Shown here in pieces: positions 1 to 64,000 of a DNA stretch of 64,000 bases. The position numbers and the translations under genes were made by a program. How positions within the stretch are numbered: the first letter of the stretch is position 1; every line of letters starts with the position of its first letter. The notes beneath the pieces were generated by a model. The model made no database searches. It saw nothing but the letters and a program-made list of their open reading frames with translations, and was not told where the DNA came from. The stretch spans positions 1 through 64,000 of the forward strand of contig CACAAX010000004.1 in NCBI GenBank assembly GCA_902530595.1. Reading direction: 5' to 3'. This stretch comes from an uncultured Alphaproteobacteria bacterium. Lineage in GTDB: Bacteria > Pseudomonadota > Alphaproteobacteria > Rhodobacterales > Rhodobacteraceae.

Positions 1-112
1 GCAACAGCTAAGCCGTATTCAAAATGCTGCATAGTGGTTTCGTCAGCCACCACTACTCACCAAGTGCCACGCTCAACAAAATCAAAAATTTTATAGATTA
101 AAGGAGACTGTT
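1..112. other. Interior end of an integrative element, no complete gene
   Basis: No complete gene fits in this left edge. One forward frame is open from base 2 and stops near base 34 (ending RIQNAA), so it could be the tail of an upstream element gene, but the tail is too short to identify. A clear ribosome site (AAAGGAGA) just before base 113 belongs to the AlpA-like gene. Confidence 0.3.
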
Positions 113-294
113 ATGCAGGTTATTAATGTTATTTCCAGAAAACAGCTTTGTAAACAGCTTGGCATAAGCCGCTCAACAATAAAGCGATGGATAAAAAATC
201 GGAGTTTTCCAGAGCCTTTAAAGGCCTCTGGCCGCGAACCACTATTTGACCTTAATGAGGTTGAAACTTGGTTTTCTAAAAATGGAGGCTCGAA

Positions 295-298
<4 letters not shown>
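113..298 (+). CDS. AlpA-type helix-turn-helix regulator of an integrative element
   Basis: A 61-residue protein made almost entirely of one winged/HTH fold of the AlpA/excisionase type. It has the pattern LGISRSTIKRWIKN for the helix-turn-helix, then a short basic wing and a closing motif FDLNEVETWF. Members of this family act in the cytoplasm as small DNA-binding switches in prophages, P4-like satellites and integrative islands, often controlling integrase or excision. The start is supported by AGGAGA five bases before the ATG. The stop overlaps the start of the following primase-polymerase gene by four bases, so the two were one transcript. The neighbouring tRNA-Phe fragment supports a mobile-element origin. 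The specific target is unknown. Confidence 0.8.
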
Positions 299-690
<392 letters not shown>

Positions 691-1141
691 TACTGATTAT
701 TTCTTTAATTAACATATTTTCGGAGCTGCTTTAATCAACATACTGTTTTCGTGTAAGGATAGTGAACTAATTGTTTAAAAGTGCTATTTTCTTTACTTTT
801 TAGTCAATTTTTTTTGAAGCCTGTTTGTTTTTTGAAGTGTTGATCAGTAGATTTAAAAGCGCCTTGAATAGTAGGATATCACTGGAATGCTAGTTTTAAG
901 GGGTTTGATTTATGAAATTTCGATTGTTATAGATTTGTTAAATTCTTGATTTAAACCCAATTCACATAAACAGTTAAAAGAGCTGAAAAAGTTGTGTCTT
1001 TATAGACGAAAATGACGATTGCTATTTAATCTGCATAGGTTATGATGCTACTCTTTGTAAGAAGGGTTGAGAGTGTATAAATCAACTCGTTTAAGGACTC
1101 TGAGGGAATTTTTGGATAGGCGCTTATAGAGAAAGAGACTA
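691..1141. other. 450-base gene-free stretch before the wzz-like gene
   Basis: This is AT-rich sequence with no convincing reading frame on either strand and no RNA gene that I recognise. It separates the element scar from the polysaccharide export genes and presumably carries their promoter, but I cannot assign -35/-10 boxes with confidence. The only clear signal is a purine-rich ribosome site (GAAAGAG) just ahead of base 1142. Confidence 0.4.
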
Positions 1142-3202
1142 ATGTCGATTGATGAAACGCAACAATTGGATAAAGATGAAATTGATCTAGCTGAATTATT
1201 TAGGAGTATTTGGTTTCACAAATTTAGCTTGCTGGTCATTATTATTTTGTCGGTTCCAGTGTCTGTAATGTATACCTCCACTCTAGCCCCTAAATATAGA
1301 GCAGAAACTGTTTTTGAAAAACCCAGTGATAATAGAACGCAAGGAACTAGTTCGTTATTGAATAATATTGAAGGTTTAGGGCTTTTGACTTTTTTAGGTG
1401 GAGCATCGTCCGTCGGGAGTAGTGATAGTTTTTACTCTGAAATAAGAAGTGAGTCTTTTTTGAAAACAGTCATTTTAAATAATGCTAATTTCGATAGTTT
1501 AGGTCTAAAGAAATTCTGCTCTTTACCATCGAAAGACACTTCTCTATTTTCTTTAAGGTCAATACTAATCTCACTCGGTATATCCGAGAATAGAGCTCCA
1601 AGCGAAAGCCAAAAAACCTCTTTATTAGTGCAATGTGTGAATGAAATGTTAGAAATTGACTTCGACTCCTACGGCTCTAATGAAAGTAGCGCTTATAGAT
1701 TGTCTGTAGTCAGTGGAGACCCAAATTTTTCGGCTAATCTAGCAAATCAAATTGTAGAGAAGTATTTTGTTTTACATGAAAAGAAAAGAGACCAAGGGTT
1801 CCAAAACGTAAAAGAATATCTGTCAAAAGTAATTACAGAGGCGCAACTTGAATTCATTGCGGCTAACAAGTTAATACAAAGTTTCAAAATTAAACATTCT
1901 CTTCTTATGAATATAAAACCTTCATCTGATTTGGGCACTAGCTCAACTAGTTTTGGCGGCGAAATGTCGATCCCAGCAAGTCCGTTTGCACCAGAAATGA
2001 ATAAAAAGATTGCTCACTTAAGCCAGCTAGAAAAATCTTTAAATCAATTAAAAAAAGCAAGTTTGAATTTGTCAAATCTTCAAGAACTAAATCGAGCAAA
2101 GATCAAAACCTTTATATCGTCCACAGAAGCTCAGGGAGTGCTCTCCAGGGCTTTTATTACAGCAATATCAAAGATCAGTAATTTATCTGCAGACACAAGC
2201 GTAACGAACAAGGAAATAACAAAAATTGTGAGCCAAGAGTTGATGAGTTTAAAACAACAGATACAAGGGCTAGAAGAGAAGATTGAAGAGCGAGAAGAGC
2301 AAACAATTAAATTAATGACTATCGAGAATAGATTTCAGGAATTGGCAATTGATGTTGCGAAGAAGCAGCTCATTTTTGAAGGGCTAAAGGATCAGTTGAA
2401 AGAAACAATTTTGACGACTGGGCTTGCTAGTGTTAAGCAACCAGCTTTACTAACCAAAGCTGTGCCACCTTTTAGAAAAGCATCACCAAATAAAAAGCTG
2501 ATAGTTGTTTTGGGAGTTATTGTATCTTTCTTTTTAGGAGTTGCCTACATTCTAATCCGACAAAAATCTCTAAAAAGTGTGCATTCACTTTCACAGCTCC
2601 AAAGAATAAGTAGGGTTTTAAGTTGCTATGTAATTAAATATAAGCAGTTAAAGCAGATGGGTGCGAAATCCGATGAAAATGTGATTGATCAATCATTTTT
2701 TTCGCACGCTATGGGAATGGATAAGTTTGGTTGCATTATTGATCTTTCACAAAAAAGACAGAATAATTCTCTTGCTTCTGAGTTTTCTAAGACCATAGCT
2801 AATTTATTGGCGAAAAGTAATTCAAAAATTGTTTGTTTGGATGCGTCAACCAATAAGAAAACTTTCTCTCCAAACGCACACGAGAATTTTGCATCTGATC
2901 AAAACAAGCTAAATGTTAAAGAAATTTCAGGCAAAAATATTTTATCTTTTAATGATGAAGATGGAATGATAGCTGCTGGAGAGGTAAATAAAATCAAAAG
3001 TAAATATTCGGAGTATGATAAAATCATTTGTGCTTTAGGTGCTAAAATTGGTGACTTAACAAAATTTGAATTTATCGAAAAATGCGATTTTTACATTTTA
3101 ATTGGTAGATCTTTTGGGTTCGACGAACAAACTTATAAAAAGTTTTCAAATACTGTATGGGAGAAAGAAAAAAAATGCCTAGGTTTTTTTCTGATAGACT
3201 AA
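1142..3202 (+). CDS. Wzz/GumC-type polysaccharide co-polymerase with degenerate kinase domain
   Basis: This inner-membrane protein of 686 residues has the PCP-2 architecture. A short cytoplasmic N-terminus with the Wzz motif (DEIDLAELFRSIW) leads to TM1 at about residues 28-47. A long periplasmic part follows, with coiled-coil character at about 210-430, and then a proline-containing TM2 flank (KAVPPFRKASPNKK) and TM2 at about 450-472. The C-terminal ~190 residues occupy the place of a BY-kinase domain, but I see no Walker A motif (GxxxxGKT) and no tyrosine cluster, so kinase activity is unlikely. Such proteins set chain length and link the polymerase to the outer-membrane export channel. It overlaps the Wza-like gene, consistent with translational coupling. 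The matching biosynthesis locus lies 40 kb away in this window. Confidence 0.8.
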   Translation: MSIDETQQLDKDEIDLAELFRSIWFHKFSLLVIIILSVPVSVMYTSTLAPKYRAETVFEKPSDNRTQGTSSLLNNIEGLGLLTFLGGASSVGSSDSFYSEIRSESFLKTVILNNANFDSLGLKKFCSLPSKDTSLFSLRSILISLGISENRAPSESQKTSLLVQCVNEMLEIDFDSYGSNESSAYRLSVVSGDPNFSANLANQIVEKYFVLHEKKRDQGFQNVKEYLSKVITEAQLEFIAANKLIQSFKIKHSLLMNIKPSSDLGTSSTSFGGEMSIPASPFAPEMNKKIAHLSQLEKSLNQLKKASLNLSNLQELNRAKIKTFISSTEAQGVLSRAFITAISKISNLSADTSVTNKEITKIVSQELMSLKQQIQGLEEKIEEREEQTIKLMTIENRFQELAIDVAKKQLIFEGLKDQLKETILTTGLASVKQPALLTKAVPPFRKASPNKKLIVVLGVIVSFFLGVAYILIRQKSLKSVHSLSQLQRISRVLSCYVIKYKQLKQMGAKSDENVIDQSFFSHAMGMDKFGCIIDLSQKRQNNSLASEFSKTIANLLAKSNSKIVCLDASTNKKTFSPNAHENFASDQNKLNVKEISGKNILSFNDEDGMIAAGEVNKIKSKYSEYDKIICALGAKIGDLTKFEFIEKCDFYILIGRSFGFDEQTYKKFSNTVWEKEKKCLGFFLID

Positions 3203-4371
3203 TAGCATTGCAATTTTCTTTGTTGTTTATAAAAAGGTATATATTTTTGTCACTCCTGTTGATCGGGGTACTTTCTTTTTCTGCTTGTGGAAGAGTTTAT
3301 TTTCCTATTGAACTGAAGACGATATCTAGATCAGATAGATCTGAGAAACAGCAAGATAGTAATGTTGTTATAGTTCCAATGACCACTAAAAATATAAATT
3401 TAGCTAATAGTGCTCCGTATAAGCGTTTCATAATAGAAGCAGGCGACTTAAAGGAGCCCGCTAAATTGGTTCCTCCAGAGGTTGCTTTAGTGGAAAAGCA
3501 TCCAACCAATAATGACCCTGGTCCTTATCTTATCGGGATAGGTGACGTTCTAGCATATGAGGAGTCAGTTCGTGGTACCGATGGACTAAATACTACAGGA
3601 TCCCGTAGCCTAACAGTTAATGAAGATGGTTTGATAAATTTTTTTCAATTAGGAAGATTAAATGCGGCAGGCAAGACACTTACAGAACTAGAAGATTTAA
3701 TTTACAAAAAAGTAGTTGAGACGGGTGGAAACACAGATTTCAATCTGTTTATAAAAGATTTTAGGAGCAAGCATTTTTCTGTCTCCACTGGAATGAAAAC
3801 TAAGTCAATCCCCTACGTATCAACTCCAATTTTTATAGAGCAAGTTCTAGGAGAGGATCCCGTTTCTTCAACTGTAGACGCAAAAATATCAATTTTGCGT
3901 GGCGATGAGGAATATAACCTTTCTTACAACAATCTAATAAGAAATACTTTAAAAAAGGTTCGAATTTTTCCCGGTGACAGGATTTTTGTCAACTCACTCA
4001 ATTACAAGAAAGAAAAGGTTTTGCTGGTTGGAGAAACAGGTGCTCAACAGGCTATACCTATTAACTCTTTTTTGCGTCCTTCGTTATCTGACACAATTTT
4101 TTCGGGAAGCGTGCTCAATAGTACCACTTCAGACTTTAGCCAAATTTATGTTTTAAGGAGAAAGAAAAAGTTCTTTCAAGCTTTTCATTTGGATATAACA
4201 AATCCAACGAGAGTTAGTTTGGCAAATCAATTTGAAATGAGACCAGATGACATAGTTTTCGTGGCCACGCAGCCTTTGTCACTCTACAGCAGAACTCTCT
4301 CACAAATTCTTGGCTCAACAGGATTAACGCTTCAGGCAAGAGATACTATACGATCCGAAATAGGAAATTGA
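3175..4371 (+). CDS. Wza-like polysaccharide export lipoprotein
   Basis: This is an outer-membrane export channel subunit for capsule or exopolysaccharide. I place the start at the ATG at 3175 (398 residues) because GGGAG lies upstream at a usable distance; the tracked start at 3157 is internal to that signal. An N-terminal signal peptide ends in the lipobox LSFSAC, so Cys38 would be lipidated. A polysaccharide export domain follows (GPYLIGIGDVL, then SLTVNEDGLINF and a GKTLTELED segment). After it come SLBB-type beta-grasp repeats, seen as VRIFPGDRIFVN and a second pass ending in RPDDIVFV. It overlaps the end of the co-polymerase gene and is probably co-expressed with it. The length is normal for the family. 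Confidence 0.88.
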   Translation: MPRFFSDRLIALQFSLLFIKRYIFLSLLLIGVLSFSACGRVYFPIELKTISRSDRSEKQQDSNVVIVPMTTKNINLANSAPYKRFIIEAGDLKEPAKLVPPEVALVEKHPTNNDPGPYLIGIGDVLAYEESVRGTDGLNTTGSRSLTVNEDGLINFFQLGRLNAAGKTLTELEDLIYKKVVETGGNTDFNLFIKDFRSKHFSVSTGMKTKSIPYVSTPIFIEQVLGEDPVSSTVDAKISILRGDEEYNLSYNNLIRNTLKKVRIFPGDRIFVNSLNYKKEKVLLVGETGAQQAIPINSFLRPSLSDTIFSGSVLNSTTSDFSQIYVLRRKKKFFQAFHLDITNPTRVSLANQFEMRPDDIVFVATQPLSLYSRTLSQILGSTGLTLQARDTIRSEIGN

Positions 4372-4505
4372 TCTTTGCGCGTAGAAATAGTTAAATTGTA
4401 ATACAAAAAGGGGTGTGGCTATTTCGCGCTGTTTATTTAATTTTTTTTATATATTTATTGCTTATTTCGATATATAAAGGTTGAGTAAATTGTAGGGGGA
4501 CTCTA

Positions 4506-4871
4506 TTGACTGGGTATTTAGAAGAATATTTTCCATTGGTCGTATTTTTCGGTCTATCACTAGCATTTGGTTTAATCTTGATGCTTGCTCCACTAGTATC
4601 TGCCGTTTCTAATCCTGATAATGAAAAAAATTCCGCATATGAATGTGGTTTTGAGCCTTTTGAAAGTGCAAGATTAAAGTTTGATATAAGGTTTTATTTG
4701 GTTGCGATTCTTTTCGTAATATTTGATTTGGAGGTTGCTTTTTTATTTCCATGGGCGGTTGGTTTTCAGCATATAGGGTCATTAGGTTTTTGGTCAATGA
4801 TGCTGTTTCTATTGATTTTGACTGTTGGCTTTATATATGAATGGAAGAAGGGGGCATTGGAGTGGGAATAA
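4506..4871 (+). CDS. nuoA: NADH-quinone oxidoreductase subunit A
   Basis: This is a membrane subunit of respiratory complex I, 121 residues with three predicted transmembrane helices. It contains the family signature [12 protein letters not shown] in the first loop and [12 protein letters not shown] in the second helix. The loop cysteine is the residue known to become exposed in the deactive state of complex I in other organisms. The start is a TTG five bases after a strong GGGGGA ribosome site; no ATG fits better. It overlaps nuoB and opens the nuoABCD' series. The operon is broken further downstream in nuoD, so whether this copy serves a working complex depends on genes outside this window. 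Confidence 0.95.
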
Positions 4872-5395
4872 CAACTTCAAGAAGTGTTATGGGTGATAAC
4901 TTTGACAACGATAAAGAAATATCACTAGCCGGTATTAGTAACAAAGGATACATTCTTACAACGGTAAATGACGTGATAAACTGGTCTAGAACCGGTAGCT
5001 TATACTGGATGACCTTCGGTTTAGCTTGTTGTGCAGTTGAGATGATGCACACCTCTATTCCTCGTTATGATCTCGAGCGCTTTGGGGCAATTCCAAGAGG
5101 GAGTCCAAGACAGTCTGATCTCATGATCGTTGCTGGAACGTTGACCAATAAGATGGCACCTGCTTTGAGAAAAGTATATGATCAAATGCCTGAACCAAGG
5201 TACGTAATTTCGATGGGAAGCTGTGCTAACGGGGGTGGCTATTACCATTATTCATACTCTGTTGTGAGGGGTTGCGATAGGATCGTACCCGTTGATATTT
5301 ATGTACCGGGCTGTCCACCAAGTGCTGAAGCACTGCTTTATGGCATCATGCAATTACAAAAGAAGATAAGAAGAACTGGTACTGTGAAGCGTTGA
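4862..5395 (+). CDS. nuoB: NADH-quinone oxidoreductase subunit B (cluster N2 subunit)
   Basis: This peripheral-arm subunit of complex I binds the terminal 4Fe-4S cluster N2, which reduces quinone. The four ligands are visible: the tandem cysteines in [10 protein letters not shown], the cysteine in [11 protein letters not shown] and the one in [13 protein letters not shown] prefer the GTG at 4862 (177 residues) because AAGGGGG lies seven bases upstream. The tracked ATG at 4841 would add seven residues of nuoA-overlapping sequence and has no such site. The chosen start overlaps the nuoA stop by ten bases. The length and near-complete conservation are normal for alphaproteobacteria, and there is no sign of decay. 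Confidence 0.95.
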
Positions 5396-5396
5396 A

Positions 5397-5996
5397 ATGG
5401 TTGATATTACAAGCTTTCAAAACAATTTAAGTGACACTCTACGTGAATCAGTGCTCAGCATTAAAGCAGAACATGGGCACATCATTTTTGATATTCTCCC
5501 CAGTGCAATTGTAGAAGTGGTAACATATTTAAGATCAAAAAAAGGATTTTCGTTTACCACTTTAATAGATATAACTGCCATAGATTTTCCAGCTAAAGAA
5601 AAAAGATTTCAGTTAATTTATCATTTTTTATCTATGACTGAAAATAAAAGATGTAAAATAACCATGGCTGTCTCTGACCAGGAAGCGGTAAGTAGTATAA
5701 CGGCTATATTTGAGTGTGCTAATTGGTTTGAGCGTGAAATATTCGATCTATTTGGAATAACATTCTCATCTCATCCGGACCTTAGGCGAATTTTGACAGA
5801 CTATGGTTTTGAAGGTCATCCATTAAGAAAGGATTTTCCTACCACAGGGTTCCTAGAAGTAAGGTATGATGAGGTAGAGAAAAGGGTGGTCTACGAGCCA
5901 ACCTCCCTTACTCAAGGATACCGAGATTTTGATTTTCTAAGCCCTTGGGATAATCCCAACGTTTATACAGATTTCACTAAAAATAATAAGAATTGA
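5397..5996 (+). CDS. nuoC: NADH-quinone oxidoreductase subunit C
   Basis: This is the 30-kDa-type peripheral subunit of complex I, 199 residues and unfused to NuoD as expected in alphaproteobacteria. It carries the family signature running from ANWFEREIFDLFGI through HPDLRRILTDYGFEGHPLRKDFP. That segment packs against NuoD and NuoB near the quinone site. The C-terminus continues with a typical VRYDEVEKRVVYEPT segment. It begins one base after the nuoB stop, and nuoD starts four bases after it, so translation is coupled. The gene itself is intact, but its direct partner gene nuoD is not. Confidence 0.95.
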   Translation: MVDITSFQNNLSDTLRESVLSIKAEHGHIIFDILPSAIVEVVTYLRSKKGFSFTTLIDITAIDFPAKEKRFQLIYHFLSMTENKRCKITMAVSDQEAVSSITAIFECANWFEREIFDLFGITFSSHPDLRRILTDYGFEGHPLRKDFPTTGFLEVRYDEVEKRVVYEPTSLTQGYRDFDFLSPWDNPNVYTDFTKNNKN

Positions 5997-5999
5997 AAA

Positions 6000-6113
6000 A
6001 TGCTAGATAAGAAAAGTTCAGATAAAAATACTCTAACTATGAATTTTGGACCACAGCATCCTGCAGCCCATGGTGTTCTTCGAATGGTTCTTGAGCAAAA
6101 AACAAGCTGTTAA
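6000..6113 (+). pseudogene. nuoD: nuoD, 5' fragment only
   Basis: A start codon four bases after nuoC opens a frame that reads the unmistakable NuoD N-terminus, [20 protein letters not shown]. Homology ends after ~32 codons; the expected next motif (LDGEIVERxxPHIGLLHRG) is absent, and the frame stops after five unrelated residues. Normal NuoD has about 400 residues and forms the quinone chamber with NuoB. Nothing downstream in the window resembles the missing part of nuoD or nuoE-N. The junction near base 6095 is therefore a rearrangement breakpoint in the genome or an assembly join. The fragment cannot function. Confidence 0.92.
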
Positions 6114-6519
6114 CAATCATAACCTATTGATTTTATTACATATACGAGATTATGGGATTGTATGCATACACATAAGTACAAAACTGATATATAACTTAGC
6201 CACAATTTTGATGACCCAAGGACCTGCTTTGAAAGAACGGCAGGAATTTTATTTTTTAAAGCTGCTCAGCAAAGTGTTGAACCTTTCTGTGAGAAAGACG
6301 GCTTATATTGCGAAAGCTACTTGAGACGTTACAAATTTGACAAACTTATGCCATATCACCGTTATACTTTAGTAATAATTTCGTCATTAAAAAAGACGCA
6401 GTTTTTCACTTAATTTATAAATCAGTGTCATAAATCTTTTATTTTTTCTTCACAACATAAGTTTCGATTTTCTACATAACATTACCATAAATAAATTTAG
6501 CTATGAAAGGATTCGAGTA
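6114..6519. other. Breakpoint-flanking region with a start-less reading frame
   Basis: This region lies between the broken nuoD and the binding-protein gene. The tracked ORF 6046-6324 is largely a shadow. A different forward frame looks more protein-like: it is open from about 6123 to a stop at 6192, then from 6195 to a stop at 6411. It includes stretches such as FDDPRTCFERTAGILFF and EKDGLYCESYLRRYKFD. It has no start codon near its beginning and an internal stop, so it may be the decayed C-terminal end of an unidentified gene. The last 100 bases are AT-rich leader for the ABC operon, ending in AAAGGA ahead of the ATG at 6520. Confidence 0.35.
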
Positions 6520-7788
6520 ATGAAAAAAATTGTTGCAGCCTTACTTGCGCTTGCCCTTGGGGTTTCCGCGTCAGCAGAGGCCAAAGTAAAAATCACATGC
6601 CTTGCAGATGGTAGCCGGTTGACTAGACAGCACCAACCTCTGATGAAAATGTTTAACGAAATGCAGTCCGAAATCGAAGTTGAGTATATGTCACCAGCTA
6701 AAAACTATGGTGATGTGCACCTGAAGATGATGCGGGCATCGGCCACTAACACTTTACCTGATTGCGCATTTCAAGCCTACAATCAGCTTCCTTCGTTGGC
6801 ACGCGCACTCGCGGCTCGTGGTCAGATTGTAAACTTTCAAGATCTATTTGCCAGAGAGGCTCAAGGATGGGTGGATGATAACTACACGCCAGAGATTCTT
6901 GAAAATGGCGTTGTTGATGGTAAGCAGTATGGAATGCCCTTTAATGCATCTGTCTACCAGTGGTATTATAATAACGATCTGATTAAGAAAGTTGGTGGAA
7001 GGGAAGCGGACTTTCATACTTGGGAAGGAGTTATGGAGCTCGCCAAGAAGCTAAAAGGCGCTGGTATAACACCCTTCGCAGGATGGCTAGTTGATGGTGA
7101 CGATTGGGGTTGGCAAATGCTTATACTTTCTCAAGGTGGCCGTTTACTCGATAAAAATGCCGGCGATAAAGTTACCTTCAACGAAAATGATTATGGCATA
7201 AACGCCCTAAAAATGGTAAAAAGGTGGGTCGATGAAGCAGGTTACGACCCTGATGCAGATTACCGACAACAAAGCACAGCATTTACCGAAGGCAACATGG
7301 GCTTTTTTGCAACCTCTCCAGCTGGGGCTAAATCAATTCAAGAGAAAGTTGGTGGCAAGTTTGATCTAAAGTCAACGACATTTGCAGTATGGAATGATAA
7401 AGACGGTTTACTCCCTACTGGCGGAAATGCTGGCGTGATTACAACAAAAGATCCAAAAAAGATAGATGCCGCTTGGGAGTATATTAAATTTGTTACAGGT
7501 CCTAAAGGACAGGAGTTTGCAGCAAAAATTACTGGGTATCTACCAACAAATAAACGTGCTCTTCTCCCCGAATACTTAGGAGATTACTACAAGAAAAATC
7601 CATATTTCGCAACACCTGGTAATCAATTCGAGAGAGCTGGTCCATGGGTGGGATACAAAGGAACTCAGTCTGAAAAAATATGGCGTGAGCAGAGAACTGT
7701 CATAAGAAGCGTAATGTTGGGTGAAACTCCTATAAAAGAGGGTGCTGCAAAGTTGCAGAAAATTGCTGAAGACTTAATGCAGAAATAA
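6520..7788 (+). CDS. ABC transporter periplasmic solute-binding protein (UgpB/MalE type)
   Basis: This is a 422-residue family-1 extracellular solute-binding protein. A cleavable signal peptide (hydrophobic core ALLALALGV, likely cleavage after ASAEA) exports it to the periplasm. The mature protein shows the family pattern: an N-terminal KITCLADGSR strand, a GKQYGMPFNASVYQWYYN hinge-region segment, and a C-terminal TGPKGQEFAAKITGYLP segment. It would capture the substrate for the importer encoded directly downstream. The nearest families take glycerol-3-phosphate, glycerophosphodiesters or oligosaccharides. The HAD phosphatase and phosphodiesterase at the operon end favour a phosphorylated substrate, but that is inference. 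It has a good ribosome site (AAAGGA). A stem-loop after the stop probably lets it be made in excess over the membrane parts. Confidence 0.88.
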   Translation: MKKIVAALLALALGVSASAEAKVKITCLADGSRLTRQHQPLMKMFNEMQSEIEVEYMSPAKNYGDVHLKMMRASATNTLPDCAFQAYNQLPSLARALAARGQIVNFQDLFAREAQGWVDDNYTPEILENGVVDGKQYGMPFNASVYQWYYNNDLIKKVGGREADFHTWEGVMELAKKLKGAGITPFAGWLVDGDDWGWQMLILSQGGRLLDKNAGDKVTFNENDYGINALKMVKRWVDEAGYDPDADYRQQSTAFTEGNMGFFATSPAGAKSIQEKVGGKFDLKSTTFAVWNDKDGLLPTGGNAGVITTKDPKKIDAAWEYIKFVTGPKGQEFAAKITGYLPTNKRALLPEYLGDYYKKNPYFATPGNQFERAGPWVGYKGTQSEKIWREQRTVIRSVMLGETPIKEGAAKLQKIAEDLMQK

Positions 7789-7799
7789 GTTAAAGAGTT

Positions 7800-7826
7800 C
7801 AAGGAGGGTCAAAAGGACCCTCCTTG
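7800..7826 (+). terminator. Intercistronic stem-loop after the binding-protein gene
   Basis: An 11-base-pair perfect stem (CAAGGAGGGTC with GACCCTCCTTG) closes a five-base loop. It lies 11 bases after the binding-protein stop and 18 bases before the ATPase start. No T-tract follows, so it is probably a partial terminator or an mRNA 3' stabiliser of the kind known between binding-protein and permease genes. Its left arm contains AGGAGG, but the distance to the next ATG argues against use as a ribosome site. Confidence 0.7.
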
Positions 7827-7843
7827 GTATAATAGGATTTTCA

Positions 7844-9031
7844 ATGTCTGGACTTCAAATAAATAATGTCAATAAATCTTTTGGGGATACAAAAGTACTC
7901 CACAATATAAATGTCGATATAAAACAAGGTGAATTTTTTACCCTAGTTGGGGAGTCAGGCTGTGGAAAATCTACTTTGCTTAGGATTATATCTGGTTTAG
8001 AGACGCCCGACACTGGTTCGATCTACATCAACAATAACGACGTTTCACATATGGATCCCAAAGATCGTAATATAGCTATGGTTTTTCAAGATTACGCTTT
8101 GTACCCCCACATGCTAGTAAGGCAAAATCTAGAAATGCCTTTGCTAATGGCCAAAACATCCCTCGCCGAGCGAATCCCATTAGTCAACGCTCTCACTCTA
8201 AACTCTGTCAAAAGAAATGAGATTAAAAAGAACGTTGATGATGTAGCAAGAAAACTACGAATTGAGCACTTGTTGGATAGAAAACCCGGACAATTGTCAG
8301 GTGGTCAGCGCCAGCGAGTAGCATTAGGTCGCTCCTTGGTGCGGAACCCCGACATATTTTTAATGGATGAACCACTCTCGAATCTCGACGCCAAATTGAG
8401 AGAAAGTGTAAGGACTGAAATTACCCAACTACACAAAGAAACTGGGTTAACATTTGTATATGTGACACATGATCAAACAGAGGCGATGACGATGTCATCA
8501 AAAATTGGTTTGATGCATTTAGGGAAGTTTATGCAAGTTGGGACCCCTAGTGAATTGTACAAAATTCCTACTAATACGACTGTTGCACGATTTATCGGTT
8601 CTCCAGAAATAAACATTGTGCCATTGTTTGATTTTAAAGAGATCATAGAAAAAGTATCAGAAGCTGCGAAGGGTAAGTATACATCAGCTGATATAGAAGA
8701 CTTTGTTTTTGGAATAAGACCAGAAGATCTTTTGATTATGTCAGAAAAGTCTCATGAAAAAAATAGCGATAAAAGCAGAGAGGTGTTAGAGGCTACGTTA
8801 GATGTAAAAATTGAAAGCATAGAGGATCTAGGTCATGAATTATTCGTGCACTGCTCTAGATTGTCTCATTCATCGGCAGTTCGAATCCGTGTTACAAAGG
8901 GATCATTTTCTGGCAATTTAAGTTTTGGTGATACGATCAAATTAAAAGTGTGTTTAAAAGATGCTAACTTATTCGATCAAAAAGGTGAGAGAGTGGAAAT
9001 CTTTACCAGTGGACAGGATAAAAAGTCATGA
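7844..9031 (+). CDS. ABC importer ATPase (UgpC/MalK type)
   Basis: This is the 395-residue cytoplasmic ATPase of the importer. The nucleotide-binding domain has Walker A GESGCGKST, Q-loop VFQDYALYPH, signature LSGGQRQR, Walker B DIFLMDEP with the D-loop SNLDAKLR, and the switch histidine in VTHDQTEAMTM. A C-terminal TOBE/MOI domain follows from about residue 240. Between the Q-loop and the signature there is an insertion of roughly 15 residues relative to MalK (around AERIPLVNALTLNSVKR). I recall this from a subfamily of rhizobial and rhodobacterial transporters, so it is not damage. The end overlaps the first permease by four bases. It energises uptake together with the two permeases downstream. 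Confidence 0.92.
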   Translation: MSGLQINNVNKSFGDTKVLHNINVDIKQGEFFTLVGESGCGKSTLLRIISGLETPDTGSIYINNNDVSHMDPKDRNIAMVFQDYALYPHMLVRQNLEMPLLMAKTSLAERIPLVNALTLNSVKRNEIKKNVDDVARKLRIEHLLDRKPGQLSGGQRQRVALGRSLVRNPDIFLMDEPLSNLDAKLRESVRTEITQLHKETGLTFVYVTHDQTEAMTMSSKIGLMHLGKFMQVGTPSELYKIPTNTTVARFIGSPEINIVPLFDFKEIIEKVSEAAKGKYTSADIEDFVFGIRPEDLLIMSEKSHEKNSDKSREVLEATLDVKIESIEDLGHELFVHCSRLSHSSAVRIRVTKGSFSGNLSFGDTIKLKVCLKDANLFDQKGERVEIFTSGQDKKS

Positions 9032-9894
9032 TAAAAAAATCCCTTACCGGTTACTTTCTTAGTTTTCCAGCTGTCACGCTGATATTAATTATATATGTAA
9101 TCCCAACCGTAGTTGTACTTTTAATTAGCTTCACCGATTACACACTGGTTAGAGATAATTTTGATTTTGTAGGAGGCGAGAATTATGCCAAGATGTTTAC
9201 GGACGAGGTATTCCTCAATTCCTTATCCACCACAATAATTTATGCACTGATTGTACTTCCCGTTGGTTTTGGCACAGGATTATTTATAGCGATATCAATT
9301 TTTGAAAAAAAGAAATTCAAATCTTTATTCGAAGTATTCTATTTTATGCCTGTAACCAGCACTCTCACGGCTATGGCGCTTGTTTGGAATGCGTTATTAG
9401 ACCCGATCGGTATTATAAATAGCACAATAACTTTTTTTGGAGGTGAAAAAATAGCCTTTTTAGGGTCAGGAGATATAGTACTTTATTCGTTAGCTTTGAT
9501 CTCCTTATGGTCGATTATTGGTTTTAATATGGTACTTTTCCTAGCTGGCCTCACAGCCATTCCGGGACATCTATACGATGCAGGTAAAATTGACGGTATA
9601 AACAATAGCTTTGATAAGTTCATTTATATTACTTGGCCAATGTTAGCTCCAACAAGTATGTTTGTTGCGGTGACTAATTCGATAAATGCATTCAAGTTAT
9701 TCGATATTGTGGCTATTCTAACACAGGGTGGACCGGATAGGGCAAGCGAAGTTTTTCTGTATCTTACTTACTTGGAAGCATTCGAATATTTTAATATGGG
9801 ATATGCGTCTGCTTTAAGTATCGTTTTTCTCGGAATAATTTTTGTGTTTGCTCTTCTTCAAGCCAGATTCATTGACAAAAAGGTTAATTATTGA
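9028..9894 (+). CDS. ABC importer permease, UgpA/MalF type
   Basis: This 288-residue inner-membrane permease has six predicted helices. The first is at about residues 9-33. The EAA loop that docks on the ATPase is readable as LYDAGKIDGINNSFDKFIYITWP (the DAxxxDG core with the trailing P). The final helix, near residues 260-280, is followed by a short basic tail. It pairs with the next gene to form the translocation pore. Four-base overlaps with both neighbours show tight coupling. The length is typical of the short UgpA-like branch and lacks the N-terminal extension of E. coli MalF. The substrate is not predictable from the sequence. Confidence 0.9.
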   Translation: MIKKSLTGYFLSFPAVTLILIIYVIPTVVVLLISFTDYTLVRDNFDFVGGENYAKMFTDEVFLNSLSTTIIYALIVLPVGFGTGLFIAISIFEKKKFKSLFEVFYFMPVTSTLTAMALVWNALLDPIGIINSTITFFGGEKIAFLGSGDIVLYSLALISLWSIIGFNMVLFLAGLTAIPGHLYDAGKIDGINNSFDKFIYITWPMLAPTSMFVAVTNSINAFKLFDIVAILTQGGPDRASEVFLYLTYLEAFEYFNMGYASALSIVFLGIIFVFALLQARFIDKKVNY

Positions 9895-10751
9895 TGAATC
9901 ACAATTTACAAAAATACTGGAGATTTAAAAATTTTGATATAATGACGGTGATTAGTTATCTTTTACTTTTTGCAGGCGCTTGGCTAATGATGTTTCCTTT
10001 TATATGGATGATATCTTCAAGCTTCAAACCAACGCATGAAATGTTTGACCAGAACTGGACTTTTTGGCCAAAAGAACCTCAAATCTTCGAAAATTACTAT
10101 AGCGTTTTATTCGAACAAGATTTTGCCCTGTTCGTTTTAAACAGTCTTATTGTATGCATATTGATTTTAATTGTGCAGCTTGTGACATCTATACCTTGCG
10201 CATACGCTCTAGCAAAATTGAAATTCAAGGGACAAAATATTCTTTTCGGTTCAATTATAATGGGATTAACAATTCCAATAAACGTTACCTCGATACCAAT
10301 ATACCTTGGTATTGTACAAATCAACATGCTAGACACGTATTTCGCCATGTGCTTCCCGTTTTTTATTAGTGTTTTTGCGATATTTCTATTTAGGCAATTT
10401 TTCAAAACCTTTCCCGACAGTATAATCGAAGCCGCAAGAATAGACGGTTTCACCGAAATAGAAATAGTGATCAGATTAGTAGTACCTAGCGCCATCCCAG
10501 CAATATCTGCATTTTCTGTTTTTTCATTTGTAGCGCATTGGAATGATTTATACTGGCCCCTCATTGTAGTAACATCAATGGATAAAACTACAGCAACCCT
10601 ATCTATGATGCAGTACTCCGATGGTTTTTATACAGACAATCAAGGCGCCTTCGCAGCTGCTACAGTTGTAACGCTTCCGATGGTAATTGCGTTTCTATGC
10701 GCACGCCGACTTTTTATACGAGGCATTACCATGACGGGAATTAAGGGTTAG
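9891..10751 (+). CDS. ABC importer permease, UgpE/MalG type
   Basis: This is the second permease of the importer, with 286 residues and six predicted helices. It begins with a cytoplasmic tail and a strongly hydrophobic first helix that includes MMFPFIWMISSSFKP, a MalG-family signature. The EAA motif reads EAARIDGFTEIEIVIRLVVP, and the protein closes with the family-typical RRLFIRGITMTGIKG. It overlaps the first permease by four bases, and the HAD phosphatase follows after five bases, so one operon covers 6520-12255. It acts in the inner membrane as the heterodimer partner of the preceding gene product. Confidence 0.92.
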   Translation: MMNHNLQKYWRFKNFDIMTVISYLLLFAGAWLMMFPFIWMISSSFKPTHEMFDQNWTFWPKEPQIFENYYSVLFEQDFALFVLNSLIVCILILIVQLVTSIPCAYALAKLKFKGQNILFGSIIMGLTIPINVTSIPIYLGIVQINMLDTYFAMCFPFFISVFAIFLFRQFFKTFPDSIIEAARIDGFTEIEIVIRLVVPSAIPAISAFSVFSFVAHWNDLYWPLIVVTSMDKTTATLSMMQYSDGFYTDNQGAFAAATVVTLPMVIAFLCARRLFIRGITMTGIKG

Positions 10752-10756
10752 TCTAA

Positions 10757-11419
10757 ATGGAATATCTGGGCTTAATATTTGACATGGATGGTACCTTGAT
10801 AGACAGCGAACGGTCATATCACATAGCTTTTAATAGGGCGGTGCTTAATTTAGGTTTACCGCAATATTTAGATATGTATCTATTTTCAGTCGGGCTTCGT
10901 AAGGATTTGAGTGAAGAGTTACTGAAAGAAAAGCTTGGTCAAGATTACGATAGAGTCTGTAGAGTATGGGATGAAATAATGTCATATGAAAAAGAGATCA
11001 CTTTAAAGCCCGGAGTAAAAACTGTTTTGAACTTTTTCAGATCATTGAAATTGCCCATGGCTGTAGCGACTTCCTCTCACACAGTCTATGCAAAAGAACG
11101 CCTTGCTCAGGTCGGTATTTTAAAAAATTTTCAAGTAGTTGTTGGTGGTGATAAAGTTGATAGACCGAAACCATTTCCAGATATTTACACGAAAACGGTT
11201 GCACTCTTAAAGATTGATCCCAGAAACTGCGTCGCATTTGAAGATTCGCCTGCAGGGACAAAATCAGCGATTAATTCAGGCTGCATCACGATTCAAATTC
11301 CAGATTTGCTTCCACCTGACAGAGAAATGCTTTCTCTTGGCCACAAAATCGCACCTGATTTAGTGTCCGCAGTTTATGAGTTGGGTTTTAATATTCCAAG
11401 ACAAGAAAGCGGTACATAA
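10757..11419 (+). CDS. HAD-superfamily phosphatase (beta-PGM/Gph-like)
   Basis: This is a 220-residue cytoplasmic hydrolase. Motif I is FDMDGTLIDSE with the nucleophile and acid/base aspartates. A helical cap follows at about residues 18-85, then motif II (VATSSHT), the motif III lysine region (DRPKPFPDIY) and motif IV (AFEDSPAGTKSA). This is the subfamily that includes beta-phosphoglucomutase, phosphoglycolate phosphatase and sugar-phosphate phosphatases. Lying between the importer and a phosphodiesterase, with one-base overlap to the latter, it probably dephosphorylates a product of the imported substrate. The true substrate cannot be read from sequence. Confidence 0.82.
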   Translation: MEYLGLIFDMDGTLIDSERSYHIAFNRAVLNLGLPQYLDMYLFSVGLRKDLSEELLKEKLGQDYDRVCRVWDEIMSYEKEITLKPGVKTVLNFFRSLKLPMAVATSSHTVYAKERLAQVGILKNFQVVVGGDKVDRPKPFPDIYTKTVALLKIDPRNCVAFEDSPAGTKSAINSGCITIQIPDLLPPDREMLSLGHKIAPDLVSAVYELGFNIPRQESGT

Positions 11420-12255
11420 TGGATAAGCAGGTTCTCAAGTTAATAGTAATATCTGACCTTCACATTGTTCCAGAGGGTCAACTATCACATAGTTTGGATA
11501 CGACCGAGCGTCTCAACAAATGCATTGAATTTATAAATAATTATCATGACGACGTGGACTATGTTGTTTTCGGTGGAGATTTAGCAGATAATGGCGAGAC
11601 TAAAGCTTATCACAGGCTCAAGGAAAGTTTCGGTTTACTGAATTCACCCTCATACCTCACGCTGGGTAATCATGACAATAGGGAGAACTTTTTGGAAGTT
11701 TTTGGTCAAATTCAGTCTAAGGAGACTGGAAAGTTTGACTATTATGTCGATATCAAAAAACACCGAATAATAATATTAGACTCCTCTTGCCCGAAATACT
11801 CCGCGGCTGGTTTTCTTGAAAAAATTCAGTTAGATTGGCTGCGCGAAAAGTTGACACAAGCCCGGGATAAAGCAGTAATTATTGTACTCCATCATAATTT
11901 CGTTGATGCCCATGTTAAGACGGGAAACATTATTTTGAAAAATAATGTCGAATTCGCAAATTTACTTATTGAGAGCCACCCTGAAATCCGGCAGGTCATA
12001 TCTGGCCACATTCATATGACATCTTCAGGTTTCTATAAAGGTGTGCCTTTTTCAACACTTTCGGGCTCTCATTACAATATAGAACCCACTCTGAAGTATG
12101 CAGACAGCAGATTAATGCCTCCCGTACCTAGAAGGGAGGGTCCGGGACAGATAGCGGTCGTCTTATCCGACAAAGACTCAACTGTAATACATATGATGAA
12201 TTTCATTGATCGCCACCTTCCGATGGCCCAGGACCTGTTCGGAGGCTATGACTGA
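11419..12255 (+). CDS. Metallophosphoesterase, GpdQ/CpdA-like phosphodiesterase
   Basis: This is a 278-residue calcineurin-like enzyme with all five metal-binding blocks of class III phosphodiesterases: SDLHIVPEG, GGDLADNGE, LGNHDNR, LHHNFVD and GHIHMTSSG. Family members hydrolyse cyclic nucleotides (CpdA) or glycerophosphodiesters (GpdQ) using two divalent metals. No signal peptide is visible, so it is cytoplasmic. Its start overlaps the phosphatase stop by one base. Its place at the end of a Ugp-type uptake operon suggests that it cleaves an imported phosphodiester, with the HAD enzyme acting on the product. A role in cyclic AMP breakdown cannot be excluded. Confidence 0.82.
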   Translation: MDKQVLKLIVISDLHIVPEGQLSHSLDTTERLNKCIEFINNYHDDVDYVVFGGDLADNGETKAYHRLKESFGLLNSPSYLTLGNHDNRENFLEVFGQIQSKETGKFDYYVDIKKHRIIILDSSCPKYSAAGFLEKIQLDWLREKLTQARDKAVIIVLHHNFVDAHVKTGNIILKNNVEFANLLIESHPEIRQVISGHIHMTSSGFYKGVPFSTLSGSHYNIEPTLKYADSRLMPPVPRREGPGQIAVVLSDKDSTVIHMMNFIDRHLPMAQDLFGGYD

Positions 12256-12342
12256 CACCCGAACTTCTTCACCTTTTATCTAACTATGCAAAGCGAATAA
12301 ATTGATAAATACATGCCTGATAACGGTTTTGTAAGTAATCGA

Positions 12343-12642
12343 ATGAAAAAAATTGAAGCAATAACCAAACCATTTAAATTAGACGCAGTGATAGAAGCCT
12401 TAAAAGATTTTGGCATATCGCATCTTACTTTTTACGAGATCTGGGGAATTGAGAAAGAGAAAGGGCATACTGACCTATACAGAGGAGCCGAATACTTTGT
12501 TGATTTTATCCCAAAAATAAAAATCGAATTATTCGTATCGGATAATATCACTAAGCAAGTGGTTTCAATTATCAAAGAAAAGGCGCAAATCGAAGAATAT
12601 GAAGAAGGTGCATTATTTGTTTCCAACACGATAGTATTGTGA
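12343..12642 (+). CDS. Divergent P-II family protein with altered B-loop and short C-terminus
   Basis: This 99-residue protein clearly belongs to the GlnB/GlnK family. It opens with MKKIEAITKPFKLDAVIEAL and keeps the T-loop with the uridylylatable tyrosine in LYRGAEYFVDFIPK. The B-loop of canonical P-II (TGKIGDGKIFV), which contacts ATP phosphates, is replaced by QIEEYEEGALFV. The usual C-terminal RTGExG segment is missing, so the protein is about 13 residues short. ATP/2-oxoglutarate sensing is therefore likely changed or lost. I chose the ATG at 12343 because it matches the family N-terminus; the tracked start adds ten unconserved residues. It stands alone between the importer operon and tRNA-Phe, with no ammonium transporter or glnA next to it. 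Confidence 0.8.
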   Translation: MKKIEAITKPFKLDAVIEALKDFGISHLTFYEIWGIEKEKGHTDLYRGAEYFVDFIPKIKIELFVSDNITKQVVSIIKEKAQIEEYEEGALFVSNTIVL

Positions 12643-12810
12643 GAATTGGCAAAGGTGAACATGGAGAAAACGCTTTTTAAAAAATTTAAGCTATAAATTG
12701 GGGCTCGAGATCCAAGGCACACAATTCGTGATTTCAGGGTTCTAGTCCATGCTTTCCATCGCAGCTAGCTTGGCCAAGCAATCCCTGGTCACACACCAGT
12801 CACACACACG

Positions 12811-12838
12811 TTGACAAAACAGAGCTTATTTATATAAA
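12811..12838 (+). promoter_or_regulatory. Possible sigma-70 promoter with no gene in front of it
   Basis: TTGACA at 12811-12816 and TATAAA at 12833-12838 are separated by 16 bases, a good vegetative-type arrangement. It fires rightward, but the only thing ahead is the antisense strand of tRNA-Phe and the convergent rng gene. It may be a leftover from a rearranged neighbour or drive an antisense transcript. Confidence 0.4.
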
Positions 12839-12898
12839 GTGAACTGAATATGAATTTTGGTGTGACTACTGATTAAGGTAATAGTTGCTGAATTTAAA

Positions 12899-12973
<75 letters not shown>

Positions 12974-13013
12974 ACCCTAGTTGGATACCTTAACTTAACA
13001 TATTTGTCCAACT

Positions 13014-14051
13014 CTAATTGTAATGAACTAAGAGTTTTAATGGCGTTTTGTTTCTTTTACGCTCAAGCTCAAAAGAACCTCCGTTTGTCCAACCCCAAAT
13101 TTTATTTTTTGGTGTATCGTCAAAAAAAGAATCCACTATTAAATTATATATTGTTTGTTTGTCTGGTCTGGAGCAAGGCAAAAAATCTATTATAATTTTA
13201 CCTCCGAGTCCTAAAACTTTAATTAGCCGACAGATCTCTCTACATGCTACAAAGTTTAGCTCTTTGGCCTCTACCTTTAAATCTTGGCCTGAATTGACAT
13301 CTATAGTCAAAAATGAACTGGTTTGCTCCACAATTAGGTATGAACCGTTAGGCATGAAAATCTTTTTCTGAAGAAATTTGTACATTTCATCCCACAACCC
13401 CAATCTTTCAAATATCCCTTCCTCTTCAATAATGCGATACCGTTCGACACTATACTTTTCCAATGCGATTTTTTTTGATAGACCATCAAAATACTCTCTA
13501 TTTGATAATAATTTTTTCTTAATTAACTTATGGTGCTGAAAAATTTTTTCCAACTTGAGGTTAAATCTTTCAACAGTTAGATCAGCTATTGAAGATCTAC
13601 AGATTATGAAAATATCACCATGTTGCTCAACTTTCTTTTTAATTGTTGGGATCAGTTCTTCTTTATTAAAATTTTTGAGTAGTTTCCTTGAGAAGGAAAA
13701 ACCACTTTCACCTAATTTTAATATAAAATATTTAGAGACAATCAGAGGTCTATCTGTAAAAGTCTGTGGTTTGTCTTCATCAAAAAAAACTCTTGAGAGC
13801 AAAACGACAGCCTCGCCTTCTTTATAATGAGCCTTTGATTTTAGAAATCCCTTATGTCCGTTAGGCAACTTAACGAAATATCCTCCTCTTCTAGAAATTC
13901 TCCTTTGTATTTTTGCTTGAACAAAAGTACTTGGTGGATAAAAGTCAGAATCTCGAGGTGGATCAATAAAGCAGTCAATAATTTTGTCTCTTTCAAGAAC
14001 TACTACGGCGTGCGCAAGACCATATCTGTCAATAATTATTTCGTTTTTCAT
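13014..14051 (-). CDS. rng: Ribonuclease E/G family endoribonuclease (short form)
   Basis: This is a single-strand-specific endoribonuclease for RNA maturation and decay, 345 residues. The N-terminus carries a degenerate S1-like fold (FVQAKIQRRISRRGGYFVKLPNGHKGFL). The catalytic metal-binding core shows FLTIDVNSGQ and, further on, KIIIDFLPC, the two aspartate-bearing motifs of RNase E/G. It lacks the long scaffold tail of RNase E and the Zn-link region looks reduced, as in the short enzyme encoded next to maf in Rhodobacterales. It overlaps the maf stop by 23 bases. The small yacG gene that often follows rng in this group is absent; tRNA-Phe comes next after 40 bases. Confidence 0.88.
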   Translation of the reverse strand: MKNEIIIDRYGLAHAVVVLERDKIIDCFIDPPRDSDFYPPSTFVQAKIQRRISRRGGYFVKLPNGHKGFLKSKAHYKEGEAVVLLSRVFFDEDKPQTFTDRPLIVSKYFILKLGESGFSFSRKLLKNFNKEELIPTIKKKVEQHGDIFIICRSSIADLTVERFNLKLEKIFQHHKLIKKKLLSNREYFDGLSKKIALEKYSVERYRIIEEEGIFERLGLWDEMYKFLQKKIFMPNGSYLIVEQTSSFLTIDVNSGQDLKVEAKELNFVACREICRLIKVLGLGGKIIIDFLPCSRPDKQTIYNLIVDSFFDDTPKNKIWGWTNGGSFELERKRNKTPLKLLVHYN

Positions 14052-14658
14052 TGTAAGCTCGTGAGAAACCCATACCTTTCAGTACATCAGAAAGCTTCGG
14101 AATTGGAAGACCGACAACGTTAGAAAAACATCCTGAAATAAAAGGAAAAAAAGTTTTTGCTCTTCCTTGTATACTATAGGCACCAGCAGATCCAGCCCAC
14201 TCTCTACAAGCGATATAATCCGTAATTTCTTTTTCTGATAACAATTTCATTTTCAATGAAGTTTTAACTAGATTTAAAGTTAGAATATCATTGTGTCTTA
14301 CACAAAAGGCAGTTAAAACAATATGTCTTCGCCCAGAGAGCATGCGTAAATAATTACATGCCGTTTTTTCATCGAATGTTTTCAACAAAACACGAGAACC
14401 AGCAACCACTACTGTATCTGCAGTAATTAAATACGAATCTTTTCGTGAAAGGATACTATTGGCCTTCTCTTCGGCCATCCGCCTAACATAACTGACAGGT
14501 GTTTCGTTTGGTAATAAGCTTTCATCAATTTCAGGTTTCTCTATTATATCTGGAACAAGACCGATTGATACCAAAAGCTCATTTCTAGCAGCACTACTTG
14601 AACCTAATACAAGTAAATTACTTGTATCGGTAGTTAATTCGTCCTTTTGTGAGGTCAT
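14029..14658 (-). CDS. maf: Maf family nucleoside triphosphate pyrophosphatase
   Basis: This is a 209-residue cytoplasmic house-cleaning enzyme that hydrolyses non-canonical or certain canonical NTPs (dTTP/UTP type in some members) to monophosphates. The Maf signature is visible as [12 protein letters not shown] (SxSxxR), followed by EKANSI and the catalytic-acid strand [10 protein letters not shown]. The C-terminal motif [27 protein letters not shown] is intact. Its N-terminus overlaps infA by 41 bases and its C-terminus overlaps rng, making a compact three-gene unit that is conserved in alphaproteobacteria. Which nucleotide it prefers is not clear. Confidence 0.92.
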
Positions 14659-14836
14659 AAGGTGTCATCTCAACTTGAACTTTATCGCCAGCGAGAACTC
14701 TTATTCTATTTTTTCTCATCTTACCGGCGGTATGTGCAATTATTTCGTGCCCATTCTCGAGTTCAACCCTAAAAGTTGCGTTTGGAAGAAGCTCCTTTAC
14801 TAACCCAGGAAATTCGAGCATTTCCTCTTTTGCCAT
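14618..14836 (-). CDS. infA: Translation initiation factor IF-1
   Basis: This is a 72-residue S1/OB-fold protein that binds the 30S A-site during initiation. It is recognised end to end: [20 protein letters not shown] at the start, then [26 protein letters not shown] and [18 protein letters not shown]. The ending RYK is the typical C-terminus. Length and sequence are canonical for alphaproteobacteria. It heads the infA-maf-rng group and follows the phosphatase-like gene after about 65 bases, where a separate promoter could lie. Confidence 0.97.
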
Positions 14837-14901
14837 TCAAACTCCATTTTTTTTATGATGTTATAGATATATTTGTTTAAAAAATAAAGAATTTTTTCTC
14901 T

Positions 14902-15354
14902 TTAAATATAATTTTGAAATCTATTCTTAATTTTATCAAAAATAACATCTCTTGTCTGTCTATAAGACTCAAGCGTTTGTTTAATATCGTTTTCATATTT
15001 TATCGGTTCATCGACAGTCCAGTCCTCGATCAATACGCTTGAATAAGTCGAATACCTGTGGGCCTCTACTAAAGACTCTTTTGTTAAAGAAATTATAAGA
15101 TCAAAGCTTCCTGTGAAGCCACCGTTCTGCTCCATTTCTCTAAGTGACCTTACTCGATGTTTATTTAATTTAACATTAATTTCATCACAGACTTTCACAG
15201 TAAACCCATCAATTTCTAGAGTGTCAAAAATTCCTGCAGATTGGACAAATATTTTTCTTCCAATAAGTTTTTTAAATATGCCCTCAGCCATTGGAGACCT
15301 TACTGAATTGTAATTACAGCAAAAGAGCACAGATTGAATAATACTATTTTTCAA
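14902..15354 (-). CDS. Low-molecular-weight protein-tyrosine-phosphatase/ArsC-like protein
   Basis: This 150-residue cytoplasmic protein has the LMW-PTPase P-loop near its N-terminus (CNYNSVRS, the C-x5-R-S pattern) followed by PMAEGIF. The general-acid region is present as DWTVDEP. It contains the Rossmann-like pattern of arsenate reductase and PTPase relatives but lacks the extra redox cysteine positions I would need to call an ArsC. The position between UPF0262 and infA is conserved in Rhodobacterales, where these genes are annotated only as low molecular weight phosphatase. The biological substrate is unknown. It starts four bases after the UPF0262 stop. Confidence 0.85.
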   Translation of the reverse strand: MKNSIIQSVLFCCNYNSVRSPMAEGIFKKLIGRKIFVQSAGIFDTLEIDGFTVKVCDEINVKLNKHRVRSLREMEQNGGFTGSFDLIISLTKESLVEAHRYSTYSSVLIEDWTVDEPIKYENDIKQTLESYRQTRDVIFDKIKNRFQNYI

Positions 15355-15357
15355 TTT

Positions 15358-15825
15358 TTACCTTTCATAAGTAAGAGCGTAGACCAAAGTGAAAATTCGT
15401 CGAGAGGTTTCCAAATCGGTGTTAATTCTTCCCTCTAGTCTTTCAATTATCACACGCGCTCCCTCATTATGAATCCCTTTGCGACCCATATCTATTGATT
15501 CAATTTTATCTATTGGTAAATTTTTAACGGCATTAAAATAGCTCTCACAAATAATATAGTAATCATTAATTATTTGCTTTAAGGGTGTAAGAGAAAGAAA
15601 AAAGGTCTTTAACATTTCATCTGTTTTTGATCTAATTTGAAAAGCAAGCGAGTTTCCAGATAGTGAAATATTTAATTTGATCTCATCATGAGCCTCAAAT
15701 CCAACAAGTTGAAAAAAATTATTCTGCTCCAGGTCATAGATAGCTAAGTTTTGTTCTTGCAAAACCTCGGGAGTAGGCAACTTGAAATCATCTTGTATAA
15801 TACTTATTGAGACAAGTTTAGACAT
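15358..15825 (-). CDS. UPF0262 family protein
   Basis: This is a 155-residue conserved alphaproteobacterial protein of unknown function. Characteristic pieces are the IDMGRKGIHNEGARVI segment in the second half and the C-terminal RRIFTLVYALTYER. No catalytic motif, signal peptide or membrane segment is visible, so it is probably cytoplasmic. It lies between hisD (13 bases upstream) and the phosphatase-like gene (four bases downstream), the standard place for this family. Identification rests on the family pattern together with synteny. Confidence 0.88.
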   Translation of the reverse strand: MSKLVSISIIQDDFKLPTPEVLQEQNLAIYDLEQNNFFQLVGFEAHDEIKLNISLSGNSLAFQIRSKTDEMLKTFFLSLTPLKQIINDYYIICESYFNAVKNLPIDKIESIDMGRKGIHNEGARVIIERLEGRINTDLETSRRIFTLVYALTYER

Positions 15826-15837
15826 TACATCTTCTTA

Positions 15838-17133
15838 TTAAAGATCTTTAAGTCTCTCAGAGACAGATAGGGAGTGGGCTTGAAGGCCCTCTGAGTCGGC
15901 TAGTCTAACAACTGAAGGGCCAAGCTTCTTAAACCCATTCTTGTTTACTTTAGTAACGGCAACTCTTTTCATGAAGTCAAATACAGAGAGCGATGAGGAA
16001 AACTTTGCTGTTCCATTTGTAGGCAAAACGTGATTTGACCCAGTAATATAATCACCCAATGCTTCGGGAGACCAATAACCTACGAAGACTGACCCCGCAT
16101 TTTTAATGGACTTTATATGTTTTTCAGCATTTTCAAAACAAAGTTGTAGGTGTTCTGGTGCAACAAGATTTGAAACTTCAATTGATTTTTTGAAGTCAGG
16201 AACGATAACGATTGCTCCAAACTGTTTCCAACTACGTCTAGCAACTTCTTTCCTTTTCAAAATCTTTAAATAATTTTCTATTTCTTTTTCAACTCTTGAG
16301 GCATACTCTTTATCGTCTGTAATTAAAATTGATTGAGCATTTTCATCGTGTTCAGCTTGGGCTAATAAATCTATAGCTGCAATTTTTTCTGGCATGTTTT
16401 TATCGCAAATAAGTAAAACTTCTGATGGTCCAGCCACAGAGTCTATGCCAACCTTGCCAAAAACTTGCCTTTTGGCTTCTGCAACATATTCATTTCCTGG
16501 TCCCGTAATCTTACATACCTTTTCGATTGACTCGGTTCCAAACGCCAGAGCGGCAATAGCTTGAGCACCTCCCGCACGCAATATTTCTTTAATGCCCATT
16601 GAAAATGATGCATAAATCATTAAAGGATTATAGATCCCATCTGCACAAGGTGATGCTAGTATAATATCTTTCACACCAGCAACTTTTGCAGGTGCAATAT
16701 TCATGATAGCCGAAGAGGGATATGAGGCTTTGCCGCCCGGCACATATACTCCTACTCGATCTATTGGCTTCCACACCCAACCAAGCTCAATTCCTAAAGC
16801 ATCTTTCCAGTTAACATTGGAAGGCATTTGTTTTTTATGAAACTCTAGAATTCGAGAAATAGATAGCTCTATGGCATCTTTATCTTTAGAGCTACATTTG
16901 TCTATGCTTTCTTTAATTTCAATCGGCTTATAAAAAAATCCCTTACTGTTGAGATCTATGTTATCAAATCTTTTTGTATACTTTATGACAGCAAAATCTT
17001 TATTGACTTTAACATCTTCGATAATACTACTCACCAATTTTGTGACTTCAGCATTCGTCTGTTCTCTAGACTGCAGGAATTTTGTAAAGTTAGTAAAAAA
17101 GTTTGTGTTCTCATAAAAGAAAATATTGTTCAT
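15838..17133 (-). CDS. hisD: Histidinol dehydrogenase
   Basis: This enzyme performs the last two steps of histidine synthesis, oxidising L-histidinol to L-histidine with two NAD+. I start it at the ATG at 17133 (431 residues). That ATG lies two bases after the murA stop and has AAGGA upstream, whereas the tracked start reads ten residues back into murA. Family blocks are clear: GVYVPGGKASYPSS, KITGPGNEYVAEAK, VAGPSEVLLICD, and the zinc/catalytic segment LLAQAEHDENAQ. The C-terminal block includes GDYITGSNHVLPT. Length and motifs are normal. Its pairing with murA is regular in alphaproteobacteria. Confidence 0.96.
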   Translation of the reverse strand: MNNIFFYENTNFFTNFTKFLQSREQTNAEVTKLVSSIIEDVKVNKDFAVIKYTKRFDNIDLNSKGFFYKPIEIKESIDKCSSKDKDAIELSISRILEFHKKQMPSNVNWKDALGIELGWVWKPIDRVGVYVPGGKASYPSSAIMNIAPAKVAGVKDIILASPCADGIYNPLMIYASFSMGIKEILRAGGAQAIAALAFGTESIEKVCKITGPGNEYVAEAKRQVFGKVGIDSVAGPSEVLLICDKNMPEKIAAIDLLAQAEHDENAQSILITDDKEYASRVEKEIENYLKILKRKEVARRSWKQFGAIVIVPDFKKSIEVSNLVAPEHLQLCFENAEKHIKSIKNAGSVFVGYWSPEALGDYITGSNHVLPTNGTAKFSSSLSVFDFMKRVAVTKVNKNGFKKLGPSVVRLADSEGLQAHSLSVSERLKDL

Positions 17134-17135
17134 TA

Positions 17136-18401
17136 CTAGATCCTTTTTATAGCTGCGCCACAAGATTTCAGTTTTTGTATAATATCCTCATATCCTCTGT
17201 CTATATGATGGATTTTATCAATTATTGTGTGCCCATTAGCAACTAAACCAGCTAAAACGAGAGAAACTGATGCACGAAGGTCCGTGGCTTTTACCGGTGC
17301 TCCTCTTAATTCATTAACGCCCGAGATTATAGCCGTCCGACCCTCTATCTCAATATTAGCTCCCATACGAATAAGCTCTGGTACATGCATGAAGCGGTTT
17401 TCAAAAATTTGTTCTTCGATTTTGGAAACCCCATTAGCGATAGATAATAGGGCCATCATTTGAGCTTGTAGATCAGTTGGGAAACCAGGAAAGGGTTCAG
17501 TAATGATATTTGTAGATTTTACAGATGAACTTTTTACTCTTTTTACCCTCAAGTAATCTTTACATTGATCAATCTTTATACCTATCTCATAGAGTTTTTC
17601 GATAAAGTTTTCAAGTAAAGCTACGTTTCCTCCGGTAAGTTTTATATCTCCGTCAGTAATAGCTCCTGCAATCATATATGTACCAAGCTCAATTCGATCC
17701 ATCACCACATTATGTACTGTTTCTTTAAGGCTATCCACACCCTCAATTACAATAGTATGCTCACCATCACCTTCTATATGACAACCCATTGACTTCAAGC
17801 AAGTACACAAATCTATTATTTCTGGTTCTTTGGCCGCGTTAACTAATTCCGTCGTTCCTTTAGCAACAACAGCGGCCATAATCGTGTTAGCTGTGGCACC
17901 TACTGATTCGAATGGAAATTTAATTTTGCACCCTTTTAATGAACCAGCCACTTTTCCTTTAACGTAACCGTTTTCAATAGAAAATCTTGCTCCAAGTGCT
18001 TCCAGCGCCATCAAATGAAGGTTCACGGGCCTCGCACCTATTGCACAGCCTCCAGGAAGGGCAACCATCGCTTGACCAAATCTCGCTAACAGTGGTCCAA
18101 GAACCAAGATAGAAGCTCTCATCTTTTTTACTATTTCATAATCGGCTAAAAATAAAGGCTTAGCAGACATTTTGAGATTAAGTATCTTTTCGGACTTTTT
18201 ATATTTTACTACACAGCCAAGGCTTTCGAGTAATGCCTTCATCGTTTCAACATCTGATAAAGTAGGAACATTTTTTAGAGTTAACGCTCTTTCAGTTAAC
18301 AATGATAATGGCATTAGTGTGAGACAAGAGTTTTTTGCACCAGATATCGGTATGGAGCCCGAAAGTCTTTTCCCTCCCTCAATAAAAATCTTCTCTTTCA
18401 A
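17136..18401 (-). CDS. murA: UDP-N-acetylglucosamine 1-carboxyvinyltransferase
   Basis: This is the first committed enzyme of peptidoglycan synthesis: it transfers enolpyruvate from PEP to UDP-GlcNAc in the cytoplasm. At 421 residues it has the family's usual size and two-domain fold. The catalytic cysteine (the fosfomycin target) sits in LPGGCAIGARPVNLH. Other signatures are SGAKNSCL at the N-terminus, FESVGATANTIM, and PGFPTDLQAQMMAL. The rhodobacterial DUF2948 gene that often sits between murA and hisD is absent; the two are only two bases apart. A small conserved-looking ORF precedes it on the same strand. Confidence 0.97.
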   Translation of the reverse strand: MKEKIFIEGGKRLSGSIPISGAKNSCLTLMPLSLLTERALTLKNVPTLSDVETMKALLESLGCVVKYKKSEKILNLKMSAKPLFLADYEIVKKMRASILVLGPLLARFGQAMVALPGGCAIGARPVNLHLMALEALGARFSIENGYVKGKVAGSLKGCKIKFPFESVGATANTIMAAVVAKGTTELVNAAKEPEIIDLCTCLKSMGCHIEGDGEHTIVIEGVDSLKETVHNVVMDRIELGTYMIAGAITDGDIKLTGGNVALLENFIEKLYEIGIKIDQCKDYLRVKRVKSSSVKSTNIITEPFPGFPTDLQAQMMALLSIANGVSKIEEQIFENRFMHVPELIRMGANIEIEGRTAIISGVNELRGAPVKATDLRASVSLVLAGLVANGHTIIDKIHHIDRGYEDIIQKLKSCGAAIKRI

Positions 18402-18425
18402 TTAAATTCCTAGCAACAATTGTTT

Positions 18426-18551
18426 TTATTTTCTTTTTCTTAATTTGATATTCTTTTGAAGTGCAGTGGCCAACCTTTCCTCCCTTGTCAGCTTTATTGT
18501 CTTTTTCTGAGTATTAATTTTTTTGCCATTTTTTCTTAAATCTTTAGCCAC
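18426..18551 (-). CDS. Small basic protein upstream of murA (41 residues)
   Basis: This is not in the ORF track because it is short and starts with GTG. The frame reads VAKDLRKNGKKINTQKK, then KLTREERLATALQKNIKLRK. The REERLATALQKNIKLRK part resembles a small Lys/Arg-rich protein (REARLKxALKANMARRK type) that I recall next to murA in Rhodobacterales. AAAGGG lies seven bases before the GTG. No membrane segment or enzyme motif is present. It ends 24 bases before the murA start on the same strand, so the two may be co-transcribed. Function is unknown, and the identification is tentative because it rests on a short match from memory. Confidence 0.5.
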   Translation of the reverse strand: MAKDLRKNGKKINTQKKTIKLTREERLATALQKNIKLRKRK

Positions 18552-18620
18552 TTAAAACCCTTTACTTTATAGGAATGATATATGTATATAATACAACGAA
18601 AAAAAACTAAAGGGTTACTT

Positions 18621-18695
18621 GCTGCCGTAGCTCAGGGGTAGAGCACTCCCTTGGTAAGGGAGAGGCCGAGAGTTCAAATCTCTCCGGCAGCACCA
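18621..18695 (+). tRNA. tRNA-Thr (GGT)
   Basis: This is a complete 75-base gene with acceptor stem GCTGCCG pairing with CGGCAGC, anticodon loop CTTGGTAA with anticodon GGT, T-loop TTCAAAT and an encoded CCA. The D-arm TAGCTCAGGGGTAGAGCA is standard. The tracked ORF starting at 18651 runs through this gene and its first part is an artefact. Confidence 0.97.
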
Positions 18696-18731
18696 TATTC
18701 AACATGGCACGAAAAGTGCAAATCTCCGTTT

Positions 18732-18992
18732 ATGAAAAAAGTAGTCACAGGCATTTCCTTATTTTTGATCGCTTCATGTTCAAACAATAACCTTGACAAT
18801 GATATTAATCGTTTATTAACAGAGGATTATTACCTTGGCACTCCCGGTTCTAAATTATTTTACAAAACAACGACTAAAGAAACACAAGAAAAATACCATT
18901 ATTCAGAGTGTCAGAAAAAGCTATTAAACGGAGATCAGTTAAGAATTGAAAGCTGCGTTAGTTCTTATTGGTTGAAGGCCAAGAGTATGTAA
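18732..18992 (+). CDS. Small predicted lipoprotein, unknown function
   Basis: Starting at the ATG at 18732 rather than inside the tRNA gives an 86-residue protein. It has a short signal peptide (MKKVVTGISLFLIASC) whose lipobox-like end (LIASC) puts the lipidated cysteine at residue 16. The mature part is Asn/Asp-rich at first and contains two further cysteines about 20 residues apart (in SECQKK and ESCVSSYW), which could form a disulfide in the periplasm. No known domain is recognised. I see no clear ribosome site, so either a weak start or leaderless translation is possible. It stands alone between tRNA-Thr and a large exported protein gene. Confidence 0.6.
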   Translation: MKKVVTGISLFLIASCSNNNLDNDINRLLTEDYYLGTPGSKLFYKTTTKETQEKYHYSECQKKLLNGDQLRIESCVSSYWLKAKSM

Positions 18993-19075
18993 AAAGAAAT
19001 AAAGTTTTTTCTATTATTTTACCCATTTTTGTCGAATTATATTACTAGAGACTAAACGAAACCGTCGAGAGTAGT

Positions 19076-22000
19076 ATGAAAAAAATAATAGGCATAATTT
19101 ACAGCTTTACTCTGTTATACCTAAACGTAACAATTCTCTTACTTACTTCACAAATGTCTACTTATGCACAGGAAGGTTCATATTCCAAAATGGCACAAAG
19201 TATCTTAGATAATCAAAATGCTATTAACACGGACGGTGCGTCTGATATTGATGTTTTTAAGTTTTCGGTAAATGACGTTCTAAACTCTTTAGGGGAAACA
19301 GTTGAAAATGCAGGAGGTGAACCAACAATTTTTGGTCGCACAGACTATGGCAGCGAATTTTCCCTTACCAATGACTTAGGCACCTCCTTTAACATAGAAA
19401 TACCAGCATTTGTGATTAATGACTTGGCTGAAAATGATAGTGGTGAGTTTTTTCCTGTAATAAAAAATGGAAATAGTGATACCGAAGATGGAACTTATGT
19501 CAATACTTACACTGATGCTGCTTTGGGCACACAAGTGACCGAATATTTTTATTCTGGAGCACCAAATAAAATTGAAACAATATATGATTACGGAACAACA
19601 GAAATAGAATATTTAAGTGACGGCGGAGTAGACGCAAAAGACCATATTTACGAAGATGGGTCAGTATACAAATCTTTTTTTATTAACGACGAGTTTGATG
19701 TTTTAGCATCCACATATGTTGGCTCAGATGGATATCAATCAAGGTATTTTGTAGATCCAGATAGTAGATACTCCTATTCAACCAACAATAATGTTGATGG
19801 ATCTATTTATACATCTTTTTATGATGGATCAAACGAAAGTTACTCGCAGACGGTAAATGCTGATAACGAAATTATCAGTTCCTATTATTATAACGATAGT
19901 ATCAGTTTAAGTAAGGATACTAATGATGATGGATCGAGCCGAACGACTTTTTCTAATTTAGATAATGATGGTTCAGGTAATTTTAAAACAATTGTCGAAA
20001 ATAGGAACCAAACAAATACCATAACAAATCTACAATATACTGACCAAGATAACAGCATTCCAATTGAATTTACTTTGGATAGCGTAACAGATACAGGAGT
20101 TGTAGTGACTCAAACTTTCAAATCAGACTCTACGGCCCTTAACATAGTAAAAACAAATACAGGGGGTAACATAAAAATTGTGTATGGAGGCGAAGATATT
20201 TTTGAGTATTTAGCCAGCAGCAAGGATAACCTTGTAGATCTGGCTCCAGATGTTATAGCCAACGGAGAAAATGTGATATCCGAAGGCCTAACAACAATTA
20301 ATAATGCAAACAGTGCTAAAAATCCTAATAGTCTCGCTATTGATTACAAAGAATTATACGATACCCAAGATGGGTTGTCAGTATCTCCTGAAATGGGTTT
20401 TGTGAAGCTGAAAAGTGCTGATGGGAACGAATATATAAACCTTTCTAATGGGGACATTGTCGAGTTTTTTGTACGGCCTACAGATACCTATCGTGAAAAG
20501 CATAACAGCGAAGACTTATTTTTCATTGATAGGGCATTCCCAGAAAATCCAGTTGTTGCCGACATAGATGCTGATGCGCCAGAATATAATACGGCCGATA
20601 GCTCGTCTTCCAAAGATGAAAATGCAATCTACGTTGGACCCGGAGAAGAGGCCATTACGTTACCAAGCGGGGAAATCAAGGTTTATGTAACAACCGTTTA
20701 TGTTCAAGCGCCAGCTTCAAGATTCCTACCTTCTCAGATAGTTATGCCTATAGAGGCTGATGGTGATTATAATTATAACGTTGAGCCAGCAACAGCGGAA
20801 TCATTTCCAGACGAAGTGGTTGTTGTAGCAGTACCAGAAGAAGAAGCAGAGATATTGTCCGAAAAAGTTAAAGAAATAAAAAGAAAAAAAGAGGAGCCAA
20901 CTAACCCAAAGCATGACGAAGATGAACCCCCGGCTTTAGACCCAGGAATAGAGGCAATGATAAAGATGAATATTATACTGAATGACGTTCAAAATGGCCC
21001 AAGCAAGTTGGTATCGGAAGCAAAAAAAACGATTCAGAAAGAATTTCCAAATATTTCAGAGCAACTAATAGATTTATTTATAAATACAGCGAATTCTAAC
21101 GAAAAATTCGAATTAATTGAGGATCCAAAAGAGTTTCTAGATAAAGAGTTTGCCAAAATAAGTAATCCAACAGAATTAAATTTATTGCTGAGCTCGAATT
21201 TAACGCAGGATGACTTAATAAAAGTCTATAACCTTATCTTGTATAAATTCTCCACAGATTTAACTGAATTAGGTTTTGAAACATTAGGAAATCAGGAAAT
21301 TGATTTTAAGACAAACGTAAAAGATGCTGAGCAAATAATGGAGCAAGTTCAATTACAAGAAGATATAATGGCGATTGTGTCTCTACTTGGACCTAATGCG
21401 GGCAATCAAAGCTTGTCAAATCTTCTAATTGAGCCCGAAGAAGTAGGTCCCAATTCTTCAAACACTTTGTTTGGGTCCAGCGAAAGTCAAAAAGTACTAG
21501 ATCGAATTAAGCGCTTTTCAGAGGTAATCACTTTTATGAATAGTCCGTCTACAATTTCCACTGAAAGCGATCAAGCCCTCGATAATGCTCTTCCCGTAGT
21601 CGAAGTAAATGTCGGTATAGGCGAAAGTATAGCCAAAGCGTTGGAAGAAAAACTTTTGGAAGAGAAGCAACTTAACAGGAGTTTTCAGCCAAGATCTCTA
21701 AGCTCTCGACTTGAAAAGTTTGATTTTGAGTTGCCGCCACAAGAGCAAAGTTCGGAACCGAGAGCCTCAACCCCAATACTAGCAGATGCTCCTATTATTT
21801 CCGAAGAAGAGCTTCAAATAGTAGCTGAAACAACTGAGGCTACTAATAATATTTTAGATGAAACCATTGACAAAATGCTAAACGAGCTTGGAAATGAACC
21901 ACTTGATAACACCTCTATACAAATCGCGTCGGTCTCTAACGATATAGATGCATCGAATGAAGAAACTACAGATACAACGGAGAATTTAGTACTTAACGAT

Positions 22001-22078
22001 GCCCTATCTTCAGCTCAAAGATTGAAGGCAATAGAGGACATTAGAGCTATATTCCAAATTCTAGGAATTGGTTCTTAA
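19076..22078 (+). CDS. Large exported acidic protein with DGS-type repeats, unknown function
   Basis: This is a 1000-residue orphan. A signal peptide (hydrophobic segment at about residues 4-26, likely cleavage after STYA at residue 31) sends it out of the cytoplasm. Residues ~175-305 are rich in Asp, Ser and Tyr and hold irregular repeats of the type Y-x-DGS (EDGSVYKSF, VDGSIYTSF, DDGSSRTTF), which suggests a beta-strand repeat surface. Residues ~587-622 form a charged Glu/Lys then Pro-rich linker (KEIKRKKEEP, EDEPPALDPG). The C-terminal ~375 residues look mainly helical. No catalytic motif, LPxTG, C-terminal Phe or autotransporter barrel is visible. It converges with the acyl-CoA synthetase gene with a four-base overlap. 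A surface or periplasmic structural role is only a guess. Confidence 0.7.
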   Translation: MKKIIGIIYSFTLLYLNVTILLLTSQMSTYAQEGSYSKMAQSILDNQNAINTDGASDIDVFKFSVNDVLNSLGETVENAGGEPTIFGRTDYGSEFSLTNDLGTSFNIEIPAFVINDLAENDSGEFFPVIKNGNSDTEDGTYVNTYTDAALGTQVTEYFYSGAPNKIETIYDYGTTEIEYLSDGGVDAKDHIYEDGSVYKSFFINDEFDVLASTYVGSDGYQSRYFVDPDSRYSYSTNNNVDGSIYTSFYDGSNESYSQTVNADNEIISSYYYNDSISLSKDTNDDGSSRTTFSNLDNDGSGNFKTIVENRNQTNTITNLQYTDQDNSIPIEFTLDSVTDTGVVVTQTFKSDSTALNIVKTNTGGNIKIVYGGEDIFEYLASSKDNLVDLAPDVIANGENVISEGLTTINNANSAKNPNSLAIDYKELYDTQDGLSVSPEMGFVKLKSADGNEYINLSNGDIVEFFVRPTDTYREKHNSEDLFFIDRAFPENPVVADIDADAPEYNTADSSSSKDENAIYVGPGEEAITLPSGEIKVYVTTVYVQAPASRFLPSQIVMPIEADGDYNYNVEPATAESFPDEVVVVAVPEEEAEILSEKVKEIKRKKEEPTNPKHDEDEPPALDPGIEAMIKMNIILNDVQNGPSKLVSEAKKTIQKEFPNISEQLIDLFINTANSNEKFELIEDPKEFLDKEFAKISNPTELNLLLSSNLTQDDLIKVYNLILYKFSTDLTELGFETLGNQEIDFKTNVKDAEQIMEQVQLQEDIMAIVSLLGPNAGNQSLSNLLIEPEEVGPNSSNTLFGSSESQKVLDRIKRFSEVITFMNSPSTISTESDQALDNALPVVEVNVGIGESIAKALEEKLLEEKQLNRSFQPRSLSSRLEKFDFELPPQEQSSEPRASTPILADAPIISEEELQIVAETTEATNNILDETIDKMLNELGNEPLDNTSIQIASVSNDIDASNEETTDTTENLVLNDALSSAQRLKAIEDIRAIFQILGIGS

Positions 22079-23976
22079 ATAGCCTCCCAAGGGTAAATAA
22101 ACCTGTCTAAGGTTTTTCCTATCTCCTTTGTGTCATTTGACCCATTTTTTGCAATCAAAGCCATAAGGCCTTTTTGTGGATGATCAATTACTTCCGCTAC
22201 TTCCGACGAAATACCTGCTTTTGCTAAAGCGCTATCAAAACACCTCTTTATAGCTCTTTTTCGAAGCTCCGGTTTAAAGACTTTTCCTATAGGAGTCTTA
22301 GGCATCTCTTCGACTATATCAACGTTCTTTGGAATGGCTGCTTTTTCACCTATATTATTTTTAGCATGTTCTAATAAATCTGAAACTTCTAAATGTTCTC
22401 CTTTTACTAATTCAATATAAGCACAAGGCACTTCCCCTAGCCTGGCGTCAGGTTGACCAACCACTCCTACCATTGCTACAGCTGGATGAGAGGCTATTGC
22501 TTCTTCCGCCAATGCCGGATCAATGTTATGACCACCCCTAATGATTAAATCTTTTGCCCGACCTGTAATATAAAGATAACCATCTTTATCAAGATATCCC
22601 AGATCACCTGTTCTAAGAAAGTCAGTTTCGAAGAAAAGATCTTTATTCTTCTTAGTATCAGTGTAGGTTTGACCGGGAATGACACCAGGATTAGCGACAC
22701 AAACCTCTCCGATTTCGTCAACCTTACATGTTTTTATCTTTTTTAGATCAGAACCCTCTTTGGCAATTTTTACTTTAGTGTAAGGAAAAGGAATTCCTAC
22801 TGATCCTATTTTTCTTATACCACCATCAACGGGGTTTCCTGACACCAAGCAAGTGGCTTCAGTCATTCCATAACCCTCTATAATCTTAATTCCAGTGGAG
22901 GCTTCAAACTTCTTAAATAAGTCTTGTGGTAAGGGGGCAGATCCGCATAAAGCATATTTTAATGATGAAACATCAGCATTTATCGGCCTTTGCATTAGCT
23001 CAGCTGCTGCAGTTGGAACGATTGTAATAAAAGACGCTTTCCATTTTTCTACCAGAGACCAAAAGTTGTCGAATACACCTTCACCACGATAACCTTGAGG
23101 CGTTACAAAAATAATGTGTGCTCCTGATGCTACGCATGCCATAACATTGGGATATGCGGCAAAAACGTGGAACATGGGTAGCGGACATAGAACTGATTCT
23201 TTCTCACTCCATGAAGTCAATGCTCGGTTCATTGACCATCCTTGATAGAGCATACCGGTGAATGAATGCTGTGCTAGTTTTGGGGTACCAGTTGTACCCC
23301 CAGTATGAAACATGGCAGCCGTTCTATCTTCACCGTCATCTTTAAATGTTAATGATGACGATGATTGAGACGCCATCATATCTTCAAATGATAAGGTCGC
23401 AGCATCGTAATTTCCTTTAACCTTTGGTCTTATAAGAGGGGCGATTATACTCTTTGGGAATTTTAAATATCTGACTAAATCAACCTCCACTAAATGTGTA
23501 ACAGTTGGAGCTTTTTTTAAAGCTAGAGCTACCTTCTGAGCAACGTCTGTTTTGGGCAACGATTTTAGGGTTACAACAACTTTTACTTCAGCCAGATTTA
23601 ATATCCCTGCCATTTGGTTAGGTTCAAGCAATGGACTCATTGGAACGACTACTCCTGCAGTTGACCCAGCTAAAAATGTGATAACCGCTTCACTACAGTT
23701 TGGCAGGATGTAGGCGATTTTATCTTTTTTTCCAATTCCGAGTGATTTAAAACCGTTAGCTGCCTGTGTAACTTTCCCCAGTAATTGTCCCCAATTGAGA
23801 GTTTCAGATCCACTTTTTGGACCAGCATCAATTTGAAACGACACAGCTGGGCTACCTGAATATTTTATTGCAGTTCTGGAAAGCATAGAGTAGACACTCT
23901 TTGCTTCAAACCTTTTTTCAAAGGGCATTTCTGCTGCTATTTTGTCAGCATTCTCTGTTGAATCCCATTTTAACAT
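22075..23976 (-). CDS. Acyl-CoA synthetase (AMP-forming)
   Basis: This ANL-superfamily ligase activates a carboxylic acid to its acyl-AMP and then to the CoA thioester. I start it at the ATG at 23976 (633 residues) because GGGGGG lies just upstream; the tracked start includes that ribosome site. Motifs are A3 HTGGTTGTPKLAQ, A5 EGYGMTEATC, A7 LRTGDLGYLD, A8 GRAKDLIIRGGHNIDP, and the catalytic lysine in TPIGKVFKPELRK. The substrate is probably a medium/long-chain or aromatic acid, but the pocket cannot be read. The neighbouring ABC exporter, P450 and crotonase genes suggest lipid or xenobiotic acid metabolism. No membrane helix is predicted. Confidence 0.9.
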   Translation of the reverse strand: MLKWDSTENADKIAAEMPFEKRFEAKSVYSMLSRTAIKYSGSPAVSFQIDAGPKSGSETLNWGQLLGKVTQAANGFKSLGIGKKDKIAYILPNCSEAVITFLAGSTAGVVVPMSPLLEPNQMAGILNLAEVKVVVTLKSLPKTDVAQKVALALKKAPTVTHLVEVDLVRYLKFPKSIIAPLIRPKVKGNYDAATLSFEDMMASQSSSSLTFKDDGEDRTAAMFHTGGTTGTPKLAQHSFTGMLYQGWSMNRALTSWSEKESVLCPLPMFHVFAAYPNVMACVASGAHIIFVTPQGYRGEGVFDNFWSLVEKWKASFITIVPTAAAELMQRPINADVSSLKYALCGSAPLPQDLFKKFEASTGIKIIEGYGMTEATCLVSGNPVDGGIRKIGSVGIPFPYTKVKIAKEGSDLKKIKTCKVDEIGEVCVANPGVIPGQTYTDTKKNKDLFFETDFLRTGDLGYLDKDGYLYITGRAKDLIIRGGHNIDPALAEEAIASHPAVAMVGVVGQPDARLGEVPCAYIELVKGEHLEVSDLLEHAKNNIGEKAAIPKNVDIVEEMPKTPIGKVFKPELRKRAIKRCFDSALAKAGISSEVAEVIDHPQKGLMALIAKNGSNDTKEIGKTLDRFIYPWEAI

Positions 23977-24045
23977 TATTCCCCCCATGATTTTCTAAAG
24001 AACTTTCCGTTCAAAGCATATTACTTTAAAAAAAAAGTTCAAGCA

Positions 24046-25821
24046 TTACAAGAATTGCAGCTCTGCCAATTTTTTATACTTTTTATTTGTTCTCATCAAT
24101 TCTCTATGGGAGCCCTCATTCTTTATCTTTCCTTTCTCAAGAAAAATAATTCTATCAGCGTTTTTTACCGTTGAGAGGCGGTGAGCAATCACTATTATAG
24201 TCTTATTACCAGAAACATTATCAATTGCTGTCTTTATTGCATTTTCTGATATCGCATCCAAAGAAGATGTTGCTTCATCAAGAAGAAGAATGGGAGAGTC
24301 TCTTAATATCGCTCGTGCAATGGCTATTCTTTGTTTTTGACCTACCGAAATCAATAGTCCTCTCTCGCCCAAAAGGGTATCGTATCCCTTTGGCAAGTTT
24401 TTTATAAATTCTTCGGCACACGCTAGCTTTGCAGCCTTTTCAACTTCTTCTAATGAAGCATCAACCCTTCCTATACGAATGTTATCTGCCACTGATTTAG
24501 AAAAAATAACAGGCTCCTGAGGAACATAGGCTATATGCTTCCTCAAATACGATTTTGGAACCTTATCAATAGGGTAAGTATCGAACAAAATTGAGCCTTT
24601 ATCAGTGTCATATAGCCTTTGTATTAGTTGAAAGAATGTTGTCTTTCCCGCCCCTGACAGACCTACAAGAGCAACTCTTTCATTTTTAAGAATAGTGAGT
24701 TTGTCAATGTCCAGAGCAAGAGTTTCTTTTCTCATTGGGTAAGAAAATTTAACTTTGTTAAAGCTAATAGATCCATTTATTGGAGTTTTCATTGGAATTG
24801 GATTAAGGGGCTCTTCTACCGGATCTAGTGTATTTAAAATTTCTCCTATTCTATCCAAGGCACCTAGAAATTTATTGATCTCTCCATAGGTTTCCGTTAT
24901 CGCTCCAACACTCACTCCCACAACCAAAGAGTAAAGACAGAATTGAAGTAATCCACCAACAGATAAGCTACCAGTCTCAACGTCCTTGAGGCCTGCCCAA
25001 ACAACAAAAGAAATAGCTAAAAAAACCAAAATAATAACTAGAAAAATCATAATTGATCTCGCAAAAACACGGGTTTTCGATTTGAGATAACTATCCTCAA
25101 TTAATTTGTCATATTCTTTTACTGCATGATCATTATAACTGTTTGTTTGGATTGTTGTTGCAGCGAAAATGTATTCAGATGCTAGACCTGCGCTGTCAGC
25201 CAATTTATCCTGTGTTTGACGGGATAGCTTTCGTAAAAATCTTCCAAAATACAGTAGAGGAAAAACTATTAGTGGGATAATAAGAAGAGAAAATGAAGCT
25301 AATTTTATAGATGTTGAGAACATTAGTACTATTCCCCCCAAGAAAAGTAATGTATTTCTGATAGCAAGAGATAGAGTGGATCCAGCAACGCTTTGCACAA
25401 GAGTTGTATCTGCATTTATTCTGGACACTAAATCACCCGTCAAATTTTTCTCAAAAAAATTTGGGCTTAAATTTATTATCTTATCGAATAACTCCCGTCT
25501 TAGATCAGACACTAATCGTTCCCCAAGTAATGTCACTAAATAAAAACGAATAGCCGTCCCCAAAGCTGCTACCGCTACCAAGGCACAACTTATAAAAAGA
25601 TATTTTTGACCTGTTTCGACATTGAATGTATATCCGTCGACAATATAACGTACCATTATAGGAAGTGATAACGTTATAAGAACTGTAGTAAGAAGAAATA
25701 CAAGAGCCCCCATTGCCCAAAATAAGTGTGGCATAAAAATCAATTTAAAAAGATACTTTAACTGACCGCCTTTTGGATTTTGAAAATTTCTGTTTTTGTT
25801 ATTCACTGTATTTGATCTCAT
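24046..25821 (-). CDS. ABC exporter, permease and ATPase fused (MsbA/BmrA-like)
   Basis: This is a 591-residue half-transporter that would act as a homodimer in the inner membrane. A hydrophobic ABC1 domain with six predicted helices spans about residues 30-330. The ATPase domain follows with Walker A GLSGAGKTT, a Q-loop in YVPQEPVIFSKSV, the LISVGQKQRIAIARAI region and Walker B PILLLDEATSSLD. The switch region is IAHRLST. The signature motif is S-V-G-Q rather than the usual S-G-G-Q, a modest change that is tolerated in some exporters. It is typically a lipid, peptide or drug exporter; the substrate is unknown. It follows the acyl-CoA synthetase gene on the same strand. Confidence 0.9.
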   Translation of the reverse strand: MRSNTVNNKNRNFQNPKGGQLKYLFKLIFMPHLFWAMGALVFLLTTVLITLSLPIMVRYIVDGYTFNVETGQKYLFISCALVAVAALGTAIRFYLVTLLGERLVSDLRRELFDKIINLSPNFFEKNLTGDLVSRINADTTLVQSVAGSTLSLAIRNTLLFLGGIVLMFSTSIKLASFSLLIIPLIVFPLLYFGRFLRKLSRQTQDKLADSAGLASEYIFAATTIQTNSYNDHAVKEYDKLIEDSYLKSKTRVFARSIMIFLVIILVFLAISFVVWAGLKDVETGSLSVGGLLQFCLYSLVVGVSVGAITETYGEINKFLGALDRIGEILNTLDPVEEPLNPIPMKTPINGSISFNKVKFSYPMRKETLALDIDKLTILKNERVALVGLSGAGKTTFFQLIQRLYDTDKGSILFDTYPIDKVPKSYLRKHIAYVPQEPVIFSKSVADNIRIGRVDASLEEVEKAAKLACAEEFIKNLPKGYDTLLGERGLLISVGQKQRIAIARAILRDSPILLLDEATSSLDAISENAIKTAIDNVSGNKTIIVIAHRLSTVKNADRIIFLEKGKIKNEGSHRELMRTNKKYKKLAELQFL

Positions 25822-26020
25822 TTCTTCAAAAAATTATGCAAGGTTTAGTTTCGTCTAGTTTATGACTGAGGGATTTCCGTACGAGAAAGATATTGTAGGG
25901 ATGAAACTTCGATGTACCTAATGATAAATAGTGAAATATTTGTTAAATCCAAGATATTCTCAATTAACAAAGCTGATTTTAATTGAACCGGATTAAAACT
26001 CATGGTTTGCTTGAGTGATT

Positions 26021-27178
26021 ATGAAAGATAAACCAATCCACAACATAGATTTCTATAATTTTAAACACAATCCGTATCCTGACCTAAAAGAAATGCGTTC
26101 TTCTAACCCTATTTGTTATGTCCCCCAAGTTAAAGCAACCATGATTTGTGATAGAGATTCAATTTACGAGTGTGAAAAGAATACAGATGTATTTTCTTCC
26201 GTTCAGCCTCAAGGACTTATGACAATTTTAATGGGACAAAATATGATGCGAAAAGATGGTAAAGATCATTTTGAAGAAAGAAAAACCATATTTAAGACAA
26301 TCTCTCCAAAAACATCGAGAGACCATTGGAAAAGTAAGTTTGAGACCATTGCTGATAACACAATAAATAAAATTAGGGCCATTAAATCGGGGGATCTGTT
26401 GACATTATATGCTAGGGAGTTATCGGCTGAATGTCTTAAATTAGTAACTGGCCTGACCAACATGACGGCAACTGAAATGGATAGAGTAAGCCAGGGTATG
26501 ATTGATGGATGTTCAAATTATACCGGAGATAGCCATGTTGAGCAGTATTGTAATAATTGCACAGAAAGCATAGACGCACACATAAATGAAATAATAGGAA
26601 AAGTGAACATAAATACTGACTTTTCATTAATTAGTACGATGCTGAAAGGTAACCTCAGTGCAGATCAGATTAGTGCCAATATAAAACTCGCGATTTCTGG
26701 AGGGCAAAATGAACCGCGTGATGCAATAGCAGGATGTATATGGGCAGCTTTAAATTTTGAATTAAAAGAACTTTTGCTTGAAAAGAAAAACTGGGATCAA
26801 CTGTTTAATGAATACTGCCGTTGGATGTCTCCTATAGGAATGTCACCAAGAGAAATTGCGAAAGATTATTCCTATAAGAATATTTCCTTTAAGAAAGGGG
26901 ATAGAGTATTCCTAATGTTTTCTTCGGCCAATAGGGATGAAAAAGTGTTTACTGATGCTGACAAGTTCGACTTAGAAAGAGATTGTTCAAAATCAATACA
27001 TTTTGGTGCAGGACCTCACTATTGCGCAGGCGCATCAATAGCGAGCACTATGATAAGCTTGGTTGCTCTACCAAAATTATTCTCAGAATTACCAAAACTT
27101 AGACTGCTTGACAAAGACAAATATAATTTTGATGGCTGGGCTTTTAGAGGTATAACTGCGCTAGAATGTGCGTGGTAA
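26021..27178 (+). CDS. Cytochrome P450
   Basis: This is a soluble bacterial P450 of about 385 residues. The haem-binding loop is explicit: SIHFGAGPHYCAGASIAS, with the axial cysteine. The helix I segment, usually (A/G)GxE/DT, reads ISGGQNEPRDAIAG, so the acid-alcohol pair is replaced by Asn-Glu-Pro-Arg-Asp. I recall this variant from a group of alphaproteobacterial P450s. The ExxR motif of helix K is not obvious in its usual form and needs alignment. It requires a ferredoxin or flavodoxin partner, and none is adjacent. Translation starts at ATG 26021 or the GTG six bases earlier. It overlaps the DMT transporter gene by 11 bases, suggesting co-expression. Confidence 0.9.
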   Translation: MKDKPIHNIDFYNFKHNPYPDLKEMRSSNPICYVPQVKATMICDRDSIYECEKNTDVFSSVQPQGLMTILMGQNMMRKDGKDHFEERKTIFKTISPKTSRDHWKSKFETIADNTINKIRAIKSGDLLTLYARELSAECLKLVTGLTNMTATEMDRVSQGMIDGCSNYTGDSHVEQYCNNCTESIDAHINEIIGKVNINTDFSLISTMLKGNLSADQISANIKLAISGGQNEPRDAIAGCIWAALNFELKELLLEKKNWDQLFNEYCRWMSPIGMSPREIAKDYSYKNISFKKGDRVFLMFSSANRDEKVFTDADKFDLERDCSKSIHFGAGPHYCAGASIASTMISLVALPKLFSELPKLRLLDKDKYNFDGWAFRGITALECAW

Positions 27179-28076
27179 AAGTTTGAACAAAGAAATTGTA
27201 CCTTCAAAAGACTCTTATTTTCTGGGTGCGCTTTTTTTATTTCTGGAAATCGTCGTGGGCACTTCGATTGTTGCAATTATAAAATACTATTCGAGCGAAG
27301 TGTCTTTAGGTGTTGTACTAATGTTTAGATATTTATTCTGCTTACCTATATTATTGATTATAGGTCTAAAGATTGGCGGTACAAATTACTTTAAAATAAA
27401 AAATAAAAAAGTAATGTCCCTCCGTAGTGTTGCTGGTTTATTAGGATTATCTTTTTGGTATCTATCAGTAATTCATTTAAATATAAGCAAAGCATTGGCT
27501 TTATCACAAGTAATGCCAATTTTTATTTGTATTCTTTCAATTGTGTTTCTTGGCGAAAAAGTGGGCATCTTTAGATGGTCTGCAATACTTTTGGGCTTGT
27601 CAGGTGCTGTAATAATTATTAATCCAGACGCTGAAGGTTGGTATAGTGTAGGTCTTCTCTATATTTTTCTTGGCACCCTTTTTGCCTCAATCATGTTTGT
27701 TACACTAAGAAGGCTAGGTATGACTGAAAATCCAGTTGCTACAGCATTTTGGTATAACCTGTTTGGTTCAATCGTATTCAGTGTTTATTGTATATCAGCT
27801 CTTACACTCAATAGTATCCCGCTCGAGATATGGACCATTCTGATTGTTATTGGAGTGATGGCAAGCGGACAGCAAATATTTATGGCGCTAAGCCATACTT
27901 ATGCGTCAGCTTCCTCTCTTGCACCCATACATTATACAACGATTCCAATAGGGGTATTTATTGGCTTATTAGTATTTGATGAAAAAATCGATTTGAACTT
28001 TTTGATTGGTACTTTTTTTATCGTTGGATCTACTCTATTTATTCTCTTTAGAGAAAGGAAAAAATCTTCTAGTTAG
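27168..28076 (+). CDS. EamA/DMT-family transporter
   Basis: This 302-residue inner-membrane protein has about ten predicted helices arranged as two EamA repeats (the first ending near residue 140, the second from about 155). Family hallmarks include the GLSFWYLSVIHLNISKALAL segment and the helix-4 run PIFICILSIVFLGEKVG. The second half ends with LVFDEKIDLNFLIGTFFIVG and a short basic tail, RERKKSSS. Members export or import amino acids, nucleosides, metabolites or drugs; the substrate is unknown. The tracked ATG overlaps the P450 gene by 11 bases; a TTG at 27183 is an alternative start. It converges with the crotonase gene, overlapping it by eight bases. Confidence 0.88.
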   Translation: MRGKSLNKEIVPSKDSYFLGALFLFLEIVVGTSIVAIIKYYSSEVSLGVVLMFRYLFCLPILLIIGLKIGGTNYFKIKNKKVMSLRSVAGLLGLSFWYLSVIHLNISKALALSQVMPIFICILSIVFLGEKVGIFRWSAILLGLSGAVIIINPDAEGWYSVGLLYIFLGTLFASIMFVTLRRLGMTENPVATAFWYNLFGSIVFSVYCISALTLNSIPLEIWTILIVIGVMASGQQIFMALSHTYASASSLAPIHYTTIPIGVFIGLLVFDEKIDLNFLIGTFFIVGSTLFILFRERKKSSS

Positions 28077-28917
28077 AAGACCTGTCTTTAGTCCAATCAT
28101 AAGTCCCGTTATCTCTCTCTTTGACCGCTTTTTTCCATCCATATTCTTCTGACATTTTTTTAAAATTTAATCCTTCAGGAGAATGCCTAGATATACCGTC
28201 GAAAATTGTGGCAAATTTTTGACTATTGAGCAACCCAGATGACTCAATAGCCTGATTTATCAAAATCTTTTGCATAGCAAGTTGGTTAAGGGGAACGGTA
28301 GTCATGCGCATCGCAAAACTATCAACTTCATTGTCAAGTGTTTCCTTTGAAGCGGCCTTCAATACTAAACCAAGTTTTTCTGCCTCTAAACCAGAGATTT
28401 TATCTCCGGTAAATAGCATTCTCTTCGCCTTTTCTGGACCGAGGCGATACATCCAAAATGCAGTGGTTGGAGTACCCCAAACTCGAGTTGGCATATAGCC
28501 TATTTTGGCATCATTCTCCATAAAAATAAAATCGCTACAAAGTGCGATATCGCTTCCTCCTGCTAAAGCTCCTATTCCATGAATTTTACATATCACGGGC
28601 TTCAGGCAATTAAATAATGACATAAAGTGTTCGTTATTTTGCCACATAAACCTATAATCTTTTATAGGGTCCCAAGGCATTTTTTGTGTTAAGGGGTTGC
28701 ATTTATCATTTGCAAAAGCGGTTAGATCATACCCTGCGCAGAAAGCATCTCCCCTACCAGAAAGTACAATCACGTGAACGTCATCATTATCATCAACTTC
28801 CTTGACGGCTCTAGATAAAAGACTAGGAATTTCCATATCTATTGCATTTAGTACCTCAGGCCTGTTCAGATAGATACGAGCTATCTTGCCATCTATTTCC
28901 AGTTCAACTTTGCTCAA
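28069..28917 (-). CDS. Crotonase-fold protein (enoyl-CoA hydratase/isomerase family, atypical)
   Basis: This is a 282-residue crotonase. The CoA-binding oxyanion elements are visible as FCAGYDLTAF and HGIGALAGGSDIALCSDF. In classical enoyl-CoA hydratase two glutamates act. The first position here carries Asp (GGSDIAL), and the second, in the P-E-x-x-x-G motif, reads MPTRVWG, so neither catalytic Glu is present. The activity is therefore unlikely to be simple crotonyl-CoA hydration; isomerase, hydrolase or dehalogenase-type chemistry in this fold is possible. The C-terminus (EYGWKKAVKERDNG) resembles proteins annotated as enoyl-CoA hydratases in marine alphaproteobacteria. It neighbours the acyl-CoA synthetase and P450 genes. 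Confidence 0.82.
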   Translation of the reverse strand: MSKVELEIDGKIARIYLNRPEVLNAIDMEIPSLLSRAVKEVDDNDDVHVIVLSGRGDAFCAGYDLTAFANDKCNPLTQKMPWDPIKDYRFMWQNNEHFMSLFNCLKPVICKIHGIGALAGGSDIALCSDFIFMENDAKIGYMPTRVWGTPTTAFWMYRLGPEKAKRMLFTGDKISGLEAEKLGLVLKAASKETLDNEVDSFAMRMTTVPLNQLAMQKILINQAIESSGLLNSQKFATIFDGISRHSPEGLNFKKMSEEYGWKKAVKERDNGTYDWTKDRSSN

Positions 28918-28938
28918 TTATTTACCATAGTACAGTTC

Positions 28939-29012
28939 TGGAGCGGGTGATGGGAATCGAACCCACGTATTCAGCTTGGAAGGCTGCTGCTCTACCATTG
29001 AGCTACACCCGC
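28939..29012 (-). tRNA. tRNA-Gly (TCC)
   Basis: This is a complete 74-base gene on the minus strand: acceptor GCGGGTG pairing with CACCCGC, anticodon loop CTTCCAA with anticodon TCC, T-loop TTCGATT and an encoded CCA. It sits between the crotonase and outer-membrane protein genes. Confidence 0.97.
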
Positions 29013-29017
29013 GTTAC

Positions 29018-29677
29018 TTAAAATCTATACATGATACCAGCGTAGGTTGTATTCCCTTTGAGAACAACTGCAGTCCCAGCGGCATTTTTCGTTTCTGTTG
29101 ATTTATAGCCAAGGTTAAAACCTAAAGTCGATGTTAGATCGTATACAAACCTTGCATCCATTGTTGTAGCTTTTTGTTTTCTGTCCTCTGTCTTATAGCT
29201 AAGGATTAAACTACTGCCTCGTGTAACACCAAGATTTATCTTAGTCCCGTAAGTGTAGAACTTGCCATAATTGTTAATATCACTACCAGCAAACACATTA
29301 ATTCCCAAAGTAGGAGTATTAATATTGTAAGAGAAGCCTAGGGACGTGTCAGTTTCCTGAACTGTTGCAAGTTTAATCTGTGAGCCCATAAAATGCACAC
29401 CAACGTTTGGATAAACGTTATATGTAATAGAACCTTCACTGTTACTTAGCACTTGATCGTCGAACTTACCGTCACTCATGCTCAAACTATACGTTATAGA
29501 AGGTGATAATTGGCCATCCAGATTCAAAACTCCTCCATCACCAGTATACTTTGTGCCAGAAATGTCATAATTAAATGAACCGTAGGATAATCCCGCACTA
29601 ATATTAGCTTGGCCAAAAACCGTAGTCGCGCTTAGTAAAAGTGCAAGTAAAGTAACTAAAGGGTTTGATTTTCTCAT
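29018..29677 (-). CDS. Outer-membrane beta-barrel protein (porin-like)
   Basis: This is a 219-residue exported protein. I start at ATG 29677 because GAGGAG precedes it at a good distance; the tracked start lies upstream of that signal. The signal peptide (LVTLLALLLSATTVFG) ends before QANIS. The mature part alternates polar and aromatic residues in short strands (ISAGLSYGSFNYD, LGFNLGYKS) and ends with Tyr-Arg-Phe, the terminal aromatic recognised by the BAM machinery. The size suggests an 8- to 12-stranded barrel. I cannot tell whether it is a channel or only a structural barrel. It lies just after tRNA-Gly. Confidence 0.8.
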   Translation of the reverse strand: MRKSNPLVTLLALLLSATTVFGQANISAGLSYGSFNYDISGTKYTGDGGVLNLDGQLSPSITYSLSMSDGKFDDQVLSNSEGSITYNVYPNVGVHFMGSQIKLATVQETDTSLGFSYNINTPTLGINVFAGSDINNYGKFYTYGTKINLGVTRGSSLILSYKTEDRKQKATTMDARFVYDLTSTLGFNLGYKSTETKNAAGTAVVLKGNTTYAGIMYRF

Positions 29678-29728
29678 AATGGACTCCTCAACTTTATTCA
29701 CAATACATATTAAAATTACCGTGTAACA

Positions 29729-30400
29729 TCAAGATTTATCTTTATAGATAGAGATTAAATCTGCAAAGGTCTCTAATTTGAAAGCGGCACTCTCGCCCTT
29801 AGCTAATTTATACATGCTCCCGTGGCCATATTCACAAAAAATAAAAGATACATTAGCATTCTTCGCTGCATCTTCGTCTGTATTTGTATCACCCACAAAA
29901 AAAACGTCTCCAGGCTCTTTATTGAGTCTGTATATCGCCTCCAAAAGAGGCTTAGGATCTGGTTTTGCCACACCGACAGTATCTGATCCAATAAAAGAAT
30001 CTCTGAAGAAATCAATTAATTCTAACCTTTTCAAAAGTTCCCGCGCGTGTCTTTCTGGTTTGTTTGTACATAAACCAATTTTTACACCAATTGATTGTAG
30101 CTGCGTCAGGGTATCGGTTACACCGTTATAAACTACTGACTTATTGTCTAACACTTTATCGTAATTAGATAGATACAGTTGGTAATAGCCTTTTAACAAA
30201 TTATCATCAAAATCGAGCCCCTCATTTCTTAGGCCATACCGTAATATTGCTCTTCCACCTTGAATCGCAGTCTGCAAGCCACTGAAACCACTAAGCCTTG
30301 TTTCCCAACCCTGACTTTCAAACACTAAGTTTCCAGCTTTAAGCATATCGTATTTTGTGTCCACAAGTGTCCCATCTAGGTCAAATACTAGCGCTTTCAT
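29729..30400 (-). CDS. HAD phosphatase, phosphoglycolate phosphatase-like
   Basis: This 223-residue cytoplasmic HAD hydrolase has motif I FDLDGTLVDTKYDM, a helical cap at about residues 16-85, motif II IGLCTNKPERHA, motif III AKPDPKPLLEAI and motif IV FVGDTNTDEDAAKNA. This pattern is typical of Gph in alphaproteobacteria, which removes 2-phosphoglycolate formed by DNA repair or oxygenase reactions. Other sugar-phosphate phosphatases share it, so the substrate is provisional. It is divergent from glmU, with only about 65 bases between the two starts, so their promoters must overlap. Confidence 0.85.
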   Translation of the reverse strand: MKALVFDLDGTLVDTKYDMLKAGNLVFESQGWETRLSGFSGLQTAIQGGRAILRYGLRNEGLDFDDNLLKGYYQLYLSNYDKVLDNKSVVYNGVTDTLTQLQSIGVKIGLCTNKPERHARELLKRLELIDFFRDSFIGSDTVGVAKPDPKPLLEAIYRLNKEPGDVFFVGDTNTDEDAAKNANVSFIFCEYGHGSMYKLAKGESAAFKLETFADLISIYKDKS

Positions 30401-30467
30401 AACTTTTCCTTACATATTCAGATTAAATGAAATAAATTAAAGTGGAATTGTAAGAATAAAGGTGTGG

Positions 30468-31814
30468 ATGACTGTTTCAACTATAATCTTAGCGGCAGGC
30501 AAAGGGACAAGGATGAGAAGCCCTGTACCAAAGATCCTCCATAAGATTGCTGGCAAGCACCTTGTAGCATTCGGTGTGGATTTGGCAAAAGCTATTAAAT
30601 CTAAAGAAATAGTCGTAGTTGCTGGGAACGAAAACGAACATGCTACAAAAGTGGCTCTCTCGGGTGAAAAGGTGAAATTTTGCACCCAAAAAAGTCAGCT
30701 TGGAACCGGAGATGCTGTCAAAATAGCGTTGGATGGTTTTAGAATAAAATCTAAATATACTCTTATACTATATGGTGATACTCCCTTCATTAAAATTAAC
30801 ACAATAAAGAAAATGATATCAAAAGCAGATAAGGGTTTTGAATTTATTTTCCTTGGTTTTGATGCAAGAAAAAAAAATAGCTATGGAAAATTCAAACTTG
30901 GGCCAAAAGGAACACTCATTGATATCATAGAAAAAAATGAGCCTGAGTATAATTTGACTGATAGTTTATCAAACTCTGGTTTACTTTTAGCGCGTTCACG
31001 TATACTCGCTGATCTAATCCAAAAAATTAAAAACAATAATGCTAAGCGAGAGTATTATCTAACCGATATTGTAAAGTTGGCAGCTAAACATGGACACTCA
31101 TCAACATATGTGCAGTGCAAGGAAGATGAATGTATTGGAGTAAATTCTCAACTTGAATTATCGATTGCTGAGAAGAAATTTCAGGATGACTTCAGGGAAA
31201 AACTAATGGCCTCCGGGGTGTCTATGCAATCACCTGAAACCTGTTTCTTTTCATATGATACAATTATAAAAAGCGGATGCATTTTAGAGCCTAATGTCTT
31301 TTTTGGCACAGGTGTAAAAATTCAAAGCTCTACTATCATAAAGTCTTATAGCTACATAGAAGGGACTCATATTGGAAAGCATTGCCAAATTGGTCCTTTT
31401 GCACGACTTCGACCAAGCACCCGTATTTCAAATGAAGTGAAAGTAGGCAATTTTGTAGAGGTTAAAAACACAATTTTAGCCTCCAAAACTAAAGCCAACC
31501 ACTTATCATATATGGGCGATGCAAAAATCGGCGCCAATACAAATATTGGTGCTGGAACTATTTTTTGCAACTATGATGGAAAAAATAAACATCACTCCAC
31601 CGTCGGCGATAATGTTTTTATTGGATCTAACGCATCTCTCATTGCCCCATTGAAAATTGGTAATGGATCAATAGTGGCAGCTGGGTCAGCAATAAATAGA
31701 GACATTCCATCCGAAAGTTTGGCAATAGCAAGACCAATACAGCAGAACAAACATGGCTTAGGCAAAAAAATTATGCTTAAACTCCGGAAAGTATCTGATA
31801 AAATAAAAAAATGA
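30468..31814 (+). CDS. glmU: Bifunctional UDP-GlcNAc pyrophosphorylase / glucosamine-1-P acetyltransferase
   Basis: This enzyme makes UDP-GlcNAc in two steps: acetylation of glucosamine-1-phosphate, then uridylylation. The N-terminal Rossmann half opens with ILAAGKGTRMRSP and contains the YGDTPF metal site. The C-terminal half is a left-handed beta-helix with hexapeptide repeats (IGPFARLRPSTRI, VKVGNFVEVKNT, IGAGTIFCNYDGKNKH). I start at ATG 30468 (448 residues), where AAGGTG precedes it; the tracked GTG is six bases earlier. It overlaps moaA by four bases. The product feeds peptidoglycan, lipid A and probably the glycan locus at 42-64 kb. Confidence 0.95.
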   Translation: MTVSTIILAAGKGTRMRSPVPKILHKIAGKHLVAFGVDLAKAIKSKEIVVVAGNENEHATKVALSGEKVKFCTQKSQLGTGDAVKIALDGFRIKSKYTLILYGDTPFIKINTIKKMISKADKGFEFIFLGFDARKKNSYGKFKLGPKGTLIDIIEKNEPEYNLTDSLSNSGLLLARSRILADLIQKIKNNNAKREYYLTDIVKLAAKHGHSSTYVQCKEDECIGVNSQLELSIAEKKFQDDFREKLMASGVSMQSPETCFFSYDTIIKSGCILEPNVFFGTGVKIQSSTIIKSYSYIEGTHIGKHCQIGPFARLRPSTRISNEVKVGNFVEVKNTILASKTKANHLSYMGDAKIGANTNIGAGTIFCNYDGKNKHHSTVGDNVFIGSNASLIAPLKIGNGSIVAAGSAINRDIPSESLAIARPIQQNKHGLGKKIMLKLRKVSDKIKK

Positions 31815-32848
31815 CTGAGCAAGTGAAACAATTATTAGACAAAAATGAACTTATAGATCCTTTTAACAGACAAATAACTTATTTGAGGTTATCTGTTACA
31901 GATCGCTGTGACTTAAGATGCACCTACTGTATGCCTGAAAAGATGACTTTTTTAAATAAAAGAGAAGTACTGACTTTCGAGGAAATGTATAAGCTGTGTA
32001 TTGGATTTATCCACTTAGGTATTAAAAAAATAAGAATAACAGGTGGAGAACCGTTAGTTCGGAAAGGTATAATAGATTTTTTTGAAATGTTAAAACCACA
32101 TTTATCTTCGGGTTTGGAAGAGCTTACGTTGACTACGAACGGTACACAATTACGTAAATATGCTGACGAACTATACTCAAATGGTGTCAAACGTGTGAAT
32201 GTATCACTCGATACTCTAGATCAAAAAAAATTCAAGCAGATTACCAGGCTTGGCAATCTCCAGGACGTATTGTTAGGAATCCAGGCAGCAAAAGACGCAA
32301 ATTTAAAAATCAAAATTAATTGTGTTGCTTTGAAAAATATTAATGATGATGAGATCGATACCTTTATTAATTGGTGTATTGAAAATGATTTTGATCTTAC
32401 TTTCATTGAAACTATGCCTATGGGAGATATCGGTAATGAAACACGGCTAAATCATTTTTTATCTCTAAATGAACTTAAAAGAACGATTTCTTCAAATTTT
32501 GAACTGGAAGATATTTCATTTTCTTCGGGCGGTCCTGCCAAGTATAGCAAAATAAATGGTTCTAGCATTAAGTTGGGGTTTATTACCCCTTTATCGCACA
32601 ACTTTTGCTCCAGCTGTAATCGAATAAGAGTGGATGCAACTGGCGTGTTACATCAATGTCTTGGTCAAAACAATAGTTTAGACTTTCGAAAAATACTTCG
32701 AAACTCAAGTTACAATGATAGTGATCTACTCGAAAACATCAAAAAATCGATAAGGCAAAAACCAGAGAAACACTCCTTTGCATATGACTTCTCAAAAGCA
32801 CATATCGGAGGCAAGATGAGTAGACACATGAGCTTAACTGGAGGTTAG
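31811..32848 (+). CDS. moaA: GTP 3',8-cyclase (molybdenum cofactor biosynthesis)
   Basis: This radical-SAM enzyme converts GTP to 3',8-cyclo-GTP in the first step of molybdopterin synthesis. The N-terminal cluster motif is DRCDLRCTYCMP (CxxxCxxC). The SAM-binding GGE is in RITGGEPLVRKG. The C-terminal GTP-binding cluster cysteines are in FCSSCNRIRVDATG and HQCLGQ. The protein ends in the conserved GG (SLTGG) that inserts into the active site. At 345 residues the length is normal. It is translationally coupled to glmU, an unusual but plausible pairing, and is followed by a hairpin. Confidence 0.95.
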   Translation: MTEQVKQLLDKNELIDPFNRQITYLRLSVTDRCDLRCTYCMPEKMTFLNKREVLTFEEMYKLCIGFIHLGIKKIRITGGEPLVRKGIIDFFEMLKPHLSSGLEELTLTTNGTQLRKYADELYSNGVKRVNVSLDTLDQKKFKQITRLGNLQDVLLGIQAAKDANLKIKINCVALKNINDDEIDTFINWCIENDFDLTFIETMPMGDIGNETRLNHFLSLNELKRTISSNFELEDISFSSGGPAKYSKINGSSIKLGFITPLSHNFCSSCNRIRVDATGVLHQCLGQNNSLDFRKILRNSSYNDSDLLENIKKSIRQKPEKHSFAYDFSKAHIGGKMSRHMSLTGG

Positions 32849-32859
32849 TAATTGTTTGC

Positions 32860-32882
32860 CAAAAGTGCGTTACGCACTTTTG
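32860..32882 (+). terminator. Hairpin after moaA
   Basis: A perfect ten-base-pair stem (CAAAAGTGCG with CGCACTTTTG) closes a three-base loop eleven bases after the moaA stop. The U-run is within the stem's distal arm rather than after it, so termination may be incomplete. It separates glmU-moaA from tRNA-Met. Confidence 0.65.
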
Positions 32883-32938
32883 ACAAAAATAGCTTGCACT
32901 TTTTAATGTTAAGTTTAAAACACTCAGCAGGGATATTT

Positions 32939-33015
32939 GGCGGAGTAGCTCAGGCGGTTAGAGCAGAGGAATCATAATCCTTGTGTCGGGGGTTCAAGTC
33001 CCTCCTCCGCTACCA
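32939..33015 (+). tRNA. Elongator tRNA-Met (CAT)
   Basis: This is a 77-base gene with acceptor GGCGGAG against CTCCGCT (one G-U pair at position 1), anticodon loop ATCATAA with anticodon CAT, T-loop TTCAAGT and an encoded CCA. Overall sequence matches alphaproteobacterial elongator tRNA-Met rather than the initiator or the lysidine-modified tRNA-Ile, though the CAT anticodon alone does not settle it. Confidence 0.92.
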
Positions 33016-33863
33016 TTAACCAAACACGAAATTCTCAGAAAATTTTATTATTAACCAGTCCTAATTATTTAATTCCATTAGTTAACAATACACCAAATGT
33101 TGCCACTTAATTGCCTGCTTGTCACTCTTAAAAGTACCAGAGAGTAGCTGGGAAATATTTTTATAAGGCATATACCCCGAAAAAAGTAACTATTATTTTT
33201 AATTTTAATAGCTTAAAAACACTCTGATATTTTGGAGCACTAGATGCATGCACGATGGATTAAATTCCACCAATTTCTGCCAATGAGTTGAAGAATAAGT
33301 TTTATAAGCACAAATATCTCTTTGTTGGGGTAGACCCGAGAAAAAAAATTAACATAGGAGCTCAATTGATGATGCTTATTTGCAGTTACCTCAGCCATAT
33401 TTTAAAGGAAATCAATGTTTTTTCTATCAGTGGTGTTCTGATAATATGTGGGAAATTGGTAAGGGTGATGAGCCGGACTTGATTTGATCATTCAAAGAAA
33501 AAGAAGGACCCCCTGCGTAAACTTCTAACCAAATTAAAGCAGCCGGTATAGTTGGCGGCCGCTTATATCACCCCCTGTAAAAAGCCTATGGCATTTTTTG
33601 TTAAATTTCTGCTCCACGTTTTGATTGAGTAACCCTATCAAGATAACTTTTAAGAAATTCGCTCATTATTATCTCGCACGAGCGAAGACATGCAAAATGC
33701 CTTTTAGAAACATGCAAAAGTTACATGTTCAACAATGGACCTATTAGCCGTCAATTATTCAGTATGCGAGATTTTAAAAAACTCTTGTCGCATTTATTTA
33801 GCTCTCAATGGTTTATGCATTTAAATTGTTGTTACTGTACTTTTTCACAGCATCCCCACTAAA
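33016..33863. other. 850-base gene-poor region after tRNA-Met
   Basis: No convincing gene is present. The only tracked ORF (33288-33482, 64 residues) lacks a recognisable domain and a good ribosome site. Forward frames around 33370-33500 show short protein-like runs (for example WCSDNMWEIGKGDEPDL) interrupted by stops and frame changes, so this may be a decayed gene that I cannot identify. The position just downstream of a tRNA and upstream of a scarred zone fits an insertion hot spot. No terminal repeats were found. Confidence 0.35.
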
Positions 33864-35414
33864 TCAGTCAACAAACGATATTATATTGTCTAGGTCAACG
33901 CCTTGTTCTTTAGTATATTTTTCTAAACACCTAACAACTATGTCTCTATTTTTTTGCTGACTAGCAAAATTCTCTAACCAACTTTCAATCTGCCAACTAT
34001 CTAAAGTATCTGGCATTATACCCTTCAAAAGTAAGCTTGAGCGTGCAACGGGAAAACCCACGTTAGTTATGTATGAAAATTTATAAAGTGACTCTCTTTC
34101 CTCTAGAGAATAACCCGAGAAGCGTTGCCATTCCTCAAAAAGTTCGGAAAGCTCTTTCTCATGAGTTAAAATCTTCACAAACTTTTCCTCCACAGAGTAT
34201 CGTGAATTGCTACCCACTAAAGTAAAAAGATTATTGTAAGCGCACTCAGTAGCTACCGTACCATGCTGAGTTACACACATAAAATCTGGAAAAACTTTGG
34301 ATAACTCTATACTTGACAAAGTATAATCGACGAAGAACACTTCTTTTTTTATTTTTGAACGTTCTAAACCAGTAGTGACTTTATCAGGTTGCCAGAAACT
34401 TCTCAAAGATTGATAATATTGCCTATCTTTGTATGCAAAATCGTTATCTTTAAACATGTTTGGATGTGGCTTAATTACGACATTGTAGCCACTTCTAATT
34501 GCGAAATTAATGATACCTGACTGAAAACTAATGAGGTCAGGGTATGGTCCAATTCCAAGCGAATATTGAGCGTCACTCACGGTAGCTAAAAATAAAACAA
34601 CCGTAGACTTTCTTGAAAAAGGTTTAATTGCGATATTTTGAGAAGGATTGATGTCAAAAGATCGCAGATAGACATACTTTTTCTCTCTGTGCACTAATTT
34701 TTTCAATACCTCCTTTCCAAGAACAATTTCCTGCTTTGATAGATTATCATATAACTTTTTTCTAAAAATATGTCCTCTCTTGATGGTTGCTCCTGAAAAA
34801 CCTGAAAACAATCGGTAGGATTGGTGGAAAATACTGTGGCGTAACTCTAAAGCACCACGTGTGCTTAAGAAACGCCTCCAAATTTCATGCCAGCCTGTAA
34901 TTTCCCAGTTAAAAAACATTATTTCAAAGGTATTTATTTTTTCACATTTTTTGTGAATTTGACGCAACTGATATCCAATATTTAACAAACTAATGAACGT
35001 AAAGATTAGAAAACCAACTGACTTCTTTGGTACTAAAGGTGTTGACGGTCTGCGGAAATAAACACTCAAAATACAGTCGCCGACCTGGATACCTTTAAAT
35101 CTTATGTTCAAATATTTACTCAAAAAGTTTTCTCTGTTGCTAGAAGTTTTAAAAATTAGATGAAAAATTATTTTTAGAGCAAAAATAGAATCAAAAATTA
35201 TTTTAGGAGTCTGGGATAATATTCGAAGATTGGGCAAATAAAATGATTGATCAATTATTGATTTTGGTTCGCATTTTATAATTTTTAGACTTCGGTTTCT
35301 TTTCTCAATAAAAGTAAATAAAGAATTTTTCCAATAGTAAGAAAAACCTTTATCAGGTGATAAATCTAAAATTGTGTCGTATCTATTACTTTTCTTTTCT
35401 GATGAGATTTTCAT
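33864..35414 (-). CDS. Polysaccharide-type transferase, GT-B/TagF-KpsC-like, uncertain
   Basis: This is a 516-residue protein without a signal peptide. I start at ATG 35414, with GGAAAG four bases upstream; the tracked start is a TTG inside that signal. It opens with TILDLSPDKGFSYYW and has a conserved-looking block IRFKGIQVGDCIL. The C-terminal half contains VVIKPHPNMF and MCVTQHGTVATECAYNN, a pattern seen in capsule polysaccharide and CDP-glycerol-type transferases, where the HGT/E segment binds the nucleotide donor. A role in transferring a sugar or polyol phosphate is likely but unproven. It lies three codons after the propeller-like gene, so the two form a pair. A decayed paralogue lies at 51.9-52.25 kb. 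Confidence 0.6.
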   Translation of the reverse strand: MKISSEKKSNRYDTILDLSPDKGFSYYWKNSLFTFIEKRNRSLKIIKCEPKSIIDQSFYLPNLRILSQTPKIIFDSIFALKIIFHLIFKTSSNRENFLSKYLNIRFKGIQVGDCILSVYFRRPSTPLVPKKSVGFLIFTFISLLNIGYQLRQIHKKCEKINTFEIMFFNWEITGWHEIWRRFLSTRGALELRHSIFHQSYRLFSGFSGATIKRGHIFRKKLYDNLSKQEIVLGKEVLKKLVHREKKYVYLRSFDINPSQNIAIKPFSRKSTVVLFLATVSDAQYSLGIGPYPDLISFQSGIINFAIRSGYNVVIKPHPNMFKDNDFAYKDRQYYQSLRSFWQPDKVTTGLERSKIKKEVFFVDYTLSSIELSKVFPDFMCVTQHGTVATECAYNNLFTLVGSNSRYSVEEKFVKILTHEKELSELFEEWQRFSGYSLEERESLYKFSYITNVGFPVARSSLLLKGIMPDTLDSWQIESWLENFASQQKNRDIVVRCLEKYTKEQGVDLDNIISFVD

Positions 35415-35428
35415 CAAACTTTCCAAGA

Positions 35429-36535
35429 TTAAAGAACTTCTACATCAAACCCAGTGACGTATTTTATATATTTGTCATCACCGATTTCTAGCCACTTCAT
35501 TCGCCTTTCAAGAACTTTTTTCCCATTCCTTTTTAGACCCAAAAGACCGAACGATAAATCACTTCCATAACGTCCATCAACAGTCACGAAAATATTGTCT
35601 TCAAAACATGCTATGCCTCTGCACCAATTCGGATATGTCCCATATTCAGTTTCTTCAAGCCTAATTACTTCAGCCACCATGTCGCGCGAAAATTCTTCTA
35701 TACCGTCAAAACCTTCTCTTACTTTAATCTTATTTTTTTCTGCCTCTGATGCGATTATTATTTTGCCGTCAATGGAGGTAAAATAATATTCGCCGTCATG
35801 CAAAACTCCATCATGCAGAAGAACAACAGTCTTATGGTTCATCGCTCGTATAAAGGCTTTTTTGGTTTTTAAATTTATAACTATAAAAGAATTGATATTT
35901 CTTGATGTGAGCCAAATTTCGTGATTAAATTTTTGCACAAAATTAAAATGCCAAATGCCAGTTGCACCTCTAAATTGCTTACTTAAAAAGCGCCAGTCAA
36001 TTTCTTCGTAACTTTTATCCTTGTAAACTTTTAAATCTCTTCCAACAGAAAAGTGATCTATAATTTCGCCATCGTGAGAGGAAATTAAAATTGTATCTTT
36101 ACCTGTCAAGACGGTAATTATGTGATTTGCATCCACCCAAATTCCATGCATATCATTCATCATATGATTAGTAATTATGCGGTTTAATGAATAGTCTTTC
36201 TTTTTTATTTCATAAATCGAATTCCAGCTACCTGCGTACAGGTATTCATTACAAGACTGTAGCCCTGTGAAACCAAACCTTGGGAGTTTATCAAAATTTT
36301 TTGCGTTTTTTAATGGCAAAGTACCAGAAACTTGAAAATCAATTTGATCAAAGTCTGAGACGTTTCTTGGAAAAGGGAAGCTGTAAATTTTATGGTTATC
36401 TTCACCAGAAATCCAAAGTGCTGGTAGAGCTTCTCTGTCTATCTTATGAGTATCATCATAAGCATGGACAAAACTCACCGCTAAGTTTTGGTTGAAATTC
36501 ACTTTTATTTCCCTTTGCAAATGGCTCTTGTTCAT
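35429..36535 (-). CDS. Propeller-like conserved protein, unknown function
   Basis: This is a 368-residue protein with no signal peptide or membrane helix. The sequence consists of repeated short beta-strand blocks with turn motifs (YLYAGSWNSIYEI, HIITVLTGKDTILIS, EIWLTSRNINSFIVI, NIFVTVDGRYGSDL), consistent with a five- to seven-bladed beta-propeller. Histidines recur at blade ends (MHGIWVDANH, GIWHFNF, LLHDGVLHDGEYYF), which may point to metal or ligand binding. I do not recognise a named family with confidence. It directly precedes the transferase gene on the same strand, separated by 14 bases, so a joint role in glycan synthesis is an inference. Confidence 0.55.
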   Translation of the reverse strand: MNKSHLQREIKVNFNQNLAVSFVHAYDDTHKIDREALPALWISGEDNHKIYSFPFPRNVSDFDQIDFQVSGTLPLKNAKNFDKLPRFGFTGLQSCNEYLYAGSWNSIYEIKKKDYSLNRIITNHMMNDMHGIWVDANHIITVLTGKDTILISSHDGEIIDHFSVGRDLKVYKDKSYEEIDWRFLSKQFRGATGIWHFNFVQKFNHEIWLTSRNINSFIVINLKTKKAFIRAMNHKTVVLLHDGVLHDGEYYFTSIDGKIIIASEAEKNKIKVREGFDGIEEFSRDMVAEVIRLEETEYGTYPNWCRGIACFEDNIFVTVDGRYGSDLSFGLLGLKRNGKKVLERRMKWLEIGDDKYIKYVTGFDVEVL

Positions 36536-37339
36536 GGCTAAGGAGCCGTAATAAGAGGTTTAATAAATGCAGACTTATTGATTGTGTCTCTTAGGTTATT
36601 TTTTTTTAATTGTCAATCGTTACTGAGTTCATAACCAAAACCTTATTCGCTGTGCTTTGACTTAAAAAGTCAGAATCTTACTATTGCATAAAGTGTATAA
36701 TAAGGTGACCCGATTTTCCATTTAATAGAGAATTCCTATGTCAACACTTTAAAGTTGTAGAATTTAATTGAAAGAGTAAACTAAATGCAAACAATCAAAG
36801 CTGAATTAAACCCCACTGAGAAAGCATAACGTTAAATTTTCAAAAGCTTCGTTATGAGAAAACTCTATTTTTCTGGCGGTCAAGCCTGCAAAAGTTTGAT
36901 GATTAAAAATCGCCCACAAAGTTGGCGTTAGTAGCACTCAGCACACACGTCTCCACGGAATAATATTGAATGAACAAACCGGGACGGATCAATGAGTCTA
37001 AGAGATAATGGGCCAGAGTTTATTGAAAGCCAGAGAATTATTTAAATGCTATCTAAGAAAGATGGCTGGCATGAAACTTAAACAAAAATTTAATTACATA
37101 CATTTCAGTACAAAAAAGAAGTTAAATAAAAGATCGTAAAATCAATGTAGAGTATCTAAGAAAGATTATAGAATAAATTAAGTTAAGTTTTTTGAGATTA
37201 ATTCTATTCTAGTTGTTATATTCATTTTAGTTTTACCGATTATATGTTGGGGAGGATTAATGTTATGTAATGTTCAGCAAACCAATATGGACTAATTTCT
37301 AACACCAACTTTTTTTATCTTTTATATTCTGCTTTTCTT
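36536..37339. other. Scarred intergenic region, left part
   Basis: About 800 bases lie between the propeller-like gene and the decayed cysNC copy. They carry no intact gene. The sequence is AT-rich and carries one recognisable transposase scrap (listed separately). No inverted terminal repeats or target duplications could be picked out by eye. Confidence 0.45.
36930..37070 (+). pseudogene. IS3-type transposase fragment
   Basis: One frame reads LRDNGPEFIESQRII before a stop, matching the second aspartate block of IS3-family DDE transposases (SDNGPEFI). Flanking frames are closed by stops and nothing else of the insertion sequence is readable. It marks past transposition in the zone between the polysaccharide-type gene pair and cysDNC. 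Short motif evidence only. Confidence 0.45.
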
Positions 37340-37850
37340 TTTCAATAAAGGTCACAAAACTCATCCACCCGGTGGATACATTCTACTCAGTCAGTGTCAG
37401 TAAAGCTTAGGCCTTTACAGTCCCTGTTGGATTTTGTCACCATAATGAATTTAAGTCTACTTGCCTCAGGGTGCAGGTTCGTCTCCAGAGCGTTCGTAAG
37501 GGAGGATTTTCCAAGTCCAGATAAACCTGTAATCCAGTTCACTTAGCCTTTTAAGCATTGGGTCGTTCCCAGTCATTACAGTCGATGCTTTGCGTCTCCC
37601 GATGCATGTTTCGGTTTGGAAAAGGTGTCTTGAGTTCCGCCAGCGCAGCATCGACACGTTGTTAAACTTATCCACCAGAATGAGACCACTCATGGTGCAA
37701 TCATCGTTGTAAGGGATATACTCAATCTAATTGCTCCGGATCAGATTAGTAACAGCAATCTCGTTTAGTGTAGCTGTTAGCATGAATTTTGCGTCTGAGA
37801 CTTCAATTTTGAATTGTATTTTAGAATATTGCATTAAAATATATACATAC
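37340..37850 (-). pseudogene. cysNC: Decayed cysNC (C-terminal CysN and APS kinase remains)
   Basis: Reading the minus strand and allowing frameshifts gives, in the right order, pieces of the third CysN domain and of APS kinase. These are TATLNEIAVTNLIRSN, a stop, then IEYIPYNDDCTMSGLILVDK (compare [15 protein letters not shown] in the intact copy), HRETQSID, and WITGLSGLGKSSLTNALE with the Walker A loop. They end with FTDTD-x-VECIHRVDE (compare [15 protein letters not shown]). There are at least two stops and several frame changes. It points away from the intact cysDNC operon that begins about 165 bases further on. This is a dead homologue, probably the earlier resident copy or one left by a recombination event. 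Confidence 0.82.
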
Positions 37851-38014
37851 GCCGGATAATCTGTGCACTTTTAAAAGGATGAAAGAACCCTTTGGGGAGA
37901 GCGCCACCCATTTATTATGCAATTAATCAATATCTTGAATTTTTTGTCGTAATATGTAATTGTACAAATAGATTACGCTTTATGCATGTAGATTTACATT
38001 TTTAGAATACTCAT

Positions 38015-39523
38015 ATGAGAAAAAATGAAAATAGAGACATACTTTTTAAGTTTCTTAATTCAAATCACTATCCTGATGTTTTAACAATTCGGGTTATCGC
38101 AGAAACCCTAAATAGAAAGTATGATTCGGCCACTATAAAGGTCGCTGAACGAGAAATTAACAAAAGCCCAATAAAGTTCGTGCCACTGAACAGTTCCTGC
38201 CTCATCGATGAACATGACAGACCAGCAAAGAGTTTGGTTCTCAAACAACTGTTGAGTTCAGCACGCAGAAGGCGAAAGCTTGTCTTGTTTGCTCAGATTT
38301 TTTCATTAGACAAAGAAGTCCATATTTTGGCATTTAACGATGCTCGCGGAGGCCGTCGATGGGTGCGACTCGATCCAAGCAGTGACCGTGTAGATGGGCT
38401 TCAGGCAGCATTTGAAAAACTCTGTGAATTTGAAAAAAAAGATATCGTGATAATTCCCTCAGGAGCTGTAGTCGAGCCATTGCGGCAACTCGTTAAAAAA
38501 CACCGAAGCCAATGTGTGGCAAGGCTCTCTGTCGGATCGATCACAATATCGCTCGAGATTTATTCACACGGACAGGGCGATATTTTGCAAGTTTTTAGAT
38601 CCGATAAAATCCTGGGCAAAAGGAATAGCGTTACTCACCTTGACAGACTTGAAGCGGAGGCAATGCACATTTTTCGTGAGGTGATGGCGGATGCAGATAA
38701 TCCCGTTATGTTGTATTCTATAGGAAAGGACTCGTCCGTTCTGTTGCACCTAGCTCGAAAAGCCTTTTATCCAAGCACTCCGCCATTTCCGTTGCTTCAC
38801 GTTGATACGCAATGGAAGTTCCAAGCGATGTATGACTTCCGCGACCACATTGCCCGAGTGTCCGGTATGGATCTCCTTGTACATATCAACCCCGAGGGAG
38901 CTGCAAAAAACATCAACCCGTTCGATCATGGATCATCAATTCATACGGACATTATGAAAACAGTATCACTTAAGCAGGCTCTTGATCACCACAAGTTTGA
39001 TGTGGCATTTGGTGGTGCACGGCGAGATGAAGAGAGGAGTCGCGCAAAAGAACGTATATTTTCCTTTCGGACAGCGACCCATGAATGGGACCCTAAAAAT
39101 CAGCGCCCAGAATTGTGGAACCTCTATAACGGAAAAAAGAATGTAGATGAGACTATTCGGGTCTTCCCAATTTCCAATTGGACCGAACTCGATATCTGGC
39201 AATATATCTATCGAGAAAAAATCCCGATTGTACCCTTGTATTTTGCAGCCGAGCGCCCGGTCATCGAACGCGGTGGTATGCTTATTATGATAGATGATGA
39301 CCGTATTCCTATCCATCCTAGTGAAAAGATCCATCTTAAAAAGATACGTTTTCGGACGCTTGGTTGCTACCCTCTAACTGGTGCTATTTTATCCGAAGCT
39401 GATGACTTGGGAAGTATTATACTTGAGCTTTTAAGTGCTCGAACGAGTGAGCGCCAAGGCCGTACAATCGATGCCGACGAAAGCGCGTCTATGGAGAAGA
39501 AAAAGAAAGAAGGGTATTTTTAA
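38015..39523 (+). CDS. cysD: Sulfate adenylyltransferase subunit 2 with ~200-residue N-terminal extension
   Basis: Residues ~208-502 are a normal Cys[15 protein letters not shown], the PP-loop [44 protein letters not shown] and the closing [15 protein letters not shown]. With CysN it makes adenylyl sulfate from ATP and sulfate. The first ~207 residues precede the usual CysD start. They are in frame with no start codon near the CysD boundary (the codon there is GTT), so the fusion is real in this sequence. The extension has a possible winged-helix start ([15 protein letters not shown]) and a beta-rich part ([19 protein letters not shown]); I do not recognise it. It is coupled to cysNC by a one-base overlap. 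Base composition is visibly richer in G+C than the flanks, suggesting acquisition. Confidence 0.9.
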
Positions 39524-41406
39524 TGACTTTTCAATCAACGGCCATTGAGCGGGTTCATCAATATCTTGAAAAACAGGCCCACCTGGATACGCTCAGGTTT
39601 ATTACCTGTGGCAGTGTCGATGACGGCAAAAGTACACTGCTAGGTAGGATGCTGTTTGAGGCACAGACGATTTTTGAGGATCAGGTCGACTCTCTCCAGA
39701 AGGACTCCAAGAAAATGGGGACCCAGGGTGGCGATATTGATTTTGCGCTCTTGGTCGATGGACTCACCTCCGAGCGTGAACAAGGCATCACCATTGATGT
39801 AGCATACCGCTTTTTTGCAACTGACCGTAGAAAGTTCATCGTAGCCGACACACCAGGCCATGAACAATATACACGAAATATGGTGACTGGGGCATCTACC
39901 GCTGATGTTGCGGTAATCCTTATCGATGCACGGCAAGGTGTGCTTCCACAGACACGGCGGCATTCTATGATCTGCTCAGCCCTAGGGATCAATAAAGTTG
40001 TTGTTGCAATTAATAAAATGGATTTGGTCACCTACGCAAGTGATGTGTTTGACCGCATCCTTTCCGACTACATGAACTTTGCTAATCAATTAGAGTTTTC
40101 AGAAGTCACGGCGATTCCGATGTCTGCACTGCGGGGAGATAACATCATCGAGCACTCTAATGCAATGCAATGGTATCAAGGCCCAACTCTGCTTGGTTTT
40201 TTAGAGACCGTTGACACGCGCGCATCAAGGATCAACCACCCACTTCGCTATCCAGTTCAATGGGTTAATCGCCCTAACCTCGACTTCCGTGGTTTTTCAG
40301 GTACTGTTGAAGCCGGTACAGCCACAGTAGGGCAGGCCATCCGTGTGCTGCCCTCTGGCGTAAACGCAACTATCAGTGATATCCTGTTATTTGAAGATCA
40401 TCTGCATTCGGCTGAGTCTGGCCAAGCGGTGACACTGACGCTGGATCAAGAGATTGATGTCTCACGCGGTGATGTGATCGTGGCGGCGGATGCACCCTGC
40501 GAGGTATCTGATCAGTTTCAAGTTAAGCTCGTATGGATGGATCAAGAGCCCGGTTACCTTGGCCGTAGCGTTTGGCTAAAACTGGGAACTACTCAAGTCA
40601 ACGCGCGCATTACGGCCATTAAGCACAAAATCAATATCAATACCTTGGAGCATCTATCTGCGACTGAAATTCAAATGAACGATTTAGCCGTTGTCACTAT
40701 AAAAACTGATCGACCTATTGCTTTTGATCCTTACAAGGATTGTGTACCAATGGGTGCTCTTATTTTTATTAACCGAATGACTAATCGAACAGAAGCCGCA
40801 GGCATGATCAATTTTGCTCTGCGTCGCGCGAGTAACGTGCATAGGCAACAATTGGATATCGATAAAGCAGCTCGTCGTCAGCTCAATGGGCATACTAGTC
40901 GTGTGCTCTGGTTCACGGGACTTTCAGGATCTGGAAAATCCACCATCGCCAATGCACTTGAAAAAGCATTGCACGAGCGCGGTATCCGGACATACATCTT
41001 GGATGGTGATAATGTGCGGCATGGTTTAAATAGTGACCTTGGGTTTACCGATGCGGATCGAGTTGAAAATATCCGGCGTATTGGTGAGGTGGCCAAGCTC
41101 TTGGTTGATGCAGGCATCGTTGTATTGACTGCGTTTATTTCACCATTTAGAAGCGAGCGCGCAGTGGTTCGGGAACTGTTTGACGATGGAGAATTTACTG
41201 AGATTTTTGTTGACACACCACTTGAGGTAGCTGAATTTCGTGACCCAAAAGGGCTGTATCAAAAAGCAAGACGCGGTGAGATTCCAAACTTTACCGGTAT
41301 CGACAGTCCTTATGAGGCACCGCTAAAACCTGAATTACGTTTGGAAACATCACAAAAATCCGTTCGGCATGCGGTTGATGAAATTTTGAAATTATTGAAG
41401 GTTTAA
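39523..41406 (+). CDS. cysNC: Sulfate adenylyltransferase subunit 1 / adenylylsulfate kinase fusion
   Basis: This is a 627-residue bifunctional enzyme. The CysN GTPase part has G1 [15 protein letters not shown], the G2/switch segment [16 protein letters not shown]3 [12 protein letters not shown] and G4 NKMD, then two beta-barrel domains to about residue 430. The CysC part begins near residue 445 and shows [44 protein letters not shown] and IDSPYEAP. Together with CysD it converts sulfate to PAPS for assimilation or for sulfotransferases. It overlaps cysD by one base. A dead second copy lies just upstream at 37.3-37.85 kb. Confidence 0.96.
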
Positions 41407-41894
41407 TGAAACAGGCGATACAATTACTAAATGCCCATGCAACAAATTTCTATTACAAACCTTTTAAAATACTTAATTTTCGTGGTTATAAGCTACTGGT
41501 ATAAAAATGGATAAATGTTAACCAGTTTTATTGCTAATCCATGCGTCGGGGTTCGATTTCCACTTCCTCTAACACTAAATTCAAGACGTAAGTTTTGTCG
41601 TTCTTATACGATATTTCAACGGGCTCTCAGAGGTTTTCAGGTTGTAAGTTTCTAACACAAAAAACATATTCACTGGTCACAAAGCTGTAAAAACTATATG
41701 GCAAGAAAAAAATAGCACTTACATCGAATAATTCTAAAATAAGGAAAATATGCTAACAACGACGCAAGTCTAAACAATCAAAACAAAGATCAACAGAAAG
41801 TCCGTTTACTAATTACCACTTCTTTCAAAGGATTTCCATGAACACATAAAATGTACTGCTTATCATCCTTTAAAGATTTAGTGAACAATTGCCA
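41407..41894. other. 490-base gene-free stretch with a tRNA-like scrap
   Basis: No reading frame of interest is present. Around 41530-41575 the sequence TTGCTAATCC followed by GTCGGGGTTCGATTTCC and CTTCCTCTA looks like the anticodon and T-arm parts of a tRNA-Ser(GCT) with pairing lost, possibly an attachment-site relic. The rest is AT-rich and I see nothing else in it. The RfaH-like gene ends convergently at 41895. Confidence 0.35.
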
Positions 41895-42392
41895 TTAATT
41901 TAAAAGCTTTATTCGTTTTGATGACACCTGTACTCTTGTAACCTGGCCCATTATGTCCATTAACATCCAAATTCTCCGATTGCTGTCGATAGACTCTACT
42001 GTAGCAATAAAATTTGCAAAAGCTCCAGAGTGAATCTCAACTGAGTCCCCTTGTTGAAGTACTTCTGGGGGAAGTAGCTTCCCAAAACTATCACAACGAG
42101 ATATCAGACCAGACACCACCTCAGTGGGCACCTTTTTTGGTTTGCCGTCTTGACATATTAAACGTGCTACGCCTAAAGTGCTATTTATCATGTGCCATGG
42201 TGCTCGATCTACTCTAATACTTACGAACATATATCCAGGAAAGAGTGGTTTGATACTTGTTGAAAACTTGGATCCGTTCTTGCCAGTAAAATCTTGCAAT
42301 GGCAAAAAGGTTTTAAATCCTTGTTGATTTAAATTGCGTACGGCAATACGGTGAGAGTTTCTCTTCAATTGAATGAGATACCAATTACTCAT
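41895..42392 (-). CDS. NusG-paralogue transcription antiterminator (RfaH/UpxY type)
   Basis: This is a 165-residue specialised NusG paralogue. The NGN domain shows WYLIQLKRNSHRIAVRNL and the family block KPLFPGYMFVSI, followed by the STLGVARLI strand. The KOW-containing C-terminal domain covers about residues 108-163 (LQQGDSVEIHSGAFANFIATVE). Such proteins bind paused RNA polymerase and let it read through long glycan operons. Housekeeping NusG is longer at the N-terminus and is encoded with secE and rpl genes, which are absent here. The gene is divergent from the polysaccharide locus, and an ops-like motif lies in that locus's leader, so it is the likely locus-specific antiterminator. Confidence 0.85.
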   Translation of the reverse strand: MSNWYLIQLKRNSHRIAVRNLNQQGFKTFLPLQDFTGKNGSKFSTSIKPLFPGYMFVSIRVDRAPWHMINSTLGVARLICQDGKPKKVPTEVVSGLISRCDSFGKLLPPEVLQQGDSVEIHSGAFANFIATVESIDSNRRIWMLMDIMGQVTRVQVSSKRIKLLN

Positions 42393-42690
42393 TATTCTAT
42401 CAAGTGAAAATCTTCACGCTCATAATTGAACTTGTTACTAGAAATTAACACTGGTGTAAAGCAAAAACCCTTAGGGATCGTGATAAAACGACTTTTTATC
42501 TAAATCAAAGTTATTCAAATAAAACACAAATTTAAGCTCATTTAATTAATTATATCGACCAGAAACTAATGCATTAAAGTTTTTTTTTGCATTGCAAATA
42601 ATATTTTATGTGGTACCACTCAAAATTGAACAGCTATGTTTCGAATTGAAATTATTATTGTTTATTTTTTACCAGAGCATAACACTAAGT
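42393..42690. other. Divergent promoter region between antiterminator and EPS regulator
   Basis: About 300 AT-rich bases must hold the promoters for the RfaH-like gene (leftward) and for the polysaccharide operon (rightward). There are several A/T runs, but I cannot assign a good -35/-10 pair by eye. No ORF or RNA gene is seen. Confidence 0.4.
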
Positions 42691-42712
42691 TGAAGCCCTG
42701 TGCGGTAGCTTT
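42691..42712 (+). promoter_or_regulatory. ops/JUMPstart-like element
   Basis: The stretch GAAGCCCTGTGCGGTAGCTT resembles the end of the enterobacterial JUMPstart sequence, whose ops core is GGCGGTAGCGT; eight core bases (GCGGTAGC) are identical. It lies about 15 bases before the first gene of the polysaccharide operon, next to a divergent RfaH-like gene. An 8-base match can arise by chance (one occurs inside the ABC exporter gene near 25.57 kb), so position carries the argument. Confidence 0.5.
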
Positions 42713-42726
42713 GGTTGGATGTTAGT

Positions 42727-43101
42727 ATGGCTAGTCGTCGATCAGAGCAACAGTCCGAAATTAAATTAAAGGTCATGCGCCTTATTTCAGAGATACCCGA
42801 AATGTCTTCCCGGCAAGTCGCTGATGCTGTCGGCATATCTAATGGTTCTGCTTATTATGTTTTAACCGCGCTTGTTGAGAAAGGTCTTGTAAAACTTGAA
42901 AACTTTAAAAAGAACCCAAAAAAGGGTCGTTACGCATATCTTTTAACCCCAAAAGGTATTCGCGAAAAATCGATTTTAACCCATAATTTTATAGAGCGAA
43001 AACGGGAAGAGTATGAGAATTTAAAAAAAGAGATTGAAGCTCTAGAAGAAGAGGCTGGACTTGATAGAAAATATAGCCTAAAAACTGGTAAGGAGAGATA
43101 A
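42727..43101 (+). CDS. EPS-associated MarR-family transcriptional regulator
   Basis: This is a 124-residue winged-helix protein. The core reads VMRLISEIPEMSSRQVADAVGISNGSAYYVLTALVEKGLVK, with the recognition helix in the middle, and the wing holds NPKKGRYAYLLTPKGI. A C-terminal coiled coil (REEYENLKKEIEALEEE) would mediate dimerisation. This is the architecture of the short MarR-type regulators encoded at the head of exopolysaccharide loci. I start at ATG 42727; the tracked TTG at 42715 sits inside the ops-like motif region. It is the first gene of the locus and probably regulates it. The ligand is unknown. Confidence 0.82.
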   Translation: MASRRSEQQSEIKLKVMRLISEIPEMSSRQVADAVGISNGSAYYVLTALVEKGLVKLENFKKNPKKGRYAYLLTPKGIREKSILTHNFIERKREEYENLKKEIEALEEEAGLDRKYSLKTGKER

Positions 43102-43371
43102 CAAGCAGTCTAAAGAAATTAAACCTTATAAAAACAGTAAGATGATTGGCAGTTAAAGATTAATCGACTACATGTTATTATAAGTGAAAGCTCTTGACTA
43201 TCAGGCTAAAAAATCTTCAAACACATAAGCTGTGGCCTTCAAAAGCATCCGACGATGTATTGTTTCACGCAAGTTAAAAAGTATTAGCCAAATATAAAAA
43301 TTAAGCAATGATCTTTGAATGTCGACTAATAATTCAACAAATAAAACCGTCCTAGTAATTTTTTCGTCAAT

Positions 43372-44193
43372 ATGAAAATAAAGAAAGCAGTATTCCCTGT
43401 AGCCGGGTTTGGGACAAGATTTTTACCAGCTACTAAAGCTATGCCCAAAGAGTTATTACCTATAGTTGACAAACCTTTAATCCAATATGCTGCTGAAGAG
43501 GCTATTAAAGCTGGAATTGATACTTTAATATTTGTTACCGGACGCAATAAGCGTGCTATTGAAGATCATTTTGACTCAAATAACGAACTAGAGGCGGCAC
43601 TCCGAACAGCTGGAAAAAATGACAAAGCAGATATGGTACGCAATATAATACCAGCAGGCATTCAATGTATTTTTGTACGCCAATCTGAACAATTGGGGTT
43701 AGGTCATGCCGTTTTGTGTGCGGAACGCGCAGTCGGCAATGAACCATTTGCAGTTTTATTAGCAGATGATTTCATAACAGATTGTAAAAAAAGTGTAACC
43801 TCTTCTCTCGTAGATGCATTTTGCAAATCTGGTAAATCGCAACTTTCAATCATGAAAGTAGATGGTCCGGAAATTTCGAAATATGGAGTAGTTGTTCAAT
43901 CTAAACCTGGGGGAAATATTTCCGGCTTAGTGGAGAAACCGAGGTACAGAGATGCTCCATCAAATCTTGCCTCAATTGGTCGTTACGTGTTAACACCAGA
44001 CATTTTTGATATACTAAGAAAAATACCCAAAGGTTCAGAAAATGAGATCCAATTGGTAGACGCGATTAACTTTCAGGCGCAAAAGGAAGCAGTAGATACC
44101 GTTATTCTTGAAGGAACTCGGTTTGATTGTGGCTCAATTCACGGCTTTGTTTCTGCGATTGCTCATGAATACAAAAAGATAGTTGATAAATAA
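43372..44193 (+). CDS. galU: UTP-glucose-1-phosphate uridylyltransferase
   Basis: This 273-residue cytoplasmic enzyme makes UDP-glucose from UTP and glucose-1-phosphate. It has the nucleotidyltransferase signature FPVAGFGTRFLPATKAMPKE, then PLIQYAAEEAIKAGID. The metal-binding LLADDF strand and the sugar-binding VEKPRYRDAPSNLASIGRYV segment are also visible. Length is typical of proteobacterial GalU. UDP-glucose feeds the UDP-glucose dehydrogenase and epimerases encoded downstream. The phosphohexomutase gene overlaps its end, so the supply of glucose-1-phosphate is coupled. A 270-base gap with no recognisable gene separates it from the MarR-type regulator. Confidence 0.95.
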   Translation: MKIKKAVFPVAGFGTRFLPATKAMPKELLPIVDKPLIQYAAEEAIKAGIDTLIFVTGRNKRAIEDHFDSNNELEAALRTAGKNDKADMVRNIIPAGIQCIFVRQSEQLGLGHAVLCAERAVGNEPFAVLLADDFITDCKKSVTSSLVDAFCKSGKSQLSIMKVDGPEISKYGVVVQSKPGGNISGLVEKPRYRDAPSNLASIGRYVLTPDIFDILRKIPKGSENEIQLVDAINFQAQKEAVDTVILEGTRFDCGSIHGFVSAIAHEYKKIVDK

Positions 44194-45586
44194 ATTGTCG
44201 AATTTAATTAAAGAGCTTTCGTGTTTTAAGACCTACGACATTAGAGGTGAGGTTGATGTCAACATAAATGAAGAGATTGTATATCGTGTAGGTAGAGCAT
44301 TAAGTCAACATTTTTCAGCAAAATTAGTTATAGTTGGCTATGATGCTCGTGAAACTAGTTCTATCTTTGCCACCGCAGTAGCAAAGGGGATACAAGACTT
44401 TGGATCCGATGTCATAAATATTGGTCTTGCTGGCACTGAGGAAATGTACTGGGCTGTAAGTGAGTTTGGTGCATGCGCTGGGATTGAGATTACAGCATCT
44501 CACAACCCAATTAATTATAATGGGATGAAATTTGTTAAATCAAAATCGCAACCGCTGGATGAAGAAACTGATTTCAAGGTTATTAAAAAACTTGCAGAAA
44601 AAGCAGTTTTTTCATCGCCAAGCTACCCTGGCACGATAATTGATCGATCTTTTGAAGCACGAAAAGCTTATGTGAATCGAGTATTAAGTTTTATAGATAT
44701 TGAAAAATTAAACCCTCTTAAGATCGTAGTTAATTCTGGAAACGGAGCCGCTGGTCCAACTTTTGACGCAGTAGCAAAAAAGTTAGCGGACGCAAACGCC
44801 CCTCTCGAATTTATTCGAATAAACCATAACCCTGATCATACATTTCCAAATGGTATCCCTAACCCTCTTTTAACAAAAAATCATTATGCTACTGCTAAAG
44901 TTGTGAAAGAAATGGGCGCTGATTTTGGAGTCGCATTTGATGGAGATTTTGACCGTTGCTTCTTTTTTGATGAGAATGGAATTTTTGTTCAAGGAGAATA
45001 CATAGTGGGCCTTTTTGCAGCCATATTTTTAGAAAAAGAACCTGGCGCAACTATAGTACATGATCCACGCGTGATCTGGAACACGCAAAGCATTGTTACA
45101 AGTAAAGGTGGTATAGCTGTACAATCGAAAACTGGCCATGCGTTTATAAAGCAAACGATGCGCACGCACGAGGCGATATACGGTGGTGAAATGTCCGCGC
45201 ATCACTATTTCCGTGACTTCGCCTTTTGCGACAGTGGTATGATCCCTTGGTTGTTGATCGCAGAATTGATATCTAAATCAGGGCGATCACTAGCGGATTG
45301 GGTAAAGGATAGCTTCGTGGCATTCCCTAGTTCCGGTGAAAATAATTTCCGAGTTAAAGATATTAACAGATCAATCTCACGTGTTTTAGAAACCTATCGT
45401 GCAGACGCTATTTCATTAGATGATACAGATGGTTTGAGCTTGACCTTTAAAGATTGGCGATTCAACTTGCGTAGTTCAAATACTGAGCCACTGGTAAGAT
45501 TGAACATTGAAAGCCGCGGTAATTCTTCAAAGCTAAATGGTAGAGTAACTGATATTGCAAACATACTTTGCGGAACTCATGTTTGA
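44183..45586 (+). CDS. Phosphomannomutase/phosphoglucomutase
   Basis: This alpha-D-phosphohexomutase of about 463-467 residues interconverts hexose 6- and 1-phosphates, supplying mannose-1-P or glucose-1-P. The phosphoserine loop is TASHNPINYNGMKF, the magnesium loop DGDFDRCFFFD, the sugar-binding loop GGEMSAHHYF and the phosphate-binding loop RSSNTEPLVRLNIE. The GEMSAHHYF form matches the ManB/CpsG branch. No ATG is available; the start is a TTG at 44183 or 44195, the former overlapping galU by 11 bases. With ManC encoded further on, GDP-mannose can be made from fructose-6-phosphate once an isomerase has acted. Confidence 0.92.
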   Translation: MINKLSNLIKELSCFKTYDIRGEVDVNINEEIVYRVGRALSQHFSAKLVIVGYDARETSSIFATAVAKGIQDFGSDVINIGLAGTEEMYWAVSEFGACAGIEITASHNPINYNGMKFVKSKSQPLDEETDFKVIKKLAEKAVFSSPSYPGTIIDRSFEARKAYVNRVLSFIDIEKLNPLKIVVNSGNGAAGPTFDAVAKKLADANAPLEFIRINHNPDHTFPNGIPNPLLTKNHYATAKVVKEMGADFGVAFDGDFDRCFFFDENGIFVQGEYIVGLFAAIFLEKEPGATIVHDPRVIWNTQSIVTSKGGIAVQSKTGHAFIKQTMRTHEAIYGGEMSAHHYFRDFAFCDSGMIPWLLIAELISKSGRSLADWVKDSFVAFPSSGENNFRVKDINRSISRVLETYRADAISLDDTDGLSLTFKDWRFNLRSSNTEPLVRLNIESRGNSSKLNGRVTDIANILCGTHV

Positions 45587-45729
45587 GACATAAATAAAAA
45601 GGTTATTATATTTCAAAGCAAAGTATAATAATCAATGACATCAAAAAATAAACTATCCGTTCAGACAGTTGAATGTTCCAAGAGGGTGAACCTAATTTTT
45701 TTGTTACTGCGAAAAAGGCAGATTAGTAC

Positions 45730-46896
45730 ATGAAAATTGTTGTTGTAGGCTTGGGATATGTTGGGCTTTCAAATGCAGTATTGTTAGCGCAGAATAATGA
45801 AGTCATCGGCGTTGATATTTCGAAGGATCGCGTAAATAAGCTTAATTCACGTCAATCTCCAATAATTGATGCCGAGATTTCAGAGTACTTGGCTGAGAAA
45901 GATTTGAACTTGCTTGCTGATACTGACTTGAAAGCTTCGATTAAAGATGCAGATTATGTAATTATTGCAACTCCAACGAGTTACAATGATCAAACTAATT
46001 TCTTTGATACTTCTTCGGTTGAGTCGGTAATTGCGGAGGTAATTGAAAACGAGCCAAACACCTGTATTGTTGTAAAATCTACAATACCCGTTGGTTTTAC
46101 TAATTACGTAACAAAACTCTTTAGCACCAATGCGGTGATTTTTTCACCAGAATTTCTGAGAGAAGGACGAGCACTATACGACAACTTATACCCTAGTCGT
46201 ATTGTTGTGGGTGAAAAATCACAGCGCGCAAAAATTTTTTCGGAATTATTGGCGCAGGGTGCATTGAAGAAGAATATTGATCTTTTGTATACTGATGCCC
46301 GCGAAGCTGAGGCAATTAAGCTGTTTTCCAACACTTATCTAGCGATGCGGGTCGCGTTTTTTAATGAATTGGATAGTTACGCATTAGACGGAAAAATGAA
46401 CAGTCGAGAAATAATCGATGGAGTATGTCATGATCCTCGTATCGGTAAGCACTACAACAACCCTTCCTTTGGATATGGAGGCTACTGCTTGCCAAAAGAC
46501 ACCAAACAACTTCTCGCTAATTATGTTCATGTGCCACAAAATCTCATCAGAGCTGTGGTTGATGCCAATTCGACACGCAAGGATTTCTTAGCAGATGTGA
46601 TCATCAGAAAACAGCCCAAAATTGTGGGTGTCTATCGTCTTGTAATGAAAGAAGGAAGCAGTAATTTCCGAAATAGTTCAATCCAGGGAATTATGAAGCG
46701 CCTAAAGGCCAAGGGTATCGAAGTTGTAGTATACGAACCCGAGTTGAAGAGGACCAACTTTTTTAACTCACGCGTTGAGACTGACCTTTCTACCTTTAAG
46801 GAAAAAATGGATATCATTTTAGCAAACCGGATGGCTGCTGAGCTGGCAGACATCCAAGAAAAAGTTTTCACCAGAGATTTATTTGGAGCTGATTAA
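45730..46896 (+). CDS. ugd: UDP-glucose 6-dehydrogenase
   Basis: This 388-residue enzyme oxidises UDP-glucose twice to UDP-glucuronate with NAD+. The N-terminal Rossmann fold opens with [20 protein letters not shown]. The family block [23 protein letters not shown] is intact, and the catalytic cysteine lies in [15 protein letters not shown]. It is the short form typical of Streptococcus/Gram-negative capsule loci. It is followed after two bases by the UDP-glucuronate epimerase gene, which uses its product. A second, different nucleotide-sugar dehydrogenase occurs at 55.9 kb. The glycan is therefore expected to contain uronic acids. Confidence 0.94.
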
Positions 46897-46898
46897 AT

Positions 46899-47930
46899 AT
46901 GAAAGATAAAAAACAAAAGACTGCCCTTGTGACAGGTGCAGCGGGTTTCATCGGCTTTCACATATCGAGGAAGCTACTTGATGAAGGCTGGCGGATTGTT
47001 GGTCTAGACTGTATGTCTGATTATTACGATATATCGTTGAAAGAAGAACGTGAGCGTATATTGATGCAAAATAAATCATACCAATCGGTCCATGAAAAAG
47101 TTGAAACTAAGGGCATATTGATGGATTTATTTAAAGGGGAGAACCCTGATGTTGTGATTCACTTAGCAGCCCAAGCGGGAGTGAGGTATTCAAGTGAAAA
47201 TCCTCGTGCATATCTTGAAGCTAATATCCAAGGAACCTTTGAACTTTTAGAAGCGGCGCGTGCGTACCCCCCTGGACATATGCTGCTTGCTTCGACCTCT
47301 TCCGTATATGGTGCAAATGAGGACATACCCTATAATGAAAGTGACAAAGCTGATCATCCGGTTTCATTTTACGCTGCAACTAAAAAGTCTACAGAAAACA
47401 TGGCGCATAGCTATTCGCACTTATTCAATCTACCTATTACGATTTTTCGCTTCTTCACAGTATACGGACCATGGAGTCGCCCAGATATGGCTCCATTTAA
47501 GTTCACAAAGGCTATTTTCGATAATGACCACATAGATGTTTACAATTATGGCGATATGAGCCGTGATTTCACATATATTGACGATCTTGTGAATGGTATC
47601 CGTTTATTAATGGATGTAATCCCCGTGGCCTCTAGCACTGAAGAAGGCAATTTAACTGTAGCGGATAGCAAATCTCTAGTCGCCTCTTACAGGATAGTTA
47701 ATATTGGCAACTCTAAACCTGAAAAACTTTTGGATTTTATAGAAGCGATTGAAAAAGCCATCGGAAGAAAAGCAGCAAGAAATCTACTACCAAAACAACC
47801 AGGAGATGTTCTCGCTACTTGGGCAGATACTTCTTTATTAGAACACCTCACAGGATATAAGCCTATGACCAATCTATCGGAAGGGACTGAAAAATTCGTA
47901 AGTTGGTATCGTGGTTACTACAATGTTTGA
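46899..47930 (+). CDS. UDP-glucuronate 4-epimerase
   Basis: This 343-residue extended SDR probably converts UDP-glucuronate to UDP-galacturonate. It shows the NAD-binding GAAGFIGFHISRKLLDEGW, the LAAQAGVRYSSENPRAY block typical of UDP-glucuronate epimerases (Cap1J/LspL), the catalytic YAATKKSTE, and RFFTVYGPWSRPDMAPFKF. The RPDMA segment distinguishes it from UDP-glucose 4-epimerases. It directly follows the UDP-glucose dehydrogenase, supporting the substrate. The only oddity is a short low-conservation segment after VIPVASSTEE near residue 245. Confidence 0.92.
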   Translation: MKDKKQKTALVTGAAGFIGFHISRKLLDEGWRIVGLDCMSDYYDISLKEERERILMQNKSYQSVHEKVETKGILMDLFKGENPDVVIHLAAQAGVRYSSENPRAYLEANIQGTFELLEAARAYPPGHMLLASTSSVYGANEDIPYNESDKADHPVSFYAATKKSTENMAHSYSHLFNLPITIFRFFTVYGPWSRPDMAPFKFTKAIFDNDHIDVYNYGDMSRDFTYIDDLVNGIRLLMDVIPVASSTEEGNLTVADSKSLVASYRIVNIGNSKPEKLLDFIEAIEKAIGRKAARNLLPKQPGDVLATWADTSLLEHLTGYKPMTNLSEGTEKFVSWYRGYYNV

Positions 47931-48037
47931 ATAAAAAAATGTACGTTATGTCCATATGCTCAACTCTGCCCGAATGTGAGTATTATGGGTAGGTGGGTGA
48001 GAGTTTTTGGACGCCCGCCAAAAGAAGATTTGATTAA

Positions 48038-49030
48038 ATGATTGCAAAGAAAATTACTGTGATTGGTGGTTCTGGTTTTGTTGGAACGAACCTGTGCAGG
48101 CAGCTGTCTTTGAAGCAGCAGGAATTTGAGATCCTTGATCTCAAGATGAGCAATCAATTTCCAGAGATGTGCAAACTAGCAGACGTGCGCGATTCTGAGG
48201 CTTTACGGAAAACGATCACGGGTGACGTAGTGGTGAATCTGGCAGCAGTTCATCGCGACGACGTTAGTGATAAGTTGGAATACCAGCGCACGAACGTGGA
48301 CGGTGCAGAAAACGTTGCATTGGTGTGTGAAGAAAAAGGTATCGATAAGATTGTCTTTACGAGTACTGTTGCTGTTTACGGATTTGCCGAGCCTGGGACA
48401 GATGAGAGCGGAAAGATTAAACCGTTTAATGAATATGGTCGAACGAAGTTTGAGGCCGAGGAGAGACTCCGGAACTGGCAAACCCGGGGGAACAATTCTT
48501 TAATCATTGTTCGGCCGACCGTAATATTTGGTGAAGGTAACCGTGGAAATGTATTTAACCTGTTAAACCAAATTGCGTCTGGAAAATTTATTATGGTTGG
48601 CAGGGGTGAAAACAAAAAATCGATGGCATATATCGGTAATTTCATTGCCTTTTTGGAGACCTGCATAGCCACTAAAAAGAAATACGGAGTGTATAATTAC
48701 ATAGATACGCCTGACTTGACGATGAATGAGTTGGTTGCTCAGGTACGCGCTAAGTTGAAGGGCAAGATAGGAGTTGGTCTGCGTTTGCCCTACTGGTTGG
48801 GGCTAGTTTTGGGCTACACGGCAGATTTATTGGCAAAATTGAGCGGTAAAAATTTTCCTGTTAGTTCAATTCGCGTAAAGAAATTCACTTCATCTACGGA
48901 ATTTCAAAGCGCGAAAGCTAGTTTGGATAATTTCGAAGCACCATTTTTGTTAAGTCATGGCCTAGAAAGAACGCTGCAGAGTGAATTTATTTCGCCTCAA
49001 CAAAATCAAGAAATATTTTATACGGAGTAA
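48038..49030 (+). CDS. NAD-dependent epimerase/dehydratase (extended SDR), substrate unknown
   Basis: This is a 330-residue nucleotide-sugar-type SDR. The N-terminal glycine motif reads IGGSGFVGTNLC, the active site strand FTSTVAVYGFAEP, and the catalytic YGRTKFEAE. C-terminal to the fold there is a semi-hydrophobic stretch, LPYWLGLVLGYTADLLAKLSG, which may associate with the membrane. This feature is shared with Gnu/WbpV-like enzymes acting on lipid- or UDP-linked GlcNAc, but I cannot fix the substrate. It is separated from the uronate epimerase by about 107 bases. Its base composition is richer in G+C than its right-hand neighbour. Confidence 0.78.
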   Translation: MIAKKITVIGGSGFVGTNLCRQLSLKQQEFEILDLKMSNQFPEMCKLADVRDSEALRKTITGDVVVNLAAVHRDDVSDKLEYQRTNVDGAENVALVCEEKGIDKIVFTSTVAVYGFAEPGTDESGKIKPFNEYGRTKFEAEERLRNWQTRGNNSLIIVRPTVIFGEGNRGNVFNLLNQIASGKFIMVGRGENKKSMAYIGNFIAFLETCIATKKKYGVYNYIDTPDLTMNELVAQVRAKLKGKIGVGLRLPYWLGLVLGYTADLLAKLSGKNFPVSSIRVKKFTSSTEFQSAKASLDNFEAPFLLSHGLERTLQSEFISPQQNQEIFYTE

Positions 49031-49039
49031 AAATCTCAG

Positions 49040-49807
49040 TTGTTAAAATTTAGTATAATCACAGTTTGTTTTAATTCAGCGAACACAATCGTAGAGACGA
49101 TCAATTCAGTTCATAGTCAGTCTTTTAAATCTTATGAGCATCTAATAATTGATGGGCTATCTACAGATGGAACCGTTGATATAGCGAAATCCCATCAAAG
49201 TGATAAAATAATACTTTTTTCAGAAAAAGATGATGGTCTGTATGATGCAATGAATAAAGGTATGTTTAAAGCGAAAGGTGAGTATATTATATTCTTAAAT
49301 TCGGATGACTTGTTTGCCGATGAATTTGTATTGGAGAAAATTAATTTGCTCGCCATAAATAGTCCTGACTTTATTTATGGTGGGATAAGCTATTTTTCCG
49401 ATAATGTATATAAGCAACGGACTTGGATCCCAGAAAGCTTTAAATATATCAAGGAAAAAAAGATACAATTACCACACCCGGCTATTTGTATAAAAAGGCT
49501 GCACCTAATTGAAAAAAATCGTCTATTTGATACTAAACTAAAAATTGCGGCTGATTTAAAGCAACAATTGGAAATCATACATTGTGATAATCGAACGGGT
49601 ATACTGATTGACGAAGTGTTAGTAAATATGCGTCTGGGTGGCAAAAGCACCAGAAACTTCGTAGCATTCTTATTGGGTTGGAAAGAGGCGTTGAGAGTTT
49701 ACAGGGATATTTTTGGTATTACCGGTTATTTTTATTGTTTTAGAAAAATTATTCAAAAATTACCGCAAATAAAAAAAAATTTTTATTTAAAAAAATTTGT
49801 AAGTTAG
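49040..49807 (+). CDS. Glycosyltransferase family 2
   Basis: This is a 255-residue GT-A transferase with FSIITVCFNSANTIVETINSV at the start and HLIIDGLSTDGT as the nucleotide-binding loop. The metal motif lies in EYIIFLNSDDLF, and a downstream HPAICIKRLHL block resembles the WcaA/colanic-acid type. It starts with TTG, with GGAG 13 bases upstream. No membrane helix is predicted; the C-terminus is strongly basic and aromatic (KIIQKLPQIKKNFYLKKF), which suggests membrane contact. It transfers one sugar of the repeat unit. It is the only clear GT2 gene in the window's part of the locus, so more must lie to the right or elsewhere. Confidence 0.88.
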   Translation: MLKFSIITVCFNSANTIVETINSVHSQSFKSYEHLIIDGLSTDGTVDIAKSHQSDKIILFSEKDDGLYDAMNKGMFKAKGEYIIFLNSDDLFADEFVLEKINLLAINSPDFIYGGISYFSDNVYKQRTWIPESFKYIKEKKIQLPHPAICIKRLHLIEKNRLFDTKLKIAADLKQQLEIIHCDNRTGILIDEVLVNMRLGGKSTRNFVAFLLGWKEALRVYRDIFGITGYFYCFRKIIQKLPQIKKNFYLKKFVS

Positions 49808-50132
49808 TACACGAATATTTTCAATTCACATGTTGTTACACCGCCAATGAAAAATGGAAAAGTTTTTTTTTGACAAATCATCAGATGTGGAAATGTTAAA
49901 ATAGTATGTCAAAAGTCAAACACTCAGCTCGTAGTGGTTGGCTCCTGCTTTATAAACTTGGCAGGACAAATAGCTTTATAGTTTCAAACAAGATAAATGA
50001 AAAAAAATATCAAAATTATCAGAATAGATAGTCCAGGATTAATGTCTTCTATGGCTTCAGAGCAAAAACTGTACAAAATGCTGGCTTCGTAACAAAGCTT
50101 TGTAAAAATCTACTATTAGAAAATTCTATTAT
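49808..50132. other. 325-base spacer with a weak promoter-like sequence
   Basis: No gene is seen. TTGACA near 49873 followed 18 bases later by TGTTAA could be a weak vegetative promoter for the ABC flippase gene. Short T and A runs after the GT2 stop may act as a weak terminator. Otherwise featureless. Confidence 0.35.
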
Positions 50133-51902
50133 ATGCTTCTCACGCTCAAAAACCTATTCCAAGTGCTGGACACCAATGACCGTAAATTACTGTACTCAGT
50201 TTTAATGTTTCTATTTTTTATTGGAATTTTTGAAATTTTAGGCATTGCGTCAATTATTCCAATTATTTCGATAATGAGTGATCCAGCGATATTGGACACA
50301 AATAAGTATCTCTTTGCGTTTAAAAAAATTGCGACAGATTTAGGCTATGGGCGACAACAAGAAATTCTTATATTGTTAGGGTTTTCATCGTTTAGTATGA
50401 TTGCGCTTGCAACCGCACTTCGTTCAATTGGTGTATATGTAACGACAAAATTTATTGAGATGCGCCGACACCATTTGAGCCATAAGCTTTTATCCGGGTA
50501 TTTAAGAAACGATTATGAGTTTTTTTTAAATTCTCAGTCCGCAGAGATAACGAAAATAGTGTTATCTGAAATTGATCGCATTGTTGCTCAACTTATCCGA
50601 CCACTAGTTATGATGGTATCATATATGTTCTTACTGATTTTTGTGCTTACATTCTTATTTTTTGTGAATCCTCAGGTATCAATGATTATTATACTGATTT
50701 TTGGTGGACTATATTCTTTTGTATATTTTCTAATTAGGTGGAAAGTTAATTATCTTGGGGTACAAACGGTACAATCAAATAGAGAACGCTTCGCTCTAAC
50801 AATGGAAGCCCTGAAAAATATTAAATATATAAAATACAGAGGATTAGAGGATTATTACATTAGAAAATTTTTTATTGCATCATATCAGTTTTCACATTCC
50901 GTTGCAGTACAATTTGTGTTGAATCAAATTCCCAAATACATAGTAGAGCTTGTAGCTTTTGGAGGATTAATCTTGGTTTCAGTGCTTACACTGATATCGA
51001 ATTCGGAATTAAACGGAAGCGTATCAAGTAGTTTTTTTCCTATGTTGAGCGCATACGCTCTGAGTGCTTACAAGCTACAACCGGCAGTTCAATCAATGTT
51101 TAATGGCATTGTTAGCCTAAGATACGGACGTGCTACGCTTGATAATCTTTTCAAATCTCTAGACCAGATCAATCCTTCCGGCAACCCTAATGGATTAGAA
51201 AAAAGTAATGTTGAAATAATATTTGATCAAGAATTTGAGAGTAGAGGGATTTCCTTCAAATATGCTAACGAAAAGTCTAATATTGTTGAAAACATCAATT
51301 TCAAAATTCCGAGAGGGTCTTCTGTAGGTATCATTGGTAAAACGGGGTCCGGTAAATCCACTTTAATTAGTCTTATACTAGGTTTGCTCCGACCTAACAC
51401 TGGAAGCTTTCTGGTTGATGGCAAGGAAATAAATGAGATAACTATGAGAAAGTGGCAAAAGATTATTGGTTATGTGCCACAGGATGTTACACTGATAGAC
51501 GCCACAATCTTTGAAAATATTGCCTTCGGCTCAGAGTTAAAAGATATTGATTCTGAGCATGCTATTAACTGTGGTCGAATAGCAATGATTGACGAAAGTT
51601 TTTTTTCGAATACTAACCAGAAGTATATAGGTGATGATGGGGTGAAAATATCAGGAGGGCAGAAGCAGAGAATTGGAATTGCACGCGCTCTGTATAAAAG
51701 ACCCAGTTTGTTGGTCTTGGATGAGGCCACAAGTGGATTAGATCCAAAAACGGAAAAACAAGTACTAGACAATATTTCCAAATATTCTAAGTGCATGTCT
51801 ATTCTTATGATTACGCATAAATATAAGAATCTTGGAATATGTGATGAAGTTTATGAATTACAAGATGGACATTTACGAAAATGTCAACGCAACATTGAAT
51901 AA
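50133..51902 (+). CDS. ABC-type glycan flippase (PglK-like)
   Basis: This is a 589-residue fused permease-ATPase. About six hydrophobic segments fill residues ~20-320, beginning with VLMFLFFIGIFEILGIASIIPIIS, a start that resembles PglK-type lipid-oligosaccharide flippases. The ATPase has Walker A GIIGKTGSGKST, Q-loop GYVPQDVTLID, signature ISGGQKQRIGIARAL, Walker B LLVLDEATSGLD and switch MITHKYK. It would act as a homodimer to flip an undecaprenyl-linked repeat or chain. No wzx or kpsT/M-type genes are seen here, so this may be the locus's flippase. The Wza/Wzz-like genes at 1.1-4.4 kb could handle later export. Confidence 0.88.
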   Translation: MLLTLKNLFQVLDTNDRKLLYSVLMFLFFIGIFEILGIASIIPIISIMSDPAILDTNKYLFAFKKIATDLGYGRQQEILILLGFSSFSMIALATALRSIGVYVTTKFIEMRRHHLSHKLLSGYLRNDYEFFLNSQSAEITKIVLSEIDRIVAQLIRPLVMMVSYMFLLIFVLTFLFFVNPQVSMIIILIFGGLYSFVYFLIRWKVNYLGVQTVQSNRERFALTMEALKNIKYIKYRGLEDYYIRKFFIASYQFSHSVAVQFVLNQIPKYIVELVAFGGLILVSVLTLISNSELNGSVSSSFFPMLSAYALSAYKLQPAVQSMFNGIVSLRYGRATLDNLFKSLDQINPSGNPNGLEKSNVEIIFDQEFESRGISFKYANEKSNIVENINFKIPRGSSVGIIGKTGSGKSTLISLILGLLRPNTGSFLVDGKEINEITMRKWQKIIGYVPQDVTLIDATIFENIAFGSELKDIDSEHAINCGRIAMIDESFFSNTNQKYIGDDGVKISGGQKQRIGIARALYKRPSLLVLDEATSGLDPKTEKQVLDNISKYSKCMSILMITHKYKNLGICDEVYELQDGHLRKCQRNIE

Positions 51903-52250
51903 AATAATCGATCTGCCCCCCGATGCTGACGTATCTTTTTTTGTTAAACATGGTTTTTTTAACATAGCAAAAAGCCAGGGATTTGATTTGATGTGGTTAG
52001 CAATCCAACAATGACTACTAACAACTCTATAAACCGATAACTTATAATATGTAATGTTACAGCCATATTGGACTTAGTAAAGACGTGTGTGTTTATACTA
52101 AAAATTCTTCCTTCTTTTTTCTTACGGAGTGACCAACTTATAACGTATATTTTGCGTCAACGATTTGAAGGGATTGTTACTGGAGATTGTATTCTTAGTG
52201 ATTATCAAAGAAATCTAAAGACAGAAACTATTATTAGTATTGGCATATAA
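51903..52250 (+). pseudogene. Decayed paralogue of the 33.9-35.4 kb transferase
   Basis: Two short frames in succession match the N-terminal third of the transferase encoded at 33864-35414. Frame one reads IIDLPPDADVSFFVKHGFF (compare ILDLSPDKGFSYYWKNSLF). After a stop and frame change, frame two reads RQRFEGIVTGDCILSDYQR (compare NIRFKGIQVGDCILSVYFR). The rest of the gene is absent. It begins directly after the flippase stop, so an intact copy was probably once part of this operon. The match between the two sites was made by eye from the given translations. Confidence 0.7.
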
Positions 52251-52350
52251 TATTGACGCTGTTAACATAAATGCCTCTGTTTTCTATATTCAAAATTGTA
52301 TCCGCAAAAAAGGATATCTTATCAAAGCGTAAATTAAATAGGAGAATATC

Positions 52351-53187
52351 TTGTTAAAACTAAATAAAGTAACAAACCAAGGTTCAAACCCCTTTCCATA
52401 TGTAGTAATAGAAGACGCGTTCGGATGTGGGTCCTCACTAAATGTTGACTTTCCTACTCATGATGAATTTGCATCTTCGATGCGTATGGATAAAGATATG
52501 TCGTATCCTGCCCAAAATTATTTGCATCTAATAACTCAAAAAAAGTTATATAATTCATTGCATAATTTTGTATATTCAGAACATTTTGTTGAACATTTTC
52601 TAGATTTTTTCCGTGATGACATCGAAAAAAGAGTAGCGTCCGGTGAATTATTGTTTAATCCGTTTGAGCTGCCAATAATAAGCAGTCCGTATGAGACATC
52701 TATATTCGATATGAATGCAAATTCTGATCAGGCACCATTCCTTTTTCCCCGTCTTGATTTGGGTTATGGTGGTGTAAAATATGGAAAAGATAACGGCGGT
52801 GCAGGCATTCACACAGACAATGCTGGACGTCTGATTTCAATATTATACTACGTAAATACACCTGACAATATGGTTGGTGGTGAGCATCGAATGTATAAGA
52901 TCGAGAATAGGAAACCAGTTGTGGCAAAAGAAGTCGAGCCGTATGAGGGGCGTTTGCTGGCATCATTGCAAACAAACTATGCCCTGCATGATGTTAACCC
53001 GATAACTCGTATTAACGGCTACAGAAAAGCATTTTATTTAGCTGTGAGTTGTAACAAGCCAATTTGGCGCACATCTGAGGGCTGGATGATGAAATTAACA
53101 TCTAATAGAGATCCCGAGAAACATGCAAAAAGTTTTACACCACTAAATGCTATTAAAAGAATATTGAGACGCAAACTACTTCGTTGA
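52351..53187 (+). CDS. 2-oxoglutarate/Fe(II) oxygenase family protein
   Basis: This 278-residue protein has a double-stranded beta-helix iron site: His154 and Asp156 in GIHTDNAGR, a distal His213 in YALHDVNP, and the 2OG-binding Arg225 in GYRKAFYLAV. The strand between (LISILYYVNTP) matches prolyl-4-hydroxylase-like members found in glycan and lipopolysaccharide loci. It has no signal peptide, so it acts in the cytoplasm, on a nucleotide sugar, lipid-linked sugar or aglycone. Translation starts at TTG 52351 behind AGGAG. It follows the decayed transferase gene and precedes the MurB-like gene, separated from the latter by about 140 bases. The substrate is unknown. Confidence 0.8.
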   Translation: MLKLNKVTNQGSNPFPYVVIEDAFGCGSSLNVDFPTHDEFASSMRMDKDMSYPAQNYLHLITQKKLYNSLHNFVYSEHFVEHFLDFFRDDIEKRVASGELLFNPFELPIISSPYETSIFDMNANSDQAPFLFPRLDLGYGGVKYGKDNGGAGIHTDNAGRLISILYYVNTPDNMVGGEHRMYKIENRKPVVAKEVEPYEGRLLASLQTNYALHDVNPITRINGYRKAFYLAVSCNKPIWRTSEGWMMKLTSNRDPEKHAKSFTPLNAIKRILRRKLLR

Positions 53188-53327
53188 TTATATAAGAAGT
53201 CATTCCGCGGTATAATTGGTATAGATTAACTTAATATCGAATGTAGTATTCTTTCAACCAGAACTACAAATTCTATGTAATGAAATTTTGCACTTATGCA
53301 GGTGATTGATTTTTATGCGAAGATGTC

Positions 53328-54410
53328 ATGTTAAGCAAAATTACGAAGATATGTGATGTTTATGGTATACCGTATAAACGGGAATACAACTTAGGTAAGA
53401 ATAGTTATTCAAGAACCGGCACAAAGTTGCGAATTGCTATATTTCCGCTCTCCAGGGAACAACTTCTCAATTTACATAGATCGTTCATATATGAGGATAT
53501 TGATTATAAGGTACTTGGTAATACCACGAATGTTTTGTTTTTAGACTCCCAGATTTATAAATGCTTTGTCTTTACCACGATGCTAACTGACTATGAATTG
53601 TATAAGAATTCTGTGATTGTCGATTGCGGAAGATCTGTAACTGAATTTGTTCGCGACTTATCCATGCATAGCATAACAGGCTTTGAAGGGTTGGAAGGTA
53701 TCCCAGGGACGATTGGAGGTGCTCTAAATATGAATGCTGGGGCTTATGGGTATTGTATTACAGATAACCTTATCGATGTGGACTTTATAGACAGTGACAC
53801 AAATGTGCGTAGAATTGCAAAATCAGATCTGACGATACTGAATAGATCGATACCGCAACTAAAAGATAAAATAATTTTATCGGCTAAATTTAACTTAGTA
53901 GAAGGAGTTCATAGCAGAATTGAAAAGCTAACAAGAAAGTTTCATATAAGCAGGCATCAATATCAGGAATGGGTTTACCCTAATTTAGGTAGTATTTACA
54001 TTGTACCGAGTTTGAATATTAATCAAGATTTGCGTAAAATCCATACAAAACAAAATATTGCTATCATGGTCTTATACTGGCTTTTGTTTAAAATTTGGTT
54101 TACTAGACCGTTATTCGTTATTCGGAGACTCTTTCCAAGTTTTAATTTTCCTTTTCGACTACTCAAATTCTTAAAAATTAAAAGTTATAATTCGGAGGTT
54201 GCATCGAAGACAACAGTCAATACTTTTGCTAATAAAAACTATTCAACTTTAGAATTATTAGAGTATTTTGTGCAATTACATAAAGATTCTAACGGAATGA
54301 TTAAATTAGAAAATGAAATTTACATAGAAAATATTGACACAGTTTTAGACCCAGATATGCGAGCACGTCAATTAAAACTAGCTAGTAAACTTTCACGGTC
54401 GAAACTTTAG
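53328..54410 (+). CDS. MurB-like FAD-binding protein in a glycan locus
   Basis: This is a 360-residue relative of UDP-N-acetylenolpyruvoylglucosamine reductase. Matches to MurB are the FAD loop GLEGIPGTIGGALNMNAGAYG (about residues 119-139), the catalytic-serine loop PNLGSIY (about 218-224), the late ASKTTVNTFANKN strand and the terminal LENEIYI with its Glu (about 326-332). Between residues ~238 and 290, where MurB has its substrate domain, there is a hydrophobic and basic insert (IMVLYWLLFKIWF, LFVIRRLFPSF) that could bind membrane. It is unlikely to be the housekeeping MurB, which is encoded with ftsQ and ddl. A redox step on an unusual enolpyruvyl- or unsaturated sugar is possible. Confidence 0.75.
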   Translation: MLSKITKICDVYGIPYKREYNLGKNSYSRTGTKLRIAIFPLSREQLLNLHRSFIYEDIDYKVLGNTTNVLFLDSQIYKCFVFTTMLTDYELYKNSVIVDCGRSVTEFVRDLSMHSITGFEGLEGIPGTIGGALNMNAGAYGYCITDNLIDVDFIDSDTNVRRIAKSDLTILNRSIPQLKDKIILSAKFNLVEGVHSRIEKLTRKFHISRHQYQEWVYPNLGSIYIVPSLNINQDLRKIHTKQNIAIMVLYWLLFKIWFTRPLFVIRRLFPSFNFPFRLLKFLKIKSYNSEVASKTTVNTFANKNYSTLELLEYFVQLHKDSNGMIKLENEIYIENIDTVLDPDMRARQLKLASKLSRSKL

Positions 54411-54434
54411 ATACATTAAACGATAGGATTACAA

Positions 54435-55877
54435 ATGAATAACATCGTTCACCCAGTCATCTTGTGCGGAGGATCTGGTACTCGCCTTTGGCCATTGTCA
54501 CGGAAGTCGTTTCCAAAACAATTTACTAAAATTGTTGGGGACAAGAGTCTATTTCAACTGACCGCTAATCGGCTAAGCGGAGATAGCTTTTCCGAACCGT
54601 TAATAATTACAAGTTCGGAGTATCGTTTTATAGCGCTTGAGCAATTGGGGGCTTCAAGGTTAACACCATCAAGCATGTTGGTTGAGCCTTCTGCAAAAAA
54701 TACCGCAGCGGCTACATGTGTCGCGGCACTGGAATTAGAAGCGACGTCACCGAACAGTTTGATGCTATTAGCACCGTCAGATCATGTCTTGCCGGATGTT
54801 GAAAATTTTGTAAAGGCTATTGATAAGGCAATTCCCATAGCGAACGATGGTGAAATCGTTACTTTTGGTATCTATCCAGATAGAGCAGAGACTGGGTATG
54901 GTTGGTTAGAACTTAGTGAGAGCACAAATGAAAGGGATGCTAACAAACCCATTAGCTTGCTAGATTTTATCGAAAAGCCACCTAAAGATGTTGCAGAAAG
55001 GATGCTGCAATGCGGCAACTATCTTTGGAACAGTGGAATATTCCTTTTTAAAACCTCTACAATTTTAAATGCATTTAAAGAACATGCTCCAGAAATTTTA
55101 GAAACTGCAAAGCGTGCGTTGTTGGATAGCAAGCAAGATGTATGGTTCAAGTGGTTAAACTCAGATTTTTGGGCCGAACTTCCGGACATATCAATTGATT
55201 TTGCTATTATGGAAAAAGCTTCAAATCTTTCAGTGATTCCATTGAGTGGCAAATGGTCAGATCTTGGGGATTGGCAAGCCTTGTGGCAAAATAATTTGCG
55301 TGATGAGCGTGGGGTAGCCACTCATGGTTCAGCGATAAGTATCGACTGCGATAATTCATTAATATTTTCATCAGATGAGAAACAGCAGGTAGTTGGTATC
55401 GGTTTGGAAGATGTGATTGTGGTCGCGATGCCAGATGCAGTGCTCGTAGCCCATAAAGACAAGGCACAAGATGTGAAAGCGGCAGTAGCTATTTTGAAAG
55501 ATCATAATGTGTCGCAGGCCGAACAATTGCCCCGCGATTACCGGCCTTGGGGTTGGTACGAAAGTCTGGTTACCGGTCCACGCTTTCAGGTAAAACGAAT
55601 TGTAGTGAGTCCAGGTGCCGCATTAAGTTTGCAGAGTCATAACCACCGGTCTGAGCATTGGATTGTTGTTGAAGGCACTGCAAAAGTCACCATTAATGAA
55701 GAAGAGCAGTTGATTACTGAAAATCAATCAGTATATATTCCACTCGGATCGAAACACAGATTACAGAACCCCGGTAAAGTTTCGTTAACTTTAATAGAAG
55801 TGCAGACTGGGACTTATTTTGGGGAGGATGATATTATTCGTTATGAAGATCTATATGCAAGAGATGCGGTTATTTAG
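54435..55877 (+). CDS. manC: Mannose-1-phosphate guanylyltransferase / mannose-6-phosphate isomerase
   Basis: This is a 480-residue type II bifunctional enzyme. The N-terminal nucleotidyltransferase shows ILCGGSGTRLWPLSRKSFPKQF and the EKPPKDVAERML segment. The C-terminal cupin domain shows RPWGWYESLVTGPRFQVKRI and the metal-binding QSHNHRSEHWIVVEGTA with its histidines. It isomerises fructose-6-P to mannose-6-P and couples mannose-1-P to GDP. With the phosphohexomutase at 44.2 kb this completes GDP-mannose synthesis. It begins 24 bases after the MurB-like gene. No GDP-mannose dehydratase is seen in the window, so GDP-mannose may be used directly. Confidence 0.95.
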   Translation: MNNIVHPVILCGGSGTRLWPLSRKSFPKQFTKIVGDKSLFQLTANRLSGDSFSEPLIITSSEYRFIALEQLGASRLTPSSMLVEPSAKNTAAATCVAALELEATSPNSLMLLAPSDHVLPDVENFVKAIDKAIPIANDGEIVTFGIYPDRAETGYGWLELSESTNERDANKPISLLDFIEKPPKDVAERMLQCGNYLWNSGIFLFKTSTILNAFKEHAPEILETAKRALLDSKQDVWFKWLNSDFWAELPDISIDFAIMEKASNLSVIPLSGKWSDLGDWQALWQNNLRDERGVATHGSAISIDCDNSLIFSSDEKQQVVGIGLEDVIVVAMPDAVLVAHKDKAQDVKAAVAILKDHNVSQAEQLPRDYRPWGWYESLVTGPRFQVKRIVVSPGAALSLQSHNHRSEHWIVVEGTAKVTINEEEQLITENQSVYIPLGSKHRLQNPGKVSLTLIEVQTGTYFGEDDIIRYEDLYARDAVI

Positions 55878-55932
55878 GACTGAAAACCCTTCAAATACTT
55901 ATGAATAAATTCCTGGTACCTAGAATATAAGA

Positions 55933-57183
55933 ATGAATGATATAATGGATGAAAAAATATGTATAGTAGGATTGGGATATGTAGGATTACCATTAGCTCT
56001 CGCCTTAAGTGAGCGCTTTAAATGTGTAGGTTTTGATATCAATAAAAAGAGAATTAGCGATTTATCCAAACACGTTGATATTAATCTTGAACACAGCCCG
56101 CTTGAGATCGCCAACTCTAGTCTAAAATTAACTAGCAACTTAGAATCAGCTGGAGCTTGCTCAATATTTATTGTTACGGTTCCAACCCCAATCACAGAAA
56201 ATAAAGTCCCAGAGTTAAGTCCTCTTATCCACGCATGCCGGATGGTGGGCCAAGTTCTTAAGAAAGGGGATTTGGTGGTATTTGAATCTACTGTTTACCC
56301 TGGATGTTCAGAGAATTTTTGTGGTCCAATATTGCAGGAAGAATCAGGCTTGGCCCAAGGAGAAGATTTTAGTATTGGTTATAGCCCTGAACGAATTAAT
56401 CCTGGTGACAAAGTTAATACAATCAAGACAATCAAAAAAGTTGTATCAGGTGATAGCAAGAAATCTCTGGAACGGGTATCACATTTATACAGCTCGGTTA
56501 TTACTGCTGGAGTGTATAAAGCACAAAGCACTATGGTTGCAGAGGCAGCAAAACTAACTGAAAATATTCAAAGAGACGTAAACATAGCCTTGATGAACGA
56601 GTTGGCATCAATTTATAGCGCAATGGACCTTCGTATGAACGAAGTTCTAGATGCTGCTGTAACAAAGTGGAATTTCATACCATTTCGGCCAGGTCTAGTA
56701 GGAGGTCACTGCATTGGAGTTGATCCGTATTATTTTATTGATACTGCAAAAAAAATGAGCCTTAAAACTCCACTTGTTAGTACGGCACGTCAAATCAATG
56801 ATAACGTAGTCCCCCGTATTTTGAGTAAATTCCGAGACCAGGTGCAAAAGGTTCATAATCGATCTTTAGTGATGGGCATTACATTTAAAGAAAATTGTAA
56901 TGATCTGCGCAATTCAAAAGCGCTTGAGCTTGCCAATAATTTGTCAAATTTAACTTCAGTGCATGTATTAGAACCTAATATTGAGTTACTGCCCATTGAC
57001 AACTTGGAATTAGTTGAAAGCTTTTCAGGAGCTCCCTACGACTGCGTAATTATTGCAGTGAAACACCATCAATTCCAGAGTTTAACGATTGATTTCGTTA
57101 GAGAATTGGTTGGCGATGTAGGATATATTTATGACTTACATGATATTTTCGGGTACAGTGGTGAAAGAATTTTTACACTATGA
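55933..57183 (+). CDS. Nucleotide-sugar 6-dehydrogenase (WbpA/TviB/WbpO type)
   Basis: This is a 416-residue UDP-HexNAc-type dehydrogenase. The Rossmann start is [16 protein letters not shown]. The block YSPERINPGDKVNTI and the AAKLTENIQRDVNIALMNELA helix place it with UDP-GlcNAc/GalNAc dehydrogenases of Vi-antigen and O-antigen loci rather than with UDP-glucose dehydrogenases. The catalytic cysteine is in GLVGGHCIGVDPYYF. It would make a UDP-N-acetylhexosaminuronate. It overlaps the SpsF-like gene by four bases and is the first gene of the tight module that runs to the right edge. Which epimer it uses is not clear. Confidence 0.9.
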   Translation: MNDIMDEKICIVGLGYVGLPLALALSERFKCVGFDINKKRISDLSKHVDINLEHSPLEIANSSLKLTSNLESAGACSIFIVTVPTPITENKVPELSPLIHACRMVGQVLKKGDLVVFESTVYPGCSENFCGPILQEESGLAQGEDFSIGYSPERINPGDKVNTIKTIKKVVSGDSKKSLERVSHLYSSVITAGVYKAQSTMVAEAAKLTENIQRDVNIALMNELASIYSAMDLRMNEVLDAAVTKWNFIPFRPGLVGGHCIGVDPYYFIDTAKKMSLKTPLVSTARQINDNVVPRILSKFRDQVQKVHNRSLVMGITFKENCNDLRNSKALELANNLSNLTSVHVLEPNIELLPIDNLELVESFSGAPYDCVIIAVKHHQFQSLTIDFVRELVGDVGYIYDLHDIFGYSGERIFTL

Positions 57184-57872
57184 CAATGGTCTTGATACAA
57201 GCCCGGATGTCGTCAAAGAGATTACCTGGGAAAATACTCAAAAGAATTAATGGGCAACCCATCCTTGGTCATGTCGCTGCTAGATGTGAGAGTATTGTCG
57301 GAAAACAAAACATAGTTATAGTAACTTCTAACGAAGATAGTGATGCTCCAGTGGTTCAGTTTGCAAAAAGTCACGGATACCGCTTTTACTGTGGGTCTTT
57401 GGCAAATGTGTATGATCGTCTTGTCGGAGCGATTTTGACATATGGAATTGATCATTTCGTAAGAGTTTGTGGTGATAGTCCTTTTTTGCATCCCGAAATA
57501 TTAGCTCAGGCATTAACGCACTACAGAGGTAATAGTGTTGACTTAGTCACCAATGTTTTTCCACGTAGTTATCCAAAAGGACAATCTGTAGAAGTGATCC
57601 GTTCATCTACTTTTCTGGCTCCAGAATACACTAATTTAAATGGGTTCTCTAATGAACATGTAACAAAAGGCTTTTACTCATGTTACACTAAATATACCAT
57701 TTTAAACTTCAGCTGTTCTCATGCGACATCAAAAGGTTTAAGAACGTGGGCGGTAGACACTAAGGAAGATTTTGTTTTGATAAGCGAGTGGATAAAGAAA
57801 TATCCTCAAGGTCCTGGGTCATTTCCAAAATCTCAGATAAAAATTTATAACCCCAAGATTGCTGATGCTTAG
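57180..57872 (+). CDS. SpsF-like cytidylyltransferase
   Basis: This is a 230-residue nucleotidyltransferase with the CMP-sugar synthetase-type start LIQARMSSKRLPGKIL. It has the block ANVYDRLVGAILTYGIDHFVRVCGDSPFLHPEIL and a VTNVFPRSYPKGQSVEVI segment, a pattern typical of SpsF proteins from Bacillus spore-coat and bacterial glycan loci. It presumably activates a sugar acid with CTP, but no SpsF substrate is firmly known to me. It overlaps both the dehydrogenase and the oxidoreductase genes. The nearby NeuB-like synthase suggests a nonulosonate-like acceptor. Confidence 0.85.
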   Translation: MTMVLIQARMSSKRLPGKILKRINGQPILGHVAARCESIVGKQNIVIVTSNEDSDAPVVQFAKSHGYRFYCGSLANVYDRLVGAILTYGIDHFVRVCGDSPFLHPEILAQALTHYRGNSVDLVTNVFPRSYPKGQSVEVIRSSTFLAPEYTNLNGFSNEHVTKGFYSCYTKYTILNFSCSHATSKGLRTWAVDTKEDFVLISEWIKKYPQGPGSFPKSQIKIYNPKIADA

Positions 57873-58848
57873 AGTTGGGGTGATAGGGCTCGGTGTTGGA
57901 GAGCAGCATATTTATGGGTTTAATCAGAGTGTGCACTCGAAAACTACACGGATCTGTGATAATGATACCGTTAAGCTAGCTGATGTATCAGCTCGAAGTG
58001 GAGTTAAAGATACAACTGAAAATGCCGCCGATATCATACTAGATCCGGAAATTGATGTTGTCTCAATTGCAAGTTATGATGAATTTCATGCGCAACAAGT
58101 AATAATGGCATTAGATACAGGGAAACACGTCTTTGTAGAAAAACCTATTTGCCTCACCTTATCAGAGCTTGACTGTATCTGTGATGCATATGAACGCTCA
58201 CGGAGAAGGGGTGAAAAACTCAAGGTTTCATCTAACTTTATTTTGCGTCACGAAGAACGATTTTTGAAACTTAAAAAACGCATCGAAGCTGGCGAACTTG
58301 GTGAAATTTATTTGGTTGAAGGTAGCTATGACTATGGCCGTGTAGGCAAATTAACTAACGGTTGGCGTGCCAACACACAGAAATACTCAGTGATGCACGG
58401 TGGCGGAATACACATATTGGATTTGTTCGTATGGTTAACTGGACAAAAATTCGAACCACATTCAAGTTTGACCAACAAAGTTGTGACCAGTCAAACTAAG
58501 TTTCGACCAAATGATCTAATTCTAACTATTGGTAAGTTTGGTGATAACATCTTGGGCAAAATCAGTGCTAATTTCGGTTCACAAACTCAACATTTCCACC
58601 AACTCAAGATATACGGCACAAAGGGTACCTTTATTCATGATTGCGACTCAGCATCCTATTTTTTTGGCAGTGAACCAGAGGTTGTAAGAGAACGTGACGT
58701 CACCCCTTTTCCTGCTACAATGAAGGGAGATTTATTGCCTGGTTTTATATCAGAAATTGTAAGTGGTGCGCCTTCGTCAATAGATTTTAATCATATTGAG
58801 CAAATTATGCGAACATCTTTGGCGATTGAAGCCCAAGCGCTTTCATAA
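57865..58848 (+). CDS. Gfo/Idh/MocA-family sugar oxidoreductase
   Basis: This is an NAD(P)-dependent oxidoreductase of about 327 residues. The dinucleotide motif reads VGVIGLGVGEQHIYG, followed by SIASYDEFHAQQV and HVFVEKPICLTLSEL, which holds the EKP active-site lysine. The C-terminal sheet domain contains VMHGGGIHILDLFVWLTG with the expected histidine. I start at ATG 57865, overlapping the SpsF-like stop; the tracked TTG is six bases earlier. Similar enzymes oxidise or reduce ring carbons of nucleotide sugars, or act in legionaminic-acid-like pathways (PtmF group). The substrate is unknown. Confidence 0.85.
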   Translation: MLRVGVIGLGVGEQHIYGFNQSVHSKTTRICDNDTVKLADVSARSGVKDTTENAADIILDPEIDVVSIASYDEFHAQQVIMALDTGKHVFVEKPICLTLSELDCICDAYERSRRRGEKLKVSSNFILRHEERFLKLKKRIEAGELGEIYLVEGSYDYGRVGKLTNGWRANTQKYSVMHGGGIHILDLFVWLTGQKFEPHSSLTNKVVTSQTKFRPNDLILTIGKFGDNILGKISANFGSQTQHFHQLKIYGTKGTFIHDCDSASYFFGSEPEVVRERDVTPFPATMKGDLLPGFISEIVSGAPSSIDFNHIEQIMRTSLAIEAQALS

Positions 58849-58850
58849 AG

Positions 58851-59558
58851 ATGGTAATGTATTGTTCAAAAGACGTTTGGTTAACTGAATGCGTCGACTT
58901 CCCTTGCTATATGACCAATCAGGAATTTAGACCTCAAACAACCGAGCAGCTACTAGAGCAGCATAATTCTTTATTTATTACGTGCAAAGTCCTACAAAAT
59001 GATCTGGAAAGTCAGAAGCTCGCGATATCCCTTGGCTTTGTGCAGATCAATAATCAACTTACGTTTGCTTGTCGACAAGATAATCTTGTTAAACTTAATG
59101 AAGTAGACAAATTGAGTTTTGTTTTCTCATGCACCAATGAATTAGGTTCGGAACTAGTGCGCTTCGCTCCTTTTTTCTTGACAGACAGATTCCGTCAGGA
59201 TGTCCGCCTTCCAAAGGTTTGGTCGATGTTAATTAAGTCAAAATGGCTAAAAGCTCCAAAAGAAAATAAATCAGTTTTATTAGCAAAGCTTAAGAATAAA
59301 ATTGTCGGGTTTGTTTTACTAAAACAACTTAATCATGCTCTTATCATTGATTTAATTGCCGTCGACCCTCGTCACCGTGGCAAAAAAATTGGTTCACAAT
59401 TACTTGCTGAATTAAAAAGACATCTAGGTAAAGAACAACGGCTTGAAGTTGGTACCCAATGTAATAACTTGGCTGCAATACAACTTTATAGTTCTAATGG
59501 ATTCACTTGCGTCATGAACAAAAAAGTGTACCACTATTTTAATCATTGTAATGAATGA
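58851..59558 (+). CDS. GNAT-family N-acetyltransferase
   Basis: This is a 235-residue protein whose C-terminal half is a GNAT fold. The acetyl-CoA loop is IDLIAVDPRHRGKKIGSQLLAEL, with a following RLEVGTQCNNLAAIQLYSSNGF strand. The N-terminal ~110 residues are less conserved and contain short strands consistent with a second, degenerate GNAT domain. This layout resembles sugar N-acetyltransferases such as WecD-like enzymes that act on 4-amino sugars, but there is no aminotransferase in the window to make such a substrate. It begins two bases after the oxidoreductase stop. Next to a NodB deacetylase and a formyltransferase, it fits a scheme of swapping acyl groups on an amino sugar. Confidence 0.8.
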   Translation: MVMYCSKDVWLTECVDFPCYMTNQEFRPQTTEQLLEQHNSLFITCKVLQNDLESQKLAISLGFVQINNQLTFACRQDNLVKLNEVDKLSFVFSCTNELGSELVRFAPFFLTDRFRQDVRLPKVWSMLIKSKWLKAPKENKSVLLAKLKNKIVGFVLLKQLNHALIIDLIAVDPRHRGKKIGSQLLAELKRHLGKEQRLEVGTQCNNLAAIQLYSSNGFTCVMNKKVYHYFNHCNE

Positions 59559-59706
59559 GATGCGATATCACGACTCTTGAAATTTAAATAAATTTAATAA
59601 GGGTAAATAATAAATTTTTTAATTTTAAGTGCAAAAAGTTTCGTCTTCGCACTGACCGCTGATGAATAAAAATCTACATTGTCAATAAGCTCTCAAGGAG
59701 AAAAAT

Positions 59707-60405
59707 ATGGCAGGAAAAAGCTTAAACTTTATAGCTGAGATCGGTTTGAACCATAATGGGAATTTTGGACTTATTTTTGAGTTGATTAAACAAGCTTCAT
59801 ATTCAGGGGCTGATTTTGTAAAATTCCAGTTGGGTTGGCGTGCACAGCCTGGTGAAATAAACCAATTAAAAAAAGAAGACATTGAACAAATAATAAAATC
59901 TTGCCAGCATTTTAATATAAAGCCTCTTTTTTCCGTATTTAATTTTGCTGCGTTCGAACTAGCTGAACGTTTTGGTATGCAGGATTATAAAATTGCGTCA
60001 AGGACTGTGATTGAGGATCCGCAGCTAGTCAGAAAAGTTATCGAAACAGAAAAATCAGTGTATATATCATTGGGAATGACCCAAGAGACGCATCCGTTTG
60101 CCTTCTCAAACAATATACACTACCTTTGGTGTCAATCTTTATATCCAATACACCCTTGGGAAGTTACAGCCTTTCCGAAGAAGTTTGATCAGAAGGGTGT
60201 GGCAGGATTTAGTGATCACTCTATTGGAATTGAGTTGGCATTAATTGCGGTTATGCGTGGTGCGACTATTATTGAGAAGCATTTCACACTCGATAAGTCA
60301 GATGTAACAATTAGAGACCACGCACTTTCGCTCACACCAGATGAATTCAAAACAATGGTTAACTCTGGAAGAGAGATCAAAAAATATCGTGACCTCGGAA
60401 TATGA
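59707..60405 (+). CDS. Short NeuB-like (nonulosonate/PEP-aldolase family) synthase
   Basis: This is a 232-residue TIM-barrel protein of the NeuB family, which condenses PEP with an amino sugar. Recognisable blocks are FIAEIGLNHNGN, SGADFVKFQ, YKIASRT, and GVAGFSDHSIGIELALIAVMRGATIIEKHFTL. The last contains the metal/PEP-site residues, and it is followed by the DHALSLTPDEF motif. Normal NeuB has about 340-350 residues with a C-terminal SAF (antifreeze-like) domain. Here the protein ends after the barrel, and the next gene overlaps its stop by four bases, so the domain is absent rather than out of frame. A good AAGGAG site precedes the ATG. The exact substrate is unknown. Confidence 0.85.
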   Translation: MAGKSLNFIAEIGLNHNGNFGLIFELIKQASYSGADFVKFQLGWRAQPGEINQLKKEDIEQIIKSCQHFNIKPLFSVFNFAAFELAERFGMQDYKIASRTVIEDPQLVRKVIETEKSVYISLGMTQETHPFAFSNNIHYLWCQSLYPIHPWEVTAFPKKFDQKGVAGFSDHSIGIELALIAVMRGATIIEKHFTLDKSDVTIRDHALSLTPDEFKTMVNSGREIKKYRDLGI

Positions 60406-61118
60406 AAACACTTATTTTAACTACAGATACATCGCACCATAATTACTTTGTTAGAAAGCTAATAAGTTGCAATTTTGAGGTAATTGTAGTCTATGAAAAT
60501 ACAAGTGTAGTCGCACCGTACCCAGTGCATCACCCTTTTGAACAAGATAGAGAAGAATTTGAGCTTGAATTATGGGGATGCGAGGCATCAACACTACAAA
60601 GTGATGAAGTTACACGATTAATTAGGGTCAACAACATAAATGATCTCGGTAATGAGTCAAAACTTATTCAAGACGCAGATGTTTGCATTGTGTTTGGAGC
60701 CCGTAAAATACGAAAAACTATAATTCAAAGGCTTCCGAATCTATCGGTTAACTTACACGGAGGTGATCCCGAGCTTTACAGAGGCTTAGATAGCCACTTA
60801 TGGGCAATCTGGCACCGACATAAACAAGGACTTAAGACTTGTTTGCATCTACTAAGTACTGAACTGGATGCAGGGCAGATAGTGGAAATGAAAGAGCTTG
60901 ATATTAATAGAAATTTTTCATTGAAGAGTCTTCGTGCTTTGAACACTTCTATGTGTTTCGAATTATGTAACTTGTTTTTAGAAAAAATTGAACTTGGAAA
61001 AGATATAAACTTTAAAACGCAAAAAAGTACTGGACGTTATTATTCTTTCATGCCAAGGGACTTGAAGGACCACGTGTTGAGGATATTTGAAAACCCAAAC
61101 CGGGATTGGCACTTATGA
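60402..61118 (+). CDS. Formyltransferase-family protein
   Basis: This is a 238-residue protein of the Fmt/ArnA-N family, which uses 10-formyltetrahydrofolate to formylate an amino group. The active-site region appears as SVNLHGGDPELYRGLDSHLWAIWHR, in place of NLHPSLLPxYRG; Asn-His are kept. The catalytic aspartate segment is STELDAGQIVEMKEL. The N-terminal Rossmann half (TLILTTDTSHHNYFVRKLI) is less typical. No C-terminal OB domain is present, unlike methionyl-tRNA formyltransferase, so sugar N-formylation is more likely. It overlaps the NeuB-like gene before it and the deacetylase gene after it by four bases each. Confidence 0.8.
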   Translation: MKTLILTTDTSHHNYFVRKLISCNFEVIVVYENTSVVAPYPVHHPFEQDREEFELELWGCEASTLQSDEVTRLIRVNNINDLGNESKLIQDADVCIVFGARKIRKTIIQRLPNLSVNLHGGDPELYRGLDSHLWAIWHRHKQGLKTCLHLLSTELDAGQIVEMKELDINRNFSLKSLRALNTSMCFELCNLFLEKIELGKDINFKTQKSTGRYYSFMPRDLKDHVLRIFENPNRDWHL

Positions 61119-62041
61119 GGTTTGATGTCTGCAGTAATTTTCTCTCTGAAAATTCGCTGTGTGTATTCTTGTTACATGGCGTAGTAAAAAACTCAAATTA
61201 CCACTATCGGAATTTTAATCGTAAACATATTTTAGCGGAAGAATTTGATTTTTTTCTAGAGACTCTAATGAAAAACGGTACTCCAGTATCAATGGATAAC
61301 CTGATAGAATACTCTAATGAAAAAATGATGCCTGAAAATGCATTCGCTATTACATTCGATGATGGGTTTGAAAATAACCTATCCGTTGCGGCTCCAATTC
61401 TAAAACAGTACAATGTGCCTGCGACCTTTTATCTTACCACTGATTTTGTTGCCAATAATACCATGAGTTGGATTGATAGAATTGATTGGGCGTTTGAACA
61501 AAGCGTTGCATGTCCTTTAATTGAGATAAGTGTTCCTTGGAGGAAAATACCGGTCAAACTTGAAGCCCCGTCATCTAGATTGTCGTTTTTAAACGAAATA
61601 AGAAAAACTGTGAAAAATGATCGTTCAATTAATCAACATAAATTATCGAGCAGCATCCAACGGCAGCTTGGATATCAAGTGGTGTATTCAGGTACGTCAG
61701 AAATCGATACTAAGTTAAATTGGGAAGATGTGAAATGTTTGGAGCAGTGCGATTTATTCACAATTGGAGGACATACACATAGTCATCCGATCATGTCTTT
61801 TCTGTCGGAAACTGAATTACTTCACGAGATTGGGTATTGTCTATCTCTTTTAAAGAAACATGCCGGAATTACGACAAAACATTTTGCTTATCCCGAGGGA
61901 ATGTCTAACTGTTATAATCAAAAAGTTATAAAATCTTTAAAAAGCTTCGGTATAAAATGCTGTCCAACTGCTGAGCATGGTGTTAATCAAATAAGCTCTA
62001 AATCCGATTTATTTAAACTAAAACGTATTTTTGTGGATTAA
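61115..62041 (+). CDS. NodB-type polysaccharide deacetylase family protein
   Basis: This is a 308-residue carbohydrate esterase 4 relative. The metal and catalytic motifs are FAITFDDGFENN (Asp-Asp), GGHTHSHPIM (two histidines) and FAYPEGMSN. No signal peptide is present, so it should work in the cytoplasm on a nucleotide- or lipid-linked sugar rather than on mature polymer. The start is ATG 61115 in an ATGA overlap with the formyltransferase stop; the tracked TTG is nine bases earlier. Removal of an N-acetyl group here would expose an amine for the formyltransferase or GNAT enzyme. That order is an inference. Confidence 0.88.
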   Translation: MRFDVCSNFLSENSLCVFLLHGVVKNSNYHYRNFNRKHILAEEFDFFLETLMKNGTPVSMDNLIEYSNEKMMPENAFAITFDDGFENNLSVAAPILKQYNVPATFYLTTDFVANNTMSWIDRIDWAFEQSVACPLIEISVPWRKIPVKLEAPSSRLSFLNEIRKTVKNDRSINQHKLSSSIQRQLGYQVVYSGTSEIDTKLNWEDVKCLEQCDLFTIGGHTHSHPIMSFLSETELLHEIGYCLSLLKKHAGITTKHFAYPEGMSNCYNQKVIKSLKSFGIKCCPTAEHGVNQISSKSDLFKLKRIFVD

Positions 62042-62045
62042 ATTG

Positions 62046-63875
62046 ATGTGTGGGATCGCTGGATACATTGGTCATAAGGTTATACCGAAAATCAATTTAG
62101 AAAAATGTCTCACACAGTTGTATGCACGGGGTCCAGATGACCGAGGCATCTACAAATACAATGATGGGGGACTGAATGTTGGACTTTTGCATAGCCGCTT
62201 GTCTATTTTGGATCTAGACAATCGTTCCGCACAGCCATTTTATTTTCAAAAATATGTGTTTTCATACAATGGAGAAATTTATAACTATCTTGAGTTGAGG
62301 GAGGAATTAGAAGCGTTAGGCCATAAGTTCCAAACAAATGGTGATACAGAAGTTTTGGCTGTGGCCTGGGCCAAATGGGGTAAGGAAGCGCTGAACCGAT
62401 TTGATGGCATGTGGGCTCTAGCGGTATTTGACACTAGTTCCAATACACTTACTCTTTCAACTGATCCCTTTGGCGAGAAACCGTTATTTTATATGCGGGG
62501 AACCGACGGTACCGTTTGGTTTGGCTCACAAATTGACTGCTTGATGACTTTGGCTGACGAGAAGCCACGGCCAAATTGGCGGCACCTTAAGCGTTATTTA
62601 GTAAATGGTTATAAATCACTTTATAAATATGAAGATAGTTTTGTTGAAGGAGTTGTACGTCTGCCTGGCAACCGGGTTATGGAAATTTCTATTAGTGGAA
62701 TTAGTGAAAGACCATATTGGAAAAGACCATCATACACGCCAGATTTTACCATTAAGCGCGATGATTTCGTGGCTGAAGCTCGTGCAACTTTGATAGATAG
62801 TGTCTCCAGAAGATTACGTTCAGACGTACCATTAGCTTTTTGTATGAGTGGTGGTATTGATAGTAACTCAATTATAGCTATTGCAGCGGCACATTTGGGA
62901 TTTGATGTACATGGGTTCACTATCATGAACAACGACGGACGTTATGATGAGCAAGAATTAGTCGAACTATCATCACGGGAATTAAACGTGCGAAACGAAA
63001 AAATCATTTTACGGCAGGAAGATTTTTTACCCGTTTTGCAATCAATGATAAAAGCTCGCCATGGGCCTGTAGCCACTATTTCATATTACACACAAAATCA
63101 TCTATATAGAGCCATTAGTGATAAAGGATATAAAGTGGCGCTTAGCGGCACCGGAGCTGATGAAATGTTTAGCGGATATTACGACCATCATTTGCTTTAT
63201 TTAAGTTCTAAGTTTGAGGACTCCATGCAGTATTCGCAAGCATTGCAAAATTGGAAGCATTTTGTTGAGCCAGTTATTCGGAATCCATTACTCAAAGACC
63301 CGGAAATGTATCTTGAAACTCCAAGCGCACGAGCGCACGTGTATTATAAAAATAACTATTATGCTGAATTTTTTTTAGACTCATGGCACGAACCATTTGT
63401 GGAAACTTTTTATTGTGGTTCATTGATGCGTAATAGAATGATGAATGAATTATTTCACGAAGCAGTACCTGTCATTTTAGCTGAAGATGACCATAACGCC
63501 ATGATGTATTCTATAGAAAATAGATCCCCTTTCTTATCACGTGACTTGTTAGAGCTTTGTTTGAAAATCCCTGATCGTGAATTAATTAAAAATGGTTTCG
63601 CAAAATCTATCCTGAGAGAAGCTATGGTCGGATTGGTTCCAAAAAGAATTTTAGAAGAGCGACGCAAAGTGGGCTTCAATTCTTCATTGTTTGAATTGGT
63701 TGATATCCACTCAAACAATTTTCGAGAAATGTTACTTGACAATAGTATATTTTATGATGTTATCGACCGGGCTCGAGTAGAGATGTTTTTGAGGCAAGAC
63801 CTTTCGTTAAATAGTGACAGCAAATTTCTGTTTAACTTAATTAATGCCAAGATGGCTATAGATATAATGGAATAG
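62046..63875 (+). CDS. AsnB-like glutamine amidotransferase (asparagine synthase family)
   Basis: This is a 609-residue protein that must start at ATG 62046 so that Cys2 is N-terminal after Met removal (MCGIAGYIG), the nucleophile of class II glutaminases. The glutaminase domain continues with RGPDDRGIY, HSRLSILDLDNRSAQPF and YNGEIYNYLELREEL. The synthetase domain has the PP-loop SGGIDSNSIIAIA and GTGADEMFSGYYDHH. In glycan loci these enzymes (WbpS, AsnB group) usually amidate sugar carboxylates such as uronic acids rather than aspartate. It lies between the deacetylase and the WbpG-like gene, which supports that role. Confidence 0.88.
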   Translation: MCGIAGYIGHKVIPKINLEKCLTQLYARGPDDRGIYKYNDGGLNVGLLHSRLSILDLDNRSAQPFYFQKYVFSYNGEIYNYLELREELEALGHKFQTNGDTEVLAVAWAKWGKEALNRFDGMWALAVFDTSSNTLTLSTDPFGEKPLFYMRGTDGTVWFGSQIDCLMTLADEKPRPNWRHLKRYLVNGYKSLYKYEDSFVEGVVRLPGNRVMEISISGISERPYWKRPSYTPDFTIKRDDFVAEARATLIDSVSRRLRSDVPLAFCMSGGIDSNSIIAIAAAHLGFDVHGFTIMNNDGRYDEQELVELSSRELNVRNEKIILRQEDFLPVLQSMIKARHGPVATISYYTQNHLYRAISDKGYKVALSGTGADEMFSGYYDHHLLYLSSKFEDSMQYSQALQNWKHFVEPVIRNPLLKDPEMYLETPSARAHVYYKNNYYAEFFLDSWHEPFVETFYCGSLMRNRMMNELFHEAVPVILAEDDHNAMMYSIENRSPFLSRDLLELCLKIPDRELIKNGFAKSILREAMVGLVPKRILEERRKVGFNSSLFELVDIHSNNFREMLLDNSIFYDVIDRARVEMFLRQDLSLNSDSKFLFNLINAKMAIDIME

Positions 63876-63878
63876 TAA

Positions 63879-64000
63879 GTGCGATATTGTCGAAATTGTG
63901 TCCTTCCTGACTCACGGCCAAACCTGACTATAAATGCTGAGGGGTTTTGTACCGCTTGTAAAACATCTGAAGAAAAACCACTAATAGATTGGGAACTTCG
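63879..64000 (+). CDS. N-acetyl sugar amidotransferase (WbpG/PseA-like), 5' end only
   Basis: The gene runs off the right edge. A GTG start three bases after the AsnB-like stop reads VRYCRNCVLPDSRP, then AEGFCTACKTSEE. The paired CxxC motifs (CRNC and CTAC) and the MPD/LPDxRP pattern are the N-terminal zinc-binding start of WbpG/PseA/LegG-type amidotransferases. These work with HisH2/HisF2 to turn an acetamido group into an acetamidino group. It was not in the ORF track because it is partial. If correct, hisH/hisF-like genes should follow outside the window. Confidence 0.75.
   Translation, partial: MRYCRNCVLPDSRPNLTINAEGFCTACKTSEEKPLIDWEL

Follow-up and report, generated by a model that had tools for sequence, protein, structure and literature searches.

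The conserved core of a gene cluster at the right end of the analysed DNA (a stretch of 64,000 nucleotides, here referred to as the window) is a triad of adjacent genes encoding a short NeuB-like aldolase, a sugar N-formyltransferase and a NodB-type deacetylase. This core is narrower than the nine-gene operon that was proposed in an earlier, sequence-only reading. Sequence comparisons support the assignment of the short NeuB to a distinct NeuB clade without a SAF domain, and indicate that its catalytic residues are intact while its acceptor side is altered, namely in the SAF domain, a loop, a Glu/Asp position and several arginines. Judged from its genes, the module probably makes a CMP-activated acidic sugar, and it is a new variant of ulosonate biosynthesis. 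The evidence reaches as far as "ulosonate"; a nine-carbon nonulosonate is not implied. In the open-access literature searched for SAF-less NeuB, and for NeuB in combination with a formyltransferase and a deacetylase, no description of the module was found.

Gene content and organization of the locus

The left part of the surface-polysaccharide locus (43,372-55,877, + strand) encodes GalU, a phosphomannomutase, a UDP-sugar dehydrogenase and epimerase, an SDR, a GT2 glycosyltransferase, an ABC exporter, a MurB-like protein and ManC; between 43,372 and 49,807, gene functions were assigned by reading the sequence. The nine genes named previously follow on the + strand, all of them at or near the coordinates given before and mostly overlapping or closely spaced. 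They start with a UDP-HexNAc C6 dehydrogenase of the TviB/WbpA type (55,933-57,183; 416 aa; TIGR03026, 346 bits), an SpsF-like cytidylyltransferase (57,180-57,872; 230 aa; PF02348) that likely performs the CMP activation step, a Gfo/Idh/MocA oxidoreductase (57,859-58,848; 329 aa) and a GNAT acetyltransferase (58,851-59,558; 235 aa), which is not PseH, as it scores 15.6 bits against a PseH cut-off of 93.1. After an intergenic gap of 148 bases, the short NeuB (59,707-60,405; 232 aa) shares an ATGA overlap with the N-formyltransferase of the ArnA/PseJ kind (60,402-61,118; 238 aa), and is followed by the NodB/PgaB-type deacetylase (61,115-62,041), for which the ATG at 61,115 is a better start than the TTG at 61,106. 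No signal peptide was seen in NodB when judged by eye, in line with the cytoplasmic location suggested earlier. Last come an AsnB-type glutamine amidotransferase (62,046-63,875; TIGR01536, 363.6 bits, cut-off 267.1), with its better start at the ATG at 62,046 yielding the Cys-2 nucleophile (MCGIAGY), and the 5' part (63,879-64,000) of a WbuX/WbpG N-acetyl sugar amidotransferase gene (TIGR03573, 332.1 bits, cut-off 203.2), most of which lies beyond the window and which ends at contig position 65,006.

Because of the 148-base gap between the GNAT and NeuB genes, a single operon for all nine genes is not proven; a sigma-70 scan around the NeuB start gave a score that barely exceeds those of shuffled sequences. 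GC content is even across the window (35-40%), and a foreign island defined by base composition was thus rejected. Even so, none of 21 genomes of the same genus contains a match closer than 41% identity.

A distinct clade of SAF-less NeuB proteins

The 232-residue NeuB without a SAF domain was borne out: the protein belongs to PF03102 (128.7 bits, gathering cut-off 22.1), its reading frame stops at 60,405, about 73 residues before the canonical NeuB end, and no match to the SAF domain (PF08666) was found anywhere in the contigs of this genome, which is 62% complete. Frameshift or truncation of a canonical NeuB was rejected as the origin of the short form, given that the genome has no SAF remnant and that 24 relatives share the end point. 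The equivalog cut-offs were not reached for N-acetylneuraminate synthase (TIGR03569; 134 bits, cut-off 399.65) or PseI (106.5 bits, cut-off 340.25). Short NeuBs of 220-232 residues from eight phyla, e.g., from the SAR11 group, SAR86 and Prochlorococcus, form one monophyletic clade (support 100/100). A scan of viral contigs gave no relatives of the short NeuB; phages contained only two NeuBs, both distant, and plasmids one distant short NeuB (Azospirillum, 36%) adjoining asnB, the other plasmid matches being weaker and for the most part labelled simply as ordinary NeuB or as PseI.

In an alignment of 22 short forms (N. meningitidis numbering), E25, K53, Q55, K129, S132, S154, Y186, S213, H215, E234, H236 and D247 are invariant in 22/22, and these include every one of the PEP/metal-site residues E25, K53, K129, S132, S154, H215, H236 and D247. 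On the acceptor side, a loop of 20-39 residues in canonical NeuBs is reduced to 10, and the canonical Glu/Asp is replaced by an invariant Arg-Thr pair (R99-T100). R45, R99 and R203, located from the alignment and motif positions, are invariant in the short forms and rare or absent in canonical NeuBs; the 10-residue loop, R45, R99-T100 and R203 are invariant only in the short forms. The predicted structure (pLDDT 89.5, pTM 0.90) matches NeuB and 6NCS.

The short NeuB thus shares the barrel fold and all mapped PEP/metal-site residues with NeuB, LegI and PseI (N. meningitidis NeuB, 1XUU/1XUZ; C. jejuni PseI, 8H2C), but differs from them in its sub-cut-off scores, in its shortened Asn74-bearing loop and in the replacement of Glu134 by Thr, with the invariant Arg just before it. 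In canonical NeuB, the C-terminal SAF domain supplies Arg314 to the active site of the partner (PMC6795526); this residue is missing from the short NeuB since the SAF domain is gone. The existence of NeuBs without a SAF domain is not in itself new. The NeuB-like protein of Leptospira borgpetersenii (PDB 6NCS, 290 aa) has the NeuB barrel, is shorter than canonical NeuB and is the clade's best profile match, although it is longer than the clade members and has Asp where these have Thr, with no preceding Arg. A further example is apparently Shewanella oneidensis SfmA (SO_3261, 290 aa), a NeuB-domain protein too short for the barrel and a full SAF domain, which is encoded in a sugar-modification operon (PMC3765264). 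By description, it is set apart by its greater length and by its partners, i.e., an IlvB-like protein, an SDR, a methyltransferase and an ATP-grasp protein.

Conserved linkage and accessory genes

Comparison of 25 short-NeuB loci showed the triad as adjacent genes in 11 of them, from four phyla; the formyltransferase and NodB co-occur in the same 11. One carrier of the triad, Vibrio sinus S4M6, is in culture. A cytidylyltransferase is found near the short NeuB in 20/25 loci, of the SpsF type in the window and of the KdsB, PseF or fusion type elsewhere, with SpsF homologues in L058, L061, L062, L070, L075 and L077. The SAR86 locus L076 has the triad and no cytidylyltransferase within 10 kb. The recurrent cytidylyltransferase linkage fits the activation by CTP that had been suggested, and the triad fits deacetylation followed by re-acylation with a formyl group. 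A single sugar as the target of all nine genes was not supported, with only the triad and a cytidylyltransferase recurring. A UDP-HexNAc dehydrogenase homologue occurs near the short NeuB in 10 compared loci, and the combination of AsnB with WbuX is confined to the window and its nearest relative, L058, where AsnB is only 28% identical to that of the window. In L058, the Gfo orthologue (67% identical) adjoins SpsF, and WbpA, SpsF and Gfo form a divergent unit separate from the triad. AsnB, WbuX/WbpG, the UDP-HexNAc dehydrogenase, Gfo/Idh/MocA and GNAT are accessory, with other sugars as possible targets. The pairing of SpsF with NeuB in the window is one that we infer, as SpsF lies three genes away across the 148-base gap and is part of the divergent unit in L058.

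The partners of the short NeuB also appear intact. The formyltransferase matches the ArnA (8e-16) and PseJ (1e-14) profiles and resembles the ArnA formyltransferase domain and PseJ in its Asn-His-Asp triad (N117, H119, D156), which is invariant in 10/10. In contrast to ArnA and PseJ, it constitutes a family of its own, and all genomes found to encode it have it linked to a short NeuB; in the phylum, this family is present in only 2/399 genomes, and both copies adjoin a short NeuB. The Asp-Asp (FDDG) and HxxxH metal motifs of CE4/NodB are invariant in 11/11 deacetylases.

Search for known nonulosonate and uronate pathways

The usual partners for sialic, legionaminic or pseudaminic acid had been reported as not seen, and this holds in part. 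Within the 62% complete genome, PseB (best 32 bits, cut-off 407.75), PseG and a NeuC-type epimerase (PF02350) were not found; profile searches gave no enzyme reaching the equivalog cut-offs for NeuB, PseI, PseB, PseC, PseH, LegB or LegC. Extension to the right did reveal a PseC-like DegT aminotransferase (contig positions 65,949-67,127) and an RmlB/LegB-type SDR (67,121-68,182), beginning 2-3 kb beyond the window end, both far below the PseC, LegB and LegC cut-offs. The best family for DegT is PseC (273.8 bits, cut-off 423.5), with 192.8 bits for LegC (cut-off 420), and the SDR scores 93 bits for RmlB and 60.9 bits for LegB (cut-off 475).

The diacetamido-uronate pathway of P. aeruginosa (WbpA, B, E, D, I, G) is not supported either. 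Inositol-dehydrogenase types match Gfo first, ahead of solved WbpB/WlbA, for DegT, ArnB is a closer match than WbpE, the genome as sequenced (62% complete) has no PF02350 match for a WbpI/NeuC-type epimerase, and no HisH/HisF partner was seen near WbuX.

Proposed function and alternative explanations

The explanation put forward here, which we hold at about even confidence, is that the short NeuB has PEP-dependent aldolase activity, with an acceptor other than those of the sialic, legionaminic and pseudaminic acid synthases, feeding a CMP-ulosonate and formylation module. The enzyme would join pyruvate (from PEP) to a different, probably negatively charged aldose, giving a 3-deoxy-2-ulosonic acid that the linked cytidylyltransferase, here SpsF, would convert into a CMP-sugar. 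The NodB-type enzyme would N-deacetylate either the sugar or its precursor, after which the ArnA/PseJ-like enzyme would N-formylate the freed amine, and the residue would be incorporated into the surface polysaccharide assembled by the locus. For AsnB and WbuX, the probable role is amidation or amidination, either of the ulosonate residue or of a neighbouring HexNAcA residue. Points against this explanation are that a hydrolase freeing the acceptor aldose from its nucleotide sugar (NeuC, PseG) was not found in the 62% complete genome, and that the triad of L076 has no cytidylyltransferase nearby.

Compatible with the core of this explanation, and given the same even weight, is the possibility that the locus makes several sugars, with the triad producing one residue and the WbpA-type dehydrogenase, Gfo, DegT, the hexapeptide transferase, AsnB and WbuX producing another residue of that polysaccharide, a HexNAc-uronate in amidated or acetamidino form. 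The free variation of all genes outside the triad and cytidylyltransferase across loci, and the separate WbpA-SpsF-Gfo unit in L058, favour this division, whereas the Gfo and DegT affinities and the lack of epimerase and HisH/HisF matches noted above speak against the uronate branch. A diverged legionaminic/pseudaminic-type pathway seems unlikely. In such a pathway, the SDR would serve as the dehydratase and the PseC/LegC-like DegT as the aminotransferase, acylation would fall to the GNAT or the hexapeptide protein, an unseen hydrolase would release the hexose, and the short NeuB and SpsF would complete the route, with the formyltransferase giving an N-formyl derivative like 5-N-formyl-legionaminic acid. 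The DegT and SDR genes directly downstream and the conservation of DegT in L058 (69%) are in its favour, as is the occurrence of N-formyl legionaminic acid in Halorubrum sp. PV6, which likewise combines a CMP-ulosonate with a linked putative N-formyltransferase; that pathway, however, has LegB, LegC, LegH, LegG (NeuC type) and LegI, and a deacetylase is not mentioned (PMC6137143). Against it stand the sub-cut-off scores, the missing PseB, PseG and NeuC-type enzymes and the changed acceptor-side residues in the short NeuB. Moreover, 8/11 triad loci have no DegT homologue in the sequence examined, which makes NodB the more likely source of the amine there.

Less probable still is that the product of the short NeuB is a substituent of non-sugar or small keto-acid type, as may hold for Shewanella SfmA. 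Flagellin modification in Shewanella, which also encodes PseB and PseC homologues, depends on the sfm operon and involves a nonulosonic acid bearing an extra group of 236-264 Da (PMC3765264), and SfmA, with its NeuB domain, is just 290 residues long; yet it is longer than the members of the short clade and is likened to them by length and description, and the cytidylyltransferase recurring beside the short NeuB points to CMP-sugar activation. A role as Kdo-8-phosphate synthase in a Kdo pathway, brought to mind by three SAR11-group loci in which a KdsB-like enzyme and a HAD phosphatase accompany the short NeuB, is highly improbable: 7/9 genomes tested, including that of the window, have a separate gene for canonical KdsA, and the neighbouring KdsB in those three loci is a second copy in its genome, so that replacement of KdsA by the short NeuB was rejected.

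Implications

A bolder and more tentative proposal is that the short NeuB clade represents a previously unrecognised class of ulosonic acid synthases, with an acidic (uronate or phosphorylated) acceptor held by the clade-specific arginines. Together with the formyltransferase-deacetylase pair, it may yield an N-formylated CMP-ulosonic acid that has yet to be described from any glycan, and horizontal transfer may have carried the pathway between the polysaccharide loci of marine and aquatic bacteria. Being compact, the three-gene module lends itself to direct testing in vitro. If true, bacterial ulosonic acid chemistry would be wider than the set of sialic, legionaminic and pseudaminic acids and Kdo, ulosonic acids being a hallmark of many cell-surface glycans, and SAF-less NeuBs would recognise the acceptor in another manner. 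The clade is present in abundant ocean bacteria, and the surface sugars of these affect recognition by phages and grazers.

Short NeuB proteins without a SAF domain

The 232-residue predicted PEP aldolase encoded at 59707..60405 (+), here referred to together with its relatives of like length as short NeuB, matched PF03102 with 128.7 bits, and scored 134 against the sialic synthase model (cut-off 399.65) and 106.5 against the pseudaminic synthase model (cut-off 340.25). A comparison of 22 short forms with 62 NeuBs that are, with few exceptions, canonical in length (N. meningitidis NeuB numbering) bore out the sequence-only reading that the SAF domain is absent: the short forms lack the ~73-residue C-terminal extension that bears it. 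Of the SAF residues in meningococcal NeuB, Arg314 alone reaches into the active site, where it holds the N-acetyl group in position (PMC6795526). The equivalents of E25, K53, Q55, K129, S132, S154, Y186, S213, H215, E234, H236, and D247 are invariant in all short forms. The Asn74-bearing loop has 10 residues in short forms versus 20-39 in canonical ones, and the Glu134 position is Thr in 22/22 short forms versus acidic in 54 of the 62 others. Three arginines are likewise invariant in short forms, namely, the one preceding this Thr and Arg45, which fall outside the six commonest canonical residues (accounting for 58/62 and 61/62 sequences, respectively), and Arg203, beside the D247 equivalent, found in 5/62 canonical sequences. 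The AlphaFold2 model is a confident barrel (pLDDT 89.5, pTM 0.90), its best solved matches being NeuB and 6NCS, followed by PseI, SpsE, and DAHP synthases. Our reading is that short NeuB shares the reaction chemistry of NeuB and uses a different acceptor, which probably carries a negative charge. Very likely the protein is catalytically active as a PEP aldolase and its acceptor has changed.

NeuBs lacking SAF are as such already known, namely the 290-residue 6NCS and, apparently, the Shewanella NeuB-domain protein SfmA, also of 290 residues, which is required for flagellin modification (PMC3765264). A scan of one genome per species gave 21 loci with a NeuB of similar length and ~48-67% identity to the query (that of L077 frameshifted), and further short NeuBs were found in the window's own class and phylum. 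The short forms come from Pseudomonadota, Bdellovibrionota, Bacteroidota, Fidelibacterota, Nitrospirota, Thermodesulfobacteriota, Planctomycetota, and Cyanobacteriota. A tree that also included 13 canonical NeuBs showed them as monophyletic (support 100/100) with poorly resolved internal branching, and a more distant form from an Azospirillum plasmid branched beside them (100/99). Their patchy spread suggests horizontal transfer. Short NeuB is present in 9 of 399 genomes of the phylum, some of these proteins being nearly identical to a Magnetococcales record, which makes Pseudomonadota the most likely phylum of the window; 21 same-genus genomes gave no match above 41% identity.

A conserved formyltransferase and deacetylase

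Neighbourhoods were compared in 25 loci (the window, L053, L056, L058-L077, L092, and L107). In 11 of these, from four phyla, short NeuB is directly followed by a sugar formyltransferase and then a NodB-type deacetylase (the window, its nearest relative L058, L060-L064, L075-L077, and L092), and across all 25 the latter two always co-occur. The formyltransferase, with ArnA and PseJ as best profile matches, keeps the Asn-His-Asp triad. Among the 399 genomes of the phylum just two carry it, adjoining short NeuB both times; NodB keeps its Asp-Asp and HxxxH motifs. In the window, both junctions are ATGA overlaps, the pattern of translationally coupled genes, and a 148-base gap separates the GNAT gene from NeuB; the preferred starts are ATG 61115 for NodB and ATG 62046 for AsnB. 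A DegT aminotransferase homologue was seen among triad loci only at L058, L063, and downstream of the window, some loci being cut by contig ends. Since most triad loci have no visible DegT, NodB is more likely than transamination to be the source of the formylated amine there. Exchange of acetyl for formyl by NodB and the formyltransferase is somewhat favoured. N-formylated legionaminic acid, with a linked putative formyltransferase, is known from Halorubrum (PMC6137143).

All nine genes named by the sequence-only reading (55933-64000) are present, and it is unlikely that, as proposed there, all act on one sugar: the window with its downstream region and L058 share a WbpA-type dehydrogenase, Gfo/Idh/MocA, AsnB, WbuX/WbpG, a 120-residue protein, and a hexapeptide protein, which are not found as a set at other triad loci, and the two AsnB proteins are only 28% identical. 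These accessory genes may decorate the triad-made residue or build another. The 120-residue protein (4996-5358 of L003, from the window's own genome) has no family, lies directly after WbuX, and is 47% identical to its L058 counterpart.

Probable activation of the product

A cytidylyltransferase lies near short NeuB in 20 of the 25 loci. It is of SpsF, PseF, or KdsB type, or is fused either to a GT2 or to a 2-hydroxyacid dehydrogenase. At four of the other five, the sequence is short or stops at a contig end (L060, L065, L068, and L107, the last showing the dehydrogenase portion of the latter fusion); only L076 is a genuine exception. At the SAR11-group loci L072-L074, short NeuB is followed by two genes, one for a KdsB-like enzyme and one for a HAD phosphatase. 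In the genomes checked, this KdsB is additional to another copy, and a canonical KdsA is encoded elsewhere in 7 of 9 genomes; short NeuB therefore appears to be served by an activating enzyme of its own, and a role as substitute Kdo synthase is very unlikely. CMP activation of the product is likely.

The cytidylyltransferase-D-2-hydroxyacid dehydrogenase fusion, often with a small GT2, lies beside short NeuB in L059 (7578-9311) and recurs in L064, L071-L074, L092, and L107, with only the dehydrogenase part in L062. A radical SAM/SPASM protein accompanies short NeuB and a second, SpsF-fused NeuB in L066 (1803-3119), L053, L067, and L069. In the window's own genome, a second cytidylyltransferase cluster on contig C1 (L005, 4458-9386) encodes a DAHP-synthase paralogue, AroE-like, Gfo/Idh/MocA, and PseF-like proteins, and a GT2-cytidylyltransferase fusion; it looks like a further pairing of PEP aldolase and CMP transferase, whose product may be a seven-carbon ulosonate.

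Genomic setting and relation to known pathways

The window covers the first 64,000 of the 82,749 bases of contig C4, and the module is enclosed in a surface-polysaccharide locus (~43.4 to 76.6 kb), several of whose gene functions were assigned by reading the sequence. Within the window it encodes GalU, phosphomannomutase, a UDP-sugar dehydrogenase and epimerase, glycosyltransferases, an ABC exporter, and ManC; beyond it lie an aminotransferase, an SDR, a polysaccharide pyruvyl transferase-like protein, glycosyltransferases, a polymerase-like membrane protein, GMD-like enzymes, and a fucose synthase-like enzyme. A 360-aa MurB-like FAD protein ahead of ManC (53328-54410) could point to a lactyl-ether sugar, and CysD and CysN/C elsewhere in the window (38015-41406; in L058 at 6535-9374, directly beside short NeuB) hint at a sulfated polysaccharide.

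The view that the usual sialic, legionaminic, and pseudaminic acid partners are missing holds in part: just past the window (65949-68182) lie an aminotransferase resembling PseC/LegC and an SDR resembling RmlB/LegB, both far below equivalog cut-offs. In the assembly (1.36 Mb, 62% complete, which limits these negatives), neither PseB nor PseG reached cut-off, and a search for NeuC-type epimerases gave none. The evidence thus falls short of establishing a variant of a known pathway. The open-access papers searched held no description of the short NeuB clade or the triad. Narrower than a nine-gene pathway, the module is real and conserved, and the variant of ulosonic acid biosynthesis that it represents is apparently undescribed.
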